Shown: in pieces, positions 1-57,093 of the stretch
Numbering within the stretch: the stretch's first letter is position 1
How the letters are laid out: every line of letters starts with the position of its first letter
Source: Henriciella sp.
GTDB lineage: Bacteria; Pseudomonadota; Alphaproteobacteria; Caulobacterales; Hyphomonadaceae
Assembly: GCA_017642885.1 (NCBI GenBank)
Contig: JAEPOM010000017.1
Span: forward strand, 1 to 57,093
DNA length: 57,093 nucleotides
Reading direction: 5' to 3'
Notes under the pieces: model-generated
The model's input: only the letters and a program-made list of their open reading frames with translations
Databases searched by the model: none
What the model was told of the DNA's origin: nothing
Position numbers and translations under genes: made by a program

Positions 1-107
1 AATCTGCTCTTTCGCATTTGGGTCTCCGTTGTCAGAGACTCTCAATTCAAATGCGGGACCAATCGGGTCTCAGGTCACCTGCAATATAAAAGAAGGGCAG
101 ACGAACA

Positions 108-350
108 ATGTCTTCAGATAAAAAGCAAAACCTCCAGGATACTTTCCTTAACGCAGTCCGCAAATCCAAGACTCCGTTGACAATATTTTTGGTCAATGGC
201 GTGAAGTTGCAGGGCGTCGTCACCTGGTTTGACAACTTTTGTGTGTTGCTGCGCGGCGATGGCCGCCCACCGCAACTGGTTTACAAGCACGCAATCTCAA
301 CGATTGCGCCAGGTGCTCACGTTCAGCTCTTCGATGAAGAAGATAGCTAG
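108..350 (+). CDS. hfq: RNA chaperone Hfq
   Basis: Hfq is a hexameric Sm-fold RNA chaperone that pairs small RNAs with mRNAs in the cytoplasm. The 80-residue product is the usual length for alphaproteobacteria. The Sm1 region (around residues 25-45, with the [10 protein letters not shown] stretch) and the Sm2 signature YKHAIST (residues 59-65) are both clear. The start is an ATG with an AGAAGG-type ribosome binding site about 12 bases upstream. The stop codon lies 5 bases before the hflX start, the classic hfq-hflX arrangement, so the two are co-transcribed. Nothing is unusual in the protein. Confidence 0.98.
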
Positions 351-355
351 GTCAT

Positions 356-1693
356 TTGACGCAAAAACCGATTGATCTCGAACAGCCGCCAGAAACGGCG
401 GGGATCATCATTCCATGGACCCAGGTCGCAGATCGGCCGGGCAACGAACGGTTGGAAGAAACATCGGGGCTCGTAGAAGCGCTTGGGTGCGAGCTCGCTT
501 TCCTGCGGGCCGAACAAGTCCGTAAGCCGACACCGGGGTATCTGTTGTCTGGCGGTTTGTTGGATCGCCTCGCAGAGGATGTGAAGGGATTTGATTGCTC
601 AATGGTGATCATCGATGCCTCCCTGTCGCCAATCCAGCAGCGAAATCTCGAAAACCGACTGGGCGTAAAGGTTATTGACCGTACCGGGCTCATTCTTGAG
701 ATTTTTGGCCTGCGAGCCAGAACCAAGGAAGGCCGGTTGCAGGTTGAGCTTGCGCGATTGCTATATGAGCGGTCCCGCCTGGTGAGAACCTGGACGCATC
801 TTGAGCGGCAACGGGGTGGACGAGGCTTCCTTGGCGGCCCCGGTGAAACTCAGCTCGAGGCCGATAAGCGTATGATCGACCGCGCGGTGGGGCGCCTGCG
901 AAGCGATCTGGAAGACGTAAAACGAACGCGCAGAGTACAGCGAGAAGGTCGTAAGCGCCGAGACAGCCGAGTCGTGGCACTTGTCGGTTACACAAATGCA
1001 GGAAAGTCGACGCTGTTCAACCGACTGACCGGTGCAAATGTCATGGCTAAGGATATGCCGTTTGCTACCCTGGATACGACGATCCGAAAGCTCGATCTGC
1101 CCGTGATCGGAGAAGCAAGCCTGGTGGATACTGTCGGGTTCATATCTGACCTGCCGACGCACTTGGTTGATAGTTTCCGGGCAACGCTTGAAGAGGCTTT
1201 GGAGGCAGATCTGCTGATCCACGTTCGCGATCGCTCCAGCGAAGCAGATGAGGAGCAAAAGCGGGATGTCCTTCACGTGCTCAATCAGTTGGCGGAGTTG
1301 GAGAATGTCGATCTGCCTCCGATGATTGAGGCATGGAACAAAATTGACCTCCTTCCTGAATTTGTGCGCGAAGGTCTCATCGCCGAGCTGACAGAGCGTA
1401 GGGAGGGGCATATCGCGGTGCCAGTCTCGGCTATCACCGGAGAAGGCTTCCCGGACTTAATCGAAGCCATAGAACACATGCTGGACGAGGGGCGAGCCCG
1501 CGTGCGCGTAAAGTTGACCAACAAGGATGGTGCTTTCAGAGCCTGGTTGTACGAAAACACTCAGGTTGAAGAAGAGACCTACTCCGAAACGGGTGAGGCG
1601 AGGCTGATCCTGAGCCTGACGCGAGATGAATTTGGACGACTGGCCGCGCGGTTCCCAGCTGAGTTAAGCGCACAAATTGAGAAAGCGGATTGA
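356..1693 (+). CDS. hflX: ribosome-associated GTPase HflX
   Basis: HflX is a GTPase that binds the 50S subunit and splits stalled or hibernating ribosomes. The 445-residue product has the N-terminal HflX domain (about 20-200, with the GGRGFLGGPGE loop), then a G domain with P-loop GYTNAGKST (about 210-218), the G3 motif DTVGF and the G4 motif NKID. The chosen start is a TTG five bases after the hfq stop. No ATG further downstream would keep the N-terminal domain whole. The next gene begins one base after its stop, so hfq, hflX and the DUF3088 gene form one operon. Confidence 0.95.
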   Translation: MTQKPIDLEQPPETAGIIIPWTQVADRPGNERLEETSGLVEALGCELAFLRAEQVRKPTPGYLLSGGLLDRLAEDVKGFDCSMVIIDASLSPIQQRNLENRLGVKVIDRTGLILEIFGLRARTKEGRLQVELARLLYERSRLVRTWTHLERQRGGRGFLGGPGETQLEADKRMIDRAVGRLRSDLEDVKRTRRVQREGRKRRDSRVVALVGYTNAGKSTLFNRLTGANVMAKDMPFATLDTTIRKLDLPVIGEASLVDTVGFISDLPTHLVDSFRATLEEALEADLLIHVRDRSSEADEEQKRDVLHVLNQLAELENVDLPPMIEAWNKIDLLPEFVREGLIAELTERREGHIAVPVSAITGEGFPDLIEAIEHMLDEGRARVRVKLTNKDGAFRAWLYENTQVEEETYSETGEARLILSLTRDEFGRLAARFPAELSAQIEKAD

Positions 1694-2038
1694 ATGAGCG
1701 ACAAAGATATTCTGTTTCTGCTACCGCCCGGTTTTGAAGATAATGACCGGCGCGAGTTCTGCCCCGAATGCGCAGAGATGTGGGGCGTGCTTCATTATTA
1801 TCCTGCGATCAAGGAGGCGGTAGATATTCGCTATGTCGGCATATCGCATCCTCGCGATCCGATTTGTGAGGTTTTGGGAGAAGGGCGATGGAATGCGCCG
1901 ACGCTGATACTTTCCCCTACGCACGAAGAATTGGTCGACGCACCTCGCGCGAACGGAGTCGCATATCTCGGATCAGCGCGGGAAATCGCAAAGTATTTTG
2001 CTGTCCGGTTCGGGATCGCTGTTCCGCGAGGGAGTTAA
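1694..2038 (+). CDS. DUF3088 family protein with CxxC motif
   Basis: A 114-residue protein of the DUF3088 type. It starts directly after the hflX stop (TGA then ATG), so translation is probably coupled. A CPEC motif at residues 23-26, followed by a thioredoxin-like alternation of strands and helices, suggests a thioredoxin/glutaredoxin-related fold; this is inference from the motif and size. No catalytic role is established. It sits between hflX and clpP, where some other alphaproteobacteria carry mazG, so its stress-related neighbourhood is the only context for function. Confidence 0.75.
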
Positions 2039-2132
2039 GCGATATGCACACCTTGCAACACGCTACGAATGGACAAATATAAGGGCGTCTGCCAGACCCT
2101 TGGCCAAATCGATTCCGCTTGAAGGTAGTTTT

Positions 2133-2756
2133 ATGTTCGATCCACGCACGACTGATGTGAATCTCGTCCCAACAGTTATTGAGCAAACCAGCCGGGGAGA
2201 GCGTGCATTCGACATTTTCTCGCGTTTGTTGAAAGAGCGCCTGATTTTTATCACAGGCCCGATCGACGATACGACGGCTTCGCTGGTTTGCGCGCAGCTT
2301 CTCTTTCTTGAGTCAGAAAACCCGAAAAAGGATGTTGGCATCTATATCAACAGCCCTGGTGGTTATGTGACGGCGGGCCTCGCGATCTACGACACAATGC
2401 AATACATCCGCTGTCCAATCTCAACTTTATGTATTGGTCAGGCAGCGAGCATGGGCTCACTACTGCTTGCGGCGGGCGATAAAGGGAACAGAATCGCGCT
2501 TCCGAACTCTCGCGTCATGGTTCACCAGCCATCTGGCGGATATCGCGGCGTGGCAACAGATATTGAGCGTCATGCCGAGGAAATCCTCGACCTGAAGCGA
2601 CGTCTCAACGAGATTTACGTGAAGCATACAGGCCAAGACTATGAAACGATTGAGAAAAAGCTCGATCGTGACACGTTCATGACTGCGGATGATGCGAAAG
2701 AGTTTGGCATTGTCGATACGGTTTATGAGCGTCGTGCGGATTTGGCGGAAGATTAA
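2133..2756 (+). CDS. clpP: ATP-dependent Clp protease proteolytic subunit ClpP
   Basis: ClpP forms the tetradecameric serine-protease chamber that degrades substrates delivered by ClpX or ClpA. The 207-residue product carries the catalytic triad Ser106 (in QAASMGS), His131 (in MVHQPSGG) and Asp180 (in LDRDTF), all at expected spacing. The reading frame is open further upstream to 1998, but the ATG at 2133 has a GAAGGT ribosome binding site and gives the normal ClpP N-terminus, so it was chosen. No trigger-factor gene precedes it, unlike the common tig-clpP-clpX-lon order. Confidence 0.97.
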
Positions 2757-2855
2757 ACGGCACTCATCCTGCATCACGATTGGAAGCTAAGACTTGCGTG
2801 ACAATGTCAGGGTTCTAAAGTTGTAACTAGTGTCTGGGATTCGTTCCCGGTAAAT

Positions 2856-2873
2856 CGCATGTTAAGGCATGCG
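2856..2873 (+). promoter_or_regulatory. perfect inverted repeat before clpX
   Basis: CGCATG (2856-2861) and CATGCG (2868-2873) flank a six-base spacer, ending about 18 bases before the clpX ATG. It may be a small leader hairpin or an operator. There is no U-run, so it is not an obvious terminator. Function is unknown. Confidence 0.3.
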
Positions 2874-2890
2874 TGTCATAGAGGTTGCCA

Positions 2891-4159
2891 ATGGCAAAGC
2901 AAAACGGTTCCAGCGGCGATTCAAAGAATACGCTCTATTGCTCTTTCTGCGGGAAGAGCCAGCACGAAGTTAAGAAACTCATCGCAGGGCCTACGGTCTT
3001 CATTTGTGATGAATGCGTTGAGCTCTGCATGGATATTATCCGTGAAGAGAACAAGGCCTCTGGCTTCAAGGCGAAAGAGGGCGTCCCGACACCTCAAGAG
3101 ATCTGCGAAGTTCTGGATGACTATGTCATTGGACAGGCTTACGCGAAACGGATTCTGTCCGTAGCGGTTCACAATCATTATAAGCGGCTCGCCAATCCTG
3201 GTGGCGCTGACGGTGTTGAACTCGCCAAATCAAACATCATGCTGATTGGACCAACCGGTTGCGGTAAGACCCTTTTAGCTCAAACGCTTGCGCGCGTTCT
3301 CGATGTGCCGTTCACAATGGCCGATGCGACGACGCTGACCGAAGCAGGCTATGTCGGTGAAGATGTCGAGAATATCGTTCTAAAACTGCTCCAGGCGTCC
3401 GACTATAATGTCGAGCGTGCGCAGCGCGGCATCGTCTATATCGACGAGATCGACAAGATTTCGCGCAAATCCGATAATCCATCCATTACCCGTGATGTTT
3501 CGGGTGAGGGCGTGCAGCAAGCGCTCCTGAAGCTGATGGAAGGCACTGTCGCAGCCGTTCCACCTCAGGGCGGCCGCAAGCACCCTCAACAAGAATTCCT
3601 GCAAGTCGACACGACGAACATCCTGTTTATTTGTGGCGGAGCATTTGCTGGCCTCGACAAGATCATTTCATCACGCGGTGAAGCGACCTCCATCGGCTTT
3701 GGTGCTGATGTGAAAGATCCTGAAGCGCGTCGCGTCGGCGACGTACTGCGGACTGTCGAGCCGGAAGACCTTCAACGCTACGGCCTGATTCCAGAATTTA
3801 TCGGTCGCTTGCCAGTATTGGCGACGCTGGAAGACCTGGATGAGGATGCCCTGATCACCATTCTTACGGCGCCAAAGAACGCTCTGATCAAACAGTACCA
3901 GAAGCTGTTTGAGATGGAGGATGTGAACCTGACCTTTACGCCAGATGCGCTGACGGCTGTGGCGAAAAAGGCCATTGTCCGCAAAACGGGTGCACGTGGC
4001 CTTCGCTCAATTATGGAATCTATTCTGCTCGACACCATGTTTGAGCTGCCCGGATTGCGCGGCGTTGACGAGGTCGTGATCAACGCGGATGTTGTCGAAG
4101 GCAACACAAAACCGCTTTACGTGCACGCAAAGCAGGTTCAGCCGAGCGAAGCGTCCTAA
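2891..4159 (+). CDS. clpX: ATP-dependent Clp protease ATP-binding subunit ClpX
   Basis: ClpX is the AAA+ unfoldase that recognises tagged substrates (for example ssrA-tagged proteins) and feeds them to ClpP. The 422-residue product has the N-terminal C4 zinc-binding domain (Cys17, Cys20, Cys39, Cys42), the Walker A motif GPTGCGKT at about 120-127, the Walker B motif VYIDEID and the RGLRSI sensor-2 region near the end. The ATG at 2891 has an AGAGG ribosome binding site. A TTG six bases upstream is in frame but gives a less typical N-terminus. A 134-base gap separates it from clpP, enough for its own promoter. Confidence 0.98.
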
Positions 4160-4320
4160 AAATCAGGCGCTCATAAGGCTTAATTGTCAGAATTCCACCG
4201 TTATTTGGTGGTTGAACTCGTCTTGTGCGAACATCAAATGAAACAGACGCCAGAATCATCCGACAACAGGATGAAGGTTATGGTCGCCGCTGAGCGGGAC
4301 CAGATGCAAAGGAGTCGATT

Positions 4321-6729
4321 ATGACGACGAAAACCCTCCCGGTTCTCCCGCTGCGAGATATTGTTGTATTTCCAGACATGGTGGCGCCGCTTTTCGTGGG
4401 CCGTGACAAGTCTGTACGCGCGCTCGAAATGGTGGATGAGAGCGACAATGAAATTATGCTGGTTGCCCAGAAAGATCCCTCGACGGATGACCCTGGTGCG
4501 GACGATCTGCACCCAGTCGGTACGACCGCGACGATCCTGCAACTGCTGAAGCTTCCCGACGGCACGGTGAAAGTGCTGGTCGAAGGTAGTCACCGTGCCC
4601 GTGTTAATATGCTCGAAGATCGCGGAGACCATTATGTCGCGGAAATCGGCGTAATCGACGCTGATGAAGGCAATACAAGCGAGCTCGAGGCGCTGATGCG
4701 CGCCGTGGTCGAGCAGTTTGAAAGCTATGCCAAGCTGAACCGTAAAATCGCGCCAGAATCCGTCTCGACGATCTCCGAAATTGTAGAGCCTGGAAAACTT
4801 GCTGACGCGGTCGCGTCCCAGTTGCAGGTGAAGCTCGCTGAAAAGCAGGGTCTGCTTGAGCTGTCCGACGTCAAAGATCGCCTAGAGAAAGTCCTCTCGC
4901 TCATGGAAGGCGAGATGGGCATGATGCAGATGGAGCGGAAAATCAAAAACCGCGTCAAGCGTCAAATGGAGAAGTCTCAGCGCGAGTATTATCTGAATGA
5001 GCAGATGAAAGCGATCCAACGCGAACTGGGTGACCAGGGCGAAGGAGAGCGTGACGAAGTTGGTGAGCTCGAAGACAAGATCCGGGATACCGGTCTGTCT
5101 GAAGAGGCGCGCACCAAAGCTGAGCAAGAGATCAAAAAGCTCCGTCAGATGAGCCCGATGTCGGCAGAATCGACAGTGGTGCGCAACTATCTTGATTGGT
5201 TGCTCTCGCTGCCATGGGACAAGCGCAAGGATATCTCCACAGATCTCGATGCCGCTGAGACCCAGCTCAATGATGACCATTACGGTCTTCAGAAAGTCAA
5301 AGAGCGGATCCTCGAATACCTCGCGGTTCAGAAGCGCACCAACAAATTGCGTGGTCCGATACTGTGTCTCGTTGGCCCGCCCGGCGTGGGTAAAACCTCG
5401 CTCGGTAAATCGATTGCCGAAGCTACAGGGCGAGATTTTGTTCGTGTTTCTCTGGGTGGTGTTCGTGACGAGAGTGAGATCCGCGGTCACCGTCGGACTT
5501 ATATCGGGTCTATGCCCGGTCGAATCATTCAGAGCCTCAAAAAGGCGAAGACGGGCAATCCGCTCTTCTTGTTGGACGAAATCGACAAGATGGGAATGGA
5601 TCACCGCGGCGATCCGTCTGCAGCTCTGCTTGAAGTCTTGGATCCTGCTCAGAACTCGACGTTCAACGATCACTACCTCGAGGTAGATTATGATCTTTCG
5701 GACGTGATGTTCGTGACGACTGCGAACAGCCTCAACATGCCTCAGCCTTTGCTGGATCGGATGGAGATCATTCGGATCGCTGGTTACACAGAGGACGAAA
5801 AGCGTGAAATTGCTGTGCGTCATTTGTTGCCCAAGATCCGCGCTGATCACGGCCTGGACGAGTCCGAGTGGGTCGTTCAGGAAGATGCGATCAACGACTT
5901 GCTGCGTTACTATACGCGTGAAGCCGGCGTGCGGTCTCTCGAACGGGAATTGGCGAAGCTCGCACGTAAAGCTGTCCGTGAACTCGGTAATGAAGGCGTG
6001 ACGCAAGTTGTGGTGACGCCGGAGAATCTCAACGATTATTCCGGTGTACGGAAGTTCCGCTTCGGACTTGCAGATGAAGAAGACCAGGTTGGCGCCGTAA
6101 CTGGCCTTGCCTGGACGGAAGTTGGCGGCGATCTGTTGACGATTGAGGCAGTGTCCATGCCGGGACGCGGCAACACCAAGGTCACCGGAAACCTGCGGGA
6201 CGTCATGAAAGAGTCGATTTCTGCGGCTCAATCTTTGGTTCGGTCGCGGGCAGTGGATCTTGGTATTAAGCCGAGCGTCTTTAACACAACGGACATTCAC
6301 GTCCACGTGCCTGATGGCGCTACGCCAAAAGACGGTCCGAGCGCGGGTATTGCGATGACCACCGCTATGGTCTCCCTATTGACCGGCAATCCGGTGCACC
6401 GCGATATTGCGATGACGGGCGAGATCTCCTTGCGCGGGCGCGTACTGCCAATTGGCGGCTTGAAAGAGAAGCTTCTTGCGGCGTTGCGCGGCGGCATCAA
6501 AACCGTCCTCATTCCGCAGGAGAATGAGAAGGATCTCGCCGACATTCCGGAGAATGTGAGAGAGAGCCTGACCATCGTTCCGGTTTCGGATATCAATGAA
6601 GTGCTTGCACGGGCATTGACCAACTCTTTGACGCCGATTGAGTGGTCCGAGAAGGATGAAGAAGCGCTCGCCGCAACTTTGTCAGGCCGGCCAACGCCCA
6701 ATGATGGCAATCCATCGGTCCGCCACTAA
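4321..6729 (+). CDS. lon: ATP-dependent Lon protease
   Basis: Lon is a homohexameric AAA+ serine protease for misfolded and regulatory proteins. The 802-residue product shows the N-terminal substrate-binding domain (about 8-205), a coiled-coil stretch, the AAA+ module with Walker A GPPGVGKTS near 351-359 and Walker B LFLLDEIDKM, and the C-terminal protease domain with the Ser674/Lys717 dyad (in KDGPSAG and GLKEK). The ATG has a strong AAGGAG ribosome binding site. The 161-base gap after clpX could hold a promoter. The common hup gene does not follow; a terminator and a tRNA do. Confidence 0.98.
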   Translation: MTTKTLPVLPLRDIVVFPDMVAPLFVGRDKSVRALEMVDESDNEIMLVAQKDPSTDDPGADDLHPVGTTATILQLLKLPDGTVKVLVEGSHRARVNMLEDRGDHYVAEIGVIDADEGNTSELEALMRAVVEQFESYAKLNRKIAPESVSTISEIVEPGKLADAVASQLQVKLAEKQGLLELSDVKDRLEKVLSLMEGEMGMMQMERKIKNRVKRQMEKSQREYYLNEQMKAIQRELGDQGEGERDEVGELEDKIRDTGLSEEARTKAEQEIKKLRQMSPMSAESTVVRNYLDWLLSLPWDKRKDISTDLDAAETQLNDDHYGLQKVKERILEYLAVQKRTNKLRGPILCLVGPPGVGKTSLGKSIAEATGRDFVRVSLGGVRDESEIRGHRRTYIGSMPGRIIQSLKKAKTGNPLFLLDEIDKMGMDHRGDPSAALLEVLDPAQNSTFNDHYLEVDYDLSDVMFVTTANSLNMPQPLLDRMEIIRIAGYTEDEKREIAVRHLLPKIRADHGLDESEWVVQEDAINDLLRYYTREAGVRSLERELAKLARKAVRELGNEGVTQVVVTPENLNDYSGVRKFRFGLADEEDQVGAVTGLAWTEVGGDLLTIEAVSMPGRGNTKVTGNLRDVMKESISAAQSLVRSRAVDLGIKPSVFNTTDIHVHVPDGATPKDGPSAGIAMTTAMVSLLTGNPVHRDIAMTGEISLRGRVLPIGGLKEKLLAALRGGIKTVLIPQENEKDLADIPENVRESLTIVPVSDINEVLARALTNSLTPIEWSEKDEEALAATLSGRPTPNDGNPSVRH

Positions 6730-6750
6730 ACGGCGCTACAAAAATCTCGG

Positions 6751-6778
6751 CGGCCTCTGTTTTTTCTGACAGAGGCCG
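6751..6778 (+). terminator. intrinsic terminator after lon
   Basis: A perfect 10-bp stem, CGGCCTCTGT (6751-6760) with ACAGAGGCCG (6769-6778), closes an eight-base loop and is followed by a T-rich tract (TCTTGCTTTTCT). It lies 21 bases after the lon stop and ends the clpX-lon transcript. Confidence 0.85.
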
Positions 6779-6822
6779 TCTTGCTTTTCTGCTTCAGACG
6801 AGGCAAAGGAAGCGTCCCGGAA

Positions 6823-6898
6823 GGGCGGTTAGCTCAGTTGGTAGAGCATCTCGTTTACACCGAGAGGGTCAGCGGTTCGAACCCGTTACCGCCCACCA
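6823..6898 (+). tRNA. tRNA-Val (anticodon TAC)
   Basis: A 76-base cloverleaf. The acceptor stem GGGCGGT (6823-6829) pairs with ACCGCCC (6888-6894). The D-arm contains AGCTCAGTTGGTAGAGC, the anticodon stem TCTCG/CGAGA closes the loop TTTACAC with anticodon TAC, and the T-arm has GGTTCGAACCC. The CCA end is encoded (6896-6898). It lies immediately left of an integrase remnant and an intact tyrosine recombinase, so its 3' half is the likely attachment site of the mobile element that follows. Confidence 0.97.
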
Positions 6899-6937
6899 TA
6901 AAAACAAGGCACTAGCCTGTGGAAAAAAGAACATCAG

Positions 6938-6973
6938 AGAACAGTTTACAGCATAGTTTACAGGTTCTGTTCT
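6938..6973. repeat. direct and inverted repeats next to the tRNA (possible att arm sites)
   Basis: Two copies of AGTTTACAG (6943-6951 and 6955-6963), spaced 12 bases start to start, lie inside an inverted pair AGAACAG (6938-6944) / CTGTTCT (6967-6973). Position just inside the presumed left end suggests recombinase or excisionase arm-binding sites. This is inference from pattern and location only. Confidence 0.4.
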
Positions 6974-6997
6974 TGTTCCGTCCTTAAAATGTGGCGC

Positions 6998-7130
6998 TCA
7001 TCCGCCCAGAACGGTCGCGGCAAACGTGTGTGCGAGCTTGATTTTTTTGCATGTCTTAGGTGTCCAGTCGAACAGATCGGTGAGGACTTTATCAGTGAAG
7101 CGGTCCCGGCTTAGCCGCTGCTCGATTACT
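6998..7130 (-). pseudogene. tyrosine recombinase remnant (C-terminal fragment)
   Basis: Reading the minus strand from about 7130 to a stop at 6998 gives a short fragment containing DKVLTDLFDWTP. The intact integrase at 8377-9501 has DQVLTDLFGWTP at the same place, followed in both by a basic stretch. The DNA is similar too (7059-7090 against 8457-8488). The fragment lacks the Arg, Lys and His catalytic region and starts where the fic gene ends. It is probably the tail of a related integrase from an earlier element at the same tRNA, or a duplicated end left by rearrangement. It is too short to be a functional gene. Confidence 0.7.
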
Positions 7131-8247
7131 TCCCTTCTTGCCGTCCACCACCGTCAGACACACGCATGAACAGTGCGAGAAGCGGTTCGTTGATATAGTA
7201 ATTGTTCCGGCCGGCCTGATGCTTGGTCACGAAACCCGCTTCGGCCAGTTGGTCGAGATACTTGGTGGCGGTCGGTCGGCTGACATGCAGGTCGTGCATC
7301 ACATAATCGATGCGCGTGTAAGGGTGGCGGAAGATGTTGTTCAACAAGTCCTGACTGTAGATCTTGCCGAGCTCTGCTCGCATCCGTTTCTTGTAGTCCG
7401 CCATCTGGGCGCGCAAGCCTTCGATCAGCTGCAGGGTCGTCTGAGATGTCTCTGCCACCGCTTCCAGAATGTAGAGTACCCAATCTTCCCAGGCGCCGTC
7501 ATCTCGCACGGCCTGCAGCAATCGATAATAGTCGCTTTTCGTACCTGTGATGTGACGGCTGAGATAGAGAATGGGAATGTCGAGCAGGCCCGTGCGCGTC
7601 AGATAAAGTACATTAAGGATGCGCCCGATGCGGCCATTGCCGTCCGGGAACGGGTGGATGCTCTCAAATTGATGGTGAATGATCGCCATTTTGATGAGCG
7701 GGTCCAGATCGCAGGCGTCATCATCATTGATGAAGACTTCGAGCCCAGCCATAAGGGTTTCAATCTCACGCGGGCCCTGTGGTGGCACATAGACGGTTTC
7801 GCCTGTGCGATCATTCTTCAGCTCTGTTCCGGCCTGCGTTCTGAAGCCATCGTCTCGCCCCTTCAACAAACGAAACATGTCGATGATGATGCGGTTGGTA
7901 ATCAATCCCTGTGTCTTGCGTAGCTGGTCAAATCCAAGTCTCAGGGCATCACGATAGAGCGCCACCTCTTTTGCGGCTGCTGAGCCAGGTCCTTCGGGGA
8001 ACAAGTCTGCCTGGAACAGTTCGTCTTGAGTGGTGACGATGTTTTCAATTTCAGAACTTGCCTTGGCCTCCTGCAAGGCCAGCGTGTCGATCAAGATACC
8101 CTGGTTGGGGATGGCTTTGGCTGCGCCCTTCAATTCCGCCAGTGCCCTGTTGGCGCGCGCAAGTGCCTTCAGCACCGGTACCGTCTCTATCTCGACCGGT
8201 GGCGGAAGGTCTGGCAATTTGTACGAGGAATCTGGTAATTTCGACAT
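7126..8247 (-). CDS. Fic family protein (putative AMP transferase) with C-terminal winged helix
   Basis: Fic proteins usually transfer AMP from ATP to hydroxyl groups of target proteins. The 373-residue product has a Fic_N-type N-terminal region, the full Fic core HPFPDGNGR (198-206, then IGR), and a C-terminal winged-helix segment (about 310-365) that could bind DNA. A match to the inhibitory helix motif (S/T)xxxE(G/N), SSEIEN at 64-69, lies ahead of the core, as in class II autoinhibited Fic proteins. It is a single gene with no antitoxin neighbour, which fits self-inhibition. Palindromes upstream may be its own operators. Target unknown. Confidence 0.9.
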   Translation of the reverse strand: MSKLPDSSYKLPDLPPPVEIETVPVLKALARANRALAELKGAAKAIPNQGILIDTLALQEAKASSEIENIVTTQDELFQADLFPEGPGSAAAKEVALYRDALRLGFDQLRKTQGLITNRIIIDMFRLLKGRDDGFRTQAGTELKNDRTGETVYVPPQGPREIETLMAGLEVFINDDDACDLDPLIKMAIIHHQFESIHPFPDGNGRIGRILNVLYLTRTGLLDIPILYLSRHITGTKSDYYRLLQAVRDDGAWEDWVLYILEAVAETSQTTLQLIEGLRAQMADYKKRMRAELGKIYSQDLLNNIFRHPYTRIDYVMHDLHVSRPTATKYLDQLAEAGFVTKHQAGRNNYYINEPLLALFMRVSDGGGRQEGK

Positions 8248-8266
8248 GATATGTCAAAGAAACGCA

Positions 8267-8330
8267 ATTTTCTTTACATGTCCAGCTAACGTGTAAAGAA
8301 AATCACCAAATTGGTGTAAATCAACACCAA
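8267..8330. promoter_or_regulatory. palindromic operator-like region upstream of fic
   Basis: ATTTTCTTTACA (8267-8278) and TGTAAAGAAAAT (8292-8303) form perfect 12-bp arms around 13 bases. Next to them CACCAA/TTGGTG half-sites alternate: CACCAA at 8304-8309, TTGGTGT at 8311-8317 and ACACCAA at 8324-8330. The block starts about 20 bases before the fic start codon (fic reads leftwards). Such symmetry normally means protein binding; the fic winged helix or the integrase are candidates. Confidence 0.55.
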
Positions 8331-8376
8331 GCGATTTCTTACCTATGCAGGCGGGATACTCTACGAGACCTGGCTC

Positions 8377-9501
8377 CTAGAGCGAAGTCGTCATCGCTTC
8401 AATGACAGCTGCATCTGACACGTAAATCCGCTTCATTTTCGCAAGTGTGCCGGGCGTCCAGCCGAACAAATCGGTCAGAACCTGATCTGATATCAGAGTC
8501 GGGTAAAGGTGCTGAAGGATGACCATATTCGTCGCGCATGTCTTGCGCATGTCGTGGATGGTTGGACCGTGGTTTTCAGGGCCAAGTCCTATACGGCTGC
8601 GATGGCGATCAAAGCTCGTGCCGAACCCTTCTGCAGTCCAAGGCTTGCCCTTGCTGGAGAAAAGAATCGTGAGGGGTGCCGTCGCGAGTTTGGCGCGCGC
8701 CGCATCGATTTCATCAAGCAACGACCGAAGCGGAGGCGTGATGGGGATAAGGGCAGTGTTGCGGCCACGGCTCTTGCCCGTAGGAATGATCAGATGCTGC
8801 TTCGTGATCGCCGAAAGGGGCAAGCGGGTCAGATCTTCACGGCGAAGTCCGGTGTGAAGAGCCAGCTTGAACGCCCAGGCCAGATGCGCCGACGCGGTCT
8901 TGAGAAACTTTGCCTGCTCTTCCAGAGACCAAATACGCGCTTCCGTCGGCCGTTCGTAAAGCGGCTCGATTCCATGCGCTCGGTTCCAGTCCAGTCGCCC
9001 GTCCTTTTTGCACCAGGTCAGGAAGGCCGACAGAGCCAGGACGGCCTCATCAGCTGAGCTCGGAGAGTGACCCCAGACACGATCACGGTGGGACGTGATA
9101 AACTTGATAATGCGTCTGCTATCGAAAACCGAAAGCGGTGCGTTCGCAGCTGGCTGGCCCGCCTTCAGGGGCATTTCCAACCACTTGTCGAGGTACTTGA
9201 TCCTGGCCGTTTGCCCTTTTGTCTTCATCTTTCTGAATGCGGGAGACTTCTTCCGATAGAGCATAACCGCCATGGCGAACGAATCTGCGACTGGCGCTCT
9301 TTCATCCTCCATCACCTCTGAATAGGCCTGGATGAATTCTGGGGGCAGTCGCTTGCCAGGCTCATCCAACCTGGATCCTTCACTCGTCCAGAACTTTGGG
9401 CCACCGCGAAACGCGTAATAATAGTAGCGGGTCTGACCCGTCGCGAGCTTCTTCGCAATTACATGCAGTCCCTTGATGGACATGGTCAGCTCCCTAGCCA
9501 T
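8377..9501 (-). CDS. int: tyrosine-type site-specific integrase
   Basis: A tyrosine recombinase expected to integrate and excise the element at the tRNA-Val. The 374-residue product has an N-terminal SAM-like core-binding region and a catalytic domain with Arg220 (in HTGLRRED), Lys243 (in TGKSRG), His316 and Arg319 (in IHDMRK), Trp348 in place of the second His, and the nucleophile Tyr360 (RIYVSD). An alternative ATG at 9483 gives a product six residues shorter and has a better GGGAG ribosome binding site. It reads toward the tRNA, as usual for integrases at a left border. Confidence 0.93.
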   Translation of the reverse strand: MARELTMSIKGLHVIAKKLATGQTRYYYYAFRGGPKFWTSEGSRLDEPGKRLPPEFIQAYSEVMEDERAPVADSFAMAVMLYRKKSPAFRKMKTKGQTARIKYLDKWLEMPLKAGQPAANAPLSVFDSRRIIKFITSHRDRVWGHSPSSADEAVLALSAFLTWCKKDGRLDWNRAHGIEPLYERPTEARIWSLEEQAKFLKTASAHLAWAFKLALHTGLRREDLTRLPLSAITKQHLIIPTGKSRGRNTALIPITPPLRSLLDEIDAARAKLATAPLTILFSSKGKPWTAEGFGTSFDRHRSRIGLGPENHGPTIHDMRKTCATNMVILQHLYPTLISDQVLTDLFGWTPGTLAKMKRIYVSDAAVIEAMTTSL

Positions 9502-9683
9502 TTCGCCTCCGAATCAGTTTCGAGCCTGAGAGAGGCCTTGTCCAGAAGCGTAATCTCGCCGTCAGGCATGAGCCGAACGCCGCATACGTCAAATCCTGTA
9601 TCTTTCGCTGCAGCGATCAGCGTTTTGAGGCGGCGCTTGATTTCACAGGTTTTTAGATGTGGGGGTATCTGCGTTCGGGCCAT
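9486..9683 (-). CDS. small hypothetical protein upstream of int
   Basis: A 65-residue protein overlapping the long int start by 16 bases, so the two are probably translated together. It has a basic N-terminal half (KRRLKTLIAAA) and a segment DVCGVRLMPDGEITLLD resembling the short proteins often found directly before tyrosine integrases in alphaproteobacterial elements. No named domain is recognised. Possible roles are a recombination directionality factor or an integrase accessory protein; this is context inference only. Confidence 0.55.
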   Translation of the reverse strand: MARTQIPPHLKTCEIKRRLKTLIAAAKDTGFDVCGVRLMPDGEITLLDKASLRLETDSEAKWLGS

Positions 9684-9692
9684 TGCTCGACA

Positions 9693-9923
9693 TCACTGGT
9701 ACGTTTGAGTCTTCATGGCCTTACGAAAGCCAGGATCGCTCGAAAGGAAAGCTTCAAGCATCAGAGGAACCAGCATAGCCACCGATGACTCAGCTCCGTA
9801 GGTTGCTGCATGGATCCGAGAATACGCTTCGAGGTCCGCAGCCAGAGATGGCTCGAGACTGATCGACAGTTTCTGCGGCGTCCGGTCCGGTAGTGGCCCG
9901 ATCTTCAAACTGACTTCACTCAT
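9693..9923 (-). CDS. DUF2274 protein at the end of the trb operon
   Basis: A 76-residue protein of the DUF2274 type, a family that regularly follows trbI in Trb conjugation operons. It contains a ribbon-like start (QKLSISLEPSLAADLEAYSRI) of the kind seen in small CopG-like proteins, then a hydrophobic helix. Its ATG overlaps the trbI stop by four bases (ATGA), showing translational coupling. Function is not established. A regulatory or accessory role in conjugation is likely from the conserved position. Confidence 0.8.
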   Translation of the reverse strand: MSEVSLKIGPLPDRTPQKLSISLEPSLAADLEAYSRIHAATYGAESSVAMLVPLMLEAFLSSDPGFRKAMKTQTYQ

Positions 9924-11176
9924 GGTTGTATGCCTCCTTCATAAGGTTTCAGAACAATGTCCTTGTTGACCAGCACACCGAGCCGCCAACCGGGCCGGAT
10001 GGTGATCGAGGGCTGGACTTCGAGATTGCGGCGCACGATTTCCTGACCGGCTTCATTAGCGCCGGTCTGTGCCGAACGGCGAAGCGCCCGGGCAATGTCG
10101 CCTTCGTCATCGCTTGCGAGTTCGGATCCGACGCCGAGCAGGGTGGAGAGCGCGACACCCTGGAGCAATTTCCAGGAATGATAGTCGACCTTGTCTGCCA
10201 GCCCCGCATAGCCGCGGGCATCGACGCCAGCTAGATTGTCGATCCGGATCGAGGTGCCGTCCGGCATCATGATCCGGCTCCAGACGAGCAGCGCGCGCGA
10301 CTGGCCGAACGCGATGACACTGTCATAGCGACCGATGAGCCTCGCGCCCTGCGGCACGAGCACGATCTCTCCCGTGACCGTGTCATAGACCGGGCTCGTC
10401 ACCTGCGCGATGACCTGTCCGGGAAGATCGGAGTTCACGCCCGTCAGCAGGGTTGCCGGAATAATCGTCCCCGCCATCAGCTGGTACGGAGAGACCGGCG
10501 TCTCCAGCCGGTGTGGATTGTAGATCGATGGATCAGGATCGGCGCCAAGAAAGTCGAGCTTTCGAACCTGACGGTTCGGGTCTTCACTTAAAGATGACCC
10601 GAACGCGCTGCCGTCGGACGGCGCAAATGCCGACAAGTCCGGGAAGCTCAACGAAGCAGGCGCCGCGGGCGCAACACTGCCGATGCCATTGTTCGACCCG
10701 GCACTCGCACCAACCTGGAAAAACACCCCGCTCCCACGTGCCGCATCAGAGAGGGCTGCTTCACGTTCTCGTAACTCCGCCTCCAGCGCCGCCAGGTGTT
10801 CCCGCATCGGATCCGCCTCAGGCGCATCTTCCTCCGACAATCCCATGCGCCCTTCGCGCTGCGCCTTTAAGATGGGTGTGCCGAGATCGCCTGGAAGCGG
10901 CGGTCCGAGAATGTCCTCCCGCGGTAGCTCGCCATAGGATTTCGGAAGCTCTGACAGGCCATCCGCCTCCGGATTGTGCCCGGTGTTGTAAAGCTCACGC
11001 GCGGGGCCACCAGCGTCTTCCTTCGGACCCTGCAAGGCAAAGGCCAGCGAGCCGAGTACAATCGCACTGCCAGTCCCAAACAGGATCATGAGCGCCCGCT
11101 TGGAAAACCGTTTGACGGGTCTCGGGCGGCCGCGGATTTCAAGCGGCTTGGGTGGAGGGGAAGCAGCTTCAGTCAT
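9920..11176 (-). CDS. trbI: conjugal transfer protein TrbI (VirB10-like)
   Basis: TrbI/VirB10 spans the periplasm and links inner- and outer-membrane parts of the type IV secretion channel. The 418-residue product has a short cytoplasmic N-terminus, one transmembrane helix (about 28-48), a proline/glutamate-rich periplasmic linker and a C-terminal VirB10 beta-barrel domain with the typical ATLLTGVNSDLPGQVIAQV segment and LIGRYDS. It overlaps trbG by four bases upstream and DUF2274 by four bases downstream. Confidence 0.95.
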   Translation of the reverse strand: MTEAASPPPKPLEIRGRPRPVKRFSKRALMILFGTGSAIVLGSLAFALQGPKEDAGGPARELYNTGHNPEADGLSELPKSYGELPREDILGPPLPGDLGTPILKAQREGRMGLSEEDAPEADPMREHLAALEAELREREAALSDAARGSGVFFQVGASAGSNNGIGSVAPAAPASLSFPDLSAFAPSDGSAFGSSLSEDPNRQVRKLDFLGADPDPSIYNPHRLETPVSPYQLMAGTIIPATLLTGVNSDLPGQVIAQVTSPVYDTVTGEIVLVPQGARLIGRYDSVIAFGQSRALLVWSRIMMPDGTSIRIDNLAGVDARGYAGLADKVDYHSWKLLQGVALSTLLGVGSELASDDEGDIARALRRSAQTGANEAGQEIVRRNLEVQPSITIRPGWRLGVLVNKDIVLKPYEGGIQP

Positions 11177-12201
11177 GGCCGCGCGCCGCCAAGATCATTG
11201 CGCGCAATCTTCACGACATCCTGGCGCTTTTCCCCGAGGCGCAGCTCTGCGCGGGCGAACAGGCGGTCGACGACATAATAGTCGCCTGACATGCGATAGT
11301 TGACGAGCTGGGCCTTGCCGTCCCGGCCGATGACGAACAGGGCCGGGGCTTCGCCCTGGTCGAGCCGGGCCGGGAACTGGATATAGACCTTGCGGCCATC
11401 GTCAAAGACGCGATCCGGCCGCCAGTGTGGGAAATCCCCATCCAAATCGTACCGGAACTTTAGCCGTTCGAGCTGCAACCCTGCAGACGACGGCGATGCC
11501 GACGCACCTGCCGCGCCAGACCTCGCCACCCGCGTCACCAATTGCTGGTCTGCATAGCGCCATGAGACAGCCGCCATATAGGTCTCTTCGAACGCGCGCA
11601 GTTCAAGATGGTAGGCACGAAGGCTCGTCGTGATGATGAGGTTCGTTTTGAGGCCCGCCTGTGTCGGCTTGATCAGGATATGGGCCTGCGCGCCGTCACC
11701 GGTGCCGGAGATCGTATCCCCGAGCACCCATCGCACCGTGTCGCCAGCCGAGACCGAAACGAGTTCCTCGCCCGGCTGGAGGACGATGTCGGTCACCTGC
11801 TCGGGTGCGCAATAGACTTGGTAGAGCGCGCCCACTGTATAGGGATAGACTTGGATCGCGTTCATGTAATTGTCGAGCGAGGGTTCGACAGCAGCCTTGC
11901 CGTTTGCGGTCTCGATCGCCTGATAGGGTTTGAGGGATTGCGTCTCCGTCTTCGTGGGCATCGGCTTCAGCTGGTCGGGCACGGTCCCCGACACAATTGT
12001 CGGCGTATAGGTGCGGTAGACGACCGGCGTCGAAGACAGGTCCGCGTCTGTAAGATGGATCTCTTCGGCGTCAGGGGCGAGATAGAGATCTTCGACATAG
12101 TCCGGTTCATCGAGTGTAATGTCTGGACCGACGGCTGCGGGGAAAGACTCGCAGGCCGCGAGGGCGGACGAGGCGAGGAGGATCAGGGCAAAGCGTTTCA
12201 T
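11173..12201 (-). CDS. trbG: conjugal transfer lipoprotein TrbG (VirB9-like)
   Basis: TrbG/VirB9 builds the outer-membrane core ring of the secretion channel with TrbI. The start at 12201 (an AGGAG ribosome binding site 12 bases upstream) gives a 342-residue protein with a lipoprotein signal, a hydrophobic stretch ending LAAC around residues 16-19. The frame is open further upstream, but that part is overlap with trbF and has no start signals. The C-terminal half (RYDLDGDFPHWRPDRVFDDG) is the typical CagX/VirB9 domain. Confidence 0.94.
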   Translation of the reverse strand: MKRFALILLASSALAACESFPAAVGPDITLDEPDYVEDLYLAPDAEEIHLTDADLSSTPVVYRTYTPTIVSGTVPDQLKPMPTKTETQSLKPYQAIETANGKAAVEPSLDNYMNAIQVYPYTVGALYQVYCAPEQVTDIVLQPGEELVSVSAGDTVRWVLGDTISGTGDGAQAHILIKPTQAGLKTNLIITTSLRAYHLELRAFEETYMAAVSWRYADQQLVTRVARSGAAGASASPSSAGLQLERLKFRYDLDGDFPHWRPDRVFDDGRKVYIQFPARLDQGEAPALFVIGRDGKAQLVNYRMSGDYYVVDRLFARAELRLGEKRQDVVKIARNDLGGARP

Positions 12202-12214
12202 GGGGGATATGCTC

Positions 12215-12901
12215 CTATTGATGGTCTTTCGACCAGTTGAGGCCGTGGACGTAGAGGCCGAGGGGATTGGCCCGGAGGGCCTCTTCGGTGCGGGGTGGAT
12301 CGATGACGATCGAGAACACGCCGGTATGGTTTGACTGGCCGGTCTCTGTGCCGTTGCGATAGGCCGTCTCGCGCCAGCGCACCGTGAAGCTGTCATCAGA
12401 GGCGCGCACGACGCTCGTCACATCGACGGACACCGATCTGCGTCCGAGATCCGCAAACGGGTCATTGTCGCGGGCATAGTCGTTGAGCGTCGCGGCTGCC
12501 CGGTCGGTCGCATAGGCATAGGCCTTCAGCCAGTTCTGCCGGACAATAACCGGATCAATCGAGATGGACCGCGTATTCTTGACGAACTCGGCGAGATGGA
12601 AGGCGATCTGCGCATCAGTCGGCTCGTAGCGTCCGTCGGCCGGGCCGACGGCGCGCACGGCGCCTTCGCCGGTCAGCTCGACTACATAGGGCGTGACGAA
12701 GGATTGGGTCGAACGCCAGACGAGCCCACCCGCGAGCACGAACGAGAGGCCAAGGCTGCCTAGTGCGGCCAGCCGCCAGTTTGCCGCCTGTACGCGGGCA
12801 GACCCGATCCGGTCGTCCCAGGCCTGTGCGGCGCGCTGGTAGGGCGTCACAGGTTCCGGTGTCTCGCCATAGCGGGTGGATGTTCGCTTCCAGAGCTTCA
12901 T
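12215..12901 (-). CDS. trbF: conjugal transfer protein TrbF (VirB8-like)
   Basis: TrbF/VirB8 is a bitopic inner-membrane assembly factor of the type IV secretion system. The 228-residue product has a cytoplasmic N-terminus, a single transmembrane helix near residues 45-65 and a periplasmic NTF2-like domain (VirB8 fold). The start at 12901 was chosen over an in-frame ATG at 12916 because a GAGGA ribosome binding site precedes it and it avoids overlap with trbL. Confidence 0.93.
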   Translation of the reverse strand: MKLWKRTSTRYGETPEPVTPYQRAAQAWDDRIGSARVQAANWRLAALGSLGLSFVLAGGLVWRSTQSFVTPYVVELTGEGAVRAVGPADGRYEPTDAQIAFHLAEFVKNTRSISIDPVIVRQNWLKAYAYATDRAAATLNDYARDNDPFADLGRRSVSVDVTSVVRASDDSFTVRWRETAYRNGTETGQSNHTGVFSIVIDPPRTEEALRANPLGLYVHGLNWSKDHQ

Positions 12902-12902
12902 G

Positions 12903-14228
12903 TCAGTCCTCGTCATTCTTCAGTTGTATCGACGTGCCGCCGCCGGGACGGTCGCCGTCGCGGACGGCAGAAGCCGCCATCATCCCGGCATCCCGGGTGG
13001 ACTGGTCGCGTCTTATGCGCCGGGCCCAGTCCGGGGATGAGTTCTGCCCATTGGCAGGACTGGCGTTTGGCGCGCCTGTTCCGCCGGTTGCCGCGAAAGC
13101 GGCACGCGCGCCTGCCTGGTGACTTGTTTCAGGAGACCCGAAGACGCGGCTTGCAAAGCCGCGCGCACCGGACGCCGCGGCCCGTGCCCCGGCGCCGGCA
13201 ACCCCGCTCATGCCGGCCATGGCCGCGCCGACACCAGTCTTGCCGGAGGCTGCCGCATTCATCTGGTAGGCCGTGCGCGCCCCGCCCGTCATCGAGGCGG
13301 CGGCGCCGACCGCACTGCGCGCGCCACCGGCGGCTGCCCCCACGGCCGATTTGGCGAGGCTGCCACCCGCGACGGTTCCGGCGGCAACGCCAGCGGCTGA
13401 GCCGATCGCCGCGCCTGCGCCGAGCTGCGGTGCCCCGGAGACAAGGCCTGTGGCGATGCCGGGTCCGAACAGGCCGAGGGCCAGAAGCGAGAGGGATCCG
13501 AGGATGACGGAGGCAGCCTGTTCCAGGGTCACCTCGTCTGGCTGGAAGGTCGATGTGATGGAGGAGAAGATTGTCGAACCAATGCCGACAATGATCGCCA
13601 GCACCATGAGCTTGATGCCCGACGCGATGACATTGCCGAGGACTTTCTCGGCGAGGAACGACGTCTTGTTCCAGAGCGCAAAGGGTATCAGCACGAACCC
13701 GGCCAGTGTCGTCAGCTTGAATTCGATGATGGTGACGAAGAGCTGGATGGCGAGGAAGAAGAACGCAAGGAGCGTGATGATCCAGGCGAGGAACAGGACA
13801 GCGATGATGACGATGTTCTGGAAGAAGGCGATCGGGCCCGTGAGCTTCTCGATTTCGTCGAGCAGGGGCAGGGCCGCATCAAATCCGGTTGCGGCCACGA
13901 AACCGGGTTTCATGATATCGTCAGCGGTGATCGTGCCGCCGGTGGCATTGAGGCCGAGCTGCGCAAAGCTCATGAACACGACGTCCGACAGGAGCGCGAA
14001 ATTGCCGAGGATCAGCGCGAAGGCGCCGACATAGAGGACCTTCTTCAGGAACCTGCCGACAATGTCGGTATCGGGGCCCATGGCCCAGAAAAGTCCGGCG
14101 AGCGTGATGTCAATTGCGATGAGGGCGCTTGTCAGGAAAGCGACATCCGGCTGCAGGAGACCGAACCCGCTATCGATGTAAGCGGAGAAGGTCGCAACAA
14201 ACTGGTCGATGACGCTCAGGTCTTCCAT
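12903..14228 (-). CDS. trbL: conjugal transfer protein TrbL (VirB6-like)
   Basis: TrbL/VirB6 is the polytopic inner-membrane channel component. The 441-residue product has several hydrophobic helices between about 30 and 260 (for example the segment around ILFLAWIITLLAFFFLAIQLF). It then has a long Ala/Gly/Ser-rich low-complexity tail (about 265-400) and a charged end. This tail is common in TrbL. The neighbours are trbJ upstream (gap of 4 bases) and trbF one base downstream. Confidence 0.93.
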   Translation of the reverse strand: MEDLSVIDQFVATFSAYIDSGFGLLQPDVAFLTSALIAIDITLAGLFWAMGPDTDIVGRFLKKVLYVGAFALILGNFALLSDVVFMSFAQLGLNATGGTITADDIMKPGFVAATGFDAALPLLDEIEKLTGPIAFFQNIVIIAVLFLAWIITLLAFFFLAIQLFVTIIEFKLTTLAGFVLIPFALWNKTSFLAEKVLGNVIASGIKLMVLAIIVGIGSTIFSSITSTFQPDEVTLEQAASVILGSLSLLALGLFGPGIATGLVSGAPQLGAGAAIGSAAGVAAGTVAGGSLAKSAVGAAAGGARSAVGAAASMTGGARTAYQMNAAASGKTGVGAAMAGMSGVAGAGARAAASGARGFASRVFGSPETSHQAGARAAFAATGGTGAPNASPANGQNSSPDWARRIRRDQSTRDAGMMAASAVRDGDRPGGGTSIQLKNDED

Positions 14229-14232
14229 GGCC

Positions 14233-14958
14233 CTAATCCCGCCTGTAGGCGACGCCGTCGCCGCGGAAGCGTTTGTGACGAATGCGGGCCTGTTCCTCGA
14301 TGGCCGCCCGGCGGGATTCTTCGAGCGCCACCATCCGGTATTGCGCCGCCATCAATTGCTGCATCTGCATCTGTTGTTCGACGGAAAGTGCGACAAGCTG
14401 GTTACCCGCCTGGGCGACTGACAGGTTGCCGGTTGCCGCCTGGCTCTCGCGGGCAAGGTCGCTCAGCGTCTCGCGGGAGTCTGCAATCGAGGTCACGATT
14501 CCCGACTGGACCTGGATCGAAGCCCGGAACGCGTCCCGGCTGATCCGCCACTGATCAGCAGCTTCAACCACGATCTCCTCATTGGAGAGGTCTTCATAGG
14601 AGTCGGGGAAGGCCTCTTCGTATTGGCGTTCGGACTCTTCGACTTCGTAAGTGACCTCGCCCGCTTCGCGCATCAGCGTGTCGATCCGCTCGAGCACGCG
14701 TTTGAGGTGTTCGATTGAGGCATAGTCGAGCCGTTTCAGGTCCTCGGCCTGGTTCACCAGCATCTGCGCCTCATGCTGGAGTTGCTGGATCTGGTTGTTG
14801 ATCTGTTCGAGCGTATTGGTGGCCGTCACGACATTCTGAACGAGGTTCGTCGGGTCGATCACGACATCGCCGACGCCCAGAAGGGCGTTTGCCGGTGGTG
14901 CAATCAGGCTGAGCGAGGACACTGACCCAAGAAGAATGGCGATCATTCGGCGGCGCAT
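14233..14958 (-). CDS. trbJ: conjugal transfer protein TrbJ (VirB5-like)
   Basis: TrbJ/VirB5 is a periplasmic minor pilus component. The 241-residue product starting at 14958 has an Arg-rich n-region and a signal peptide ending near ANA (residue 25), followed by long amphipathic helices (NTLEQINNQIQQLQHEAQ) typical of VirB5. It overlaps the end of trbE by 16 bases. An internal ATG at 14946 would give an ATGA overlap with trbE but a weaker signal peptide. Confidence 0.92.
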   Translation of the reverse strand: MRRRMIAILLGSVSSLSLIAPPANALLGVGDVVIDPTNLVQNVVTATNTLEQINNQIQQLQHEAQMLVNQAEDLKRLDYASIEHLKRVLERIDTLMREAGEVTYEVEESERQYEEAFPDSYEDLSNEEIVVEAADQWRISRDAFRASIQVQSGIVTSIADSRETLSDLARESQAATGNLSVAQAGNQLVALSVEQQMQMQQLMAAQYRMVALEESRRAAIEEQARIRHKRFRGDGVAYRRD

Positions 14959-17372
14959 GGCACGTCTCCTTCTGTCCCGATCAGGTCTGCGGCCCAATGG
15001 AGCCCGCGCGCGGCAAGCCAGGCCGGCGCGAACCCGTCCGGGCCTGAAGCACTAAGAATCTCGGAGATCAGATTCTGATCAGCCTTCGATCCGGCGGCGC
15101 AGAAGGCGAGCGCAACCGGCCCCAGATCGAGGTCGAACAGGCGGTTTCCATCCGGACACTGAACATAGTAGTCGCGCTTCGGGGTCGCCCGCGCGATCAG
15201 TTCGACCTGACGGGCATTGAGTCCGAACGCTTCATACGCTGCGCGCTGCGAGGGCTCCTCGGCGCGCGCATTGGCCAGGAAGATGCGGGTCGGTGCGCTC
15301 TCGATGAGGCTTGGCGCGATCGCGCTTGCCGAAATGTCCGACAGGCTCTGCGTCGCGAACACGACGGACACGTTCTTCTTGCGGAGTGTCTTCAGCCAGT
15401 CGCGAAGGCGCCCCGCAAACATCGGATGGTCGAGGAACAGCCAGGCCTCGTCGAGGATCAGCATTGTCGGCCGCCCGTCGAACCGGGCTTCGAGCTTCGT
15501 GAAGAGATGCGCCAGAACCGGCGCTGCCAGACGCTTGTCCTGCATCAGCGCGTCCATTTCGAAGCAGAGGACATCCCCTGATGCCAAACTGTCCTCATCG
15601 GCATCGAGCAGGGCACCATAGGGACCGGCCAGCGTATAGGGTTCCAGCGCCTGCCGAAGCTCTGATGACTGCACCAGCGCTGTAAGACCCGTCAGAGTGC
15701 GTTGCGCCACCGGTGCCGCGCCAAGGCTCTGCAGAGCCGTCCAAACGGCCTGCTTCACTTCGGGCGTCACAGCGACGTTTTCTTGAGCAATCAGACCCAA
15801 CACCCAAGCCTGTGCTTCGGCGATCCCGGCTTCGCTATCAATGTCCCGCAAGGGCTGGAACGCAAGGTCGCCGTCGAGGCCGAGGTCGTACCAGGTACCG
15901 CCAAGGGCAAGCGTCGCGCAGCGCGCCGAGCCACCCTTGTCGAAGATGAAGACCTGCGCCCGCTCGTAGCGGCGGAACTGCAAGGCGAGGAGCGATAGCA
16001 ACACCGACTTGCCGGCCCCAGTCGGTCCGACCACCATCATGTGCCCGACATCGCCCTGATGGGTCACCAGCCGGAACGGTGTCGCACTGGCCGAGCGCGC
16101 CATCAGGAGCGGCGGGCCGTCCAGGTGCGTGTTGCGCTCCGGCCCTGCCCAGAGTGCCGACAAGGGGGCCATATGCGCAAGGTTGATCGTGTTCAGTAGC
16201 GGCTGGCGGACATTGGCATAGGCTTCACCCGGAAGCGTGCCGAGCCAGGCTTCGACGGCATTGACGCTTTCGGAAACGCAGGTGAACCCGCGCCCCCGGA
16301 TCACGCGCTCGACGGCGCGGATCTGGTCGTCGGCGATCGCTGCATCCGCATGCCGAACGACAATCGCCGTCGTGCAATAGCCGAATGCAACATGGCCTGC
16401 GCCGAGCGCCTGCAGGGCCTCGTCGGCATCGGCGGCCTGATTGTCGGCATCTGAGTTGAGGAGTGTTGCGGGCTCATTGGTGAGGATTTCGCGCAAATAA
16501 GAGGTAAGCGACCGGCGTTTCGCAAACCAGTTGCGGACATAGGCATTGAGCGTCTTTTCGGCCTCGGGCTTGTCGAGGGGCAGGAACCGCGTCACCCAGC
16601 GATAGGCAAAGCCGAGCTGGTCGAGCTCTGAGAGCAGCCCGGGCTCGCCGGTTGCGGGGAACCCGTTGATCGTGAGGACTTTCAGCGTTTCGTCCCCTAA
16701 GCGGGGTGACAGCCCGCCCGTCAGCGGCGTATCGACCATGAGCGCATCAAGGCACATCGGCAGCGAGGGTGCCTTCACCGTCTGCCGCGCCACCGAGATG
16801 CAGGCATGCAGGTAGGTCAGCGTCTCATCGTCATCCAGGAACCGCGCCTCCGGCATCAGATCCGCCATCATGTCGCGCGCCCGGGAAGTTTCGGTTTCGA
16901 AATGCGCCAGATGCTCGCTCCAGAACGCAGCTGGAGCGTCTGCCGGATCGTCGATGAAGAGCTGCTCGATCCGGGCCGTCCGGTCGGCCGGTGGCATCCA
17001 TGTGAGGGTCAGGTAGCAATCGGTCTCGAAGTGGCGCCCGTGCTCTTCGAACGCCGCCCGGCGTTCCTCATCGACCAGCCAGGCGGCTGCGTCGCGCCAG
17101 GAACTTTCGGGATAGGTGACGGATGGTCGCCGGTCCGCTTCTATATGCAGCGCCCAACCTGACCCGAACCGGCTGAGGAGATTGTTCATGCGGGCTGTGA
17201 CGGCGACGAGTTCTTCCGGTGTCGAGCTTTCAAGATCGGGTCCGCGATAGAAACAGGTCCGCTGCAAGCTGCCATCCTTGTTGAGCAGGATGCCGGGCGC
17301 GATCAGGCAGGCCCATTTGAGATGGTCGGCGAGCGCAGCCGGGCGGGCGCGATATTCACGAAGATTCAGCAT
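14943..17372 (-). CDS. trbE: conjugal transfer ATPase TrbE (VirB4-like)
   Basis: TrbE/VirB4 is the largest ATPase of the conjugation machine and drives pilus assembly and transfer. The 809-residue product has the CagE/TrbE N-terminal domain, Walker A GPTGAGKSV near residue 450, Walker B MLILDEAWLF and the conserved VVFATQSLSDI motif. Its ATG overlaps trbD by seven bases. The length is normal for TrbE, and no part is missing. Confidence 0.96.
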   Translation of the reverse strand: MLNLREYRARPAALADHLKWACLIAPGILLNKDGSLQRTCFYRGPDLESSTPEELVAVTARMNNLLSRFGSGWALHIEADRRPSVTYPESSWRDAAAWLVDEERRAAFEEHGRHFETDCYLTLTWMPPADRTARIEQLFIDDPADAPAAFWSEHLAHFETETSRARDMMADLMPEARFLDDDETLTYLHACISVARQTVKAPSLPMCLDALMVDTPLTGGLSPRLGDETLKVLTINGFPATGEPGLLSELDQLGFAYRWVTRFLPLDKPEAEKTLNAYVRNWFAKRRSLTSYLREILTNEPATLLNSDADNQAADADEALQALGAGHVAFGYCTTAIVVRHADAAIADDQIRAVERVIRGRGFTCVSESVNAVEAWLGTLPGEAYANVRQPLLNTINLAHMAPLSALWAGPERNTHLDGPPLLMARSASATPFRLVTHQGDVGHMMVVGPTGAGKSVLLSLLALQFRRYERAQVFIFDKGGSARCATLALGGTWYDLGLDGDLAFQPLRDIDSEAGIAEAQAWVLGLIAQENVAVTPEVKQAVWTALQSLGAAPVAQRTLTGLTALVQSSELRQALEPYTLAGPYGALLDADEDSLASGDVLCFEMDALMQDKRLAAPVLAHLFTKLEARFDGRPTMLILDEAWLFLDHPMFAGRLRDWLKTLRKKNVSVVFATQSLSDISASAIAPSLIESAPTRIFLANARAEEPSQRAAYEAFGLNARQVELIARATPKRDYYVQCPDGNRLFDLDLGPVALAFCAAGSKADQNLISEILSASGPDGFAPAWLAARGLHWAADLIGTEGDVPCAAE

Positions 17373-17638
17373 GCGTAATAGCCCCTCGTTCTTATGTGCC
17401 GGATCAGCACGTCGGCAAATTGCGGATCGCGCCTTGCAGCGAACACGCAGATGCCCTGCGCCACGATCCAGAAGACGAGCCCCACGCCCCAGAGCTGCAG
17501 GCCGATGCCGAGCGCGGCGGCCAGCGTACCATTGACGATCGTCGCCAGCCGTGGCGCCCCTGCGAGCAGGATCGGCGCCGTCAAAGAGCGATGCACCGGC
17601 ACGCTATAGCCAGGGGGCAGGGGACGGTTGTCCGCCAT
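17366..17638 (-). CDS. trbD: conjugal transfer protein TrbD (VirB3-like)
   Basis: A 90-residue inner-membrane protein with two closely spaced hydrophobic helices (about 35-70). The N-terminus PVHRSLTAPILLAGAPR is typical of TrbD/VirB3. It begins at the last base of the trbC stop (TGATG) and overlaps trbE. VirB3 proteins work together with VirB4 in pilus assembly. Confidence 0.93.
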   Translation of the reverse strand: MADNRPLPPGYSVPVHRSLTAPILLAGAPRLATIVNGTLAAALGIGLQLWGVGLVFWIVAQGICVFAARRDPQFADVLIRHIRTRGYYAC

Positions 17639-17949
17639 CAGAGCGTCGCCCCGCCACCGAACGAAAAGAACGACAGGAAGAACGAGGTCGCAGCAAAGGC
17701 GATCGAGAGACCGAACACGATCTGCAAGAGCTTGCGCATGCCGCCGCCACTCTCACCGAAAGCAAGGCCAAGGCCGGTCAGGATGATGACGATGGTTGCG
17801 AGGATCTTGGCGACCGGCCCTTCGATGGAGTCGAGGATCGATTGCAGCGGGGCTTCCCAGGGCATGCCGGAGCCAGCCGCATGGGCCGGGAAGGTGAGCG
17901 CGACGGCAAAAGCCGTCAGGCTCAGGGCTTTGATCAGTCTGTATTTCAT
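17638..17949 (-). CDS. trbC: conjugal transfer pilin TrbC (VirB2-like)
   Basis: The major pilin subunit. The 103-residue product has a signal peptide (ending near AHAAGS, residue 24-27), then the mature pilin with two transmembrane helices around 45-65 and 75-98, separated by a short polar loop (GESGGGMRK). Size and layout match TrbC/VirB2. The ATG overlaps the trbB stop by four bases. Confidence 0.92.
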   Translation of the reverse strand: MKYRLIKALSLTAFAVALTFPAHAAGSGMPWEAPLQSILDSIEGPVAKILATIVIILTGLGLAFGESGGGMRKLLQIVFGLSIAFAATSFFLSFFSFGGGATL

Positions 17950-18971
17950 TGGGGTGGTGTCCTTTCTGGAGCGGTGGAGAGAAGCGGTTCGGAAAAGGGC
18001 AGGCTCGGCAGGACGAGCTGCAGGTCCGGCTGGACGGGGATCAGGTCATAGCCCTGACGCCCGAGCCCGTTCATGCGCGCGACTGTCTCGACGCGGTGAA
18101 CCCCGGCGCGCCGGGAGATGTAGACGACGCAGTCGATTGTTTCTGCGATGAGGTCGTGCGGCACCTGCGCCGAGGTCTCGCCAATCAGCTGTTCGAGCCG
18201 GGAGAGTCCGCCCAGGGCCGAGTTGGCATGCAGGGTGGCGATGCCGCCCGGATGGCCGGTATTCCAGGCCTTCAGCATGTCGAGCGCCTCGGCGCCGCGC
18301 ACTTCACCGATAATGATCCGGTCTGGCCTGAGGCGCAGGGTCGAGCGGACAAGGTCTGCAAGAGTTACTGATCCGGGCTGAGTGCGCAGCTGGACAGAGT
18401 CGCGGGCTGTCGAAACAAGTTCGCGCGTATCTTCCAGGATCACAAGCCGGTCCCCAGTGCGGGCAATCTCGGCCAGCAGGGCATTGGCAAGCGTCGTCTT
18501 GCCCGAGCCCGTGCCGCCGACGACGAGAATGTTCTCGCGGGTCCTGACCGCCAACCGCAAGGCTTCGGCGTGATGAGGTGCCATTACGCCGGAGGCGACA
18601 TACTCACCCAAAGCGACCACCCGTCCCGCTGGTTTGCGGATCGAGAAACAAGGCCCCGGCGCCACCGGCGGCAGGACGCCTTCGAACCGCTCTCCGCCCA
18701 TTGGCAGCTCTGCTGACACGATGGGCGACGCTGCGTCGACGCGCCGGCCCATATGGCTTGCGACCAGCCGGATGACGCGTTCGACATCGCCAGCGGTGAC
18801 AACCAGGCCGGATTCGGATCGGCCAGACCCATGCCGCTCGATCCAGAGCCTGCCGTCGGGATTGATCATGATTTCGACAACGGCGGGGTCGTCCAGCGCT
18901 GCAACAATCTCGCTCCCCAATGCCGTTATCAGCATGGCGCGGGTACGTGTCTGGCTTTGTACGTCACGCAT
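17946..18971 (-). CDS. trbB: conjugal transfer ATPase TrbB (VirB11-like)
   Basis: TrbB is the hexameric traffic ATPase of the type IV secretion system at the cytoplasmic membrane. The 341-residue product contains the Walker A motif GGTGSGKTT, the Asp box ILEDTREL, Walker [10 protein letters not shown] and the His box [10 protein letters not shown]. The start at 18971 overlaps the preceding regulator gene by eight bases. An upstream in-frame ATG at 19010 would extend it deeper into that gene. Confidence 0.95.
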
Positions 18972-19425
18972 CGGTCCGCACCTCGCCCATATGTTCGGGC
19001 TCGCGCTCAAGACTGGCCGCGTCCGCTGTCACATCCTCAACGGCATTCTGAAGAATGCGCTGGCCCGACCTGAGGGCCTCCGCGACCTGCCTCACAAAGA
19101 GGTCAAACCGCATGTCGCCCTTGGCCCGGGCGGCCTCGACCTGGTTGGCCGGCACCGGCGGCGTCACCGTCAGGAAATAATGCACGAAGGTCGCGAGCGT
19201 TTCGGCAAGGACGAGATTGTCCCGCTCGATCCGCCCGAATTGGCGCGTCAGTCGGTCGAGCCGGCGATTGATGGCGGCTTCGCGCTTATTGTCGGACTCG
19301 CCTGCCCGGTAGGCCGTTACTGCCCCATCGATGATCGTGCTTTCTGACAGGCCAGGGCGTTTGGCCATGGCCTTCAGCCAGTGAAAATTCTCTGGCGAGA
19401 TATAGGGCTGGATCCGGAGCTTCAT
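18964..19425 (-). CDS. ribbon-helix-helix (CopG-like) protein between traG and trbB
   Basis: A 153-residue protein with an N-terminal ribbon-helix-helix-like segment (MKLRIQPYISPENFHWLKAM) and a longer helical C-terminal part. Proteins of this type occupy this slot between traG and trbB in Trb elements and are annotated as CopG-family regulators. It may autoregulate the transfer operon. The ATG overlaps the traG stop (ATGA), so expression is coupled. Confidence 0.82.
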   Translation of the reverse strand: MKLRIQPYISPENFHWLKAMAKRPGLSESTIIDGAVTAYRAGESDNKREAAINRRLDRLTRQFGRIERDNLVLAETLATFVHYFLTVTPPVPANQVEAARAKGDMRFDLFVRQVAEALRSGQRILQNAVEDVTADAASLEREPEHMGEVRTDA

Positions 19426-21485
19426 TGGCCATTCCCCGTGAGATCAATGCCGGTCGCCTGTTCGAGGCTGTCAGCCTGCACGAGGGCGTCGAAGAGACTA
19501 GCCTGCAGGGGATTGCACACCTTGCGCCGCGCCGTGCCTGGCTTCGAGGGGCCTGCAAGCCGCGCGCGATCCTCGGCCGCATCCCGCGCCTTCTGAGGCC
19601 CAAGGCCCTCGACTTCAGGCTCGAGCTCTGCAGCCTGCATCAGGCCTTCATGGATCGACCGGACCTCGCTGCCCCAATCATCAACCCGCACGTCCGGAAT
19701 ACAGGCCGCGAAGGCAGGGGCGTCTTTGAGACGTTCGGTGAAGTTCTGGTCCTCGTAATAGCGTAGCTTCAGCGCGCGCACCGGCGGGGAGCCTGCGACA
19801 AGGACGAGTTCCTGGTCTGCGGGCAGTTGCATCACTTCGCCGGGCGTCAGCAATTGGCGGGCAGTTTCCTGACGCGACACCATTTTGTGCGACAGCCAGG
19901 GCGCGAGCCGGTGGCCTGCATAATTCTTCATGGCCCGCTGTTCGGTCTTGGTGCCGAGTGCATCGGAAATCCGCTTCGCCGTGCGCTCGTCATTTGTCGC
20001 GAACGCCACCCGGACATGACAATTGTCGAGGATCGCATTCGAGGGGCCATAAGCCTTTTCGATCTGATTGAGGGATTGCGCGATCAGGAAGGCCTTGAGG
20101 CCATAGCCTGCCATATAGGCGAGCGTGCTTTCGAAGAAGTCGAGGCGCCCAAGGGCAGGAAACTCGTCCAGCATGAACAGGACACGCCGACGGGACTTTA
20201 CGACCGGCACAGAAACCTGCGGCGTAAGCAGCCCGCAAACTCCGAGAATGTTCGCCAAAAGCGATCTGCCACGCGAGAATACCGAAGGACGAATCTCGAG
20301 ATGCTCCGTCAGCCGCCGGCCCACCTGATTGAGGATGAGGCGCATCAGGGGCTTCGTCCGCGAAAGGTCCGAGGGCGGGACGACGAGGTAGAGCGAAAGC
20401 GGCCGGTCGCCGGACACCAGATCCTCGATCCGGAAATCGCTCCGCGAGGTGACTTCGGCAATCACCGGGTCGCGATAGAGCGACAGGAACCGCAGCGCTG
20501 TTGACAGCACGCCGGAGAGCTCGTTCTCCGCCTGGTTCATCAATTCTCGGGCTGTCTCGGCGACGACGGGATGAACCTTTGGCGCATCGCTGGTCCCAAG
20601 GTGGTTTGTCCGGAGCATGATCGACAGCGTCGTGCGGAATGTCCGGTCGGGATCGGCAAGGAAGCTCGATACGCGCGCCAGCGTCTTCTCGCGCTCGGCA
20701 TAAAGGACGTGCAGGATCACGCCGACGAGCAGGGAGTTCGCCTTGTCGACCCAGTGCCCGAGATCTCCGAGCTTGCCCTGAGGGTCCACGAGAATATCGG
20801 CAATGTTCTGGACGTCGCGCACTTCGCAATGCCCCTTACGCACTTCCATCAGGGGATTGAAATGCGCCGAGACCACGTCGGTCGGGTCGAACCGCACGCA
20901 GTGGGAAAACTCCGAGCGCCAGCCTGAGGTCAACTGCCAATTCTCGCCCTTGATGTCGTGCACCAGAACAGAATGCGGCCAGGAGAGGAGCGTCGGGACA
21001 ACAAGGCCCACGCCCTTGCCGGAGCGGGTCGGCGCAAAGGCCATGACATGATCGGGTCCGTCATGGCGGAGATAGGATCCTGATGCTTGGCCCAGGAACA
21101 CGCCGGCTGGCTTCAAAAGTCCGGACTTACGCAAATCCTTGCCTTCCGCCCAGCGCGCAGAGCCAAACGTTGAGACCCGCTTGTCCCAGCGTGCGCGGAG
21201 GATCGACCCAGTTACCGCGATCACGATGGCCGCGACACCGCCCGAAGCGGCGATAAGTCCGCCCCGGTCAAACACATCCGGCGCGTAAGCATCGAACGCG
21301 TACCACCAGCCGAAGAAGGCCCAGGGCACGTACACCGGCATGTCGAGGATGACGAAGAAGGGTTCACCAAGCCGGGGTGACCAGCCAAGCGACCACGCTG
21401 TCCACTCCGTCGCGCACCAAAGCGCCAGGAGGACGACGAGCAAGACAAGGAGGATCTGCCAGAAGAGGTTCGTGCCATGTTTCAT
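19422..21485 (-). CDS. traG: type IV coupling protein TraG (VirD4-like)
   Basis: TraG is the ATPase that brings the relaxosome to the secretion channel. The product from the ATG at 21485 has 687 residues: two N-terminal transmembrane helices (about 8-28 and 45-65), the nucleotide-binding motif APTRSGKGVG, the Walker B segment FMLDEFPALGR and the conserved AQSLNQIEKAYG. The C-terminal tail (about 560 on) is variable. It is the first gene of the trb operon; the 278-base gap upstream is where the operon promoter should lie. Confidence 0.95.
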   Translation of the reverse strand: MKHGTNLFWQILLVLLVVLLALWCATEWTAWSLGWSPRLGEPFFVILDMPVYVPWAFFGWWYAFDAYAPDVFDRGGLIAASGGVAAIVIAVTGSILRARWDKRVSTFGSARWAEGKDLRKSGLLKPAGVFLGQASGSYLRHDGPDHVMAFAPTRSGKGVGLVVPTLLSWPHSVLVHDIKGENWQLTSGWRSEFSHCVRFDPTDVVSAHFNPLMEVRKGHCEVRDVQNIADILVDPQGKLGDLGHWVDKANSLLVGVILHVLYAEREKTLARVSSFLADPDRTFRTTLSIMLRTNHLGTSDAPKVHPVVAETARELMNQAENELSGVLSTALRFLSLYRDPVIAEVTSRSDFRIEDLVSGDRPLSLYLVVPPSDLSRTKPLMRLILNQVGRRLTEHLEIRPSVFSRGRSLLANILGVCGLLTPQVSVPVVKSRRRVLFMLDEFPALGRLDFFESTLAYMAGYGLKAFLIAQSLNQIEKAYGPSNAILDNCHVRVAFATNDERTAKRISDALGTKTEQRAMKNYAGHRLAPWLSHKMVSRQETARQLLTPGEVMQLPADQELVLVAGSPPVRALKLRYYEDQNFTERLKDAPAFAACIPDVRVDDWGSEVRSIHEGLMQAAELEPEVEGLGPQKARDAAEDRARLAGPSKPGTARRKVCNPLQASLFDALVQADSLEQATGIDLTGNGQ

Positions 21486-21763
21486 GACACTGAACCTGAC
21501 CAATCATCGCCTCAGTCTCCAGAGAGGAAATTGGGGGAAATCAGGGGGTATTCTGAAGATTTCGGAACTGGTGAGTGGTGTGGGTGAAGTGCCGGGAAGA
21601 ATTTGTGGGATCCAATTTCTTTGGGGATCGCTAGCCCGTTAAGCAAATTGTCGACAGTATTCGTATTATCGGCAAAGAATGGCAGGCTTAGTACTCTGAT
21701 CAACAATCGACGTTGGCGTACGGTCCAACAACAGCCGTACGCGGGATTGCCACGTAGCTAAGA
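21486..21763. other. intergenic region between traG and the methylase operon
   Basis: No convincing gene. It holds a perfect 7-bp inverted repeat CGTACGG (21717-21723) / CCGTACG (21735-21741), 23 bases downstream of the last gene of the methylase operon (which reads leftwards); a hairpin without a U-run, possibly a weak terminator. The part next to traG must contain the start of the transfer operon transcript, but no clear -35/-10 pair stands out. Confidence 0.5.
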
Positions 21764-22438
21764 CTAAGGAGTAGGCCAGCCGAGAAATATGTGCGCTAAG
21801 CGTATGGGTGCGCGATTGTTCGAGCGATCATGGTCTGTGTCGAAGGCAGCCAGCGCGATTACTTGTGATGGCTGAGTGATTAGCTTGCTGCTACCGTTCT
21901 TGCGCTGTCGAAGTTTCGCCTCGTATGATCCATCGCTTAAGGAGTGCTGGAGGTTGGGCACAATTTTTTCTTCGGGACCTGTTAGTAGCGCTACCATAGC
22001 TGCTGCAGTTTCATCTTGGCTGTAATATCCGTCTACGAAACGGCCCATACCATCATCACCCAGGTATGCCTTTCGGCTCGTCACTGTATGGCTGACTTTT
22101 TTGAATTCAAATACGAACACCATGGTTTGTTGGTCGTCGTTCCAATGAAAAGAGATATCCGTGCGCTTTTGCCAGATGATATCTCCGGACTCGACATCAA
22201 GATTTCCGACCTTGTTTTCGGCACTCCAAGATCCCAACAATCCGCGTTTGCGAGCTACAGTATCACAATGAAACTTTAATTTTGCAGTGAGGCGATCTTC
22301 TCGATCTTTCGGTTGGAAGCCTGGCGCGTTACGGCGAACAAGTTCCTGCCACGCTTGCTGAAGCGTTGCAGCAGCAGCTTCTACCGGTTGCCGCGGAAAT
22401 GCGGAAATCCAGTCCGGCGGCGCCCCTCCGATAGTCAT
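21764..22438 (-). CDS. putative PD-(D/E)xK nuclease-like partner of the methylase
   Basis: A 224-residue protein starting with an ATG that overlaps the methylase stop (ATGA). The frame is open further upstream but only as overlap with the methylase. The segment RTDISFHW, about 15 residues, then FVFEFKKV has the spacing D-x(n)-ExK of a PD-(D/E)xK nuclease core. The pattern is seen in the sequence; nuclease activity is inference. Coupled translation with the methylase suggests a restriction or defence pair. Family not recognised. Confidence 0.6.
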   Translation of the reverse strand: MTIGGAPPDWISAFPRQPVEAAAATLQQAWQELVRRNAPGFQPKDREDRLTAKLKFHCDTVARKRGLLGSWSAENKVGNLDVESGDIIWQKRTDISFHWNDDQQTMVFVFEFKKVSHTVTSRKAYLGDDGMGRFVDGYYSQDETAAAMVALLTGPEEKIVPNLQHSLSDGSYEAKLRQRKNGSSKLITQPSQVIALAAFDTDHDRSNNRAPIRLAHIFLGWPTP

Positions 22439-25400
22439 GCGACCTTCGCTGCTGCGTTGTTGAATTGAACTTGTTCGACAATTGTTTCGGCATCGCGGAA
22501 CGCCTGTCGTAATGAGAAGTTGCGCCGGGTCAGGGGCCTGGCGATTATCAACGCGTCGTCGGTCCACACAAAAGCATCAGGCGCTAGTCCAAGGCCGAAC
22601 CCGGCAGAGACCCGGCCAAATCCGTCGGCGCGGGCCTGATTAAGCAATGCCATCAAGGCATCGCTGTCGCTGCGTGCATTTGCTTTCGAGCGGAGAGAAT
22701 TGTTCTGTTTGTAATAAATCCTAATTGCTCCCATTCCGCCCGCAGCGTGTGCGGAGCTTGAAAGAGCAGAAACATCAAAACGTCCATTGCCGTTTGTGCG
22801 GGCTATCCAGACGTCGAGTGCCGTCGCGAGTGCACGAACATAGGAACGAACGTCAGAAAGACCGGCGCGAGTTTGAGCTGGTGTGTCAAGATTACCGAAG
22901 CTACGCGGTCGGATTGATGGCAAAAGAAGCGCCACCGTTTCGGAGATGATTGCTCGTTCGAAGGCATCAATTGCAAAATAGTCGAACAGGTGCTCGTCGA
23001 TTTCCGATTCCATATCTTCATATGCGCGGCGTTGCTCTAAATCTGGCAAACCTTCCAGTTTAAGCATCAACTCGACCGTTCTATCGAACGCCCTACGTGC
23101 TACCTCAGGCTTATCCGCATTCTCAGGTTCGTGGAATGGGAAACCGCCGATGTCTACTAGCCGGACCGCATTTCGCTCGCACAACATTGTCCAGGATCGG
23201 AACATAAGGACATATCGAGCCAACGTCGAACGCAAATAGGCTGCTACGAAGCGTAGGAGACGGGCGTCGTCGTGGGGGCCTGAAATAACACCCACACTCG
23301 CCGTAAAACTCGCTGTGCTTTCAGTGTACGCAGCCCGAACTGAAAGATCTTCTTTGGAAAATCCATCAGTATACAGAATGCGTGGACCTTTGAAGACTTC
23401 AAGGACTTCGTCAGAAATGTGGCTTACTTGATCAATCTCCTCGGGCCAAGGCTGTAATAGATCAGGATGCAGTACGGGGACACCAGCGCCCAGTGCGGTT
23501 GTGGCGACATGGGGCATTCCTCGGAGAGGCTCTGCGCTCACTGGCTCACGTTGCCGATCTATTATGTGAATGCCTTTGCGTGCTTGCCAGCGCCTTGTTT
23601 TTTTCGGGCCACTCCAATAATCGCCGAGTTCTCCGAACACCCCAAGTCGATGGAGTAAGGATTGGTCGAACGCGTCACCCCACATGAATACAGTTAGGAT
23701 ATCTTGCTGGTCGATTACTGCCCGTGTCGCAACGCTATGGCGATCGTTGGAAGAAAGTGTCAAGCGACCGTAGGCCAAACTCATGTCAGCCTTCGGCACA
23801 CAGTAGTCAAACCGTTCCTCAACAGCGATCACCACTGGACGGGAGTTGCGCTTTTCAGCCAATAGCACGTGGCAAGTGTGTTCGGCGGAAGGAAAGAGTA
23901 AATTTTGAAAATCACCGAAGTTGATCAACCGGATTGGACGAGCAGTCTCGAATAGATGTTTCACGAAGGACTGCTTCGATGGCCCGAGAAACAAATTAAT
24001 TGGAAGGATCAAGCAAAGGCGCCCGCCGTCGGAGAGAAACTCCAAGGCTCTGATTGAGAACGCCGCAGCAACTTGCCGATGTCCTACGGGGGCCTTCATC
24101 TGTTGTGCCCAAATGTCGGCGCTCGTCACGTCGCTGCCGCGTGGCTCGATCCATGGAGGGTTGGAAAGGACAAGAGAAAATGTGCGACCGTTGAATCCGT
24201 GGTCCGGGCTAAAAAAGTCACCTGTGGCTCCGAACAGAAGATTCACCCCTTTCAGCGTAGGGAGTTTCACTCGCTCTTTGCTCTGTGCTTCGCGGATATC
24301 TGACGGATCAAGGCCCTCCAATAGGGATAGATATAGACTGAACGCCGTCACACGACATGCCATTTCATTGATATCTGCGCCAAAGATGTGCCTGGCCAGC
24401 AACTGGCGGCGTTGCTTGAAACTAAGCGGCGAACCCTCGCGTGCTTCTGTCAGTGCGATCATCCGGCGAAAAGCTGTTGTCAAAAGAATTCCAGAGCCAC
24501 ACGCGCCATCGAACACTGTCTCCTGCAGTGGATCGGCCGACGCGCTGAAAGCCTGGTCAACAGCCAGCATTGCTAGGTGGCGTGGCGTGTAATAGGCGCC
24601 TGTTGACGATTGTACGTCTTCTGAAAGAAAGGACTCATAGAGTCCCGACAGCAACTCGACGGGAATCAGACTAAAATCGTAGTTCCAAAAGTCGCCTTGG
24701 CCGGTACTCATATCGGTGCGGTTAAGAAAACGTTCCAGCGCTTCAAATCCAAAAGCATTGAGAGACTGCCATGGATCGTGTCGGTCATCGCTTAGGAAGT
24801 CTCCGTTGAAGTCTTCTTTGAGCCTGTCAATAAGGCGGCGCACTCCGCCAATGTCGCGTTCTGTAACCAACTGATGCAGGCGTCCAACCTTATGGTGAGA
24901 GCGATATACGTCGCTGACTATGCCGCGATGTTCAAGATAGGAAACGAACAGCACCTGACCCATGAGTAATTCAGCCAGACGTCGAGAAAAATCGTCTACT
25001 GGTAGCTCGCCGTAACCAGCCTGCGCCACCTCGCGCACACAAACCGACAAGTTTGTGAGAAGCATGCGATCAACCCGATCCCCAGCGTCGAACCATTCTG
25101 GGAGACGGCGTGCGAGACTGTTTGAGGATACGTCGAAACCGGAGAAAGGCCCGTCTGGACGTGCTTCTTCCGCAGTGACAATTTCTAGTGAATCCGGAGC
25201 CTTGATAACCGGTCGAACCAATACCCGGTCACTGTCAATTTCCAAGATGATTTGCGCTAGGTTCTGATTCCACACACGCTGCCGAACATGGTTAAGCTCT
25301 ACCTTCGTAAGCGGAGTTCCATCTCCACTTACGAAAACCACGGTAGGGACGCCGTCAACATCGAACACAGCCCGGGCACGAATCGAACCGTCCTCGGCAA

Positions 25401-25527
25401 GCAGAGCATTCAATTCTGGCGCATATGGGTGGCGCGGGTCGACATCGGCAGCGCTACGATGGAGAGACTTTCCAAAATCGGCATAACCGAGACGTCGGAG
25501 CCATTCGTCGAAGATCGTGTCAGTCAT
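22435..25527 (-). CDS. large N6-adenine DNA methyltransferase (Eco57I-like)
   Basis: A 1030-residue SAM-dependent DNA methylase. Motif X GAYYTP (310-315), motif I DGACGSG (340-346), an acidic residue in ADIN (385) and the catalytic motif IV NPPW (456-459) are in the order of gamma-class adenine methylases. The N-terminal 130 residues contain a WNQNLAQIILEI segment like the N-terminal domain of large type IIG or solo methylases. The C-terminal 450 residues probably carry target recognition. Translation is coupled to the nuclease-like gene. It is cargo between traG and the relaxase gene. Confidence 0.88.
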   Translation of the reverse strand: MTDTIFDEWLRRLGYADFGKSLHRSAADVDPRHPYAPELNALLAEDGSIRARAVFDVDGVPTVVFVSGDGTPLTKVELNHVRQRVWNQNLAQIILEIDSDRVLVRPVIKAPDSLEIVTAEEARPDGPFSGFDVSSNSLARRLPEWFDAGDRVDRMLLTNLSVCVREVAQAGYGELPVDDFSRRLAELLMGQVLFVSYLEHRGIVSDVYRSHHKVGRLHQLVTERDIGGVRRLIDRLKEDFNGDFLSDDRHDPWQSLNAFGFEALERFLNRTDMSTGQGDFWNYDFSLIPVELLSGLYESFLSEDVQSSTGAYYTPRHLAMLAVDQAFSASADPLQETVFDGACGSGILLTTAFRRMIALTEAREGSPLSFKQRRQLLARHIFGADINEMACRVTAFSLYLSLLEGLDPSDIREAQSKERVKLPTLKGVNLLFGATGDFFSPDHGFNGRTFSLVLSNPPWIEPRGSDVTSADIWAQQMKAPVGHRQVAAAFSIRALEFLSDGGRLCLILPINLFLGPSKQSFVKHLFETARPIRLINFGDFQNLLFPSAEHTCHVLLAEKRNSRPVVIAVEERFDYCVPKADMSLAYGRLTLSSNDRHSVATRAVIDQQDILTVFMWGDAFDQSLLHRLGVFGELGDYWSGPKKTRRWQARKGIHIIDRQREPVSAEPLRGMPHVATTALGAGVPVLHPDLLQPWPEEIDQVSHISDEVLEVFKGPRILYTDGFSKEDLSVRAAYTESTASFTASVGVISGPHDDARLLRFVAAYLRSTLARYVLMFRSWTMLCERNAVRLVDIGGFPFHEPENADKPEVARRAFDRTVELMLKLEGLPDLEQRRAYEDMESEIDEHLFDYFAIDAFERAIISETVALLLPSIRPRSFGNLDTPAQTRAGLSDVRSYVRALATALDVWIARTNGNGRFDVSALSSSAHAAGGMGAIRIYYKQNNSLRSKANARSDSDALMALLNQARADGFGRVSAGFGLGLAPDAFVWTDDALIIARPLTRRNFSLRQAFRDAETIVEQVQFNNAAAKVA

Positions 25528-25623
25528 TGGGGAAACCTGTTGGACTAGTGCCTAACGGCATAGAACAAAAGACGAACATTTGCCAGTGATTCGGTAGCCA
25601 TTTGACTGCACGGGGCGCACGTT

Positions 25624-26169
25624 TCATGCTTGCCTCCGTCCGACATCACGCCCGCTACGCTCAAAGTCGACTCGCATAGTTCTGATTTCGGTTGCCGGAA
25701 ATAAGTCAAACTGTTGCGATCGTGTTCGTGGGCTTGCTTTACCGAACGCTCCGCAAATGGCTTCCAGATGGTCATGAAGAGGTAGTTTGAGAAAGGCACA
25801 AGTCGGGCCAAACTCATCGGCCCGCGATAATCTCCACGGTTCGCTTGGGCTGCAAACAATGGCGGTTCCATAAAGCGCCAGAAATGAATGTTCTGAAAGC
25901 ACCTCACGTAACTCGGAAAACTGCGGCGCATGGGCTTGGAGTTGTAGGTGAAACTCCTCTTTCAGCTGATTGGCAATCCGAATGATGAGTACTGTTCTCC
26001 AACTGAACTTTGCCGCATTGCCCTTTCCGGCTGCGGGTATATCTGCGGGTATTAGCGCACGGCGCCGCGTCCACTCGCGCAGAACCACAGCGGACAAGCC
26101 AGTCAATTCGATTACCTTGGATGTTGATACGTAAATCACGTGGCCCTCGGAAATGGGTCTTCTGCCCAT
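25624..26169 (-). CDS. MerR-like helix-turn-helix protein upstream of the methylase
   Basis: A 181-residue protein with an N-terminal winged-helix segment typical of MerR-like proteins (STSKVIELTGLSAVVLREWT, then FSWRTVLIIRI) and a C-terminal half of unknown fold. It lies 96 bases upstream of the methylase on the same strand and probably controls it, as controller proteins do in restriction-modification loci. No partner metal-binding cysteines are seen. Confidence 0.72.
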   Translation of the reverse strand: MGRRPISEGHVIYVSTSKVIELTGLSAVVLREWTRRRALIPADIPAAGKGNAAKFSWRTVLIIRIANQLKEEFHLQLQAHAPQFSELREVLSEHSFLALYGTAIVCSPSEPWRLSRADEFGPTCAFLKLPLHDHLEAICGAFGKASPRTRSQQFDLFPATEIRTMRVDFERSGRDVGRRQA

Positions 26170-26357
26170 TCTTAGTTAAGAGTGGGTAAAGGACTCGTTC
26201 TCCTGAGTAAAGTCTAATGGACGAACAGAGCCTTGGTGTGGCGGCGCGGAAGGGCGGCGTTCACGCTGCGCGTCGCCATCTAAGTTCGGATTGCATACAC
26301 AAAGAATGATTGGCTCAAATAGTAATGGAGGCACTGGCCAAACTAGTGCTACCAATA

Positions 26358-28262
26358 TTAATCCGCTATTCCAATCCCGCGCCCCAGCGCCCACGAAATC
26401 CGTCCCCCGCGCACGACACCCGACACGGCCATCCCGCGCCGCTGCTCCAGCACCTGCCGCCAAGGTACAATCGTAAAATCCCTCTGCCGCTCAATCACCG
26501 CGAACTTCCCACTCACCCGAGACACATGCTCGCGATACGTACCATCGACATGTCCTCGTTCCGGCGCTGGCGAATATGGCTTACCGATCTCTACGCTCAG
26601 CGTCCGGGCAGCTCGCGCGAAATCTCGCTTCATCAACTCCGTCTTCTGTGCCGCAGACAAGCCAGTGCCAGCCGCTACCTTCATTCCAATCCCCGTCAGA
26701 AACGCCCGTCGCTTCACCTGCGCCTCAGCCACCTCTTTTCCGAATCCGAGCGGCACGCCAGACGGGGCAGGGACGTCATCCAGCCAGGTCACACCAAGGG
26801 CCGTTTCCTGATCTGCCAAGCCAAGCTCCGAGCGAACTAACACCTGCGCCGCCCGTAACCGCGCCTGTGCCCGCTCGTACGAACTCGCTCGGTCTAGATA
26901 ATCCGGTGGAACCTTCCACTCCGCATCAGCTGAACGCTCTGCATGACCAGCCCGCCGCAAAGCCTCCAGCCGTCGCACATGAGCCGCGACAAATTCCGGG
27001 CTGTATCGGGGATCGTCCGCCTGGTGCAGACCTGCCGAATAGCTCCCACCATTCGCGCGTGCGATCCGATCAATCGTGATGTCTGACGGCTTCGGTTCAA
27101 TGTTCGGCGGAGACACCGTCACAATCGCCCCGCGCTTTACTTCCTCGACCTCGCCGGCGACACCCAGCTCCACAAACACGGCGCGCCCATCCAGACCGTC
27201 GATGATGACATAGGTCCGGTCATGCGCTTCACCCGTAAGACCCGTCTGAAGAACCACGCCCGTCACGCTCCGCCCGCCGGGATCGGACTTGTCGAAGATA
27301 GCGTCCGTATCGAGCCGCCGGTCACCGCGTCCGGCAAGAGCACGGTTCATCGTCTTGATGATGTCGTGCCTTTCCGACAAGCCCCGCAAAACCTCGCGGA
27401 AATTCTCCTTCATCTGCCAGCGTCCAGCTCCGAGTTTCTCTGCAAGCCCAAGCCGTTCCAGAGTCCGCAGCCGCGCGGCATGCAAAGTACGATACTGTGA
27501 AGGACTATCCTTCAACCGAAATTCCTGTTCGGGACCTACCTGACGCGCGATAAAATGATCGATCCGTGTCACGCGCTCGGCAGCGATATCCGATTGAAGT
27601 TTGCGCTCCTGCTCGAGCCGAGTTTCAGGCCCGAGTTCCAGCGTTACAAGGTCCTCGGCCCGCTCCCGGATCCCATGCGAAATATACGCCCGCGGCATGA
27701 CAAGGTCAGAGCCATCTTCACGCCGCCCCCGGATGACCAAATGCGCATGCGGCCGGCCCGTATCATGGTGGACTGCGCCGACCCATTCGAGCCGCGTCCC
27801 CAGATCGGTTTCCATCTGCGAGACGAGATCACGGACGAAGGGCTTGAGGTCTGCCATTTCGGCGCCGTCTTCGGGCGAAACAATGAACCGGAAATGATGC
27901 CTGTCTTCGGTAATGGATTTGACGAGATCGGACGCGTTGGCATCCTCGCTCATGGCGTCAAACAGTTTCCCGCGATCCTTCTCTTCCAGCGCTGCGTCGC
28001 GCCGGATGTATCCGATGTGGGCTGCCAGTGCCGCCACGCTCGATGCCGACATGCGCACAATGCGTGCCTTGACGATGACGCGCCTCTGCCCACCGCGTGC
28101 ACCGATACGGGGCCGGGCGGGAAGGGTAGTGCGGCGAACGCCGCCGACGGACGACAGCGCCTTCGTCATCCGCGTCAGATAGGTCTTCGCGCGCCCCCCT
28201 GATCCGGCAGACCGAATCCTGCCAGGTCTGGGAGTGAAGGGATTGTCCTGCGGCGTGCTCAT
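26358..28262 (-). CDS. VirD2-like relaxase with DUF3363
   Basis: The relaxase nicks oriT and pilots the transferred strand. The 634-residue product from the ATG at 28262 has an Arg-rich start (TPRPGRIRS), the relaxase domain with HHFRFIVSPEDG and the metal-binding histidine motif RPHAHLVIRG (about 190-200), and a C-terminal DUF3363 region. The start is chosen because its ATG overlaps the stop of a small upstream frame and because relatives begin with this motif. An ATG at 28310 is possible. It is separated from traF by an IS110 insertion. Confidence 0.92.
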   Translation of the reverse strand: MSTPQDNPFTPRPGRIRSAGSGGRAKTYLTRMTKALSSVGGVRRTTLPARPRIGARGGQRRVIVKARIVRMSASSVAALAAHIGYIRRDAALEEKDRGKLFDAMSEDANASDLVKSITEDRHHFRFIVSPEDGAEMADLKPFVRDLVSQMETDLGTRLEWVGAVHHDTGRPHAHLVIRGRREDGSDLVMPRAYISHGIRERAEDLVTLELGPETRLEQERKLQSDIAAERVTRIDHFIARQVGPEQEFRLKDSPSQYRTLHAARLRTLERLGLAEKLGAGRWQMKENFREVLRGLSERHDIIKTMNRALAGRGDRRLDTDAIFDKSDPGGRSVTGVVLQTGLTGEAHDRTYVIIDGLDGRAVFVELGVAGEVEEVKRGAIVTVSPPNIEPKPSDITIDRIARANGGSYSAGLHQADDPRYSPEFVAAHVRRLEALRRAGHAERSADAEWKVPPDYLDRASSYERAQARLRAAQVLVRSELGLADQETALGVTWLDDVPAPSGVPLGFGKEVAEAQVKRRAFLTGIGMKVAAGTGLSAAQKTELMKRDFARAARTLSVEIGKPYSPAPERGHVDGTYREHVSRVSGKFAVIERQRDFTIVPWRQVLEQRRGMAVSGVVRGGRISWALGRGIGIAD

Positions 28263-28585
28263 TTGAACCGATCCAGCGGAAAACAGGCCAGTTTCTGCGA
28301 ATGGAACCATGCCAATCTGTAGTCCTTGCTGAGGATTCCATCAAACCACAGAGCTACACACTGAGGCATGGAACCATAAAAATCGATGTGCAGACAAGGT
28401 GATAGACCCTCATTGGCTCCATGAGCTTTTATCTTGCACTCACTAACCCCGGCCTTCCTGTCAACCGTGATTTCGCCTGTGAGGGTCGCATTTGATCCTG
28501 TTTCAACATGATATTTCCTTTCGATTGATCGCGGTGCTGACGGCCCATGCACTACTTCGTGCTGAAGCGCTGAGGCCTCGCACAT
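28259..28585 (-). CDS. possible small gene upstream of relaxase, perhaps truncated by IS110
   Basis: An open frame whose stop overlaps the relaxase ATG (ATGA), the usual arrangement for coupled genes in this element. The last 85 residues (from about KYHVETG) look protein-like; the first part runs into the presumed insertion-sequence end, so the original start may be lost. No family is recognised. It could also be chance. Confidence 0.35.
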   Translation of the reverse strand: MCEASALQHEVVHGPSAPRSIERKYHVETGSNATLTGEITVDRKAGVSECKIKAHGANEGLSPCLHIDFYGSMPQCVALWFDGILSKDYRLAWFHSQKLACFPLDRFK

Positions 28586-28639
28586 GCTCTGGTTCGATGG
28601 GGATGGACGTCCTCGAAGCACTCACAGCGCACTGTTCCA

Positions 28640-29880
28640 GAAGCCTGTTTGGTGGACTTCCTGTGCAGGCAAGATAGCGGGATCATCCAACCCGCGGCCC
28701 GTCAGGGTCGCCTCCGCCGAAGCGGATTCGGGTGTCGGTTTAAGAGGTCATGGAAGTTCTCCTGGCGTCATGTTTCAGGTCCGCATCCATCAGATTGCTC
28801 GCGCTTTCAGATCGGCGTTCGAGGGCATGAAGGTGCTGCCTTCGAGCCACATCCGATGCAGGATGACGGACAGTTTTCGTGCGAGGGCGACGGCCGCGCG
28901 CCGGTGGCCAAGCCGCTTCTGCAGACGCATGCCCCAGGCCTTCAGCACTGACCATGTTCGCACATTCGACAGGATCGAGTTGCCGGCCTCGACCAGCAGC
29001 CAGCGCGTCTCCGGATCGCCGCATTTTGATATCCGGCTGTTGTAATCGACAGTTCCTGACTGGAAGCGTTTCGGCGTCAGACCAAGGTGTGCCCCAACTG
29101 TCTTTGATCGCCTGAACCGCCCTGGATCGTCGATGCAGGATTTGAACGACAAGGCGGTGACTGGGCCAACGCCCGGCACCGTCATGAAGCGCAGACAGAC
29201 CTCATCTTCGCGGGCAATCTGCATCACCAGCCGGTGGCATTTCTGGAACTCTTCATACAATGTGCGCCGCGCATGGAGCATGCATTCCGTCATGTCCTGC
29301 AGGACCGGATCTTCCTCGCGCAGGCGTTCGCGCAGATCCTCCTCGAACCGTCCGCGCGTCGTCCGCGTCATCTTCACGCCGAAGACTTTTAGCGTGCCCC
29401 TGATTGCGTTCTCGATGTCGAGAAACTTGCGCTTCAGCATGCGGCGGTTGGCGAGCAGAACCCGGATGCGATGGCTGTCATCGCTCTTCACATGGACCTG
29501 CCGGAACCAGCCGGTCCGCATCATCTGGGCGAGGCCTCGCGCGTCATTCCGGTCGGTTTTGTTGCGCATCGCACTGAGCGCGCCTGCCATGTGCCTGGCT
29601 TCGACAATGATCGCTGGAAGTCCATGCTTTGTCAGCTCATTGCTCAGCCAGGGCGACAGCGAACTGGCTTCAAATCCGATCCGTTTCAGGCTTTCGCCGA
29701 ACCGCTGAAGCACCGGCACAATGGCGTCCGGTTCTGTCGGAACACGCGCTTCCTTGAGTGTCTTTCCATTGCTGTCAACGACGCAGACATGCGTCTCCTC
29801 CAGCGAAATATCCAAACCTGCAAATACAATCATGGCTGTCTCCCTTCGTGAAAACCGCCATCATACCTGAAGCCTTCGAG
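28640..29880 (-). mobile_element. IS110-family insertion sequence (approximate ends)
   Basis: A transposase gene of the IS110 family lies between traF and the relaxase gene, two genes that are normally adjacent or nearly so. The outer limits are estimates: IS110 elements make no simple terminal repeats, and no duplicated target is visible. Non-coding DNA lies on both sides of the transposase (28586-28789 and the short stretch after 29833). Either could hold the guide (bridge) RNA that IS110 elements use for target choice. Confidence 0.6.
28790..29833 (-). CDS. IS110-family transposase (DEDD recombinase)
   Basis: A 347-residue transposase with the N-terminal RuvC-like DEDD domain, residues Asp8, Glu55, Asp94 and Asp97 (in NKTDRNDA), and the C-terminal transposase_20 domain with FMTVPGVGPVTALSF, which contains the candidate catalytic serine. 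Length and domain order are complete, so it should be active. A ribosome binding site GAAGGGAG precedes the ATG. Confidence 0.95.
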   Translation of the reverse strand: MIVFAGLDISLEETHVCVVDSNGKTLKEARVPTEPDAIVPVLQRFGESLKRIGFEASSLSPWLSNELTKHGLPAIIVEARHMAGALSAMRNKTDRNDARGLAQMMRTGWFRQVHVKSDDSHRIRVLLANRRMLKRKFLDIENAIRGTLKVFGVKMTRTTRGRFEEDLRERLREEDPVLQDMTECMLHARRTLYEEFQKCHRLVMQIAREDEVCLRFMTVPGVGPVTALSFKSCIDDPGRFRRSKTVGAHLGLTPKRFQSGTVDYNSRISKCGDPETRWLLVEAGNSILSNVRTWSVLKAWGMRLQKRLGHRRAAVALARKLSVILHRMWLEGSTFMPSNADLKARAI

Positions 29881-30481
29881 ACCGGACTCTCGGCAGGGGG
29901 CGGGCGGGGTTACGACAGCATTCCGATCTGTCCCCATTTTTCCCAATCAACCCTTCTGCATGCTCCTTCCGATCACCGCCTATCCACACCGCACGACCAA
30001 TGATGTCGCCCTCCCTGACCGCTCCAAAATACCGTCCATCAAAGGAATCCGGTGTGCGATCAGAAAGGAGCAGAACCTCTTCTGCCTGAAGCTGCCTGCA
30101 GCCCGTCCAGGGAGACGGCAGGGCGCGTCCCATACTATCTGTTGATAGCAGGCGGACAGTCGAAGTCCCGTTGATCTGTAACACACCCTTGATCTCACAA
30201 ACCGTGTCGCCTTCGAGCGCCCGGACGTTCTTGATGACGGGGATGCCTGGCGCAAGATAGCGCCTCTGGATCGCGAGTCTCGAAGCGGCCTCTGGCAGGT
30301 TCGAGACAACCAGATCACCCCGCGAAATCACCTCCAAAGGTTCGACGCGATACCACCCAAGCGGAGCACTTTCGCTCGGATTGTAGAGTAATATGGGCGG
30401 TAAAACACCAGTCGCCGGAAGGCCTGTCAATGCCACTCCGAGCACAGAAATACCGCTCCAAAATACTGCGCGGAGGCTCAT
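29861..30481 (-). CDS. traF: conjugal S26 signal peptidase-like TraF
   Basis: TraF is an S26-family serine peptidase that matures the conjugal pilin, here the trbC product. The 206-residue product has a membrane-spanning N-terminus, the Ser/Lys dyad (Ser38 in SAPLGWY and Lys84 in VIKNVRA) and the FDGRYFG box near 150-160. The last 40 or so residues are longer and more basic than usual, and probably come from the insertion-sequence junction. The start at 30481 fits a normal signal-anchor. Confidence 0.88.
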   Translation of the reverse strand: MSLRAVFWSGISVLGVALTGLPATGVLPPILLYNPSESAPLGWYRVEPLEVISRGDLVVSNLPEAASRLAIQRRYLAPGIPVIKNVRALEGDTVCEIKGVLQINGTSTVRLLSTDSMGRALPSPWTGCRQLQAEEVLLLSDRTPDSFDGRYFGAVREGDIIGRAVWIGGDRKEHAEGLIGKNGDRSECCRNPARPLPRVRSRRLQV

Positions 30482-30562
30482 GAAAAGCCCCTCCAGTTGC
30501 TCGAAAGAAGTCTCCAATTGGCCATCGACAATGTGATTGAATCTGTTCTCAATGCCCTGATT

Positions 30563-30778
30563 TCAAGCGCCATGACCGCCTCCCCGGGACCTATTCCAGA
30601 CGGTCGAATAATCATTCAAATCATCGACATGATAGACGACGGTGCCGCCATGTTTTCTGTATTGCGGTCCATTGTTCGACCAGCGCCAGTTCTCCATCGT
30701 GCGAACCGTGATACGCAGATAAGCCGCCGCCTCTTTCGTCGTCAGGAAAGGACTTGGACGTCCTTTTGCCTCGTTCAT
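30563..30778 (-). CDS. small helix-turn-helix protein (excisionase/AlpA-like)
   Basis: A 71-residue protein with a MerR-like helix-turn-helix (LTTKEAAAYLRITVRTMENW) and a short wing (YRKHGGTVVYHVDDL). Proteins like this regulate transfer or act as excisionases in integrative elements. It sits 81 bases upstream of traF on the same strand. The ATG at 30778 was chosen over an upstream in-frame ATG at 30811 because the domain starts there. Confidence 0.8.
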   Translation of the reverse strand: MNEAKGRPSPFLTTKEAAAYLRITVRTMENWRWSNNGPQYRKHGGTVVYHVDDLNDYSTVWNRSRGGGHGA

Positions 30779-30971
30779 TCCCCGTACCCCGTCTTGCCGG
30801 GCACAGATCAACGTGGCGGCTTCAACACGTCCCAGAAAACAAAAGAAAATTCTAATTGGGAGTCACGAAGATATGCGGCTCCGCGGCGATACCCTGTTTA
30901 ACCATGCGCAGCGCGCATGACTTCGTAAGCATACAGATGCCCCTCTATCGAGCGAATTAAACATGCCAGAA

Positions 30972-30999
30972 GCCGCCCCGGAATGATCTCCGGAGCGGC
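30972..30999 (-). terminator. hairpin after the DUF736 gene
   Basis: On the minus strand an 11-bp stem (one G-U pair), arms at 30989-30999 and 30972-30982, lies 22 bases after the DUF736 stop. The U-tract that follows is short, so termination may be partial. Confidence 0.5.
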
Positions 31000-31021
31000 C
31001 AGTTTGGCGATGAGTGCGGGG

Positions 31022-31345
31022 CTAGTCCTTGGGGTTCCAGAGGATCACGTGGCGGCCTTTCTTGCCTTTGACCGGTGCGAGGTTCGCGTAGATGCGGCGC
31101 GGGCCAATCTGCGGATCTGCGAGGGTCAGGGAGACGTATTCGCGGCCGGAAGACTTTGCCTTGCGCATCCAGCCGCCGCCGATTTCGGTCGCGGTCTCAC
31201 CGGCGAAGATGCGGTAGTCCGGCTGGGCCTCTTCAGCTTTGTCCGCGTTCTTTTCGATGCGGATGGCGGCTGAGAGGTTCATCATTGCGAGGGCGCCTTC
31301 GAAGCCGGTTTTGGTTTCGCTGACATATCCGAGTGCGTTTGCCAT
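31022..31345 (-). CDS. DUF736 protein
   Basis: A 107-residue DUF736 protein: MANALGYVSETKTGFEGAL at the start, then IRIEKNADKAEEAQPDYRI and a C-terminal IWNP-like end (VILWNPKD). DUF736 is a small conserved protein of conjugative elements in alphaproteobacteria, with unknown function. The ATG at 31345 has a perfect AAGGAG ribosome binding site; a longer upstream open frame is not coding. It follows a 450-base leader that contains a nested hairpin. Confidence 0.9.
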   Translation of the reverse strand: MANALGYVSETKTGFEGALAMMNLSAAIRIEKNADKAEEAQPDYRIFAGETATEIGGGWMRKAKSSGREYVSLTLADPQIGPRRIYANLAPVKGKKGRHVILWNPKD

Positions 31346-31798
31346 GGGGGTCTCCTTTTCGTTTCCGTGGCTGTCTTCGAGGGACACCTTGTCCCCGTCG
31401 ACGCCGGACCGCCCGGACGGCGCGGGGCGGGCCTGAACCTGCAAGGGCGCAGCAAAGCGGAGCACCGGACAGGCGCATGAATTTGTCTCGCGAGGAGCCG
31501 CAAAGCGGCGGGGAAATTCGTGGGACTGTCCGGTTTCAGGGCCGTTTCGTGTCGTCCAGGTCACACGGCAATAGACGGGAACAAGGGGTCTTTCGGGGCA
31601 AGCGGAGAGCGGAACAGACCGCTTTGGCAATCGCACTCGGAGGCAAAAAGAAACCCACAGACGGGCGATTTTTCGGAGGCGCATCTGTCTTGATCTGAAC
31701 CGCAGGAGTACACACTCATCCGGTAGAAGCATGTGGAAATGCCGCCCGGCATGCTGCCGAACGGCTTTCGCTTCCACGGACAAGGAGACTGCAACATG
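31346..31798. other. geneless leader between ParB-like gene and DUF736
   Basis: No gene is supported here. The main structure is a nested inverted repeat at 31464-31534 (listed separately). The remainder is purine-rich toward DUF736 and must carry its promoter, transcribed leftwards, although no clear consensus is seen. Confidence 0.5.
31464..31534. promoter_or_regulatory. nested inverted repeat upstream of DUF736
   Basis: Three collinear stems: ACCGGACAG (31464-31472) with CTGTCCGGT (31526-31534); GAATTT (31479-31484) with AAATTC (31514-31519); GCCGC (31497-31501) with GCGGC (31505-31509), closing a three-base loop. The whole 71-base block can fold as one hairpin in RNA or in single-stranded DNA. 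It lies 118 bases upstream of the DUF736 start. Role unknown. Confidence 0.6.
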
Positions 31799-33817
31799 TC
31801 AGGCGGCGTCCTGCTCTGCGACAGACTGGTCTTCGGGAGAAGCTTCGTCCTCGCCAGAGGTAAACAGGCTGGCGATCCGGACCCATGCATCTGCTGGCGG
31901 CGACCCTGCGTTTGTAACAAGGCGCGTAGGCGGCACCTGCATCCATCCCGGACGCCAGCCCGGATTGGCCTCACACTCTTCGCCAGTGATCCGGTTCCAG
32001 ACCAGTTCCTTCTGGGCTTTGCCCGTGTCTGTGAGCGCTGCTTTCGCCGTCGATGGAGACGCAATGTCTGCCACCATGGCGTTAATGGCGCGCTTGTCCC
32101 GAACGAGATCAAGGAAGACACGCTCCGGCTTCCAGTAAGCGGCCATGTCGGTTTCGGTGGCGACAGCGACGGCTTCCACAACCGGGCCGCCCGCTTCCAG
32201 CGTATCCGCCATCACAAAAGCCAGCACGGTCAGGGTTTCCGCATCGTTCATTTCGAGCAGCGCCGCAAAGACCTCGCTGAGGTGATAGGCGTCCCCGTTT
32301 GCGCGCAGGGATGCGACCCCATGGGCGTCAAACAGGCTGCGGACATGGTCCCCGGCGGCCCGCATTTCTGCGGCGGCGCGTGATGCCTCCACGCTGGCCT
32401 GTATGTCCTCCTTCCGGGCGAGGAAGTCGTGCCGCCTGACAGTCCAAAGAGCGGACCCGACCATGGCATGCGCCACCATCAGCCGGAGGGCGATTCCAGG
32501 GTGTCCAAGCAAGGTTGTACGCGCTGCGCCATGGCGGTGGAGGGCAATGTATTGTGCGAGCGGCCCGGACATTTCGGGCTTGGTGTCGGCTGCTTCCGCA
32601 TCACCGTCCGGCCTTGCGCGCTTCTCCAGTTTCCGGGCTTCGGCCTGCGTAATGTAGCCCTCATGGAAGGTCACAGTGCCATCATCGCGGACTTCGACAA
32701 TCACGCTGCCGCCCTTCGTCCGGGGGCGCTTCAAATACTCCCAACTGGCAAAATATTTCCCGCGTTCGAGAACCTCTACATTGCGCCACCCGGCGTCAAT
32801 GTAGGTCTCGACCTTGGCCGCAAGCGCTGCCGATTGGGCTTTCCAAAACGTGTCGGCCTCTGCGAAGACACCTGTCTCACCGAAGAGGTCAGCTGCCACT
32901 TTGCCTTCATAGATCGCCAGATCAAACAGCGCCTTGTCGGTCGTGATGGTGGCCCCGCCCGTGATCCATGCCTTGCAGGCGCGGCCCATGGGCGCGCGCT
33001 CTGTTTCACTTCGAAACAGGGCCAGCCAGTCTGCCTGCTGGTCCTTCGTAGCAAGTGTGAGCGCGCGGATTGTCTCCGGGTCGATTTCGTCTTTGGCGTA
33101 AAGCGCACGGATCGGGCTGGAGAGATTGGCGAGGGCGAGGATACGCCGGACTTTCAGGTCCGTGACCCCGAAATGTCCGGCAATCTCTTCCACCGTCCGG
33201 CCTGCATGCGCCAGCTTTCCGAACGCATTGTATTGCTCCATTTCCGTGGCGGGCAGGCGGGCGACATTTTCGATGAGCGAGGCCTCCACCGCTGCGGCGT
33301 CGTCATCCGCTTCCATGATTGCGCACGGGACGGCGATTGACTTGCCGGTCTCAGCGGCAATGACCTGCAAGGCATGGAAGCGCCGCCGTCCCGCGACGAC
33401 GCCATAGCCATCACCTTCGGGGCGCACCAGAAGTGTCTGGCGGATTCCTTTCTCCCGGATGGAGGGCAAGATGTCGGAGACATCAGGCGCCTTGCGGTTG
33501 TGCCGCATGTTGAGCTTGCTGATATGGAGTTGCTCAAGGGGAAGTGTTTTCAGTGCGGGTTGTGCCATGGGATTGTCCTCCTGTTCTGGCGGGTAAAGTG
33601 AAAGGCCAAGCGCCCATGCCGGGCCTTTCCAGTTGATCGGGCTGAAGGGGAGGCCTTCCGCGTCGCGGTTTGCGTCCGGATCGGTCTCGCCCCAGTCATA
33701 GTCATGCAGGCCAATCAGCGGCGCGCGGCCATCGACCCAGATTTCGACGACGCGGGACTCCTCTATGACGAGGGTCATGTGCGGACGTGGCCCTAATAGG
33801 TCATCCAGCGCGCTCAT
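31799..33817 (-). CDS. ParB-like partition/regulatory protein with N-terminal extension
   Basis: A 672-residue product. Residues 1-83 resemble a small stand-alone protein (GPRPHMTLVIEESRVVEIWV). From residue 84 comes a ParB nuclease domain (QLHISKLNMRHNRK, then VVAGRRRFHAL), a KorB/ParB helix-turn-helix region and a long C-terminal domain. The outer ATG at 33817 overlaps the previous gene (ATGA). A second ATG at 33568 has a much stronger AGGAGGA ribosome binding site and gives a 589-residue ParB-like protein of usual form. Both products may be made. Similar large ParB-like proteins occur in leading regions of conjugative elements. Confidence 0.85.
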   Translation of the reverse strand: MSALDDLLGPRPHMTLVIEESRVVEIWVDGRAPLIGLHDYDWGETDPDANRDAEGLPFSPINWKGPAWALGLSLYPPEQEDNPMAQPALKTLPLEQLHISKLNMRHNRKAPDVSDILPSIREKGIRQTLLVRPEGDGYGVVAGRRRFHALQVIAAETGKSIAVPCAIMEADDDAAAVEASLIENVARLPATEMEQYNAFGKLAHAGRTVEEIAGHFGVTDLKVRRILALANLSSPIRALYAKDEIDPETIRALTLATKDQQADWLALFRSETERAPMGRACKAWITGGATITTDKALFDLAIYEGKVAADLFGETGVFAEADTFWKAQSAALAAKVETYIDAGWRNVEVLERGKYFASWEYLKRPRTKGGSVIVEVRDDGTVTFHEGYITQAEARKLEKRARPDGDAEAADTKPEMSGPLAQYIALHRHGAARTTLLGHPGIALRLMVAHAMVGSALWTVRRHDFLARKEDIQASVEASRAAAEMRAAGDHVRSLFDAHGVASLRANGDAYHLSEVFAALLEMNDAETLTVLAFVMADTLEAGGPVVEAVAVATETDMAAYWKPERVFLDLVRDKRAINAMVADIASPSTAKAALTDTGKAQKELVWNRITGEECEANPGWRPGWMQVPPTRLVTNAGSPPADAWVRIASLFTSGEDEASPEDQSVAEQDAA

Positions 33818-34290
33818 GCCTGCGCGACCCGTGCAGGTGCGGACGCCATCAAACGCGCTAAGGCTCTGTGCCCGGCTTGCAAGGCTTCGGGGAGCAGTTC
33901 GCATGCGACTTCAGTCAGGTAGGCGTTCTCCGACCTCGGATCGTTGGCCTCTATACCCCAGATGCTGGCGGCATGAGATTCCAGTTCCACGCTTTCGCGT
34001 TCAATGGCGAGCACGATTCCGCAATAGAACCACTCATCCTTGCGCCACGCGTCCATGACGGCTTCGGCGTCTGCTTGCGCCTTCGTCAGCCGCTCGCGGA
34101 AATTGTTTCCGGGTCCGATAAATCCCGGGTCGCCAATATTGAGCGATGGCCAGAATCCGTCCTGGCGCTCGTCTGGACTATCCGGACAGTCGTCGCGGAC
34201 GATCCGCGCGGTGACGCGAAAGCCGTCAATCTCGACGGCAATGCTGTCGCCCTCGCACACATAGCGGTCAAATCTCTCCCGGAACGCCAT
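33814..34290 (-). CDS. hypothetical protein of the ardA-parB operon
   Basis: A 158-residue, acidic protein without a recognised family. It has an N-terminal beta-rich part (IAVEIDGFRVTARIVRDD), a conserved-looking FWPSLNIGDPGFIGPG and helices rich in Ala and Glu. It lies 3 bases after ardA and overlaps the ParB-like gene by ATGA, so it is certainly expressed with them. Function unknown. Confidence 0.75.
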   Translation of the reverse strand: MAFRERFDRYVCEGDSIAVEIDGFRVTARIVRDDCPDSPDERQDGFWPSLNIGDPGFIGPGNNFRERLTKAQADAEAVMDAWRKDEWFYCGIVLAIERESVELESHAASIWGIEANDPRSENAYLTEVACELLPEALQAGHRALARLMASAPARVAQA

Positions 34291-34293
34291 GAC

Positions 34294-34860
34294 TCAGCGG
34301 CTCCAGAAAATGTGGACTTCATCAAAGCCCGTCTGGAACACCATGATCTCGCCATTCATCGCCATGTCGCGGGCAAGCGCGGTCCAGTCGATATAGTAAT
34401 CGAGCGAGGCCGGAATCTCTGTCCCGCTGTCGCGCGTCACTTCCTCGGCAAAGTCTGCGGCGCTGCGATATTCGCCTGCATAGTCTTCAAACGCGGCGTG
34501 AGCCTGTTCAAGGTCATCGCCGAATTCGCGGTAGAGTTTCGCTCCAAGGCTCCCGTGTTCGGTGATGAAGTCCGCAAGGGCGCAAACTGTCTCGAAGGAG
34601 GCATATTCGGAAATGCGCGCGCCTTCGAACCCCTCATAGTCATGAATTGACCATTCCTCCGCACCCGGTTCAGGCGACGCCGCCAGCATGGCGCGGACGC
34701 CCTGCATCATCTCGTCCGGTTCTGTCGCGTCGATCCACGCCCCGTGGAGCCGTCCATTATTATACGCGGCAAGACAGGCGACATAGATGCGGGGCGTGTC
34801 CCGCAAATCTGGTCCGGTCGCTGTTCCAAGGGGAGCGGGAGTCTCGTGTGAAGGGGTCAT
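34294..34860 (-). CDS. ardA: antirestriction protein ArdA
   Basis: ArdA mimics the bent B-form DNA target of type I restriction enzymes and protects incoming DNA. The 188-residue product is strongly acidic and has the expected order: RIYVACLAAYNNGRLHG, a WSIHDYEGF block, the DDLEQAHAAFEDYAGEY block and the C-terminal FDEVHIFW. The ATG at 34860 has a GAGG ribosome binding site. Directly upstream lies a very large nested inverted repeat. The gene heads the ardA-hypothetical-parB operon. Confidence 0.93.
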   Translation of the reverse strand: MTPSHETPAPLGTATGPDLRDTPRIYVACLAAYNNGRLHGAWIDATEPDEMMQGVRAMLAASPEPGAEEWSIHDYEGFEGARISEYASFETVCALADFITEHGSLGAKLYREFGDDLEQAHAAFEDYAGEYRSAADFAEEVTRDSGTEIPASLDYYIDWTALARDMAMNGEIMVFQTGFDEVHIFWSR

Positions 34861-34902
34861 GTCAGCCTCGCAAAATTGAACCTCGCCCGCGTGCCTTTCC
34901 CG

Positions 34903-35067
34903 GCAGGCGGGAGGGGGCGGACGAAAGGTGCGGGCGCCCGGGCGTATGAGGGCCGGGGGCAAGGCGGAAAGGTAGGAGGCACGGAAAGAACCGGCGGACC
35001 CAGGTCACCGGCGCCTTGCGCGCGGGCCGCGCCCGGGCAGACGCGCCGTCCGCCCCCTCCCGGCTGC
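34903..35067. promoter_or_regulatory. 165-base nested inverted repeat between ardA and ypeA
   Basis: Outer arms 34903-34923 and 35047-35067 pair over 21 bases with one mismatch (core GGGAGGGGGCGGACG). Middle arms 34936-34944 and 35030-35038 pair over 9 bases (GCCCGGGCG / CGCCCGGGC). Inner arms 34959-34966 and 35012-35019 pair over 8 bases (GCAAGGCG / CGCCTTGC). The stems are collinear with short, nearly even internal loops. The block ends 43 bases before the ardA start. Its place in front of an antirestriction gene suggests a single-stranded-DNA promoter (Frpo/ssi type); inference. Confidence 0.65.
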
Positions 35068-35147
35068 TGGGAAAGCTTGTCCACGCTTTCAAACACCAAA
35101 CAGGCAGGCTGGTGCCGTGGATACGAATCCTTCCAGACCCGACAGCC

Positions 35148-35582
35148 ATGGCCTTGGATATACGAGACTTCCGGGAAGCTGACCGCGCAGCGCTGATTGC
35201 GCTTTGGGAGGCGTGTGCGCTGACCCGGCCATGGGACGACCCGAATGCAGACATGGACCGGTCGATCGCATCCCGCGATGCCACGATCCTCGTCGGTACA
35301 TTAGATAACGATGTCATTGCCAGCGCCGTGGTCGGCCATGACGACCATCGCGGCTGGATCTACTATCTGGCTGTCAGCCCAGACCGTAAAGCCTGCGGCC
35401 ATGGGCGCGAAATGATGGCCGAAGCCGAGCTTTGGCTGACGGCGCGGGGGACGCCGAAGGTGCAGCTCATGGTGCGCGGGGAGAACGAGACCGCGACTGC
35501 CTTCTACAATGCCCTCGGCTACGAGCGCCAGGATGTGACCGTTCTCGGCAAATGGCTCATGCCCTCGCCCGAGGCAGATTGA
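35148..35582 (+). CDS. ypeA: GNAT acetyltransferase (YpeA-like)
   Basis: A 144-residue GNAT-fold N-acetyltransferase closely resembling YpeA: DIRDFREADRAALIALWEAC at the start, RPWDDPNADM, the GHDDHRGWIYYLAVSP core and the acetyl-CoA loop around KACGHGREM. The substrate is unknown. The ATG at 35148 was chosen because the domain starts there; an upstream ATG would place about 40 residues inside the GC-rich inverted repeat. It reads opposite to its neighbours, so it is probably cargo of the element. Confidence 0.88.
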   Translation: MALDIRDFREADRAALIALWEACALTRPWDDPNADMDRSIASRDATILVGTLDNDVIASAVVGHDDHRGWIYYLAVSPDRKACGHGREMMAEAELWLTARGTPKVQLMVRGENETATAFYNALGYERQDVTVLGKWLMPSPEAD

Positions 35583-35910
35583 GGTATCGAGAGGCCACGC
35601 GCGCCTGACCCCTCTGGCCGTAAGGCCAGTGGGAAGCAAAGCGCGGCCCCCGCCGGCGAGCCCCCGCAGCGCGCGGCGACCCGAACGGGTGGCCGCGTGA
35701 CCGGAGACGAGCCGGGCCCGGTCAGGTGACGTGGACGAGGTGGAGGGCTCTCGTCTCCCGGACAGCCCCGCGTCAGCAGGCGGGGGAGGGGCGATGCTTA
35801 CAAGTGCTTTGAGATACTAAGAGGTGTCTACCAGTTCGTAAGCCGCTAATCGAAATAGAGCGTTCGACCGGATGACGTCGTATGCGCTCTTCGATGTGCG
35901 GAGGGGCAGG
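35583..35910. other. GC-rich geneless region full of palindromes
   Basis: No gene is visible. It contains: a hairpin CTGGCC-GTAA-GGCCAG (35614-35629, GNRA-type loop), perhaps the ypeA terminator; an imperfect 26-bp palindrome at 35672-35697; GGAGACGAG (35703-35711) with CTCGTCTCC (35750-35758); and CCCCGC (35766-35771) with GCGGGG (35780-35785). Such density suggests an origin (oriT or replication) or protein-binding region. Unproven. Confidence 0.5.
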
Positions 35911-36729
35911 TCAAAGGTTCTCTTCCAAAAGGGAGAAATATTCGCCGTCCCGAAGGCGCTGGCCCTTGGCGAGCAGGCGGGCCATTTCGGACTTCATGGC
36001 GGACGACGGTCCGCCCCATTCTTCCGAGATGCGCTTCTCACCATAGAAAATCGTCGCGGTTTCACGATAGGTGAGTCCCGCGTCGTGGGCATCCAAGGCG
36101 ACAAGAGCGTTGCGATAGCCGAGGCCCTTGCGTGACCAGACAGGAGGCGACATGTCGTCGTCGCCGTAGACCTTCTGGGCACGGTTCAGCGCATTCACGT
36201 GATCCTGCATTGTGCTGAATCCCGAGATGGAGAATTCCATTTTTACAGGCTCGAGGGACAAGAGCGACTTGCCACTGCACCTGACCTGGATCGAGCACTT
36301 CTTACCTTTGACAAGGATGTGTTCGTGCTCGAAGGCATCCACGAGATGGATGATCTTGCAGAGGCGCGTGCTCTTTTCGAAGATTTCGTCGATCTCGCCG
36401 CGCTCTCTTTCACGCACGTGAACGGCGACCTTGCGGGGATAGGTCTTGTCGGACCAGAAGACATGCGTGGTAAGGGCCGACTGATCTGGGTTCGGAAAAT
36501 AGAGAAGTCCCCAGTCTTCGGCTTGGCGGTCCTGCTCGCAAAGCCGGAGAAGCTGTATGTCACAACATGCCGTTCTTGTTTCAAAGTCAGGTTGCGCAGC
36601 ATAGGCGGCGGCTTTCAGCGCGGAATTGCGCCGGGCGAATTCCCAGGCCCAGTTCCCGCGTGAGAGATTGGCGGTGTAGTCATACCTGGCGAGGGTATCG
36701 TTCAGGTCTTCTATCGTGTGAACAAGCAT
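35911..36729 (-). CDS. DUF6499/DUF2285 domain protein
   Basis: A 272-residue protein with an N-terminal DUF6499-type segment (RYDYTANLSRGNWAWEFARRN) and a C-terminal DUF2285 helix-turn-helix-like region (ALVALDAHDAGLTYRETATI, then MKSEMARLLAKGQRLRDGEY). These proteins are conserved in alphaproteobacterial conjugative elements near one end and are thought to be transcriptional regulators. The start at 36729 fits the domain; an upstream ATG at 36777 adds 16 atypical residues. It is the last backbone gene seen. Confidence 0.85.
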   Translation of the reverse strand: MLVHTIEDLNDTLARYDYTANLSRGNWAWEFARRNSALKAAAYAAQPDFETRTACCDIQLLRLCEQDRQAEDWGLLYFPNPDQSALTTHVFWSDKTYPRKVAVHVRERERGEIDEIFEKSTRLCKIIHLVDAFEHEHILVKGKKCSIQVRCSGKSLLSLEPVKMEFSISGFSTMQDHVNALNRAQKVYGDDDMSPPVWSRKGLGYRNALVALDAHDAGLTYRETATIFYGEKRISEEWGGPSSAMKSEMARLLAKGQRLRDGEYFSLLEENL

Positions 36730-37027
36730 GGATCTGCCTCCCGCGTCAGGGGAATGCAGAAGGCGTGCCAATTTCAATTTATCATGGAAACTTCAAGGTT
36801 GCTCGCTTAGGTCAAAAGGCGATGAAAAAGTGCGCTCACCGAGCCAAAAGCACTGTACGCACATAAGCAGATTGAGCGTGTTCTGACTGCGCCGTTCGTC
36901 CAGACAGATTGAATCTCGCAGCCGTCACAATTACAACAGGCTGCATCGAGAGATTGATACCAGATAGATGATTGTAGTCTCGCATCGTGACCGCGATGCA
37001 AGACAACAGTCAATAAAGATTGGTCGC
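36730..37027. other. junction between conjugative backbone and catabolic genes
   Basis: No intact gene. A short plus-strand open run (36826-36912) ending in VLTAPFVQTD and a stop might be the tail of a lost gene. A 6-bp inverted repeat GCATCG (36982-36987) / CGATGC (36994-36999) lies just past the aldolase stop and may help end that transcript. A copy of the tRNA-Val 3' end was looked for and is not here. Confidence 0.5.
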
Positions 37028-38077
37028 TCACGTCGCAAGTTTTTGAGTGGATTGTTGTTCTTTCAATATATCCAGGGCTACGTCGACGATCATATCTTCC
37101 TGGCCACCAACCATACGCCTACGTCCTAGTTCAACCAGGATTTCACGTGTATCGATCCCATAATCTTTCGCTGCCTTCTCTGAATGCCGGAGGAAGGACG
37201 AGTACACCCCGGCATAGCCCAGCGAGAGCGTTTCGCGATCAACGCGGACGGGGCGGTCCTGGAGTGGGCGGACAAGTTCCTCAGCGGCATCCATGAGCGC
37301 GAAAAGATCGCATCCATGCTTCCACCCCTTTCGCTCGGCGGCTGCGATGAACACCTCAAGCGGTGCGTTTCCGGCCCCGGCACCCATGCCGGCCAGCGAA
37401 GCATCCACGCGTCTTGCGCCATGTTGAACGCCGACAATGGAATTGGCGACGCCAAGCGACAGATTGTGGTGGGCGTGGATACCCCGTTCAGTTTCCGGCT
37501 TCAGGACTTTTTCGTAGGCTTGAAGCCGTGCGATGTATCCATCCATGTCGAGCGCGCCGCCACTATCGGTGACATAGATACATTCGGCACCATAGCTTTC
37601 CATCATGGCGGCTTGTTCAGCCAATTTCTCAGGCTCAACCATGTGGGACATCATAAGAAAGCCAACCGTGTCCATACCCAGATCTCTGGCAACACCGATA
37701 TGCTGTTTCGATACGTCGGCTTCCGTGCAGTGTGTGGCGATCCTGACAGACCTGACGCCAAGCTTGTAGGCATGCTTCAGCTCCTCGATCGTTCCGATCC
37801 CGGGAAGGAGGAGCGTGGTCAGTTTCGCCGTTTTCACTGAATCTGCGACGGCTTCAATCCACTCCCAGTCTGTGTGGGCACCAAAACCATAATTGAAGCT
37901 TGAGCCATTCAGGCCGTCTCCATGTGCAATCTCGATTGCGTCGACCCCGGCCTGGTCAAGGGCGGCGGCAATCTTGCTGACGTGCTCGATACCGTATTGG
38001 TGTCGGATCGCATGCATCCCGTCGCGCAGAGTGACGTCCTGAATGTAAAGATTGTCGGATTTTGGATCGAACGCCAT
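37028..38077 (-). CDS. bphI: 4-hydroxy-2-oxovalerate aldolase
   Basis: Cleaves 4-hydroxy-2-oxopentanoate to pyruvate and acetaldehyde, with Mn2+, in a channelling complex with the acylating aldehyde dehydrogenase. The 349-residue product has [10 protein letters not shown] with Arg18, Asp19 and His22, the metal-binding [11 protein letters not shown] and the C-terminal communication domain. The start overlaps the dehydrogenase stop by one base (TGATG). It is the last gene of the hydratase-dehydrogenase-aldolase unit. Orthologues are also called dmpG, mhpE or todH. Confidence 0.96.
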
Positions 38078-39024
38078 CAGGCAGTCTCCTTGGCTAGCCG
38101 CTGCGCGGCGATCTTCTCAGCGGTCGCAATGCCAGCTGACGTCATTATGTCGAGATTTCCCGCGTATGCAGGCAAGTAGTGGGCCGCACCCTCGACTTCC
38201 AGGAAGACGCTGGTCTTGATGCCTTCAAACGTGCCCAGGCCCGGAATCTTGACCGGGTTGTTCGAGCCGAACCGTTCGAACTGAACCTTTTGCTTCATCC
38301 GATAGCCGGGCACATAGGCATTGACCTTTGCAACCATTGCTTCGATTGAGGCCTCAATTGTCGGCTCATCTGCGCCACTAGAGAGGGTGAATACCGTATC
38401 GCGCATGATCATCGGAGGCTCCGCCGGGTTCAGGACGATTATGGCTTTGCCTTTCCGGGCTCCTCCAACCTCTTCTATACCCTTTGAGGTGGTCTCGGTG
38501 AATTCATCAATGTTGGCCCGCGTTCCCGGCCCGGCTGACTTGGAGGCGATGGAAGCGACGATCTCCGCATAGTGGACTGTCGCGACGGATGCTACTGCTG
38601 CCACGATTGGGATCGTCGCCTGCCCGCCGCAAGTGACCATGTTGACATTTGACGCATCCAGATGCGCGTCACCATTGACGACGGGTATGACATACGGCCC
38701 GATCGCCGCAGGCGTGAGGTCGATCATCACCTTTCCGGCGGACGTGACGACTTCATTGTGCCGCTTGTGTGCGCCAGCAGATGTCGCATCAAAGACAATT
38801 CCGATTTCGGGCCACACGTCGAGCTTAACGAGACCCTCAATTCCTTCATGCGTGGTCGCGATACCCATGCGCTTTGCCCGGGCAAGGCCGTCCGAGTCGG
38901 GATCGATCCCGACCATCGCGCCCATTTCGAGACCCTTTGACTTGCGTATGACCTTGATCATGAGGTCAGTTCCGATATTTCCGGATCCGATGATCGCAAC
39001 CTTGGTCTTCTTGAGAGTTGTCAT
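38077..39024 (-). CDS. bphJ: acetaldehyde dehydrogenase (acylating)
   Basis: Oxidises acetaldehyde to acetyl-CoA with NAD+ and CoA, using aldehyde passed from the aldolase. The 315-residue product has the N-terminal nucleotide-binding loop [10 protein letters not shown], catalytic Cys132 in VTCGGQAT, and [12 protein letters not shown]. The ATG at 39024 has a TAGGAG ribosome binding site; a TTG two codons upstream is less likely. Orthologues are dmpF/mhpF/todI. Confidence 0.96.
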
Positions 39025-39036
39025 TTCCAATGTCTC

Positions 39037-39825
39037 CTATTTCGCCGCAATTGCGAGGCGAACCGACCCAATACCTTCGATATCTGCTTCAAACAGATCA
39101 CCAGGCTCCATTGAGGCCATCGGGCCAAGAGCACCTGTCAGAACGACGTCGCCGGCCTTGAGAGGTGCTCCGAGCTCTGCGCATTTTCGTGCGAGCCAGA
39201 GTGCGGCGTTTAGCGGATTTCCAAGGCACGCGATGCCGGCGCCATATGAAACCGGGCGTCCATTGCATTTCATCACCATGCCAGCATTGACGAGATCAAG
39301 CCCATGCAGTGCACGAACAGGACCGCCCAGGACATATAGGCCTGATGAGGCGTTATCCGCGATCGTATCCGAAATGCGGATATCCCAGTCCTTGATACGA
39401 CTGCCCACAATTTCGATGGCAGGCACGACGTGGTCTATGGCTCGGATCAGTTCGCTTGGCGTTGTATCCTGCGCGTTGATGTCCCTGCCGAGTATAACGG
39501 CTATTTCAGCCTCGGCCTTGGGTTGTTGAGTTGCTGACAACGGAATTTCATCACCGTCGCAATATTCCATATCCGCATAGAGGACGCCAAAATCGGGCTG
39601 GTCTACGCCAAGTTGATTTTGGACTGCCGCTGACGTCAGGCCAATTTTCCGGCCAACAATCCGTCGCCCTGCGGATACCCACCGGGCTGTGTTGATCGCC
39701 TGGACCTCGTATCCGGCTTGCGGATCAAGACCAATGAGATCACGCACTGGCGCGCAGTAGGTTTGTCCAGCGTGTGCGTTGAACAGTGCATCCGCAGCCT
39801 TTTGAATTTCATCTCTGGAGATCAT
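39037..39825 (-). CDS. bphH: 2-hydroxypenta-2,4-dienoate hydratase
   Basis: Adds water to 2-hydroxypenta-2,4-dienoate, the product of meta-cleavage hydrolysis, giving 4-hydroxy-2-oxopentanoate. The 262-residue product matches the fumarylacetoacetase-like hydratase family: GRKIGLTSAAVQNQLGVDQP, the metal-site segment AEAEIAVILG, and VLTGALGPM near the end. The frame is open to 39909, but the ATG at 39825 gives the normal length. It is the first gene of the lower-pathway operon and diverges from an IclR gene. Confidence 0.94.
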   Translation of the reverse strand: MISRDEIQKAADALFNAHAGQTYCAPVRDLIGLDPQAGYEVQAINTARWVSAGRRIVGRKIGLTSAAVQNQLGVDQPDFGVLYADMEYCDGDEIPLSATQQPKAEAEIAVILGRDINAQDTTPSELIRAIDHVVPAIEIVGSRIKDWDIRISDTIADNASSGLYVLGGPVRALHGLDLVNAGMVMKCNGRPVSYGAGIACLGNPLNAALWLARKCAELGAPLKAGDVVLTGALGPMASMEPGDLFEADIEGIGSVRLAIAAK

Positions 39826-39861
39826 GGTCTGGTTCGCGTCCGTAAGTAACTTGGAATGTAG

Positions 39862-39928
39862 ATCGCTAACTACGCGATATACTTGACACTGCAATCCGAG
39901 GCAGGCCAATTGCTATCACAATGTGATA
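39862..39928. promoter_or_regulatory. divergent promoter/operator region, hydratase and iclR
   Basis: Two palindromes lie in the short gap: ATCGC (39862-39866) / GCGAT (39874-39878), and TATCAC (39914-39919) / GTGATA (39923-39928) with a three-base centre. A TTGACA box (39883-39888) between them could be the -35 of iclR. IclR-type regulators commonly bind such palindromes in divergent gaps, so these are likely operators. Confidence 0.55.
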
Positions 39929-39941
39929 AATGGAGATCCGT

Positions 39942-40697
39942 GTGACACGATCCATGTCTTCCTTCGACAAGGCGATGGCCTTGTTCGGAGCACTTGTTGC
40001 GCAGGACGGTGTATTCGAATCAGACGCAATGAGTGTCCAGCTCGGAGTGCCGGAATCGACTCTGTACAGGCATCTGAATGCCCTCCATTCGGCCGGGCTC
40101 ATCTGCCGATCCAAACGTGGACGATATTTGCCAAACCCTGTTTTTTTGAAGAAGCTGGAGGGGTTCACACCACATGCTGTGCTGTCGGAAATAGTACGAC
40201 CCATTTTGGAACAACTAAGTGTCGCGTTGGAAACCACGACCCACTTTGGCATTCTGGAGAACGACATGGTTACCTACCTCGCGAAGGCGGTATTTGAAGG
40301 AGAGGAGGTGTTCACGCGCGAGAAAGGGCAGCTGGAGGCGTACTGTTCTGCTATCGGCAAGGTGTTGCTCTCGCACATGACGGTCGACGAGCGACAGGCG
40401 TATATAACCAGCGGGCCCTTTCCAAAGCTCACGGATAAAACGATCACGGACCCAGCCGAAATCGAACGAGAACTACATCGCACGCGCATTAGGGGATTCG
40501 GCGTTGACGATGGCGAGGTTCATAACGCACTTTATTGCATCGCTGTGCCAGTCTTCACTTCGCGGGGAATGGTCGTGGGCGCAATTTCTAGTTCATCTAG
40601 CCAGAGGTGGGCGAGTCCTAAAGAACAGCGTGATCGCCTGATTCAGCTCAACGGGGTAGCTCAGTCAATCTCTTCCACTTTAGGGGCCGGCGCCTGA
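39942..40697 (+). CDS. IclR-family transcriptional regulator
   Basis: A 251-residue regulator with an N-terminal winged helix (GVPESTLYRHLNALHSAGLI) and a C-terminal IclR effector domain (AIGKVLLSHM, then GVDDGEVHNALYCIAVPVF). It is divergent from the hydratase operon, and probably controls it in response to an aromatic or dienoate effector. The GTG at 39942 has a GGAG ribosome binding site at good spacing; ATGs at 39930 and 39954 are alternatives. Confidence 0.9.
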   Translation: MTRSMSSFDKAMALFGALVAQDGVFESDAMSVQLGVPESTLYRHLNALHSAGLICRSKRGRYLPNPVFLKKLEGFTPHAVLSEIVRPILEQLSVALETTTHFGILENDMVTYLAKAVFEGEEVFTREKGQLEAYCSAIGKVLLSHMTVDERQAYITSGPFPKLTDKTITDPAEIERELHRTRIRGFGVDDGEVHNALYCIAVPVFTSRGMVVGAISSSSSQRWASPKEQRDRLIQLNGVAQSISSTLGAGA

Positions 40698-40717
40698 TCA
40701 TGTGGAGATGAGAGGTC

Positions 40718-40744
40718 AAAAAAATGGGAGCCGCTTAGGCTCCC
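40718..40744 (-). terminator. intrinsic terminator reading leftwards, downstream of iclR
   Basis: On the minus strand GGGAGCC-TAAGC-GGCTCCC is followed by a seven-T run (the A run at 40718-40724 on the plus strand). It is a textbook terminator for leftward transcription, but no leftward gene precedes it. For iclR, reading rightwards, the stem is also usable but lacks the U-run. Confidence 0.7.
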
Positions 40745-41313
40745 AGAGTTTGGCGGAGACCTAGCTCCGCCGGAGGAAACAGACTGGTTGTCGTATCTCT
40801 TGAGCGTTCCCTGACCTTGAATGGCAGTGAAGTTCAACCTGACACGACACATTTGAGTTGTGCCGCGATCCGGTTGCGCGTCAACCTGGCCGGATACGAA
40901 TGGGTGGCATCGCTCCCACATTGTGAAACTTTATGAAATCTACGCGCTCGGGTGAACAGGATTGGAATTCTGTAGGCCTACCCATGATATTTGTGCGTCG
41001 AGAATATTCCCGAAAGCGGCCAATGCGCGAATAATCGGACATGTGGGAACATGGACTGCGTTCTGAGCGTTCCCGAACAACCGATAGAAATAAGCGAGTA
41101 TACGGAACAAAAATCTCGGAGTCGGGAAATGGCTTTTCGACATCCGGGGCGGCGAGCACTGCTCCAATCCGGGAGTCAGGTGCACTAAGTTGCGCTGGCG
41201 TCTGTTCCGTATGGCGAAATTAACAGCGGCATCGATAGCACAGTTGCCTTTGGCCACATGCAGATTTCGATCCTTGCTACGGAATTTGAGCTCGCGCTGT
41301 TCGTAAATAAATA
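40745..41313. other. 570-base region without a recognised gene
   Basis: It starts with a hairpin GGCGGAG (40752-40758) / CTCCGCC (40765-40771). Beyond that only overlapping short open frames on the minus strand are seen, none with a recognised domain or good start signal. It may hold a small RNA (given the leftward terminator at its left edge), or be decayed sequence. Confidence 0.45.
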
Positions 41314-41360
41314 TTGACACAATCAAAAAAATCATTTTTTCTCAAAAAAAGAACAAAATC
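41314..41360 (+). promoter_or_regulatory. AT-rich promoter-like block before the SDR operon
   Basis: TTGACA (41314-41319), then A- and T-tracts up to GAACAAAATC. The same block, nearly base for base, occurs at 53652-53696 before the gntR gene. It lies 40 bases before the SDR ribosome binding site. A promoter with a shared regulator site is the simplest reading. Confidence 0.6.
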
Positions 41361-41398
41361 TTGCACCTCAAGCAAGGTTGTTAGGGAGGTACTTAAAT

Positions 41399-42181
41399 AT
41401 GCCAAAACTAAGCGGCAGTTCCGTTTTGATTACGGGCGGAGCCACGGGAATTGGTCGGGCGGTGGTCCATCATTTTGTCGAGGAAGGTGCCAGACTGTGT
41501 GTTCTGTGCGTCAATGACGAACAGGCGAGTTCGTTGCGGGGTGAGTTCGGGGCTGAGGTTGAAACAGTAATTGGGGATGTGCGCAGTCTGGCAGACAATC
41601 AGCGCGCTGCGGCCCTTGCCGTGGAGAGATTCGGTGGACTGAACACCTTTATCGGCAATGCAGGGATATGGGATTTTATAACGCCTCTGGAAGCGCAGGA
41701 TGAAGAAAAGCTCGAAAGAGTCTGCGATGATATTTTTGGTGTGAATGTAAAGGGGTACGCGCTCGGAGCGTACGCGTGTCTTCCTGCGCTTCGCCAGTCT
41801 AAAGGGTCCATAATTTTCACGGCCTCTAGCTCAAGCTTTTTTACGGGCGGAGGTGGTCCGCTATATGTGGCATCGAAACACGCTGTGATTGGACTCATCA
41901 AGCAGCTTGCGAAGGAAGTCGCGCCAGACGTTAGGGTTAATGGCGTAGCTCCAGGAGGTACGATTACCAATCTTTCCGGGTCGCCCTCATCCGAGCACGC
42001 AAAGTCCCAGATGGCTGAGATTCCAGAGATCGACAAACTTCTCGAGGGCATGACACCGCTCGGATTTGCCGCAAAGCCTGAAGACCATGTAGCGCTATAT
42101 GCGTTGCTTGCCTGTCCGGTGTCGGCTCGATACGTCACAGGCACAACCATCTTGTCCGATGGCGGTATTGGCGTGGGCTGA
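41399..42181 (+). CDS. short-chain dehydrogenase, cis-dihydrodiol dehydrogenase-like
   Basis: A 260-residue SDR resembling BphB/TodD, which oxidise the cis-dihydrodiol made by the ring dioxygenase to a catechol, using NAD+. The nucleotide loop TGGATGIG (12-19), NAG (87-89), catalytic Ser around 143, Tyr156 and Lys160 (YVASK) are at positions very close to BphB. The ATG at 41399 has a GGGAGGT ribosome binding site. It is the first gene of the rightward operon. Confidence 0.88.
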   Translation: MPKLSGSSVLITGGATGIGRAVVHHFVEEGARLCVLCVNDEQASSLRGEFGAEVETVIGDVRSLADNQRAAALAVERFGGLNTFIGNAGIWDFITPLEAQDEEKLERVCDDIFGVNVKGYALGAYACLPALRQSKGSIIFTASSSSFFTGGGGPLYVASKHAVIGLIKQLAKEVAPDVRVNGVAPGGTITNLSGSPSSEHAKSQMAEIPEIDKLLEGMTPLGFAAKPEDHVALYALLACPVSARYVTGTTILSDGGIGVG

Positions 42182-42253
42182 CCCAGCCTGAACGCGTTCA
42201 CCAACTAAGTTGAAATTGTGCCAGCAGTGCTGGCGGTCTTTTGGATCAAATCT

Positions 42254-43345
42254 ATGAACCTGCCGGTCTTCAAATTCGCTCATGCTACCGTTGCTGCTGG
42301 GGTACTTTACTTCTCCCAACCTGGGGCGCTGGCTGAGCAGGCCGTTTTACCGGCCCCCGACATAAGCCCTCGGTCAAATATAGAGCTACCAACTGACGGA
42401 CGTGTACGGTTTGTTCCTGATAATTTATTTGCCGTCGATTTTGTCTCTGATTCTGTGGGCTGGGCGGGTGGATACTACGGGACGCTACTGAAGACCGAGG
42501 ATGGAGGAGGGCACTGGAAGCGCGAGCCCTTACCGTTTACGGACTTAATTAGGCGGATCGACTTTGTGGACGAGTCCGTCGGCATTGCTGTCACGAGTAG
42601 AGGAAAGATCCTGAGGTCTGAAGACGGGGGCGCACATTGGGAAGTTGTGCATATTGAGTCGGGCATTAACTTGCGAGATGTCTACTGTCTCGACGCCCAG
42701 ACAGCTTGGGTCGTCGGACATGAGGCTACAGTGCTTCACACGTCCGATGGCGGTAAAACGTGGCAAACTCAGGCGTTATCCGGATATCAGGGACGTGATC
42801 TACCGAGATTGAATGGCATTACACGTCTCGAGGACGGGCGGTTGGTTTTGGTTGGGGAGTTCGGCCTGATAGCGTCGTCAATCGATGATGGATTGAGCTG
42901 GGAGGTGCTGGACGCGCCCGATGCCTCGGTCACATTCACAGCGGTAGATGCATGGCGTTCGGAGGCGCTAATATCTGGGCTTGGCGGCAAGCTTACAATG
43001 GTTCGATTTGGTTCGGACAGTGACGTTGAAGAGGGCTCGGGACGCTTAATGGACCGTGTCCCGACGATCACAGCTTTGTCCTCGGGGACAGATGCGCATT
43101 TGTTCGATCTAACATTAGACCAAGATGGTGACGGAGTGATCGTAGGCCAGGGCGGTGTGGTCCGTGTAAAAGCTGGATTGCCTGTATCGGATTTGTTGCC
43201 CTTGGAGAGTAAGCCAGGATTCCTTTGGTACGGAGGAGTCTCTAAAACATCAGAACACGGAGGGTATGTTGTCGTTGGGGCGAACGGTGCCGTACTAAAA
43301 ACCGAATTCGATGTCTCAGATCCGGAGCCGTTAGTGCGGTGGTAA
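42254..43345 (+). CDS. YCF48/BNR-like beta-propeller protein, secreted
   Basis: A 363-residue protein with an N-terminal signal peptide (ending ALA, near residue 27) and repeated blades of the type SVGWAGGYYGTLLKTEDGG, as in YCF48/HCF136-like proteins. No photosynthesis function is meant. In non-phototrophs such proteins are found with MMPL/RND permeases and the DUF1302 and DUF1329 proteins, as here. It probably acts in the periplasm. An upstream GTG at 42218 would add 12 residues before the signal peptide. Confidence 0.85.
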   Translation: MNLPVFKFAHATVAAGVLYFSQPGALAEQAVLPAPDISPRSNIELPTDGRVRFVPDNLFAVDFVSDSVGWAGGYYGTLLKTEDGGGHWKREPLPFTDLIRRIDFVDESVGIAVTSRGKILRSEDGGAHWEVVHIESGINLRDVYCLDAQTAWVVGHEATVLHTSDGGKTWQTQALSGYQGRDLPRLNGITRLEDGRLVLVGEFGLIASSIDDGLSWEVLDAPDASVTFTAVDAWRSEALISGLGGKLTMVRFGSDSDVEEGSGRLMDRVPTITALSSGTDAHLFDLTLDQDGDGVIVGQGGVVRVKAGLPVSDLLPLESKPGFLWYGGVSKTSEHGGYVVVGANGAVLKTEFDVSDPEPLVRW

Positions 43346-43391
43346 CAGGAGTAGTTCGCTTGTTGCAAATTCAATCAAAGGCTCAAATTCA

Positions 43392-45719
43392 GTGGTAAGT
43401 TATATTTCGAATTTCGTCATAAGATTTCCCAGAATCATTCTGGCAATCGCTTTTCTGGTCACATCGGGGGCGGCTTATTTCGGCGTGACAGGTGTCTCGT
43501 TGAAGGTCGTTATCGAAGATATGCTGCCTGCAAACCATTCGAATGTCGAACTCTATAAGGAGTTCCGGAGTCAGTTTGGTGGAGTCAATAATGTCCTTGT
43601 CGAAGTCGAAAATAAAGCAGGCGACATCTACAATTCGGACTTTCTTGAAACGTATCGGGAAGTATCAGACGAGTTCTATTTTCACGATAACAATATCCGC
43701 CCTCTGTTTGAGGCGGCCAATCTCCGGAAGACGAGATCGGTGGCCGGCGGGGAGGGGCAAATTCTGGTCAGTCCTCTTATGTGGCCGGAAGTGCCCCGCT
43801 CTGAGTCTGATATGGAGCATTTCAAACAAATCGTCAGGGGGCAGTTTCTCGGCTCATTGGTCTCACTGGATGAGCATTCAATGCTTATTTCTGCCGAGCT
43901 TTCAGAGGAGGTGGATTCTCGGGAGTTTGTCGCCTTTATTGACAATCTAAAATCAGAATTCTCGACGAAAGATGTAAAAATATCAGTCGTTGGCAGGCCC
44001 GTACTTCTGGGCACGGTTAAGAAATATCTGCCTCATATGCTGTTGGTTTTTGCGGCCTCTGTGCTGGCTATCGCTGCCGTCCTATTTTTCTATTTCAGGT
44101 CCTGGGTGGGCGTTGCTGTTCCAATGCTCGTGGCCTTCGCCGTCACGATTTGGGGCTTTGGCGTCATTGGCTTGGTCGGTTACAATCTTGATCCCCTGTT
44201 GCTCTTGCTCCCATTCTTCGTCTTCGCCACTGTCTTATCCCATTCAGTTCAATTCGTTTCGCGCGTTTTCGATGAAATCGAAAATAGTGCCACCATGCGT
44301 GATGCAGTAAAAGAAGGCCTTGAGCGCCTTCTGTTCCCGAGCACTGCGGCTGTGATTACCGATGCAGCTGGATTTACGGTTCTGGCTCTGGTGACTATCC
44401 CAAGCATACAGTCGCTTGCCTTCATTTGCACGTTTTGGCTTCTAACGCTGACCCCGGGAATTATTGTTGCTGCGGCGTTCATGGCGGTCCTTCGGAAGCC
44501 GACAAAATTCCGCACCACCTTACCCGGTCAAGCCGTATTGGCCAAAATTTTTGGGCTGAAAGCGTCCAGATATGTATTCCTCCCGGCTTTTGTCGCTGCG
44601 TTGATTGCGGGCATTTTCATTTCGCAGGGGCTAAAAATAGGTGACGCAGAAGGGAGCCCGATCCTGTGGAAAGATTCCCAATACAACAAAGATGTCAAAA
44701 AAATCAACTCGAGCTTTGACCGTGTCGGTACGGATGTAATGCAGGCCTATTTCTCCGGTGATGGAGAGATAATGCTAGATCCGCGTGTGTATCATCAGAT
44801 CGAAGCATTTGATCGCTATATTTACGAACGAGTTCTTCCCGCAACTCGCGCACAAAGCCTTGTTCCAATTGTAAAAAATATCAACATGGTTTTGTGGGAA
44901 GGGGACCCTTCATACCAAACAATTCCTGATACAGAAGAAGAAATAGGGTTTAACATTTACATGTTCCGGTCTGGCGGTGAGCCAGGAGACTTTGCCGCCT
45001 ATACGAACCCGGAATGGAGCATCGGTAAGCTCTCAATTTATACGGGGGAGCATAGTGCTGACACCGTGAATGCGTTGATGGCGGCGGGCCATGAATTTCT
45101 AAACACCTATCAGTTTTCAGATGGGGAGCCGCGTGTGAGGTTCGCCGGCGGACAGATCGGTATAATTAAGGCGAGTAACGACGAGATCGAGCACAAAGAA
45201 AATGTACTCCTTATTGCCATTATCATCGTTATCGCAGTTAACCTGCTCTGGCTATATCGATCACCCGCAGTCGCAGTCGTGATCATACTTGTACTGACGA
45301 CATCTCACTTTATCACCATGAGTGTCATGACGCTTATGGACGTGGGGATGAACTTGAATACGCTGCCGCTTGCTGCGTTGGGTTTGGGCCGTGGTGTTGA
45401 TTACAGCATCTACATGGCAGACCGGATACGCGACGAAATGAGGCACGGCCATGAATTCGCGAAGGCGGCGGGCCGGGCGTTCAACACGTCTGGTATTGCC
45501 GTGATAGTTACGGCACTGACGATGATACTGCCGCTATTGCCGTGGTACTTCCTGTCTCCGATCAGGTTCCAAGCCGAGATGGGCGTTCTGTTGGCGATCA
45601 TCTTGATGTTCAACATGGTGGGGGCGCTCACTGTTGTGCCTGCAGCAATCGGCTTGCTGAAGCCACGGGGATTTCCGTTTAGCACACAGAAGAAAATAGT
45701 CAGGGCTATGGTTGGTTAG
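43392..45719 (+). CDS. MMPL/RND-superfamily permease
   Basis: A 775-residue polytopic membrane protein with two repeats, each a transmembrane helix, a large periplasmic domain and a bundle of five helices (about 210-370 and 615-765). The TM4-like motif GRGVDYSIYMADR is present in the second half. This architecture fits hydrophobe-exporting RND/MMPL proteins rather than multidrug AcrB pumps, as it is shorter and has no outer-membrane partner gene. It starts with GTG. The substrate may be the hydrophobic growth compound or a lipid; not known. Confidence 0.88.
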   Translation: MVSYISNFVIRFPRIILAIAFLVTSGAAYFGVTGVSLKVVIEDMLPANHSNVELYKEFRSQFGGVNNVLVEVENKAGDIYNSDFLETYREVSDEFYFHDNNIRPLFEAANLRKTRSVAGGEGQILVSPLMWPEVPRSESDMEHFKQIVRGQFLGSLVSLDEHSMLISAELSEEVDSREFVAFIDNLKSEFSTKDVKISVVGRPVLLGTVKKYLPHMLLVFAASVLAIAAVLFFYFRSWVGVAVPMLVAFAVTIWGFGVIGLVGYNLDPLLLLLPFFVFATVLSHSVQFVSRVFDEIENSATMRDAVKEGLERLLFPSTAAVITDAAGFTVLALVTIPSIQSLAFICTFWLLTLTPGIIVAAAFMAVLRKPTKFRTTLPGQAVLAKIFGLKASRYVFLPAFVAALIAGIFISQGLKIGDAEGSPILWKDSQYNKDVKKINSSFDRVGTDVMQAYFSGDGEIMLDPRVYHQIEAFDRYIYERVLPATRAQSLVPIVKNINMVLWEGDPSYQTIPDTEEEIGFNIYMFRSGGEPGDFAAYTNPEWSIGKLSIYTGEHSADTVNALMAAGHEFLNTYQFSDGEPRVRFAGGQIGIIKASNDEIEHKENVLLIAIIIVIAVNLLWLYRSPAVAVVIILVLTTSHFITMSVMTLMDVGMNLNTLPLAALGLGRGVDYSIYMADRIRDEMRHGHEFAKAAGRAFNTSGIAVIVTALTMILPLLPWYFLSPIRFQAEMGVLLAIILMFNMVGALTVVPAAIGLLKPRGFPFSTQKKIVRAMVG

Positions 45720-45778
45720 ATTGAGGGCGATAGAGCCTGGCTGCGCATCGGGAAAAATAGAAAGTGAGGGAGAGAAAG

Positions 45779-47701
45779 ATGAATACCAAGAATAAAAAAA
45801 CTAAAACTAAGTCGCAAAAGCTATGCCTGCTCGGGGCTACAGCATTTTCCACAGTCCTTATGATGCCGCTGGCAGCGAATGCCGAGTCATTGGCTGAAGC
45901 GCTGAACCTGCCCGACAATGTCTGGGTGGGCGGACGTCTGACGCAAGGGACGGGCGTCTATTTTGACCGGTATGGTGGTGGAACTGGAGTGGGGCCTTCC
46001 CAGTTTGTAGCGCAGCTTCAGGCTGAGTGGACTCCCAATAGCAACGTGACGGTCGTTTCCGATTTTTGGCTGCGCGGCGATTGGTACTATGATCTTGATG
46101 ATGGAGATTCAACCGGGCCTGGCACGCAAGACTTTACTAAAGGCCCTCCGTTTCTAGATCGCTTTGATTTTTTACTCTCGCAGGATGGGGCGCTCACGCT
46201 TCCTGAACCGTTTGGTAATAGCGGTGAAGAAAATCGCATACTCGATGATTTCGAGCAGGATGTGATTAGAGAGCTGTCGATAGCGTTTGCTGATTCAGAG
46301 GGACGCGCGTCTCTAAAAGTCGGAAAGTTTCAGCGAGGGTGGGGGCAAGCAGATGGTCTGCGCCTTCTTGATATTCTGAACCCACAGGATCTCCGCCAAA
46401 GGAGTATATTTACAGACACCGAGGATTTGCGGATACCTCAGTGGAGTGCTGCCCTATCTTTGGATATTGACCAGCTTGGGTTGGCTGCTCCTTTTGAGGG
46501 GCTAGGACTCAAGGATCCATCACTGGAAGTGATCTACACTCCGGTGGTACGCCATTCCGAATTCATCGTGAATAATCCCACGCCGAATTCCAGCACGTCC
46601 GGAGGGCCCTTCGGACTGCCCTTTCCGAGATTGGTGGAAGGGCAGTCCGGTTTTGGAATGCCTTTGTTGGGAGCAAAGCTGTCGGACAAGGAAACAGACG
46701 ACTGGGAAGATTCCGAGGTCGGCATGCGGCTAAAATTCGATGTCCTTGGCGGGCAGGGGACAGTTAATGGTTTTTACGGTTTTCAGGATCTGCCGATCGT
46801 CGTCAACACCGGTGCAACAGTTCATATTGGCACATTTATCGGAGATCCAAATGCAGCGGGCGTTGTCAATGTGCCCATTGATCTCCCAACCACCATAGGT
46901 GCGATGAATGCGCCGGGTCAGTACGTTGATTTCATCCAGTCTCTAGCAGCTGGGACTGCGGCGCCAGGGGACTTTCCTTTAATTCCGTTCGGCTGCCTTG
47001 ATATTCTGGATCCGGCGGCGGGAGGGGTGCCGTGTTCTATTACTGCAGATTTTGACCTCGATTACACACTCCGGCAAAAGACCGTCGGTTTTTCATTCAC
47101 ACGCGATATGACGGAGTTCCGATTCGGTAGAAAGGATGTCTCTCCGGTACTGCGTTTGGAGGCGGCATACGAGTTTGACAAACCCTTCAACAAGGGGGTG
47201 ATTCAGAACCCCTTTGTGCCCGGGCGTGTGACCGTCGGAACACCAGCTCTCATTACTACCCGTGACGACACAATCGCGAGACGAGATCAGCTGTCTGTCT
47301 TGGTCGGATTTGATTATAATTTCTGGGTGCCGGGGTGGGAATCCCAGCGCAGTTCGATTTTTATGACAACTCAGTTTTTCGAGATCCATACCGAAGATGC
47401 TGATGGGCTCCTGTTTCAGGCGCCTTACGCGCTTACAAATGTTGAAGAGAACCAGGAATTCATAACTCAGACGTACACGAAGGGTTTCTTAAACGACAAA
47501 GTGACTCTGGATGGCTTGGCGATCTGGGACATGGATAAAGGTGGCGTTGCGATAAGGCAGAGAATAGATTTCTCCGTAGGAGGAGGAAATTGGAAGCCCA
47601 GAATTGAAGTGGGCTACTTTAGCGGGAAGGATGAGCAGGGCCTTTTGGGGCTCTATAACAAATCGGACTACGTTGAGTTTTCTCTGACCTACCAATTCTA
47701 G
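45779..47701 (+). CDS. DUF1302 outer-membrane beta-barrel-like protein
   Basis: A 640-residue protein with a signal peptide (basic start MNTKNKKTKTK, ends near ANA) and alternating amphipathic strands ending in an aromatic residue (EFSLTYQF), the mark of outer-membrane beta-barrels. The DUF1302 family fits the RGWGQADGLRLLDILNPQDLR segment. The ATG has a strong GAGGGAGAG ribosome binding site. It pairs with the DUF1329 gene that follows; both may form an uptake or surface route for hydrophobic substrates (inference). Confidence 0.85.
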   Translation: MNTKNKKTKTKSQKLCLLGATAFSTVLMMPLAANAESLAEALNLPDNVWVGGRLTQGTGVYFDRYGGGTGVGPSQFVAQLQAEWTPNSNVTVVSDFWLRGDWYYDLDDGDSTGPGTQDFTKGPPFLDRFDFLLSQDGALTLPEPFGNSGEENRILDDFEQDVIRELSIAFADSEGRASLKVGKFQRGWGQADGLRLLDILNPQDLRQRSIFTDTEDLRIPQWSAALSLDIDQLGLAAPFEGLGLKDPSLEVIYTPVVRHSEFIVNNPTPNSSTSGGPFGLPFPRLVEGQSGFGMPLLGAKLSDKETDDWEDSEVGMRLKFDVLGGQGTVNGFYGFQDLPIVVNTGATVHIGTFIGDPNAAGVVNVPIDLPTTIGAMNAPGQYVDFIQSLAAGTAAPGDFPLIPFGCLDILDPAAGGVPCSITADFDLDYTLRQKTVGFSFTRDMTEFRFGRKDVSPVLRLEAAYEFDKPFNKGVIQNPFVPGRVTVGTPALITTRDDTIARRDQLSVLVGFDYNFWVPGWESQRSSIFMTTQFFEIHTEDADGLLFQAPYALTNVEENQEFITQTYTKGFLNDKVTLDGLAIWDMDKGGVAIRQRIDFSVGGGNWKPRIEVGYFSGKDEQGLLGLYNKSDYVEFSLTYQF

Positions 47702-47753
47702 AGAAACATAACGATAACGCAAAGATGTCTGGTTCTTGATGATGGAGAAGAAA

Positions 47754-49169
47754 ATGAAACGGTTAAGCTTGAAAAGCTTTCTGATCGGAGCGACGGCGCT
47801 TATGGCAGTTGCGACTGCAGCAACGCCCGTAGCGAATGCACAAGAAGATTATATCGAGCGCTGGAAGGCGTTTGCCAAGGAGACGGGCTTGCCCGAACAC
47901 AAAGCCTGGGCTGATATGCTTGACAATGATGAGACCCGAAAACTTGAGAAAGAGTGGAAGGATTTCAGAGGTTACACGGCCTCGAGCCTCATAGAGGACG
48001 CCGATATTCCGGGCGAGCTAAAACCAGGGTTAATCATCACGAAAGACAACCTGGCGTCAATGCCTTGGTTGTCAGACTATCTTCCAAAGTTCTGGATTGA
48101 TCGGCTCAATAGTGAGTGGATGGGTGTCAAGGGTATCCGCATTGTTCCCACGAACCATTATTATATGCAGAAAGCTCTGCTCGATGCGACCAAGAAGCTG
48201 GGCAAAGATCCCTTCACGATTAATGAAAAGGGTGAGCTGGTAGACAGGGACGGAAAAAATGGCGTTCTCACAAAGAGCGGATTGCCTTTCCTGACACCAA
48301 AAAATGGTGATGAACTAAACTGGTTGTTCAATGCGCACGGCGTGGGAACAGAAGATCTCTGGTTCAACCCGGTACTGATGACCGGCTGTAGCTCCAGCAA
48401 TAAGGTCGAACGCTCTTACACAGGCAATATTTGGTGGCGCAAGATGGCGGGTAGAGTTGGTAAAACTCCGCTCGGTAATGTTCCGGGATATGAAGGTGTC
48501 ACCGAAGCGGGTTCTTTGCTACTAACTTCGCCTAGGGATGTGCGAGGATTAGCCGGTGTCCGACTTCGGTACGCGGATGCTGACAAAGATGACAACTTCA
48601 AGATTTTCATCCCTACGCTCCGTCGTACTCGCACTCTTACTGGTACCAATGGCCAAGATCCAATTGCTCCGTCTCTGGAGCTTACTTGGGACGAATGGCG
48701 TAGTCAGTGGACCAAAACTGATAAACGCAAATTCAAGTACACCATGGTTAAAGAGGGCTTCGTATTAGCCGCACCGGAGGTTGGTGCAGCATACGATCCT
48801 TATCGTCCGGATGAGGCGCATTGCGCTTTGACGGGAATTGTTGACATGGAGCTGAGGCCGGTATGGGTTTATGATATCGATGATCTCACCAACAGCTACC
48901 AGTACTCCAAAAAACGCATTTGGGTAGATAAGGAACTCTACTATACCCAGTGGATGGAAATGTACGATCGTCGGGGTAACCTATGGCGGACTTGGGACGA
49001 TTCACGCTGGTGGCAGCCCACAACGGGACGCGCAATGTGGCGTTCACTGATTATTCCAAACTTGATTTCACAACGGCACACGATACTCAGCATGTCGTCG
49101 GATTGGGAGAAAGTTGATCAGATGGACAATTCTTTGTTCGACGTCGATAAATTGAGAGACAAACGCTAG
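47754..49169 (+). CDS. DUF1329 periplasmic protein
   Basis: A 471-residue protein of the DUF1329 type with a signal peptide ending near ANAQ (residues 28-31). Conserved blocks such as GTEDLWFNPVLMTG, RRTRTLTGTNGQDP and VYDIDDLTNSYQYSKKRIWVDK are recognisable. DUF1329 resembles LolB-like lipoprotein carriers in fold class, but this is weak inference. It is coupled in the operon to DUF1302 (52-base gap). The ATG at 47754 has a GGAG ribosome binding site. Confidence 0.85.
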   Translation: MKRLSLKSFLIGATALMAVATAATPVANAQEDYIERWKAFAKETGLPEHKAWADMLDNDETRKLEKEWKDFRGYTASSLIEDADIPGELKPGLIITKDNLASMPWLSDYLPKFWIDRLNSEWMGVKGIRIVPTNHYYMQKALLDATKKLGKDPFTINEKGELVDRDGKNGVLTKSGLPFLTPKNGDELNWLFNAHGVGTEDLWFNPVLMTGCSSSNKVERSYTGNIWWRKMAGRVGKTPLGNVPGYEGVTEAGSLLLTSPRDVRGLAGVRLRYADADKDDNFKIFIPTLRRTRTLTGTNGQDPIAPSLELTWDEWRSQWTKTDKRKFKYTMVKEGFVLAAPEVGAAYDPYRPDEAHCALTGIVDMELRPVWVYDIDDLTNSYQYSKKRIWVDKELYYTQWMEMYDRRGNLWRTWDDSRWWQPTTGRAMWRSLIIPNLISQRHTILSMSSDWEKVDQMDNSLFDVDKLRDKR

Positions 49170-49176
49170 TCACTCT

Positions 49177-49207
49177 CGGGTTGGCATTCATCAAGATTGC
49201 CAACCCG
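49177..49207 (+). terminator. strong hairpin between DUF1329 and the acyl-CoA synthetase
   Basis: CGGGTTGGCA (49177-49186) and TGCCAACCCG (49198-49207) form a perfect 10-bp stem with an 11-base loop, 7 bases after the DUF1329 stop. No U-run follows, so it may protect or process the mRNA, or slow transcription, rather than end it. Confidence 0.5.
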
Positions 49208-49344
49208 CACGTGCTGCCGAGCTACGATTCACACCGAAGAAAATTGGAACTATTCCGTCTTGGTCACAGGCCGGAAACTGGTTGTGCGGTTGTAAAGAAC
49301 ATAGTGGCGGCAAGGCGGACCCGGCAGTATTGGAAGACATTCTT

Positions 49345-51231
49345 ATGGGAAGTTATAGAACGACATACCAGAAATGGGAATCGGCACCTGATAAGTTTTG
49401 GGAGGCAGCGTCTCATGCCGTGGAGTGGTATAGACCTTACGACGTACTCAGAGAATCGAAAGATCATGCGACCCGTTGGTTTGTCGGCGCCGAATGCAAC
49501 ATATGCTGGAATGCTTTGGACCGTCATGTGCGCGATGGCCGTGGAGATGATCTGGCGTTGATTTACGATAGCGCAATGACGGGAGCGGTGCGGAAGTATA
49601 CTTATTCTGAACTACTCGATGAGGTTGGTATACTTGCGACCGTGCTAAAAGAGCGTGGGGTGAATGCCGGCGATCGGGTCTTGATTTACATGCCAATGGT
49701 TCCCGAGGCTGTGATTGCGATGCTTGCGACGGCGCGCATCGGAGCAGTCCATGTGGTCGTATTCGGGGGGTTCGCAGCTAGAGAGCTTGCCACTCGAATC
49801 GAGGACGCGACGCCAAGAATTGTGTTGTCAGCGTCCTGCGGGCTCGAGCCTGGTCGTATCGTTGAGTACAAGCCTCTCCTTGATGAGGCGATCAGGCTCA
49901 GCCCGCACAAACCTGAGTGTTCAATCATTTTCCAGCGTTCTAGCAGGACGTGCGAGCTTGAGCATGAGCGGGACTTCGACTGGGCCGCCCTGGTTGAAAC
50001 CGCAAGAACGGCTGGCGAGAGAGCCGAATGTGTGAGCGTGGCGTCTACCGACCCGCTATACATTCTGCATACATCGGGGACGACTGGAAAGCCGAAGGGT
50101 ATCGTCAGGGATCACGGGGGGTATGCGGTCGCTCTCAAATGGTCGATGGAATATGTATACAATGTCAAACCGGGAGAGGTGTTCTGGGCCGCATCGGATG
50201 TAGGATGGGTCGTCGGTCATTCGTATATTGTGTATGGTCCGCTTCTTAACGCCAGTGCGACGATACTGTTTGAAGGAAAGCCGGTCGGAACACCAGACGC
50301 TGCAACCTTTTGGAGGGTGATTGAGCGGCACCGGGTTAATACGCTCTTTACGGCACCCACGGCGTTAAGGGCGATCAAGAAAGTCGACCCAGCAGGCTCA
50401 TTATTTTCCGGTTACGATCATTCCGGTTTCAGACAGCTGTTCCTTGCGGGTGAACGAGCAGATCCTGACACGATCCAGTGGGCAGAGCGTCTCCTTGATG
50501 TGCCAGTCGTAGATCACTGGTGGCAGACTGAAACAGGGTGGCCGATCGCAGCCAATCCGTTGGGAATAGAACAGCTGCCAACAGAATATGGTTCTAGCAC
50601 AGTTCCTATGCCTGGATTTGATGTTCGCATTGTGGATGAGAGCGGTTCTGAAATGCCGCAAGGTGGGCACGGAGCTATTGTCATAAAGCTGCCGCTTCCA
50701 CCGGGGTGTTTGCTGTCACTGTGGGAAGACGATGAGGCATTTCTAAAATCATACTTTGAGGAATACCCCGGATACTACAAGACCGGGGATGCCGGATATA
50801 TAGACGATAAGGGCTACATCTTCGTCATGAGCCGCGTTGACGACATTATTAACGTTGCGGGTCATCGCCTGTCCACTGGTGCAATCGAGGAAGTGGTGGC
50901 GGCGCATCCAGATGTCGCGGAGTGCGCCGTTATTGGAGTTGCAGATTCTTTGAAGGGAGAATTACCAATTGGGCTCATCGTTTTGAACGATGGGGTCACG
51001 CGTGCAGAGGAAGAAATTACGAGAGAAATCGTAAACTTGGTGAGAACCGAAATTGGTCCGGTAACTGCCTTCAAGCGCGTCATCGTTGTCGATCAACTTC
51101 CAAAAACAAGGTCGGGAAAGATTCTACGGAAAACGATCAAGAGCATTGCGGAGTCGCAAGACTATGTAGTTCCGGCGACGATCGATGACCCGCAGGTATT
51201 GAATGATATCACTTCAGCCATTGCTCGGTAG
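49345..51231 (+). CDS. acyl-CoA synthetase, propionyl-CoA synthetase (PrpE)-like
   Basis: A 628-residue ANL-superfamily enzyme that activates a short-chain acid with ATP and CoA. The core motif HTSGTTGKPKGIVRDHGG with a following KWSM is the PrpE/ACSS3 form; further on are VVDHWWQTETGWP and the C-terminal lysine in RSGKILRKTI. The ATG at 49345 has a GGAAG ribosome binding site. In a meta-cleavage cluster it could activate the propionate or another acid released from an alkylated aromatic; inference. Confidence 0.88.
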   Translation: MGSYRTTYQKWESAPDKFWEAASHAVEWYRPYDVLRESKDHATRWFVGAECNICWNALDRHVRDGRGDDLALIYDSAMTGAVRKYTYSELLDEVGILATVLKERGVNAGDRVLIYMPMVPEAVIAMLATARIGAVHVVVFGGFAARELATRIEDATPRIVLSASCGLEPGRIVEYKPLLDEAIRLSPHKPECSIIFQRSSRTCELEHERDFDWAALVETARTAGERAECVSVASTDPLYILHTSGTTGKPKGIVRDHGGYAVALKWSMEYVYNVKPGEVFWAASDVGWVVGHSYIVYGPLLNASATILFEGKPVGTPDAATFWRVIERHRVNTLFTAPTALRAIKKVDPAGSLFSGYDHSGFRQLFLAGERADPDTIQWAERLLDVPVVDHWWQTETGWPIAANPLGIEQLPTEYGSSTVPMPGFDVRIVDESGSEMPQGGHGAIVIKLPLPPGCLLSLWEDDEAFLKSYFEEYPGYYKTGDAGYIDDKGYIFVMSRVDDIINVAGHRLSTGAIEEVVAAHPDVAECAVIGVADSLKGELPIGLIVLNDGVTRAEEEITREIVNLVRTEIGPVTAFKRVIVVDQLPKTRSGKILRKTIKSIAESQDYVVPATIDDPQVLNDITSAIAR

Positions 51232-51323
51232 GCGCGTATCCGGCCTCACCACAATGGCAAATGTCTTGGCGGCCCACGGATGAGTAATTTTTGAATCTGG
51301 AATTGACGCCAGAAAGGGAAAAC

Positions 51324-52307
51324 ATGAAAGCTTATATCTACGAGAATACAGGGCCAGCTGCGGACGTATTGACGCTGCGGGAGATGGTGATGCCGGCGCC
51401 TGGGGCCGGCGAAGTTCGGGTGCGGTTAAAATGGTCGGGTGTGAACCCTTCTGATGTCAAAACCCGCAGTGGGCACATCCCCTCCACAATCCCATTTCCA
51501 CGCATTCCTCATAGTGACGGAGCCGGACTGGTTGATATGATTGGTGATGGCGTTGACGATTTTCAGCCGGGCGATGCGGTTTGGGTCTGGAATGCCGCAT
51601 GGAACAGAAGCAATGGAACTGCCGCTGAGTTCGTTGTGCTGCCTTCTGAGCAGGTCGAGCATATGCCGGACGGGCTGGCGCTTGAGAACGGTGCATGTCT
51701 CGGCATTCCTGCAATGACCGCCTGTCATGCCGTCGCAACTGACGGAGGAGTTCGAGGGCAGATTGTCCTCGTCGCGGGTGGCGCAGGTGCGGTTGGCCAT
51801 TACGCGATTCAGGCGGCAAAATTTTGTGGTGCCAGAATTGTCATTGCGACAGTCAGCAGTGAGGAGAAGGCGGCCCTAGCGAGGCGCGCAGGAGCAGATT
51901 TTGTATTCAACTACAAAACAGACACGCTGGTCGAAGAAATCAACAAGGTTACGGACCATCGGGGCGTCGACCGGATAATCGAAGTAGACCTGGCTGCCAA
52001 CATTCAAACAGACGTGGCGATTATGAAAGAGGGGGGGCTGGCCGTCATCTATGGCAGCAGTCAAAAAGAAATCGCTTTACCTTTCTCGCCGTCAATCGGA
52101 CGCAATATCTGTTATCGCTTTTTCATCGTGTACAAATTATCCAGGTCAGATAGGCAAAGAGCCCTGTTGGTGCTCCAAGACATGCTTAAGGACAAGAACG
52201 TCCTGCATAATATTGCAAAAAAGGTGAGCTTTGCAAATCTCGTGGAAGCCCATGAACTGGTTGAGAGCGGAGCGTTGCCGGGCAACGTCGTTTTGAGAAT
52301 TGAATAG
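51324..52307 (+). CDS. NADPH:quinone-oxidoreductase-like MDR protein
   Basis: A 327-residue medium-chain dehydrogenase/reductase without the zinc cysteine pattern: an N-terminal GroES-like domain (RVRLKWSGVNPSDVKTRSG), then a Rossmann domain with VAGGAGAVGHYAIQ. It resembles quinone oxidoreductase/crotonase-type NADPH reductases. The role could be reducing an enone intermediate or protecting against quinones from catechols. ATG at 51324, with a GAAAGGGA ribosome binding site. Confidence 0.85.
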   Translation: MKAYIYENTGPAADVLTLREMVMPAPGAGEVRVRLKWSGVNPSDVKTRSGHIPSTIPFPRIPHSDGAGLVDMIGDGVDDFQPGDAVWVWNAAWNRSNGTAAEFVVLPSEQVEHMPDGLALENGACLGIPAMTACHAVATDGGVRGQIVLVAGGAGAVGHYAIQAAKFCGARIVIATVSSEEKAALARRAGADFVFNYKTDTLVEEINKVTDHRGVDRIIEVDLAANIQTDVAIMKEGGLAVIYGSSQKEIALPFSPSIGRNICYRFFIVYKLSRSDRQRALLVLQDMLKDKNVLHNIAKKVSFANLVEAHELVESGALPGNVVLRIE

Positions 52308-52441
52308 TTCGGCGGAGAGCTATGCTGTCAAGTTATTTGGAGCAGCAGGATACCTCCCGAGGGGCTTTCCGGACTTGCTTTTTGGAACCGGCCTTCACGG
52401 ACGCACAGAGACAATTTTGATTTCTGATTTCGGAAAAAATC

Positions 52442-53482
52442 ATGCAACAAAGAAGCTCACAATTCTTGACTGTCGGCTCTGCCCGAATTCACGCCGTGTG
52501 CGAAGGCGAAGGCCCACTAGTCATACTCGTTCACGGCTTTCCGGAGTCCTGGTATTCGTGGCGCCACCAGCTTTCAGCTTTAGCCGAGGCCGGTTACCAG
52601 GCCGTTGCCATTGATCTAAGAGGCTATGGGCGATCATCCAAATTCTTGGACTCCGAATATTATCTGATCAAGTCTGTTGTCGAGGACATCGTGGGTGTGG
52701 TCAGGGCGTTAGGTGCCTCAAGTGCCGTTGTCGTTGGGCATGACTGGGGGGCAATGATTGCCTGGACAGCGGCCTGGTTGCATCCTGAAATCTTCCGTGG
52801 CGTTGTGGGGCTTGCAATTCCTTTCTCTGGGCGCGGGCTAATTGCTCTGCCTGGCTCTCCTTTCGGTGAACGCTCTCCAGAAGATATTCATAAAGAATTG
52901 GCTGGACCAGACCAACAATTCTATCAGGACTATTTTGGTTCGCTGGCACCGGCCATACGGGAATTCGAAGAAGATTCGGGTGGTTGGATACGTGACGTTC
53001 TGTGGGCCTTTTCAGGCGAGAGTATGAAGGCTGCGGGTTTTTCTGGCCTTTTGGACTTACCGCAAGTGGACATCATACGTGCGAGCGCCCTTAGTATACC
53101 GTTTGGTGCTCGAATGCGGGACAAAATGCATGCGCCCGCCGATCTTCCGGTCTGGTTGAGAACGGATGATTTGGAGTTCTATACGCAGGAGTTCGAGCGG
53201 TCAGGAATGATAGGGCCTTTTTCCTATTATCGAAGTATTCAAAACAGTTGGGAGCAGCTTGAGTCACATGACGGCACTCAGCTTCGCCCACCTGCGATGT
53301 TTATTGGAGGAGAGTGCGATGTCACGACAGGATGGGGACTAGAGGCAATTGATCGTGTAGGCGAGTTCGTTCCGAATTATGTCGGGTCACACATTCTGTC
53401 CGGATGCGGTCATTGGATCCAACAAGAACGGCCTGAGGAAGTAAATGAATTGGTTTTGGGATTCATGAGAGAGCTTGTTTGA
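52442..53482 (+). CDS. alpha/beta hydrolase, epoxide-hydrolase-like
   Basis: A 346-residue hydrolase with the oxyanion motif HGFPESWYSW (31-40), a nucleophile elbow GHDWGA with Asp101 rather than Ser, and a C-terminal catalytic His in GCGHWIQQERP. Asp as nucleophile means epoxide hydrolase or dehalogenase type, not the Ser-dependent meta-cleavage hydrolase (BphD). It may open an epoxide formed on the substrate. The spacing from the MDR gene is 134 bases, in the same direction. Confidence 0.87.
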   Translation: MQQRSSQFLTVGSARIHAVCEGEGPLVILVHGFPESWYSWRHQLSALAEAGYQAVAIDLRGYGRSSKFLDSEYYLIKSVVEDIVGVVRALGASSAVVVGHDWGAMIAWTAAWLHPEIFRGVVGLAIPFSGRGLIALPGSPFGERSPEDIHKELAGPDQQFYQDYFGSLAPAIREFEEDSGGWIRDVLWAFSGESMKAAGFSGLLDLPQVDIIRASALSIPFGARMRDKMHAPADLPVWLRTDDLEFYTQEFERSGMIGPFSYYRSIQNSWEQLESHDGTQLRPPAMFIGGECDVTTGWGLEAIDRVGEFVPNYVGSHILSGCGHWIQQERPEEVNELVLGFMRELV

Positions 53483-53501
53483 GGCGCGCTACGCGGAAGT
53501 G

Positions 53502-53517
53502 CGCACGCTAACGTGCG
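53502..53517 (+). terminator. hairpin after the hydrolase gene
   Basis: CGCACG-CTAA-CGTGCG, 19 bases after the stop, followed by a modest T/A-rich stretch (TCTGTATTAT). It is a likely terminator of the SDR operon before the gntR unit. Confidence 0.5.
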
Positions 53518-53651
53518 TCTGTATTATCTCCCGAGTGAACATTTTATCAGGCGCTTGGGCAAAGGATAATGAACACGAATTTTCGGGCGTGCGTGGGACT
53601 CTATGGCCCAGACGGAATGCTGAGAAATTGGGGAATGCATCCTGAATTTTG

Positions 53652-53696
53652 TTGACATAAGAAAAAAAATAATTTTATTTGATAAAAAAGAATAAT
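53652..53696 (+). promoter_or_regulatory. AT-rich promoter-like block before gntR
   Basis: TTGACA (53652-53657), then A/T tracts to GAATAATC. It matches the block at 41314-41360: TTGACA, two As, an A-run, ATTTT, another A-run, GAA and a closing TC are shared, with about a dozen differences and small gaps. It sits 26 bases before the long start, 71 before the ATG of gntR. It may be bound by the GntR protein itself (autoregulation). Confidence 0.6.
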
Positions 53697-53722
53697 CCAA
53701 GGTGAGGAAGAGGCTATCAATC

Positions 53723-54460
53723 ATGTCCACGGGTGAAATGTTCCAGCGTCGGACGGAAACTGAGTCCGAATCAGACGGGCCTCGGAGCCTGATTGAGTCG
53801 ACTTACGAGCAGTTGAGTCTCGATATTGTACACGGCAAGTATGGGCCGGGTGACAAGCTGCGACTTCAGCCACTAAGTGAAAATTATGGAGTGAGTGTTG
53901 GCACTGTGAGGGAGTCGTTATCTCTCCTCGTGTCGGATGGGCTCGTCCTTACTCAATCCCAAAAAGGTTTTCGAGTGGCGCCGATGTCGCTTGTTGATTT
54001 CGAGGATTTGACCAAGGCGCGGGTCCTGCTGGAAGCATCAGCGTTGCGGGATAGTATCGTATCCGGGAAAGATGACTGGGAAGGTCGGGTTGTCCAAGCA
54101 TATCACCAACTGTCCCTTGCGGAGAAAAGGCTCGAAGCTAATCCAATCGCAGGATTCGAGATATGGGAGCAGCGCAATCAGGAATTTCATGATGCGCTCG
54201 TATCGGCTTCTTCCTCTCGCTGGGTGCAGAAGTTCCGAGTTATTCTCTACAAGCAAGCGGAACGCTACCGGCGGTTGTCTACAGCCAGTCGAGTAAGCCC
54301 TGGCGTGTTGGCTCATTCTGAACACGAGAAGATTTTCGAGTTGGCCATTGCGCGTGACGCCGATGCGGCGGTTGAGGCGCTATCTTTTCATATTTGGTCA
54401 GCCGTAGAATTCTTGAAGGGGCGTGGTCTGATTTTGGAAAGTCCGGACAAGGAAGGCTAA
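53723..54460 (+). CDS. GntR-family (FCD) transcriptional regulator
   Basis: A 245-residue FadR-subfamily regulator: an N-terminal winged helix (KLRLQPLSENYGVSVGTVRE, then GLVLTQSQKGFRV) and an all-helical FCD effector domain with the metal-site residues spread over RNQEFHDAL and SEHEKIFELAIARD. It directly precedes the ring dioxygenase genes and probably controls them. An in-frame GTG at 53702 would add 7 residues. Confidence 0.9.
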   Translation: MSTGEMFQRRTETESESDGPRSLIESTYEQLSLDIVHGKYGPGDKLRLQPLSENYGVSVGTVRESLSLLVSDGLVLTQSQKGFRVAPMSLVDFEDLTKARVLLEASALRDSIVSGKDDWEGRVVQAYHQLSLAEKRLEANPIAGFEIWEQRNQEFHDALVSASSSRWVQKFRVILYKQAERYRRLSTASRVSPGVLAHSEHEKIFELAIARDADAAVEALSFHIWSAVEFLKGRGLILESPDKEG

Positions 54461-54484
54461 TTCTGCCGGCAGGCCTCATATTAA

Positions 54485-55909
<1,425 letters not shown>

Positions 55910-56023
55910 GGAGGTCTGTGAGCGGATCACCCGTTTCGTAGGCAGAGCGAAGTGCGCTCAACCGATAGTTCTATTAACCCTCGCGAATAACGGGCGCATA
56001 AATCGCGCAAATTGGAGATAATT

Positions 56024-57093
<1,070 letters not shown>

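Follow-up and report, generated by a model that had tools for sequence, protein, structure and literature searches.

Introduction

The closest known counterparts of the structure reported here, as described in excerpts of PMC7690428, PMC9849209 and PMC11541004, are Frpo of the F plasmid and ssi of ColIb-P9 and related enterobacterial plasmids, in which, as in our family, a long hairpin formed by one strand precedes leading-region genes that include ardA. Passages of PMC7690428 propose promoter and initiation roles alike for Frpo in F. Within the sampled open-licence literature, single-strand promoters have been demonstrated by experiment only for F and ColIb-P9. The survey of PMC11541004, as excerpted, finds Frpo/ssi elements by BLAST and by the E. 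coli -35/-10 consensus together with structure, its main text does not contain the word Alphaproteobacteria, and the available part of PMC12826799 describes detection by BLAST. For RP4, the model of the Trb-type systems, the authors of a transcriptome study state in the part available that no single-strand promoter was identified (PMC7314908), and the open-licence literature sampled describes none for alphaproteobacterial or RlxS elements.

Two other systems bear comparison. EGeRS1 of pLS20-type Bacillus plasmids is likewise a conserved, structured DNA; it lies just ahead of the ribosome-binding sites of establishment genes, ardC among them, but it is much longer. Excerpts of PMC8708921 report that EGeRS1 before pLS20 ardC was without a constitutive promoter and stopped upstream transcripts, and that its authors hold a single-stranded-DNA promoter to be highly unlikely, the transferred strand being the non-template strand; in the family described here, by contrast, the selected structure belongs to the strand complementary to the gene. 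The sso of ICEBs1 resembles our family in that it, too, acts when a conjugative element is single-stranded, but differs in that it primes complementary-strand synthesis and has no tie to a gene start (PMC4595007). The hairpins treated below have a core of about 150 nt and reach about 180 nt with their arms, against 227 nt for the ColIb hairpin as cut here, and, unlike Frpo and ssi, they belong to alphaproteobacterial RlxS elements and carry a GC-rich -10-like box.

A hairpin upstream of ardA in a Henriciella element

The window analyzed, a stretch of 57,093 nt from Henriciella sp. (contig JAEPOM010000017.1), looks like an integrated conjugative element from its gene content. Open reading frames read by eye only suggest trb-type and traG-like genes at about 9.9-21.5 kb. 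A minus-strand gene row follows, identified by Pfam except for one small ORF. In order of position it comprises an RlxS-type relaxase (26358-28310; DUF3363, E 2.2e-112, and Relaxase), an IS110-family transposase, a TraF-type S26 peptidase (29861-30517; Peptidase_S26), a small HTH protein that stands in the place of RdfS and is likened to it by position only (30563-30811; HTH_17), an ORF with a DUF736 protein (31022-31783), a ParB-like protein whose true start is probably further in (31799-33904; ParB_N), the small ORF without a Pfam match (33814-34290), and ardA (34294-34860; ArdA, E 7.5e-44). The hairpin sits between ardA, whose ATG begins at 34860, and a divergent acetyltransferase gene on the plus strand (35148-35582).

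Inverted repeats, DNA folds and family alignments place the entire hairpin at 34895-35075 of the plus strand, opposite to the coding strand of ardA. A reading of the sequence alone had described three nested stem pairs of 21, 9 and 8 bp before ardA, and all three are present. With a single mismatch, the 21-nt stem pairs 34903-34923 with 35047-35067; in an inverted-repeat search it grows outward to 29-nt arms, 93% complementary, with the 5' half at 34895-34923 and the 3' half at 35047-35075. Inside it, the 9-bp stem pairs 34936-34944 with 35030-35038 and the 8-bp stem pairs 34959-34966 with 35012-35019. The conserved core, as matched by the covariance model R1 described below, spans 34911-35059 of the plus strand, the window being among the sequences from which R1 was built. 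A gap of 42 bases separates position 34903 from the ardA start codon (34858-34860). Folded as DNA, the plus strand of 34880-35110 reaches -84.4 kcal/mol (z -6.65), a value equaled by none of 200 shuffles, while the ardA coding strand of the same segment reaches -65.3 kcal/mol (z -2.32), equaled by 4 of 200. The hairpin exceeds chance, and its plus strand is stronger than its coding strand.

The position between two divergent genes could suggest a terminator separating ardA from the acetyltransferase gene (called ypeA in the sequence-only reading, which had allowed for this role), or a site at which a protein binds the double-stranded DNA. A terminator is not required where two genes start back to back, no T-run follows the stem, and a search of 34700-35300 returned 0 terminator-like sites; nor does a terminator or a protein site predict the strand bias reported below. 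The terminator proposal is dropped on this evidence, and the pair of explanations is extremely improbable.

The loop sequence GGTAGGA (34971-34977 in the window) is unpaired in the consensus structure, and most of its bases are nearly invariant in the 48 representatives introduced below; it may be a protein-binding site or fold into a small hairpin of its own.

A family of hairpins preceding ardA and ardC

A second copy of the hairpin (71%) was found in the same genome before ardC, as identified by Pfam, with an RlxS gene further on and ORFs that read as DUF736 and TraF in between. A search with ArdA relatives led to 37 loci, and the hairpin aligns before 25 of these as well as before the ardC copy. 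The first alignment used the 25 loci in which a hairpin was visible and the upstream DNA reached 260 nt or more, with the ardC copy (L042) as the 26th sequence; removal of L019, L023 and L030 and substitution of the window for L005 gave a set of 23. Among the other ArdA loci, L006 and L007 duplicate the window, and L012, L013, L020, L037, L039 and L040 end at contig edges. At four loci (L034, L035, L038 and L041) the upstream DNA is present but contains no such hairpin; for L034 and L035 the match begins only at residue 75.

The covariance model R1 represents the strand that corresponds to the plus strand of the window (the plus-type strand). Within Caulobacterales, the order to which Hyphomonas belongs, it matches in at least 70 of 299 genomes, the source genome included; in at least 2 of 385 genomes of the class (the source genome and one other); and in at least 1 of 299 genomes of the phylum (the source genome). 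All three counts are lower bounds, with 8-10 candidates scored per genome. A further copy, in a genome from another family of the class, was apparently missed by the fast class-wide scan and was found directly; it precedes ardC and has an oriT-like motif and RlxS behind it (G435, R1 match in L216). We fetched 100 stretches among the matches listed. The 114 copies assembled contain some genomes twice under two names, and grouping them into 48 clusters at 85% identity removes the duplicates; one representative of each is used below.

Rfam gave for the window one chance match far below threshold, and for nine relatives tRNAs only. The hairpin belongs to a large family without an Rfam match, present in about 100 mobile elements, nearly all from one bacterial order. 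BLAST of one member against collections of sequenced plasmids and phages found it in neither. Nor was it found in 15 stretches chosen for other RlxS elements, of which 3 belong to the source genome and 12 to other members of the class; 14 of the 15 do carry RlxS and one, L235 from the source genome, carries a TrwC relaxase. Only L235 showed, with the seeds used, a relative of ardA or ardC, namely an ardC without this hairpin.

The gene next to the hairpin is ardA in 81 of the 100 fetched copies and ardC in 16; the other three (L117, L143 and L149) have a different neighbor. ArdA and ArdC are both antirestriction proteins, and they belong to different Pfam families. By a simple ATG rule, the start codon lies at a median of 45 nt from the hairpin in 99 copies (10-90% range, 38-56 nt). 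RlxS was seen in 61 stretches and is without exception encoded downstream of the hairpin, beyond TraF and on the same strand, at a median distance of 5.3 kb from the hairpin (2.2-11.2 kb). For the 39 copies in which no RlxS was reached, the stretch stops within 10 kb in 26 and runs on further in 13. Five of these 13 have a TrwC relaxase, on the same strand in two and on the opposite strand in three, with Pfam applied to two of them; in the other eight none was found with the seeds used. The stretches in which the hairpin-ard module occurs with a TrwC (MOBF) relaxase are L097, L155, L106, L126 and L131.

As with Frpo and ssi, the hairpin stands before anti-defense genes oriented towards oriT, to judge from ardA or ardC in 97 of 100 copies, from RlxS in 61 of 61 and from the oriT-like motif described below in 58 of 61. 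ColIb-P9 shares with this family an arrangement in which antirestriction genes read towards the relaxase genes: its ardA (34105-34605) reads on the same strand towards nikA-nikB (39728-42770), and its oriT adjoins nikA.

Such regularity bears on the possibility that the hairpin is a single-strand initiation site of the ssi/sso type, at which synthesis of the complementary strand begins in the recipient, with no role in gene expression. An initiation site would be structured in the predicted entering strand, as this hairpin is, and Frpo in F has been proposed to serve in both capacities (PMC7690428, in excerpt). Pure priming needs neither the narrow spacing to a start codon, nor one orientation, nor a place before two unrelated anti-restriction genes, and we consider it unlikely as the whole explanation.

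Covariation and the choice of strand

In the set of 23 sequences, 18 of 38 pairs had changed on both sides, compared with 8.6 in shuffles, and none of 500 shuffles gave as high a number; when the partners were slid by 1-3 columns as a control, at most 7 pairs were doubly changed. The sequence-only reading had named a lack of stem conservation in related elements as evidence against a single-strand promoter; the stems proved to be both conserved and covarying.

Non-Watson-Crick pairs discriminate between the strands. The core-stem cells of the 23-sequence set, read on the coding strand, comprise 784 Watson-Crick pairs, 21 A.C and 1 G.T. For the 48 representatives, with 45 shared pairs, the corresponding numbers are 1814, 116 and 19, against 1422, 138.6 and 75.6 in column shuffles. 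Compared with 1000 such shuffles, the A.C count falls just below all of them (lowest 121) and the G.T count far below (lowest 61). Coding-strand A.C exceeds G.T in 37 of the 48 representatives, ties with it in 9 and is fewer in 2. Because an A.C on the coding strand is a G.T on the other strand, wobble is tolerated only on that other strand; the rarity of G.T on the coding strand, where A.C stays near chance, indicates that the selected structure is in the strand opposite to the ardA mRNA sequence. An excess of pyrimidine-pyrimidine pairs is partly due to composition, and weight was therefore placed on A.C versus G.T. Composition as the cause of the bias was rejected, since column shuffling leaves composition unchanged and yet gives an expectation of 76 G.T cells against the 19 seen.

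Folding energies agree in direction. Of the 114 copies, 111 have the plus-type strand as the more stable one, as do 45 of the 48 representatives (the exceptions being L076, L079 and L106), and the advantage of that strand exceeds that of its own shuffles in 43 of the 48. The bias is as expected for a single-strand promoter, since the would-be template strand of ardA is the one that folds.

These results weigh directly on the explanation that the hairpin acts as an mRNA leader of ardA or ardC, blocking read-through or controlling translation in the manner of pLS20 EGeRS1. It lies just before the ribosome-binding site, it is GC-rich and structured, the gene behind it is ardC in 16 of 100 copies, and the coding strand too folds better than shuffles (median z -4.44). 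An RNA of the coding strand should, however, tolerate G.U and reject A.C, and the opposite is seen: G.T on that strand is depleted four-fold relative to shuffles and A.C only slightly, and the coding strand folds worse than its complement in those same 45 representatives. A leader is quite improbable in our estimate. Strand bias and covariation together argue against it, and leave single-stranded DNA of the plus-type strand or an RNA copied in that sense.

The bias fits a non-coding RNA of the plus strand, read away from ardA, as well as it fits single-stranded DNA. Rfam gave no match at threshold, and the promoter of such an RNA would need to lie on the ard side, where little is conserved but the ribosome-binding site and where the gene itself varies between ardA and ardC; we regard this RNA as very improbable. 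The preferred reading is that the hairpin works as single-stranded DNA.

The same tests were applied to eight ColIb/NR1-type hairpins before antirestriction genes, which we take from their place to be ssi/Frpo. All eight fold better in the corresponding strand, but they fall into two groups of close relatives, and their wobble counts track whichever strand supplied the structure and so decide nothing. For the stretch before ColIb ssb, the corresponding strand is again the more stable (-216.6 versus -194.5), and for the stretch between ssb and parB, which covers DUF905, it is the coding strand (-62.4 versus -58.8).

Promoter-like boxes in the folded strand

The sequence-only reading had called for a fold of the single strand and a search of it for -35/-10-like elements. 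The search brought out two motifs, TTGC, which is paired, and ANA, which is partly unpaired, with a spacing of 16 nt in most of the family. In the window, the putative -35-like box is TTGCGC (35016-35021, plus strand, in the 3' half of the folded strand), and the putative -10-like box is CAGACG (35038-35043, plus strand), which follows after a 16-nt spacer and has three of its six bases unpaired in the window fold. Searched for as such, TTG occurs on the 3' half of the plus-type strand in 45 of 48 representatives and is absent there from 3. It is followed by C in 42 of the 45 and then by G in 39. The best-scoring spacer to a -10 is 16 nt in 39 and 17-18 nt in 6. At the -10-like place, the first position is a pyrimidine (Y) in 40 of 45, the second A in 41 and the fourth A in 32. 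The mean unpaired probability of TTG is near 0, which is to say that it is nearly always paired, and the four bases after Y have values of 0.80, 0.47, 0.54 and 0.43, the highest below mid-stem; one position in the spacer also reaches 0.75.

CAGACG scores poorly against an E. coli matrix. The housekeeping -10 of Caulobacter is GCTANAWC, and the GC-rich -10-like box fits this consensus better than the E. coli one. An ordinary sigma-70 promoter was considered and rejected after a promoter scan gave no match at the hairpin; the same scan finds none in the ColIb region either.

In ColIb, NR1 and the like, an alignment by eye shows a paired TTGCAT and, after 15 nt, a TAAGAT, part of which falls in an internal loop; in L179-L181, three of the eight controls, the gap between the boxes is instead 20 nt, also by eye. 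No homology with Frpo/ssi was detected by sequence or by model: R1 finds nothing up to E 10 in positions 10000-43000 of ColIb-P9, and the best nhmmer hit has E 14.

Origin of transfer and the strand that enters

An oriT-like motif, TTGTCTGCACATC, stands at 28385-28397 on the minus strand, about 75 nt before the relaxase ORF. Excerpts of PMC11963761 describe for ICEMlSymR7A an operon rdfS-traF-msi107 upstream of oriT and rlxS, and it is by analogy of position that motifs of the TTGTCTGCACATC type are called oriT-like here. In 58 of 61 loci a relaxed form of the motif is found no more than 260 nt from where the RlxS ORF starts. It also occurs, with up to 2 mismatches, by RlxS in 7 of the 14 hairpin-less RlxS stretches, and its presence there even without a hairpin fits an oriT.

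On the plus strand, at 28431-28436, is ATCTTG, which agrees with the MOBP nick core ATCCTG at 5 of 6 bases; several relatives have ATCTCG. A short inverted repeat (28409-28413/28421-28425) stands 5' of it. Excerpts of PMC3772185 give for MOBP the core ATCCTG with an inverted repeat 5' of the nick. A predicted nick after 28436, between ATCTTG and the following C (28431-28437), would open the plus strand towards traF, ardA and the hairpin. That the plus strand is the one transferred is suggested by this nick-core match and by the layout of the genes. The most conserved block of the oriT region, TTGTCTGCACATC, is on the strand opposite to ATCTTG; this and the ATCTCG of several relatives count against the predicted plus-strand nick.

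The IS110-family transposase gene of the window (28790-29833, by Pfam) separates traF from the oriT-like motif. Relatives are more compact here, 60 of 61 having no more than 250 nt between the end of TraF and the RlxS ORF; the IS110 insertion of the window lengthens the path from oriT to the hairpin.

Proposed function

The best reading of these data, drawn from sequence comparison, is a new family that would work like Frpo/ssi without detectable homology to them. The hairpin is probably a promoter that works in single-stranded DNA and serves the anti-restriction gene next to it. This was the proposal of the sequence-only reading, and as a candidate it has gained support from the covariation, the occurrence before both ardA and ardC, the narrow distance to the start codon, the strand bias and the TTGC/ANA pattern.

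In the mechanism we envisage, the element would enter the recipient as one strand, predicted to be the plus strand of the window, nicked in an oriT that lies between traF and rlxS. Following the nick at a distance of about 6.5 kb, the hairpin would fold at once. Its 3' half would serve as the non-template strand, presenting a paired TTGCGC and, 16 nt on, the half-unpaired CAGACG, and its 5' half would serve as template. RNA polymerase would start near the base of the stem and run into ardA, so that ArdA would be made while the DNA is still single-stranded; second-strand synthesis would then abolish the hairpin and turn the promoter off. Nicked strand, polymerase binding, transcription and timing are all inferred. 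The hairpin is most likely a switch that turns on a defense-evading gene as the element enters a new cell.

More tentatively, and with somewhat less than even confidence, we suggest that the hairpins are an independently evolved class in which direction itself is switched, the same boxes driving ardA or ardC only once the entering strand folds. In double-stranded DNA the TTGC-16-YANA pair faces away from ardA. If true, such a switch would extend single-strand promoters from enterobacterial plasmids to RlxS elements of Caulobacterales, where an alphaproteobacterial polymerase would recognize them. Because the family comprises 48 clusters at 85% identity, the anatomy of the promoter becomes readable from evolution and testable at single-base level. 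Counting A.C against G.T is an inexpensive and general way to learn in which strand a conserved hairpin works, and lets such promoters be found by structure rather than by BLAST.

Related elements and other hairpins

The genome from which the window comes has four RlxS-type relaxase genes, on contigs C8, C11, C19 and C27, and probably carries several related elements. The hairpin model matches only the C8 and C27 copies in this genome; the C19 stretch is short upstream. Positions 37028-55909 of the window hold cargo that, from ORFs read by eye only, resembles a pathway for breakdown of aromatic compounds or steroids, with an aldolase, an acetaldehyde dehydrogenase, a hydratase, an IclR-type regulator, a short-chain dehydrogenase and an MMPL-type transporter.

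From 30 alphaproteobacterial ardC loci, 24 were folded, and 4 of these plus 4 longer stretches were searched with R1. R1 matches neither L187, L190 nor the longer stretch around L197. Strong hairpins lie upstream of ardC in all three (L187, L190 and L197), and these may be further single-strand promoters or RNA leaders.
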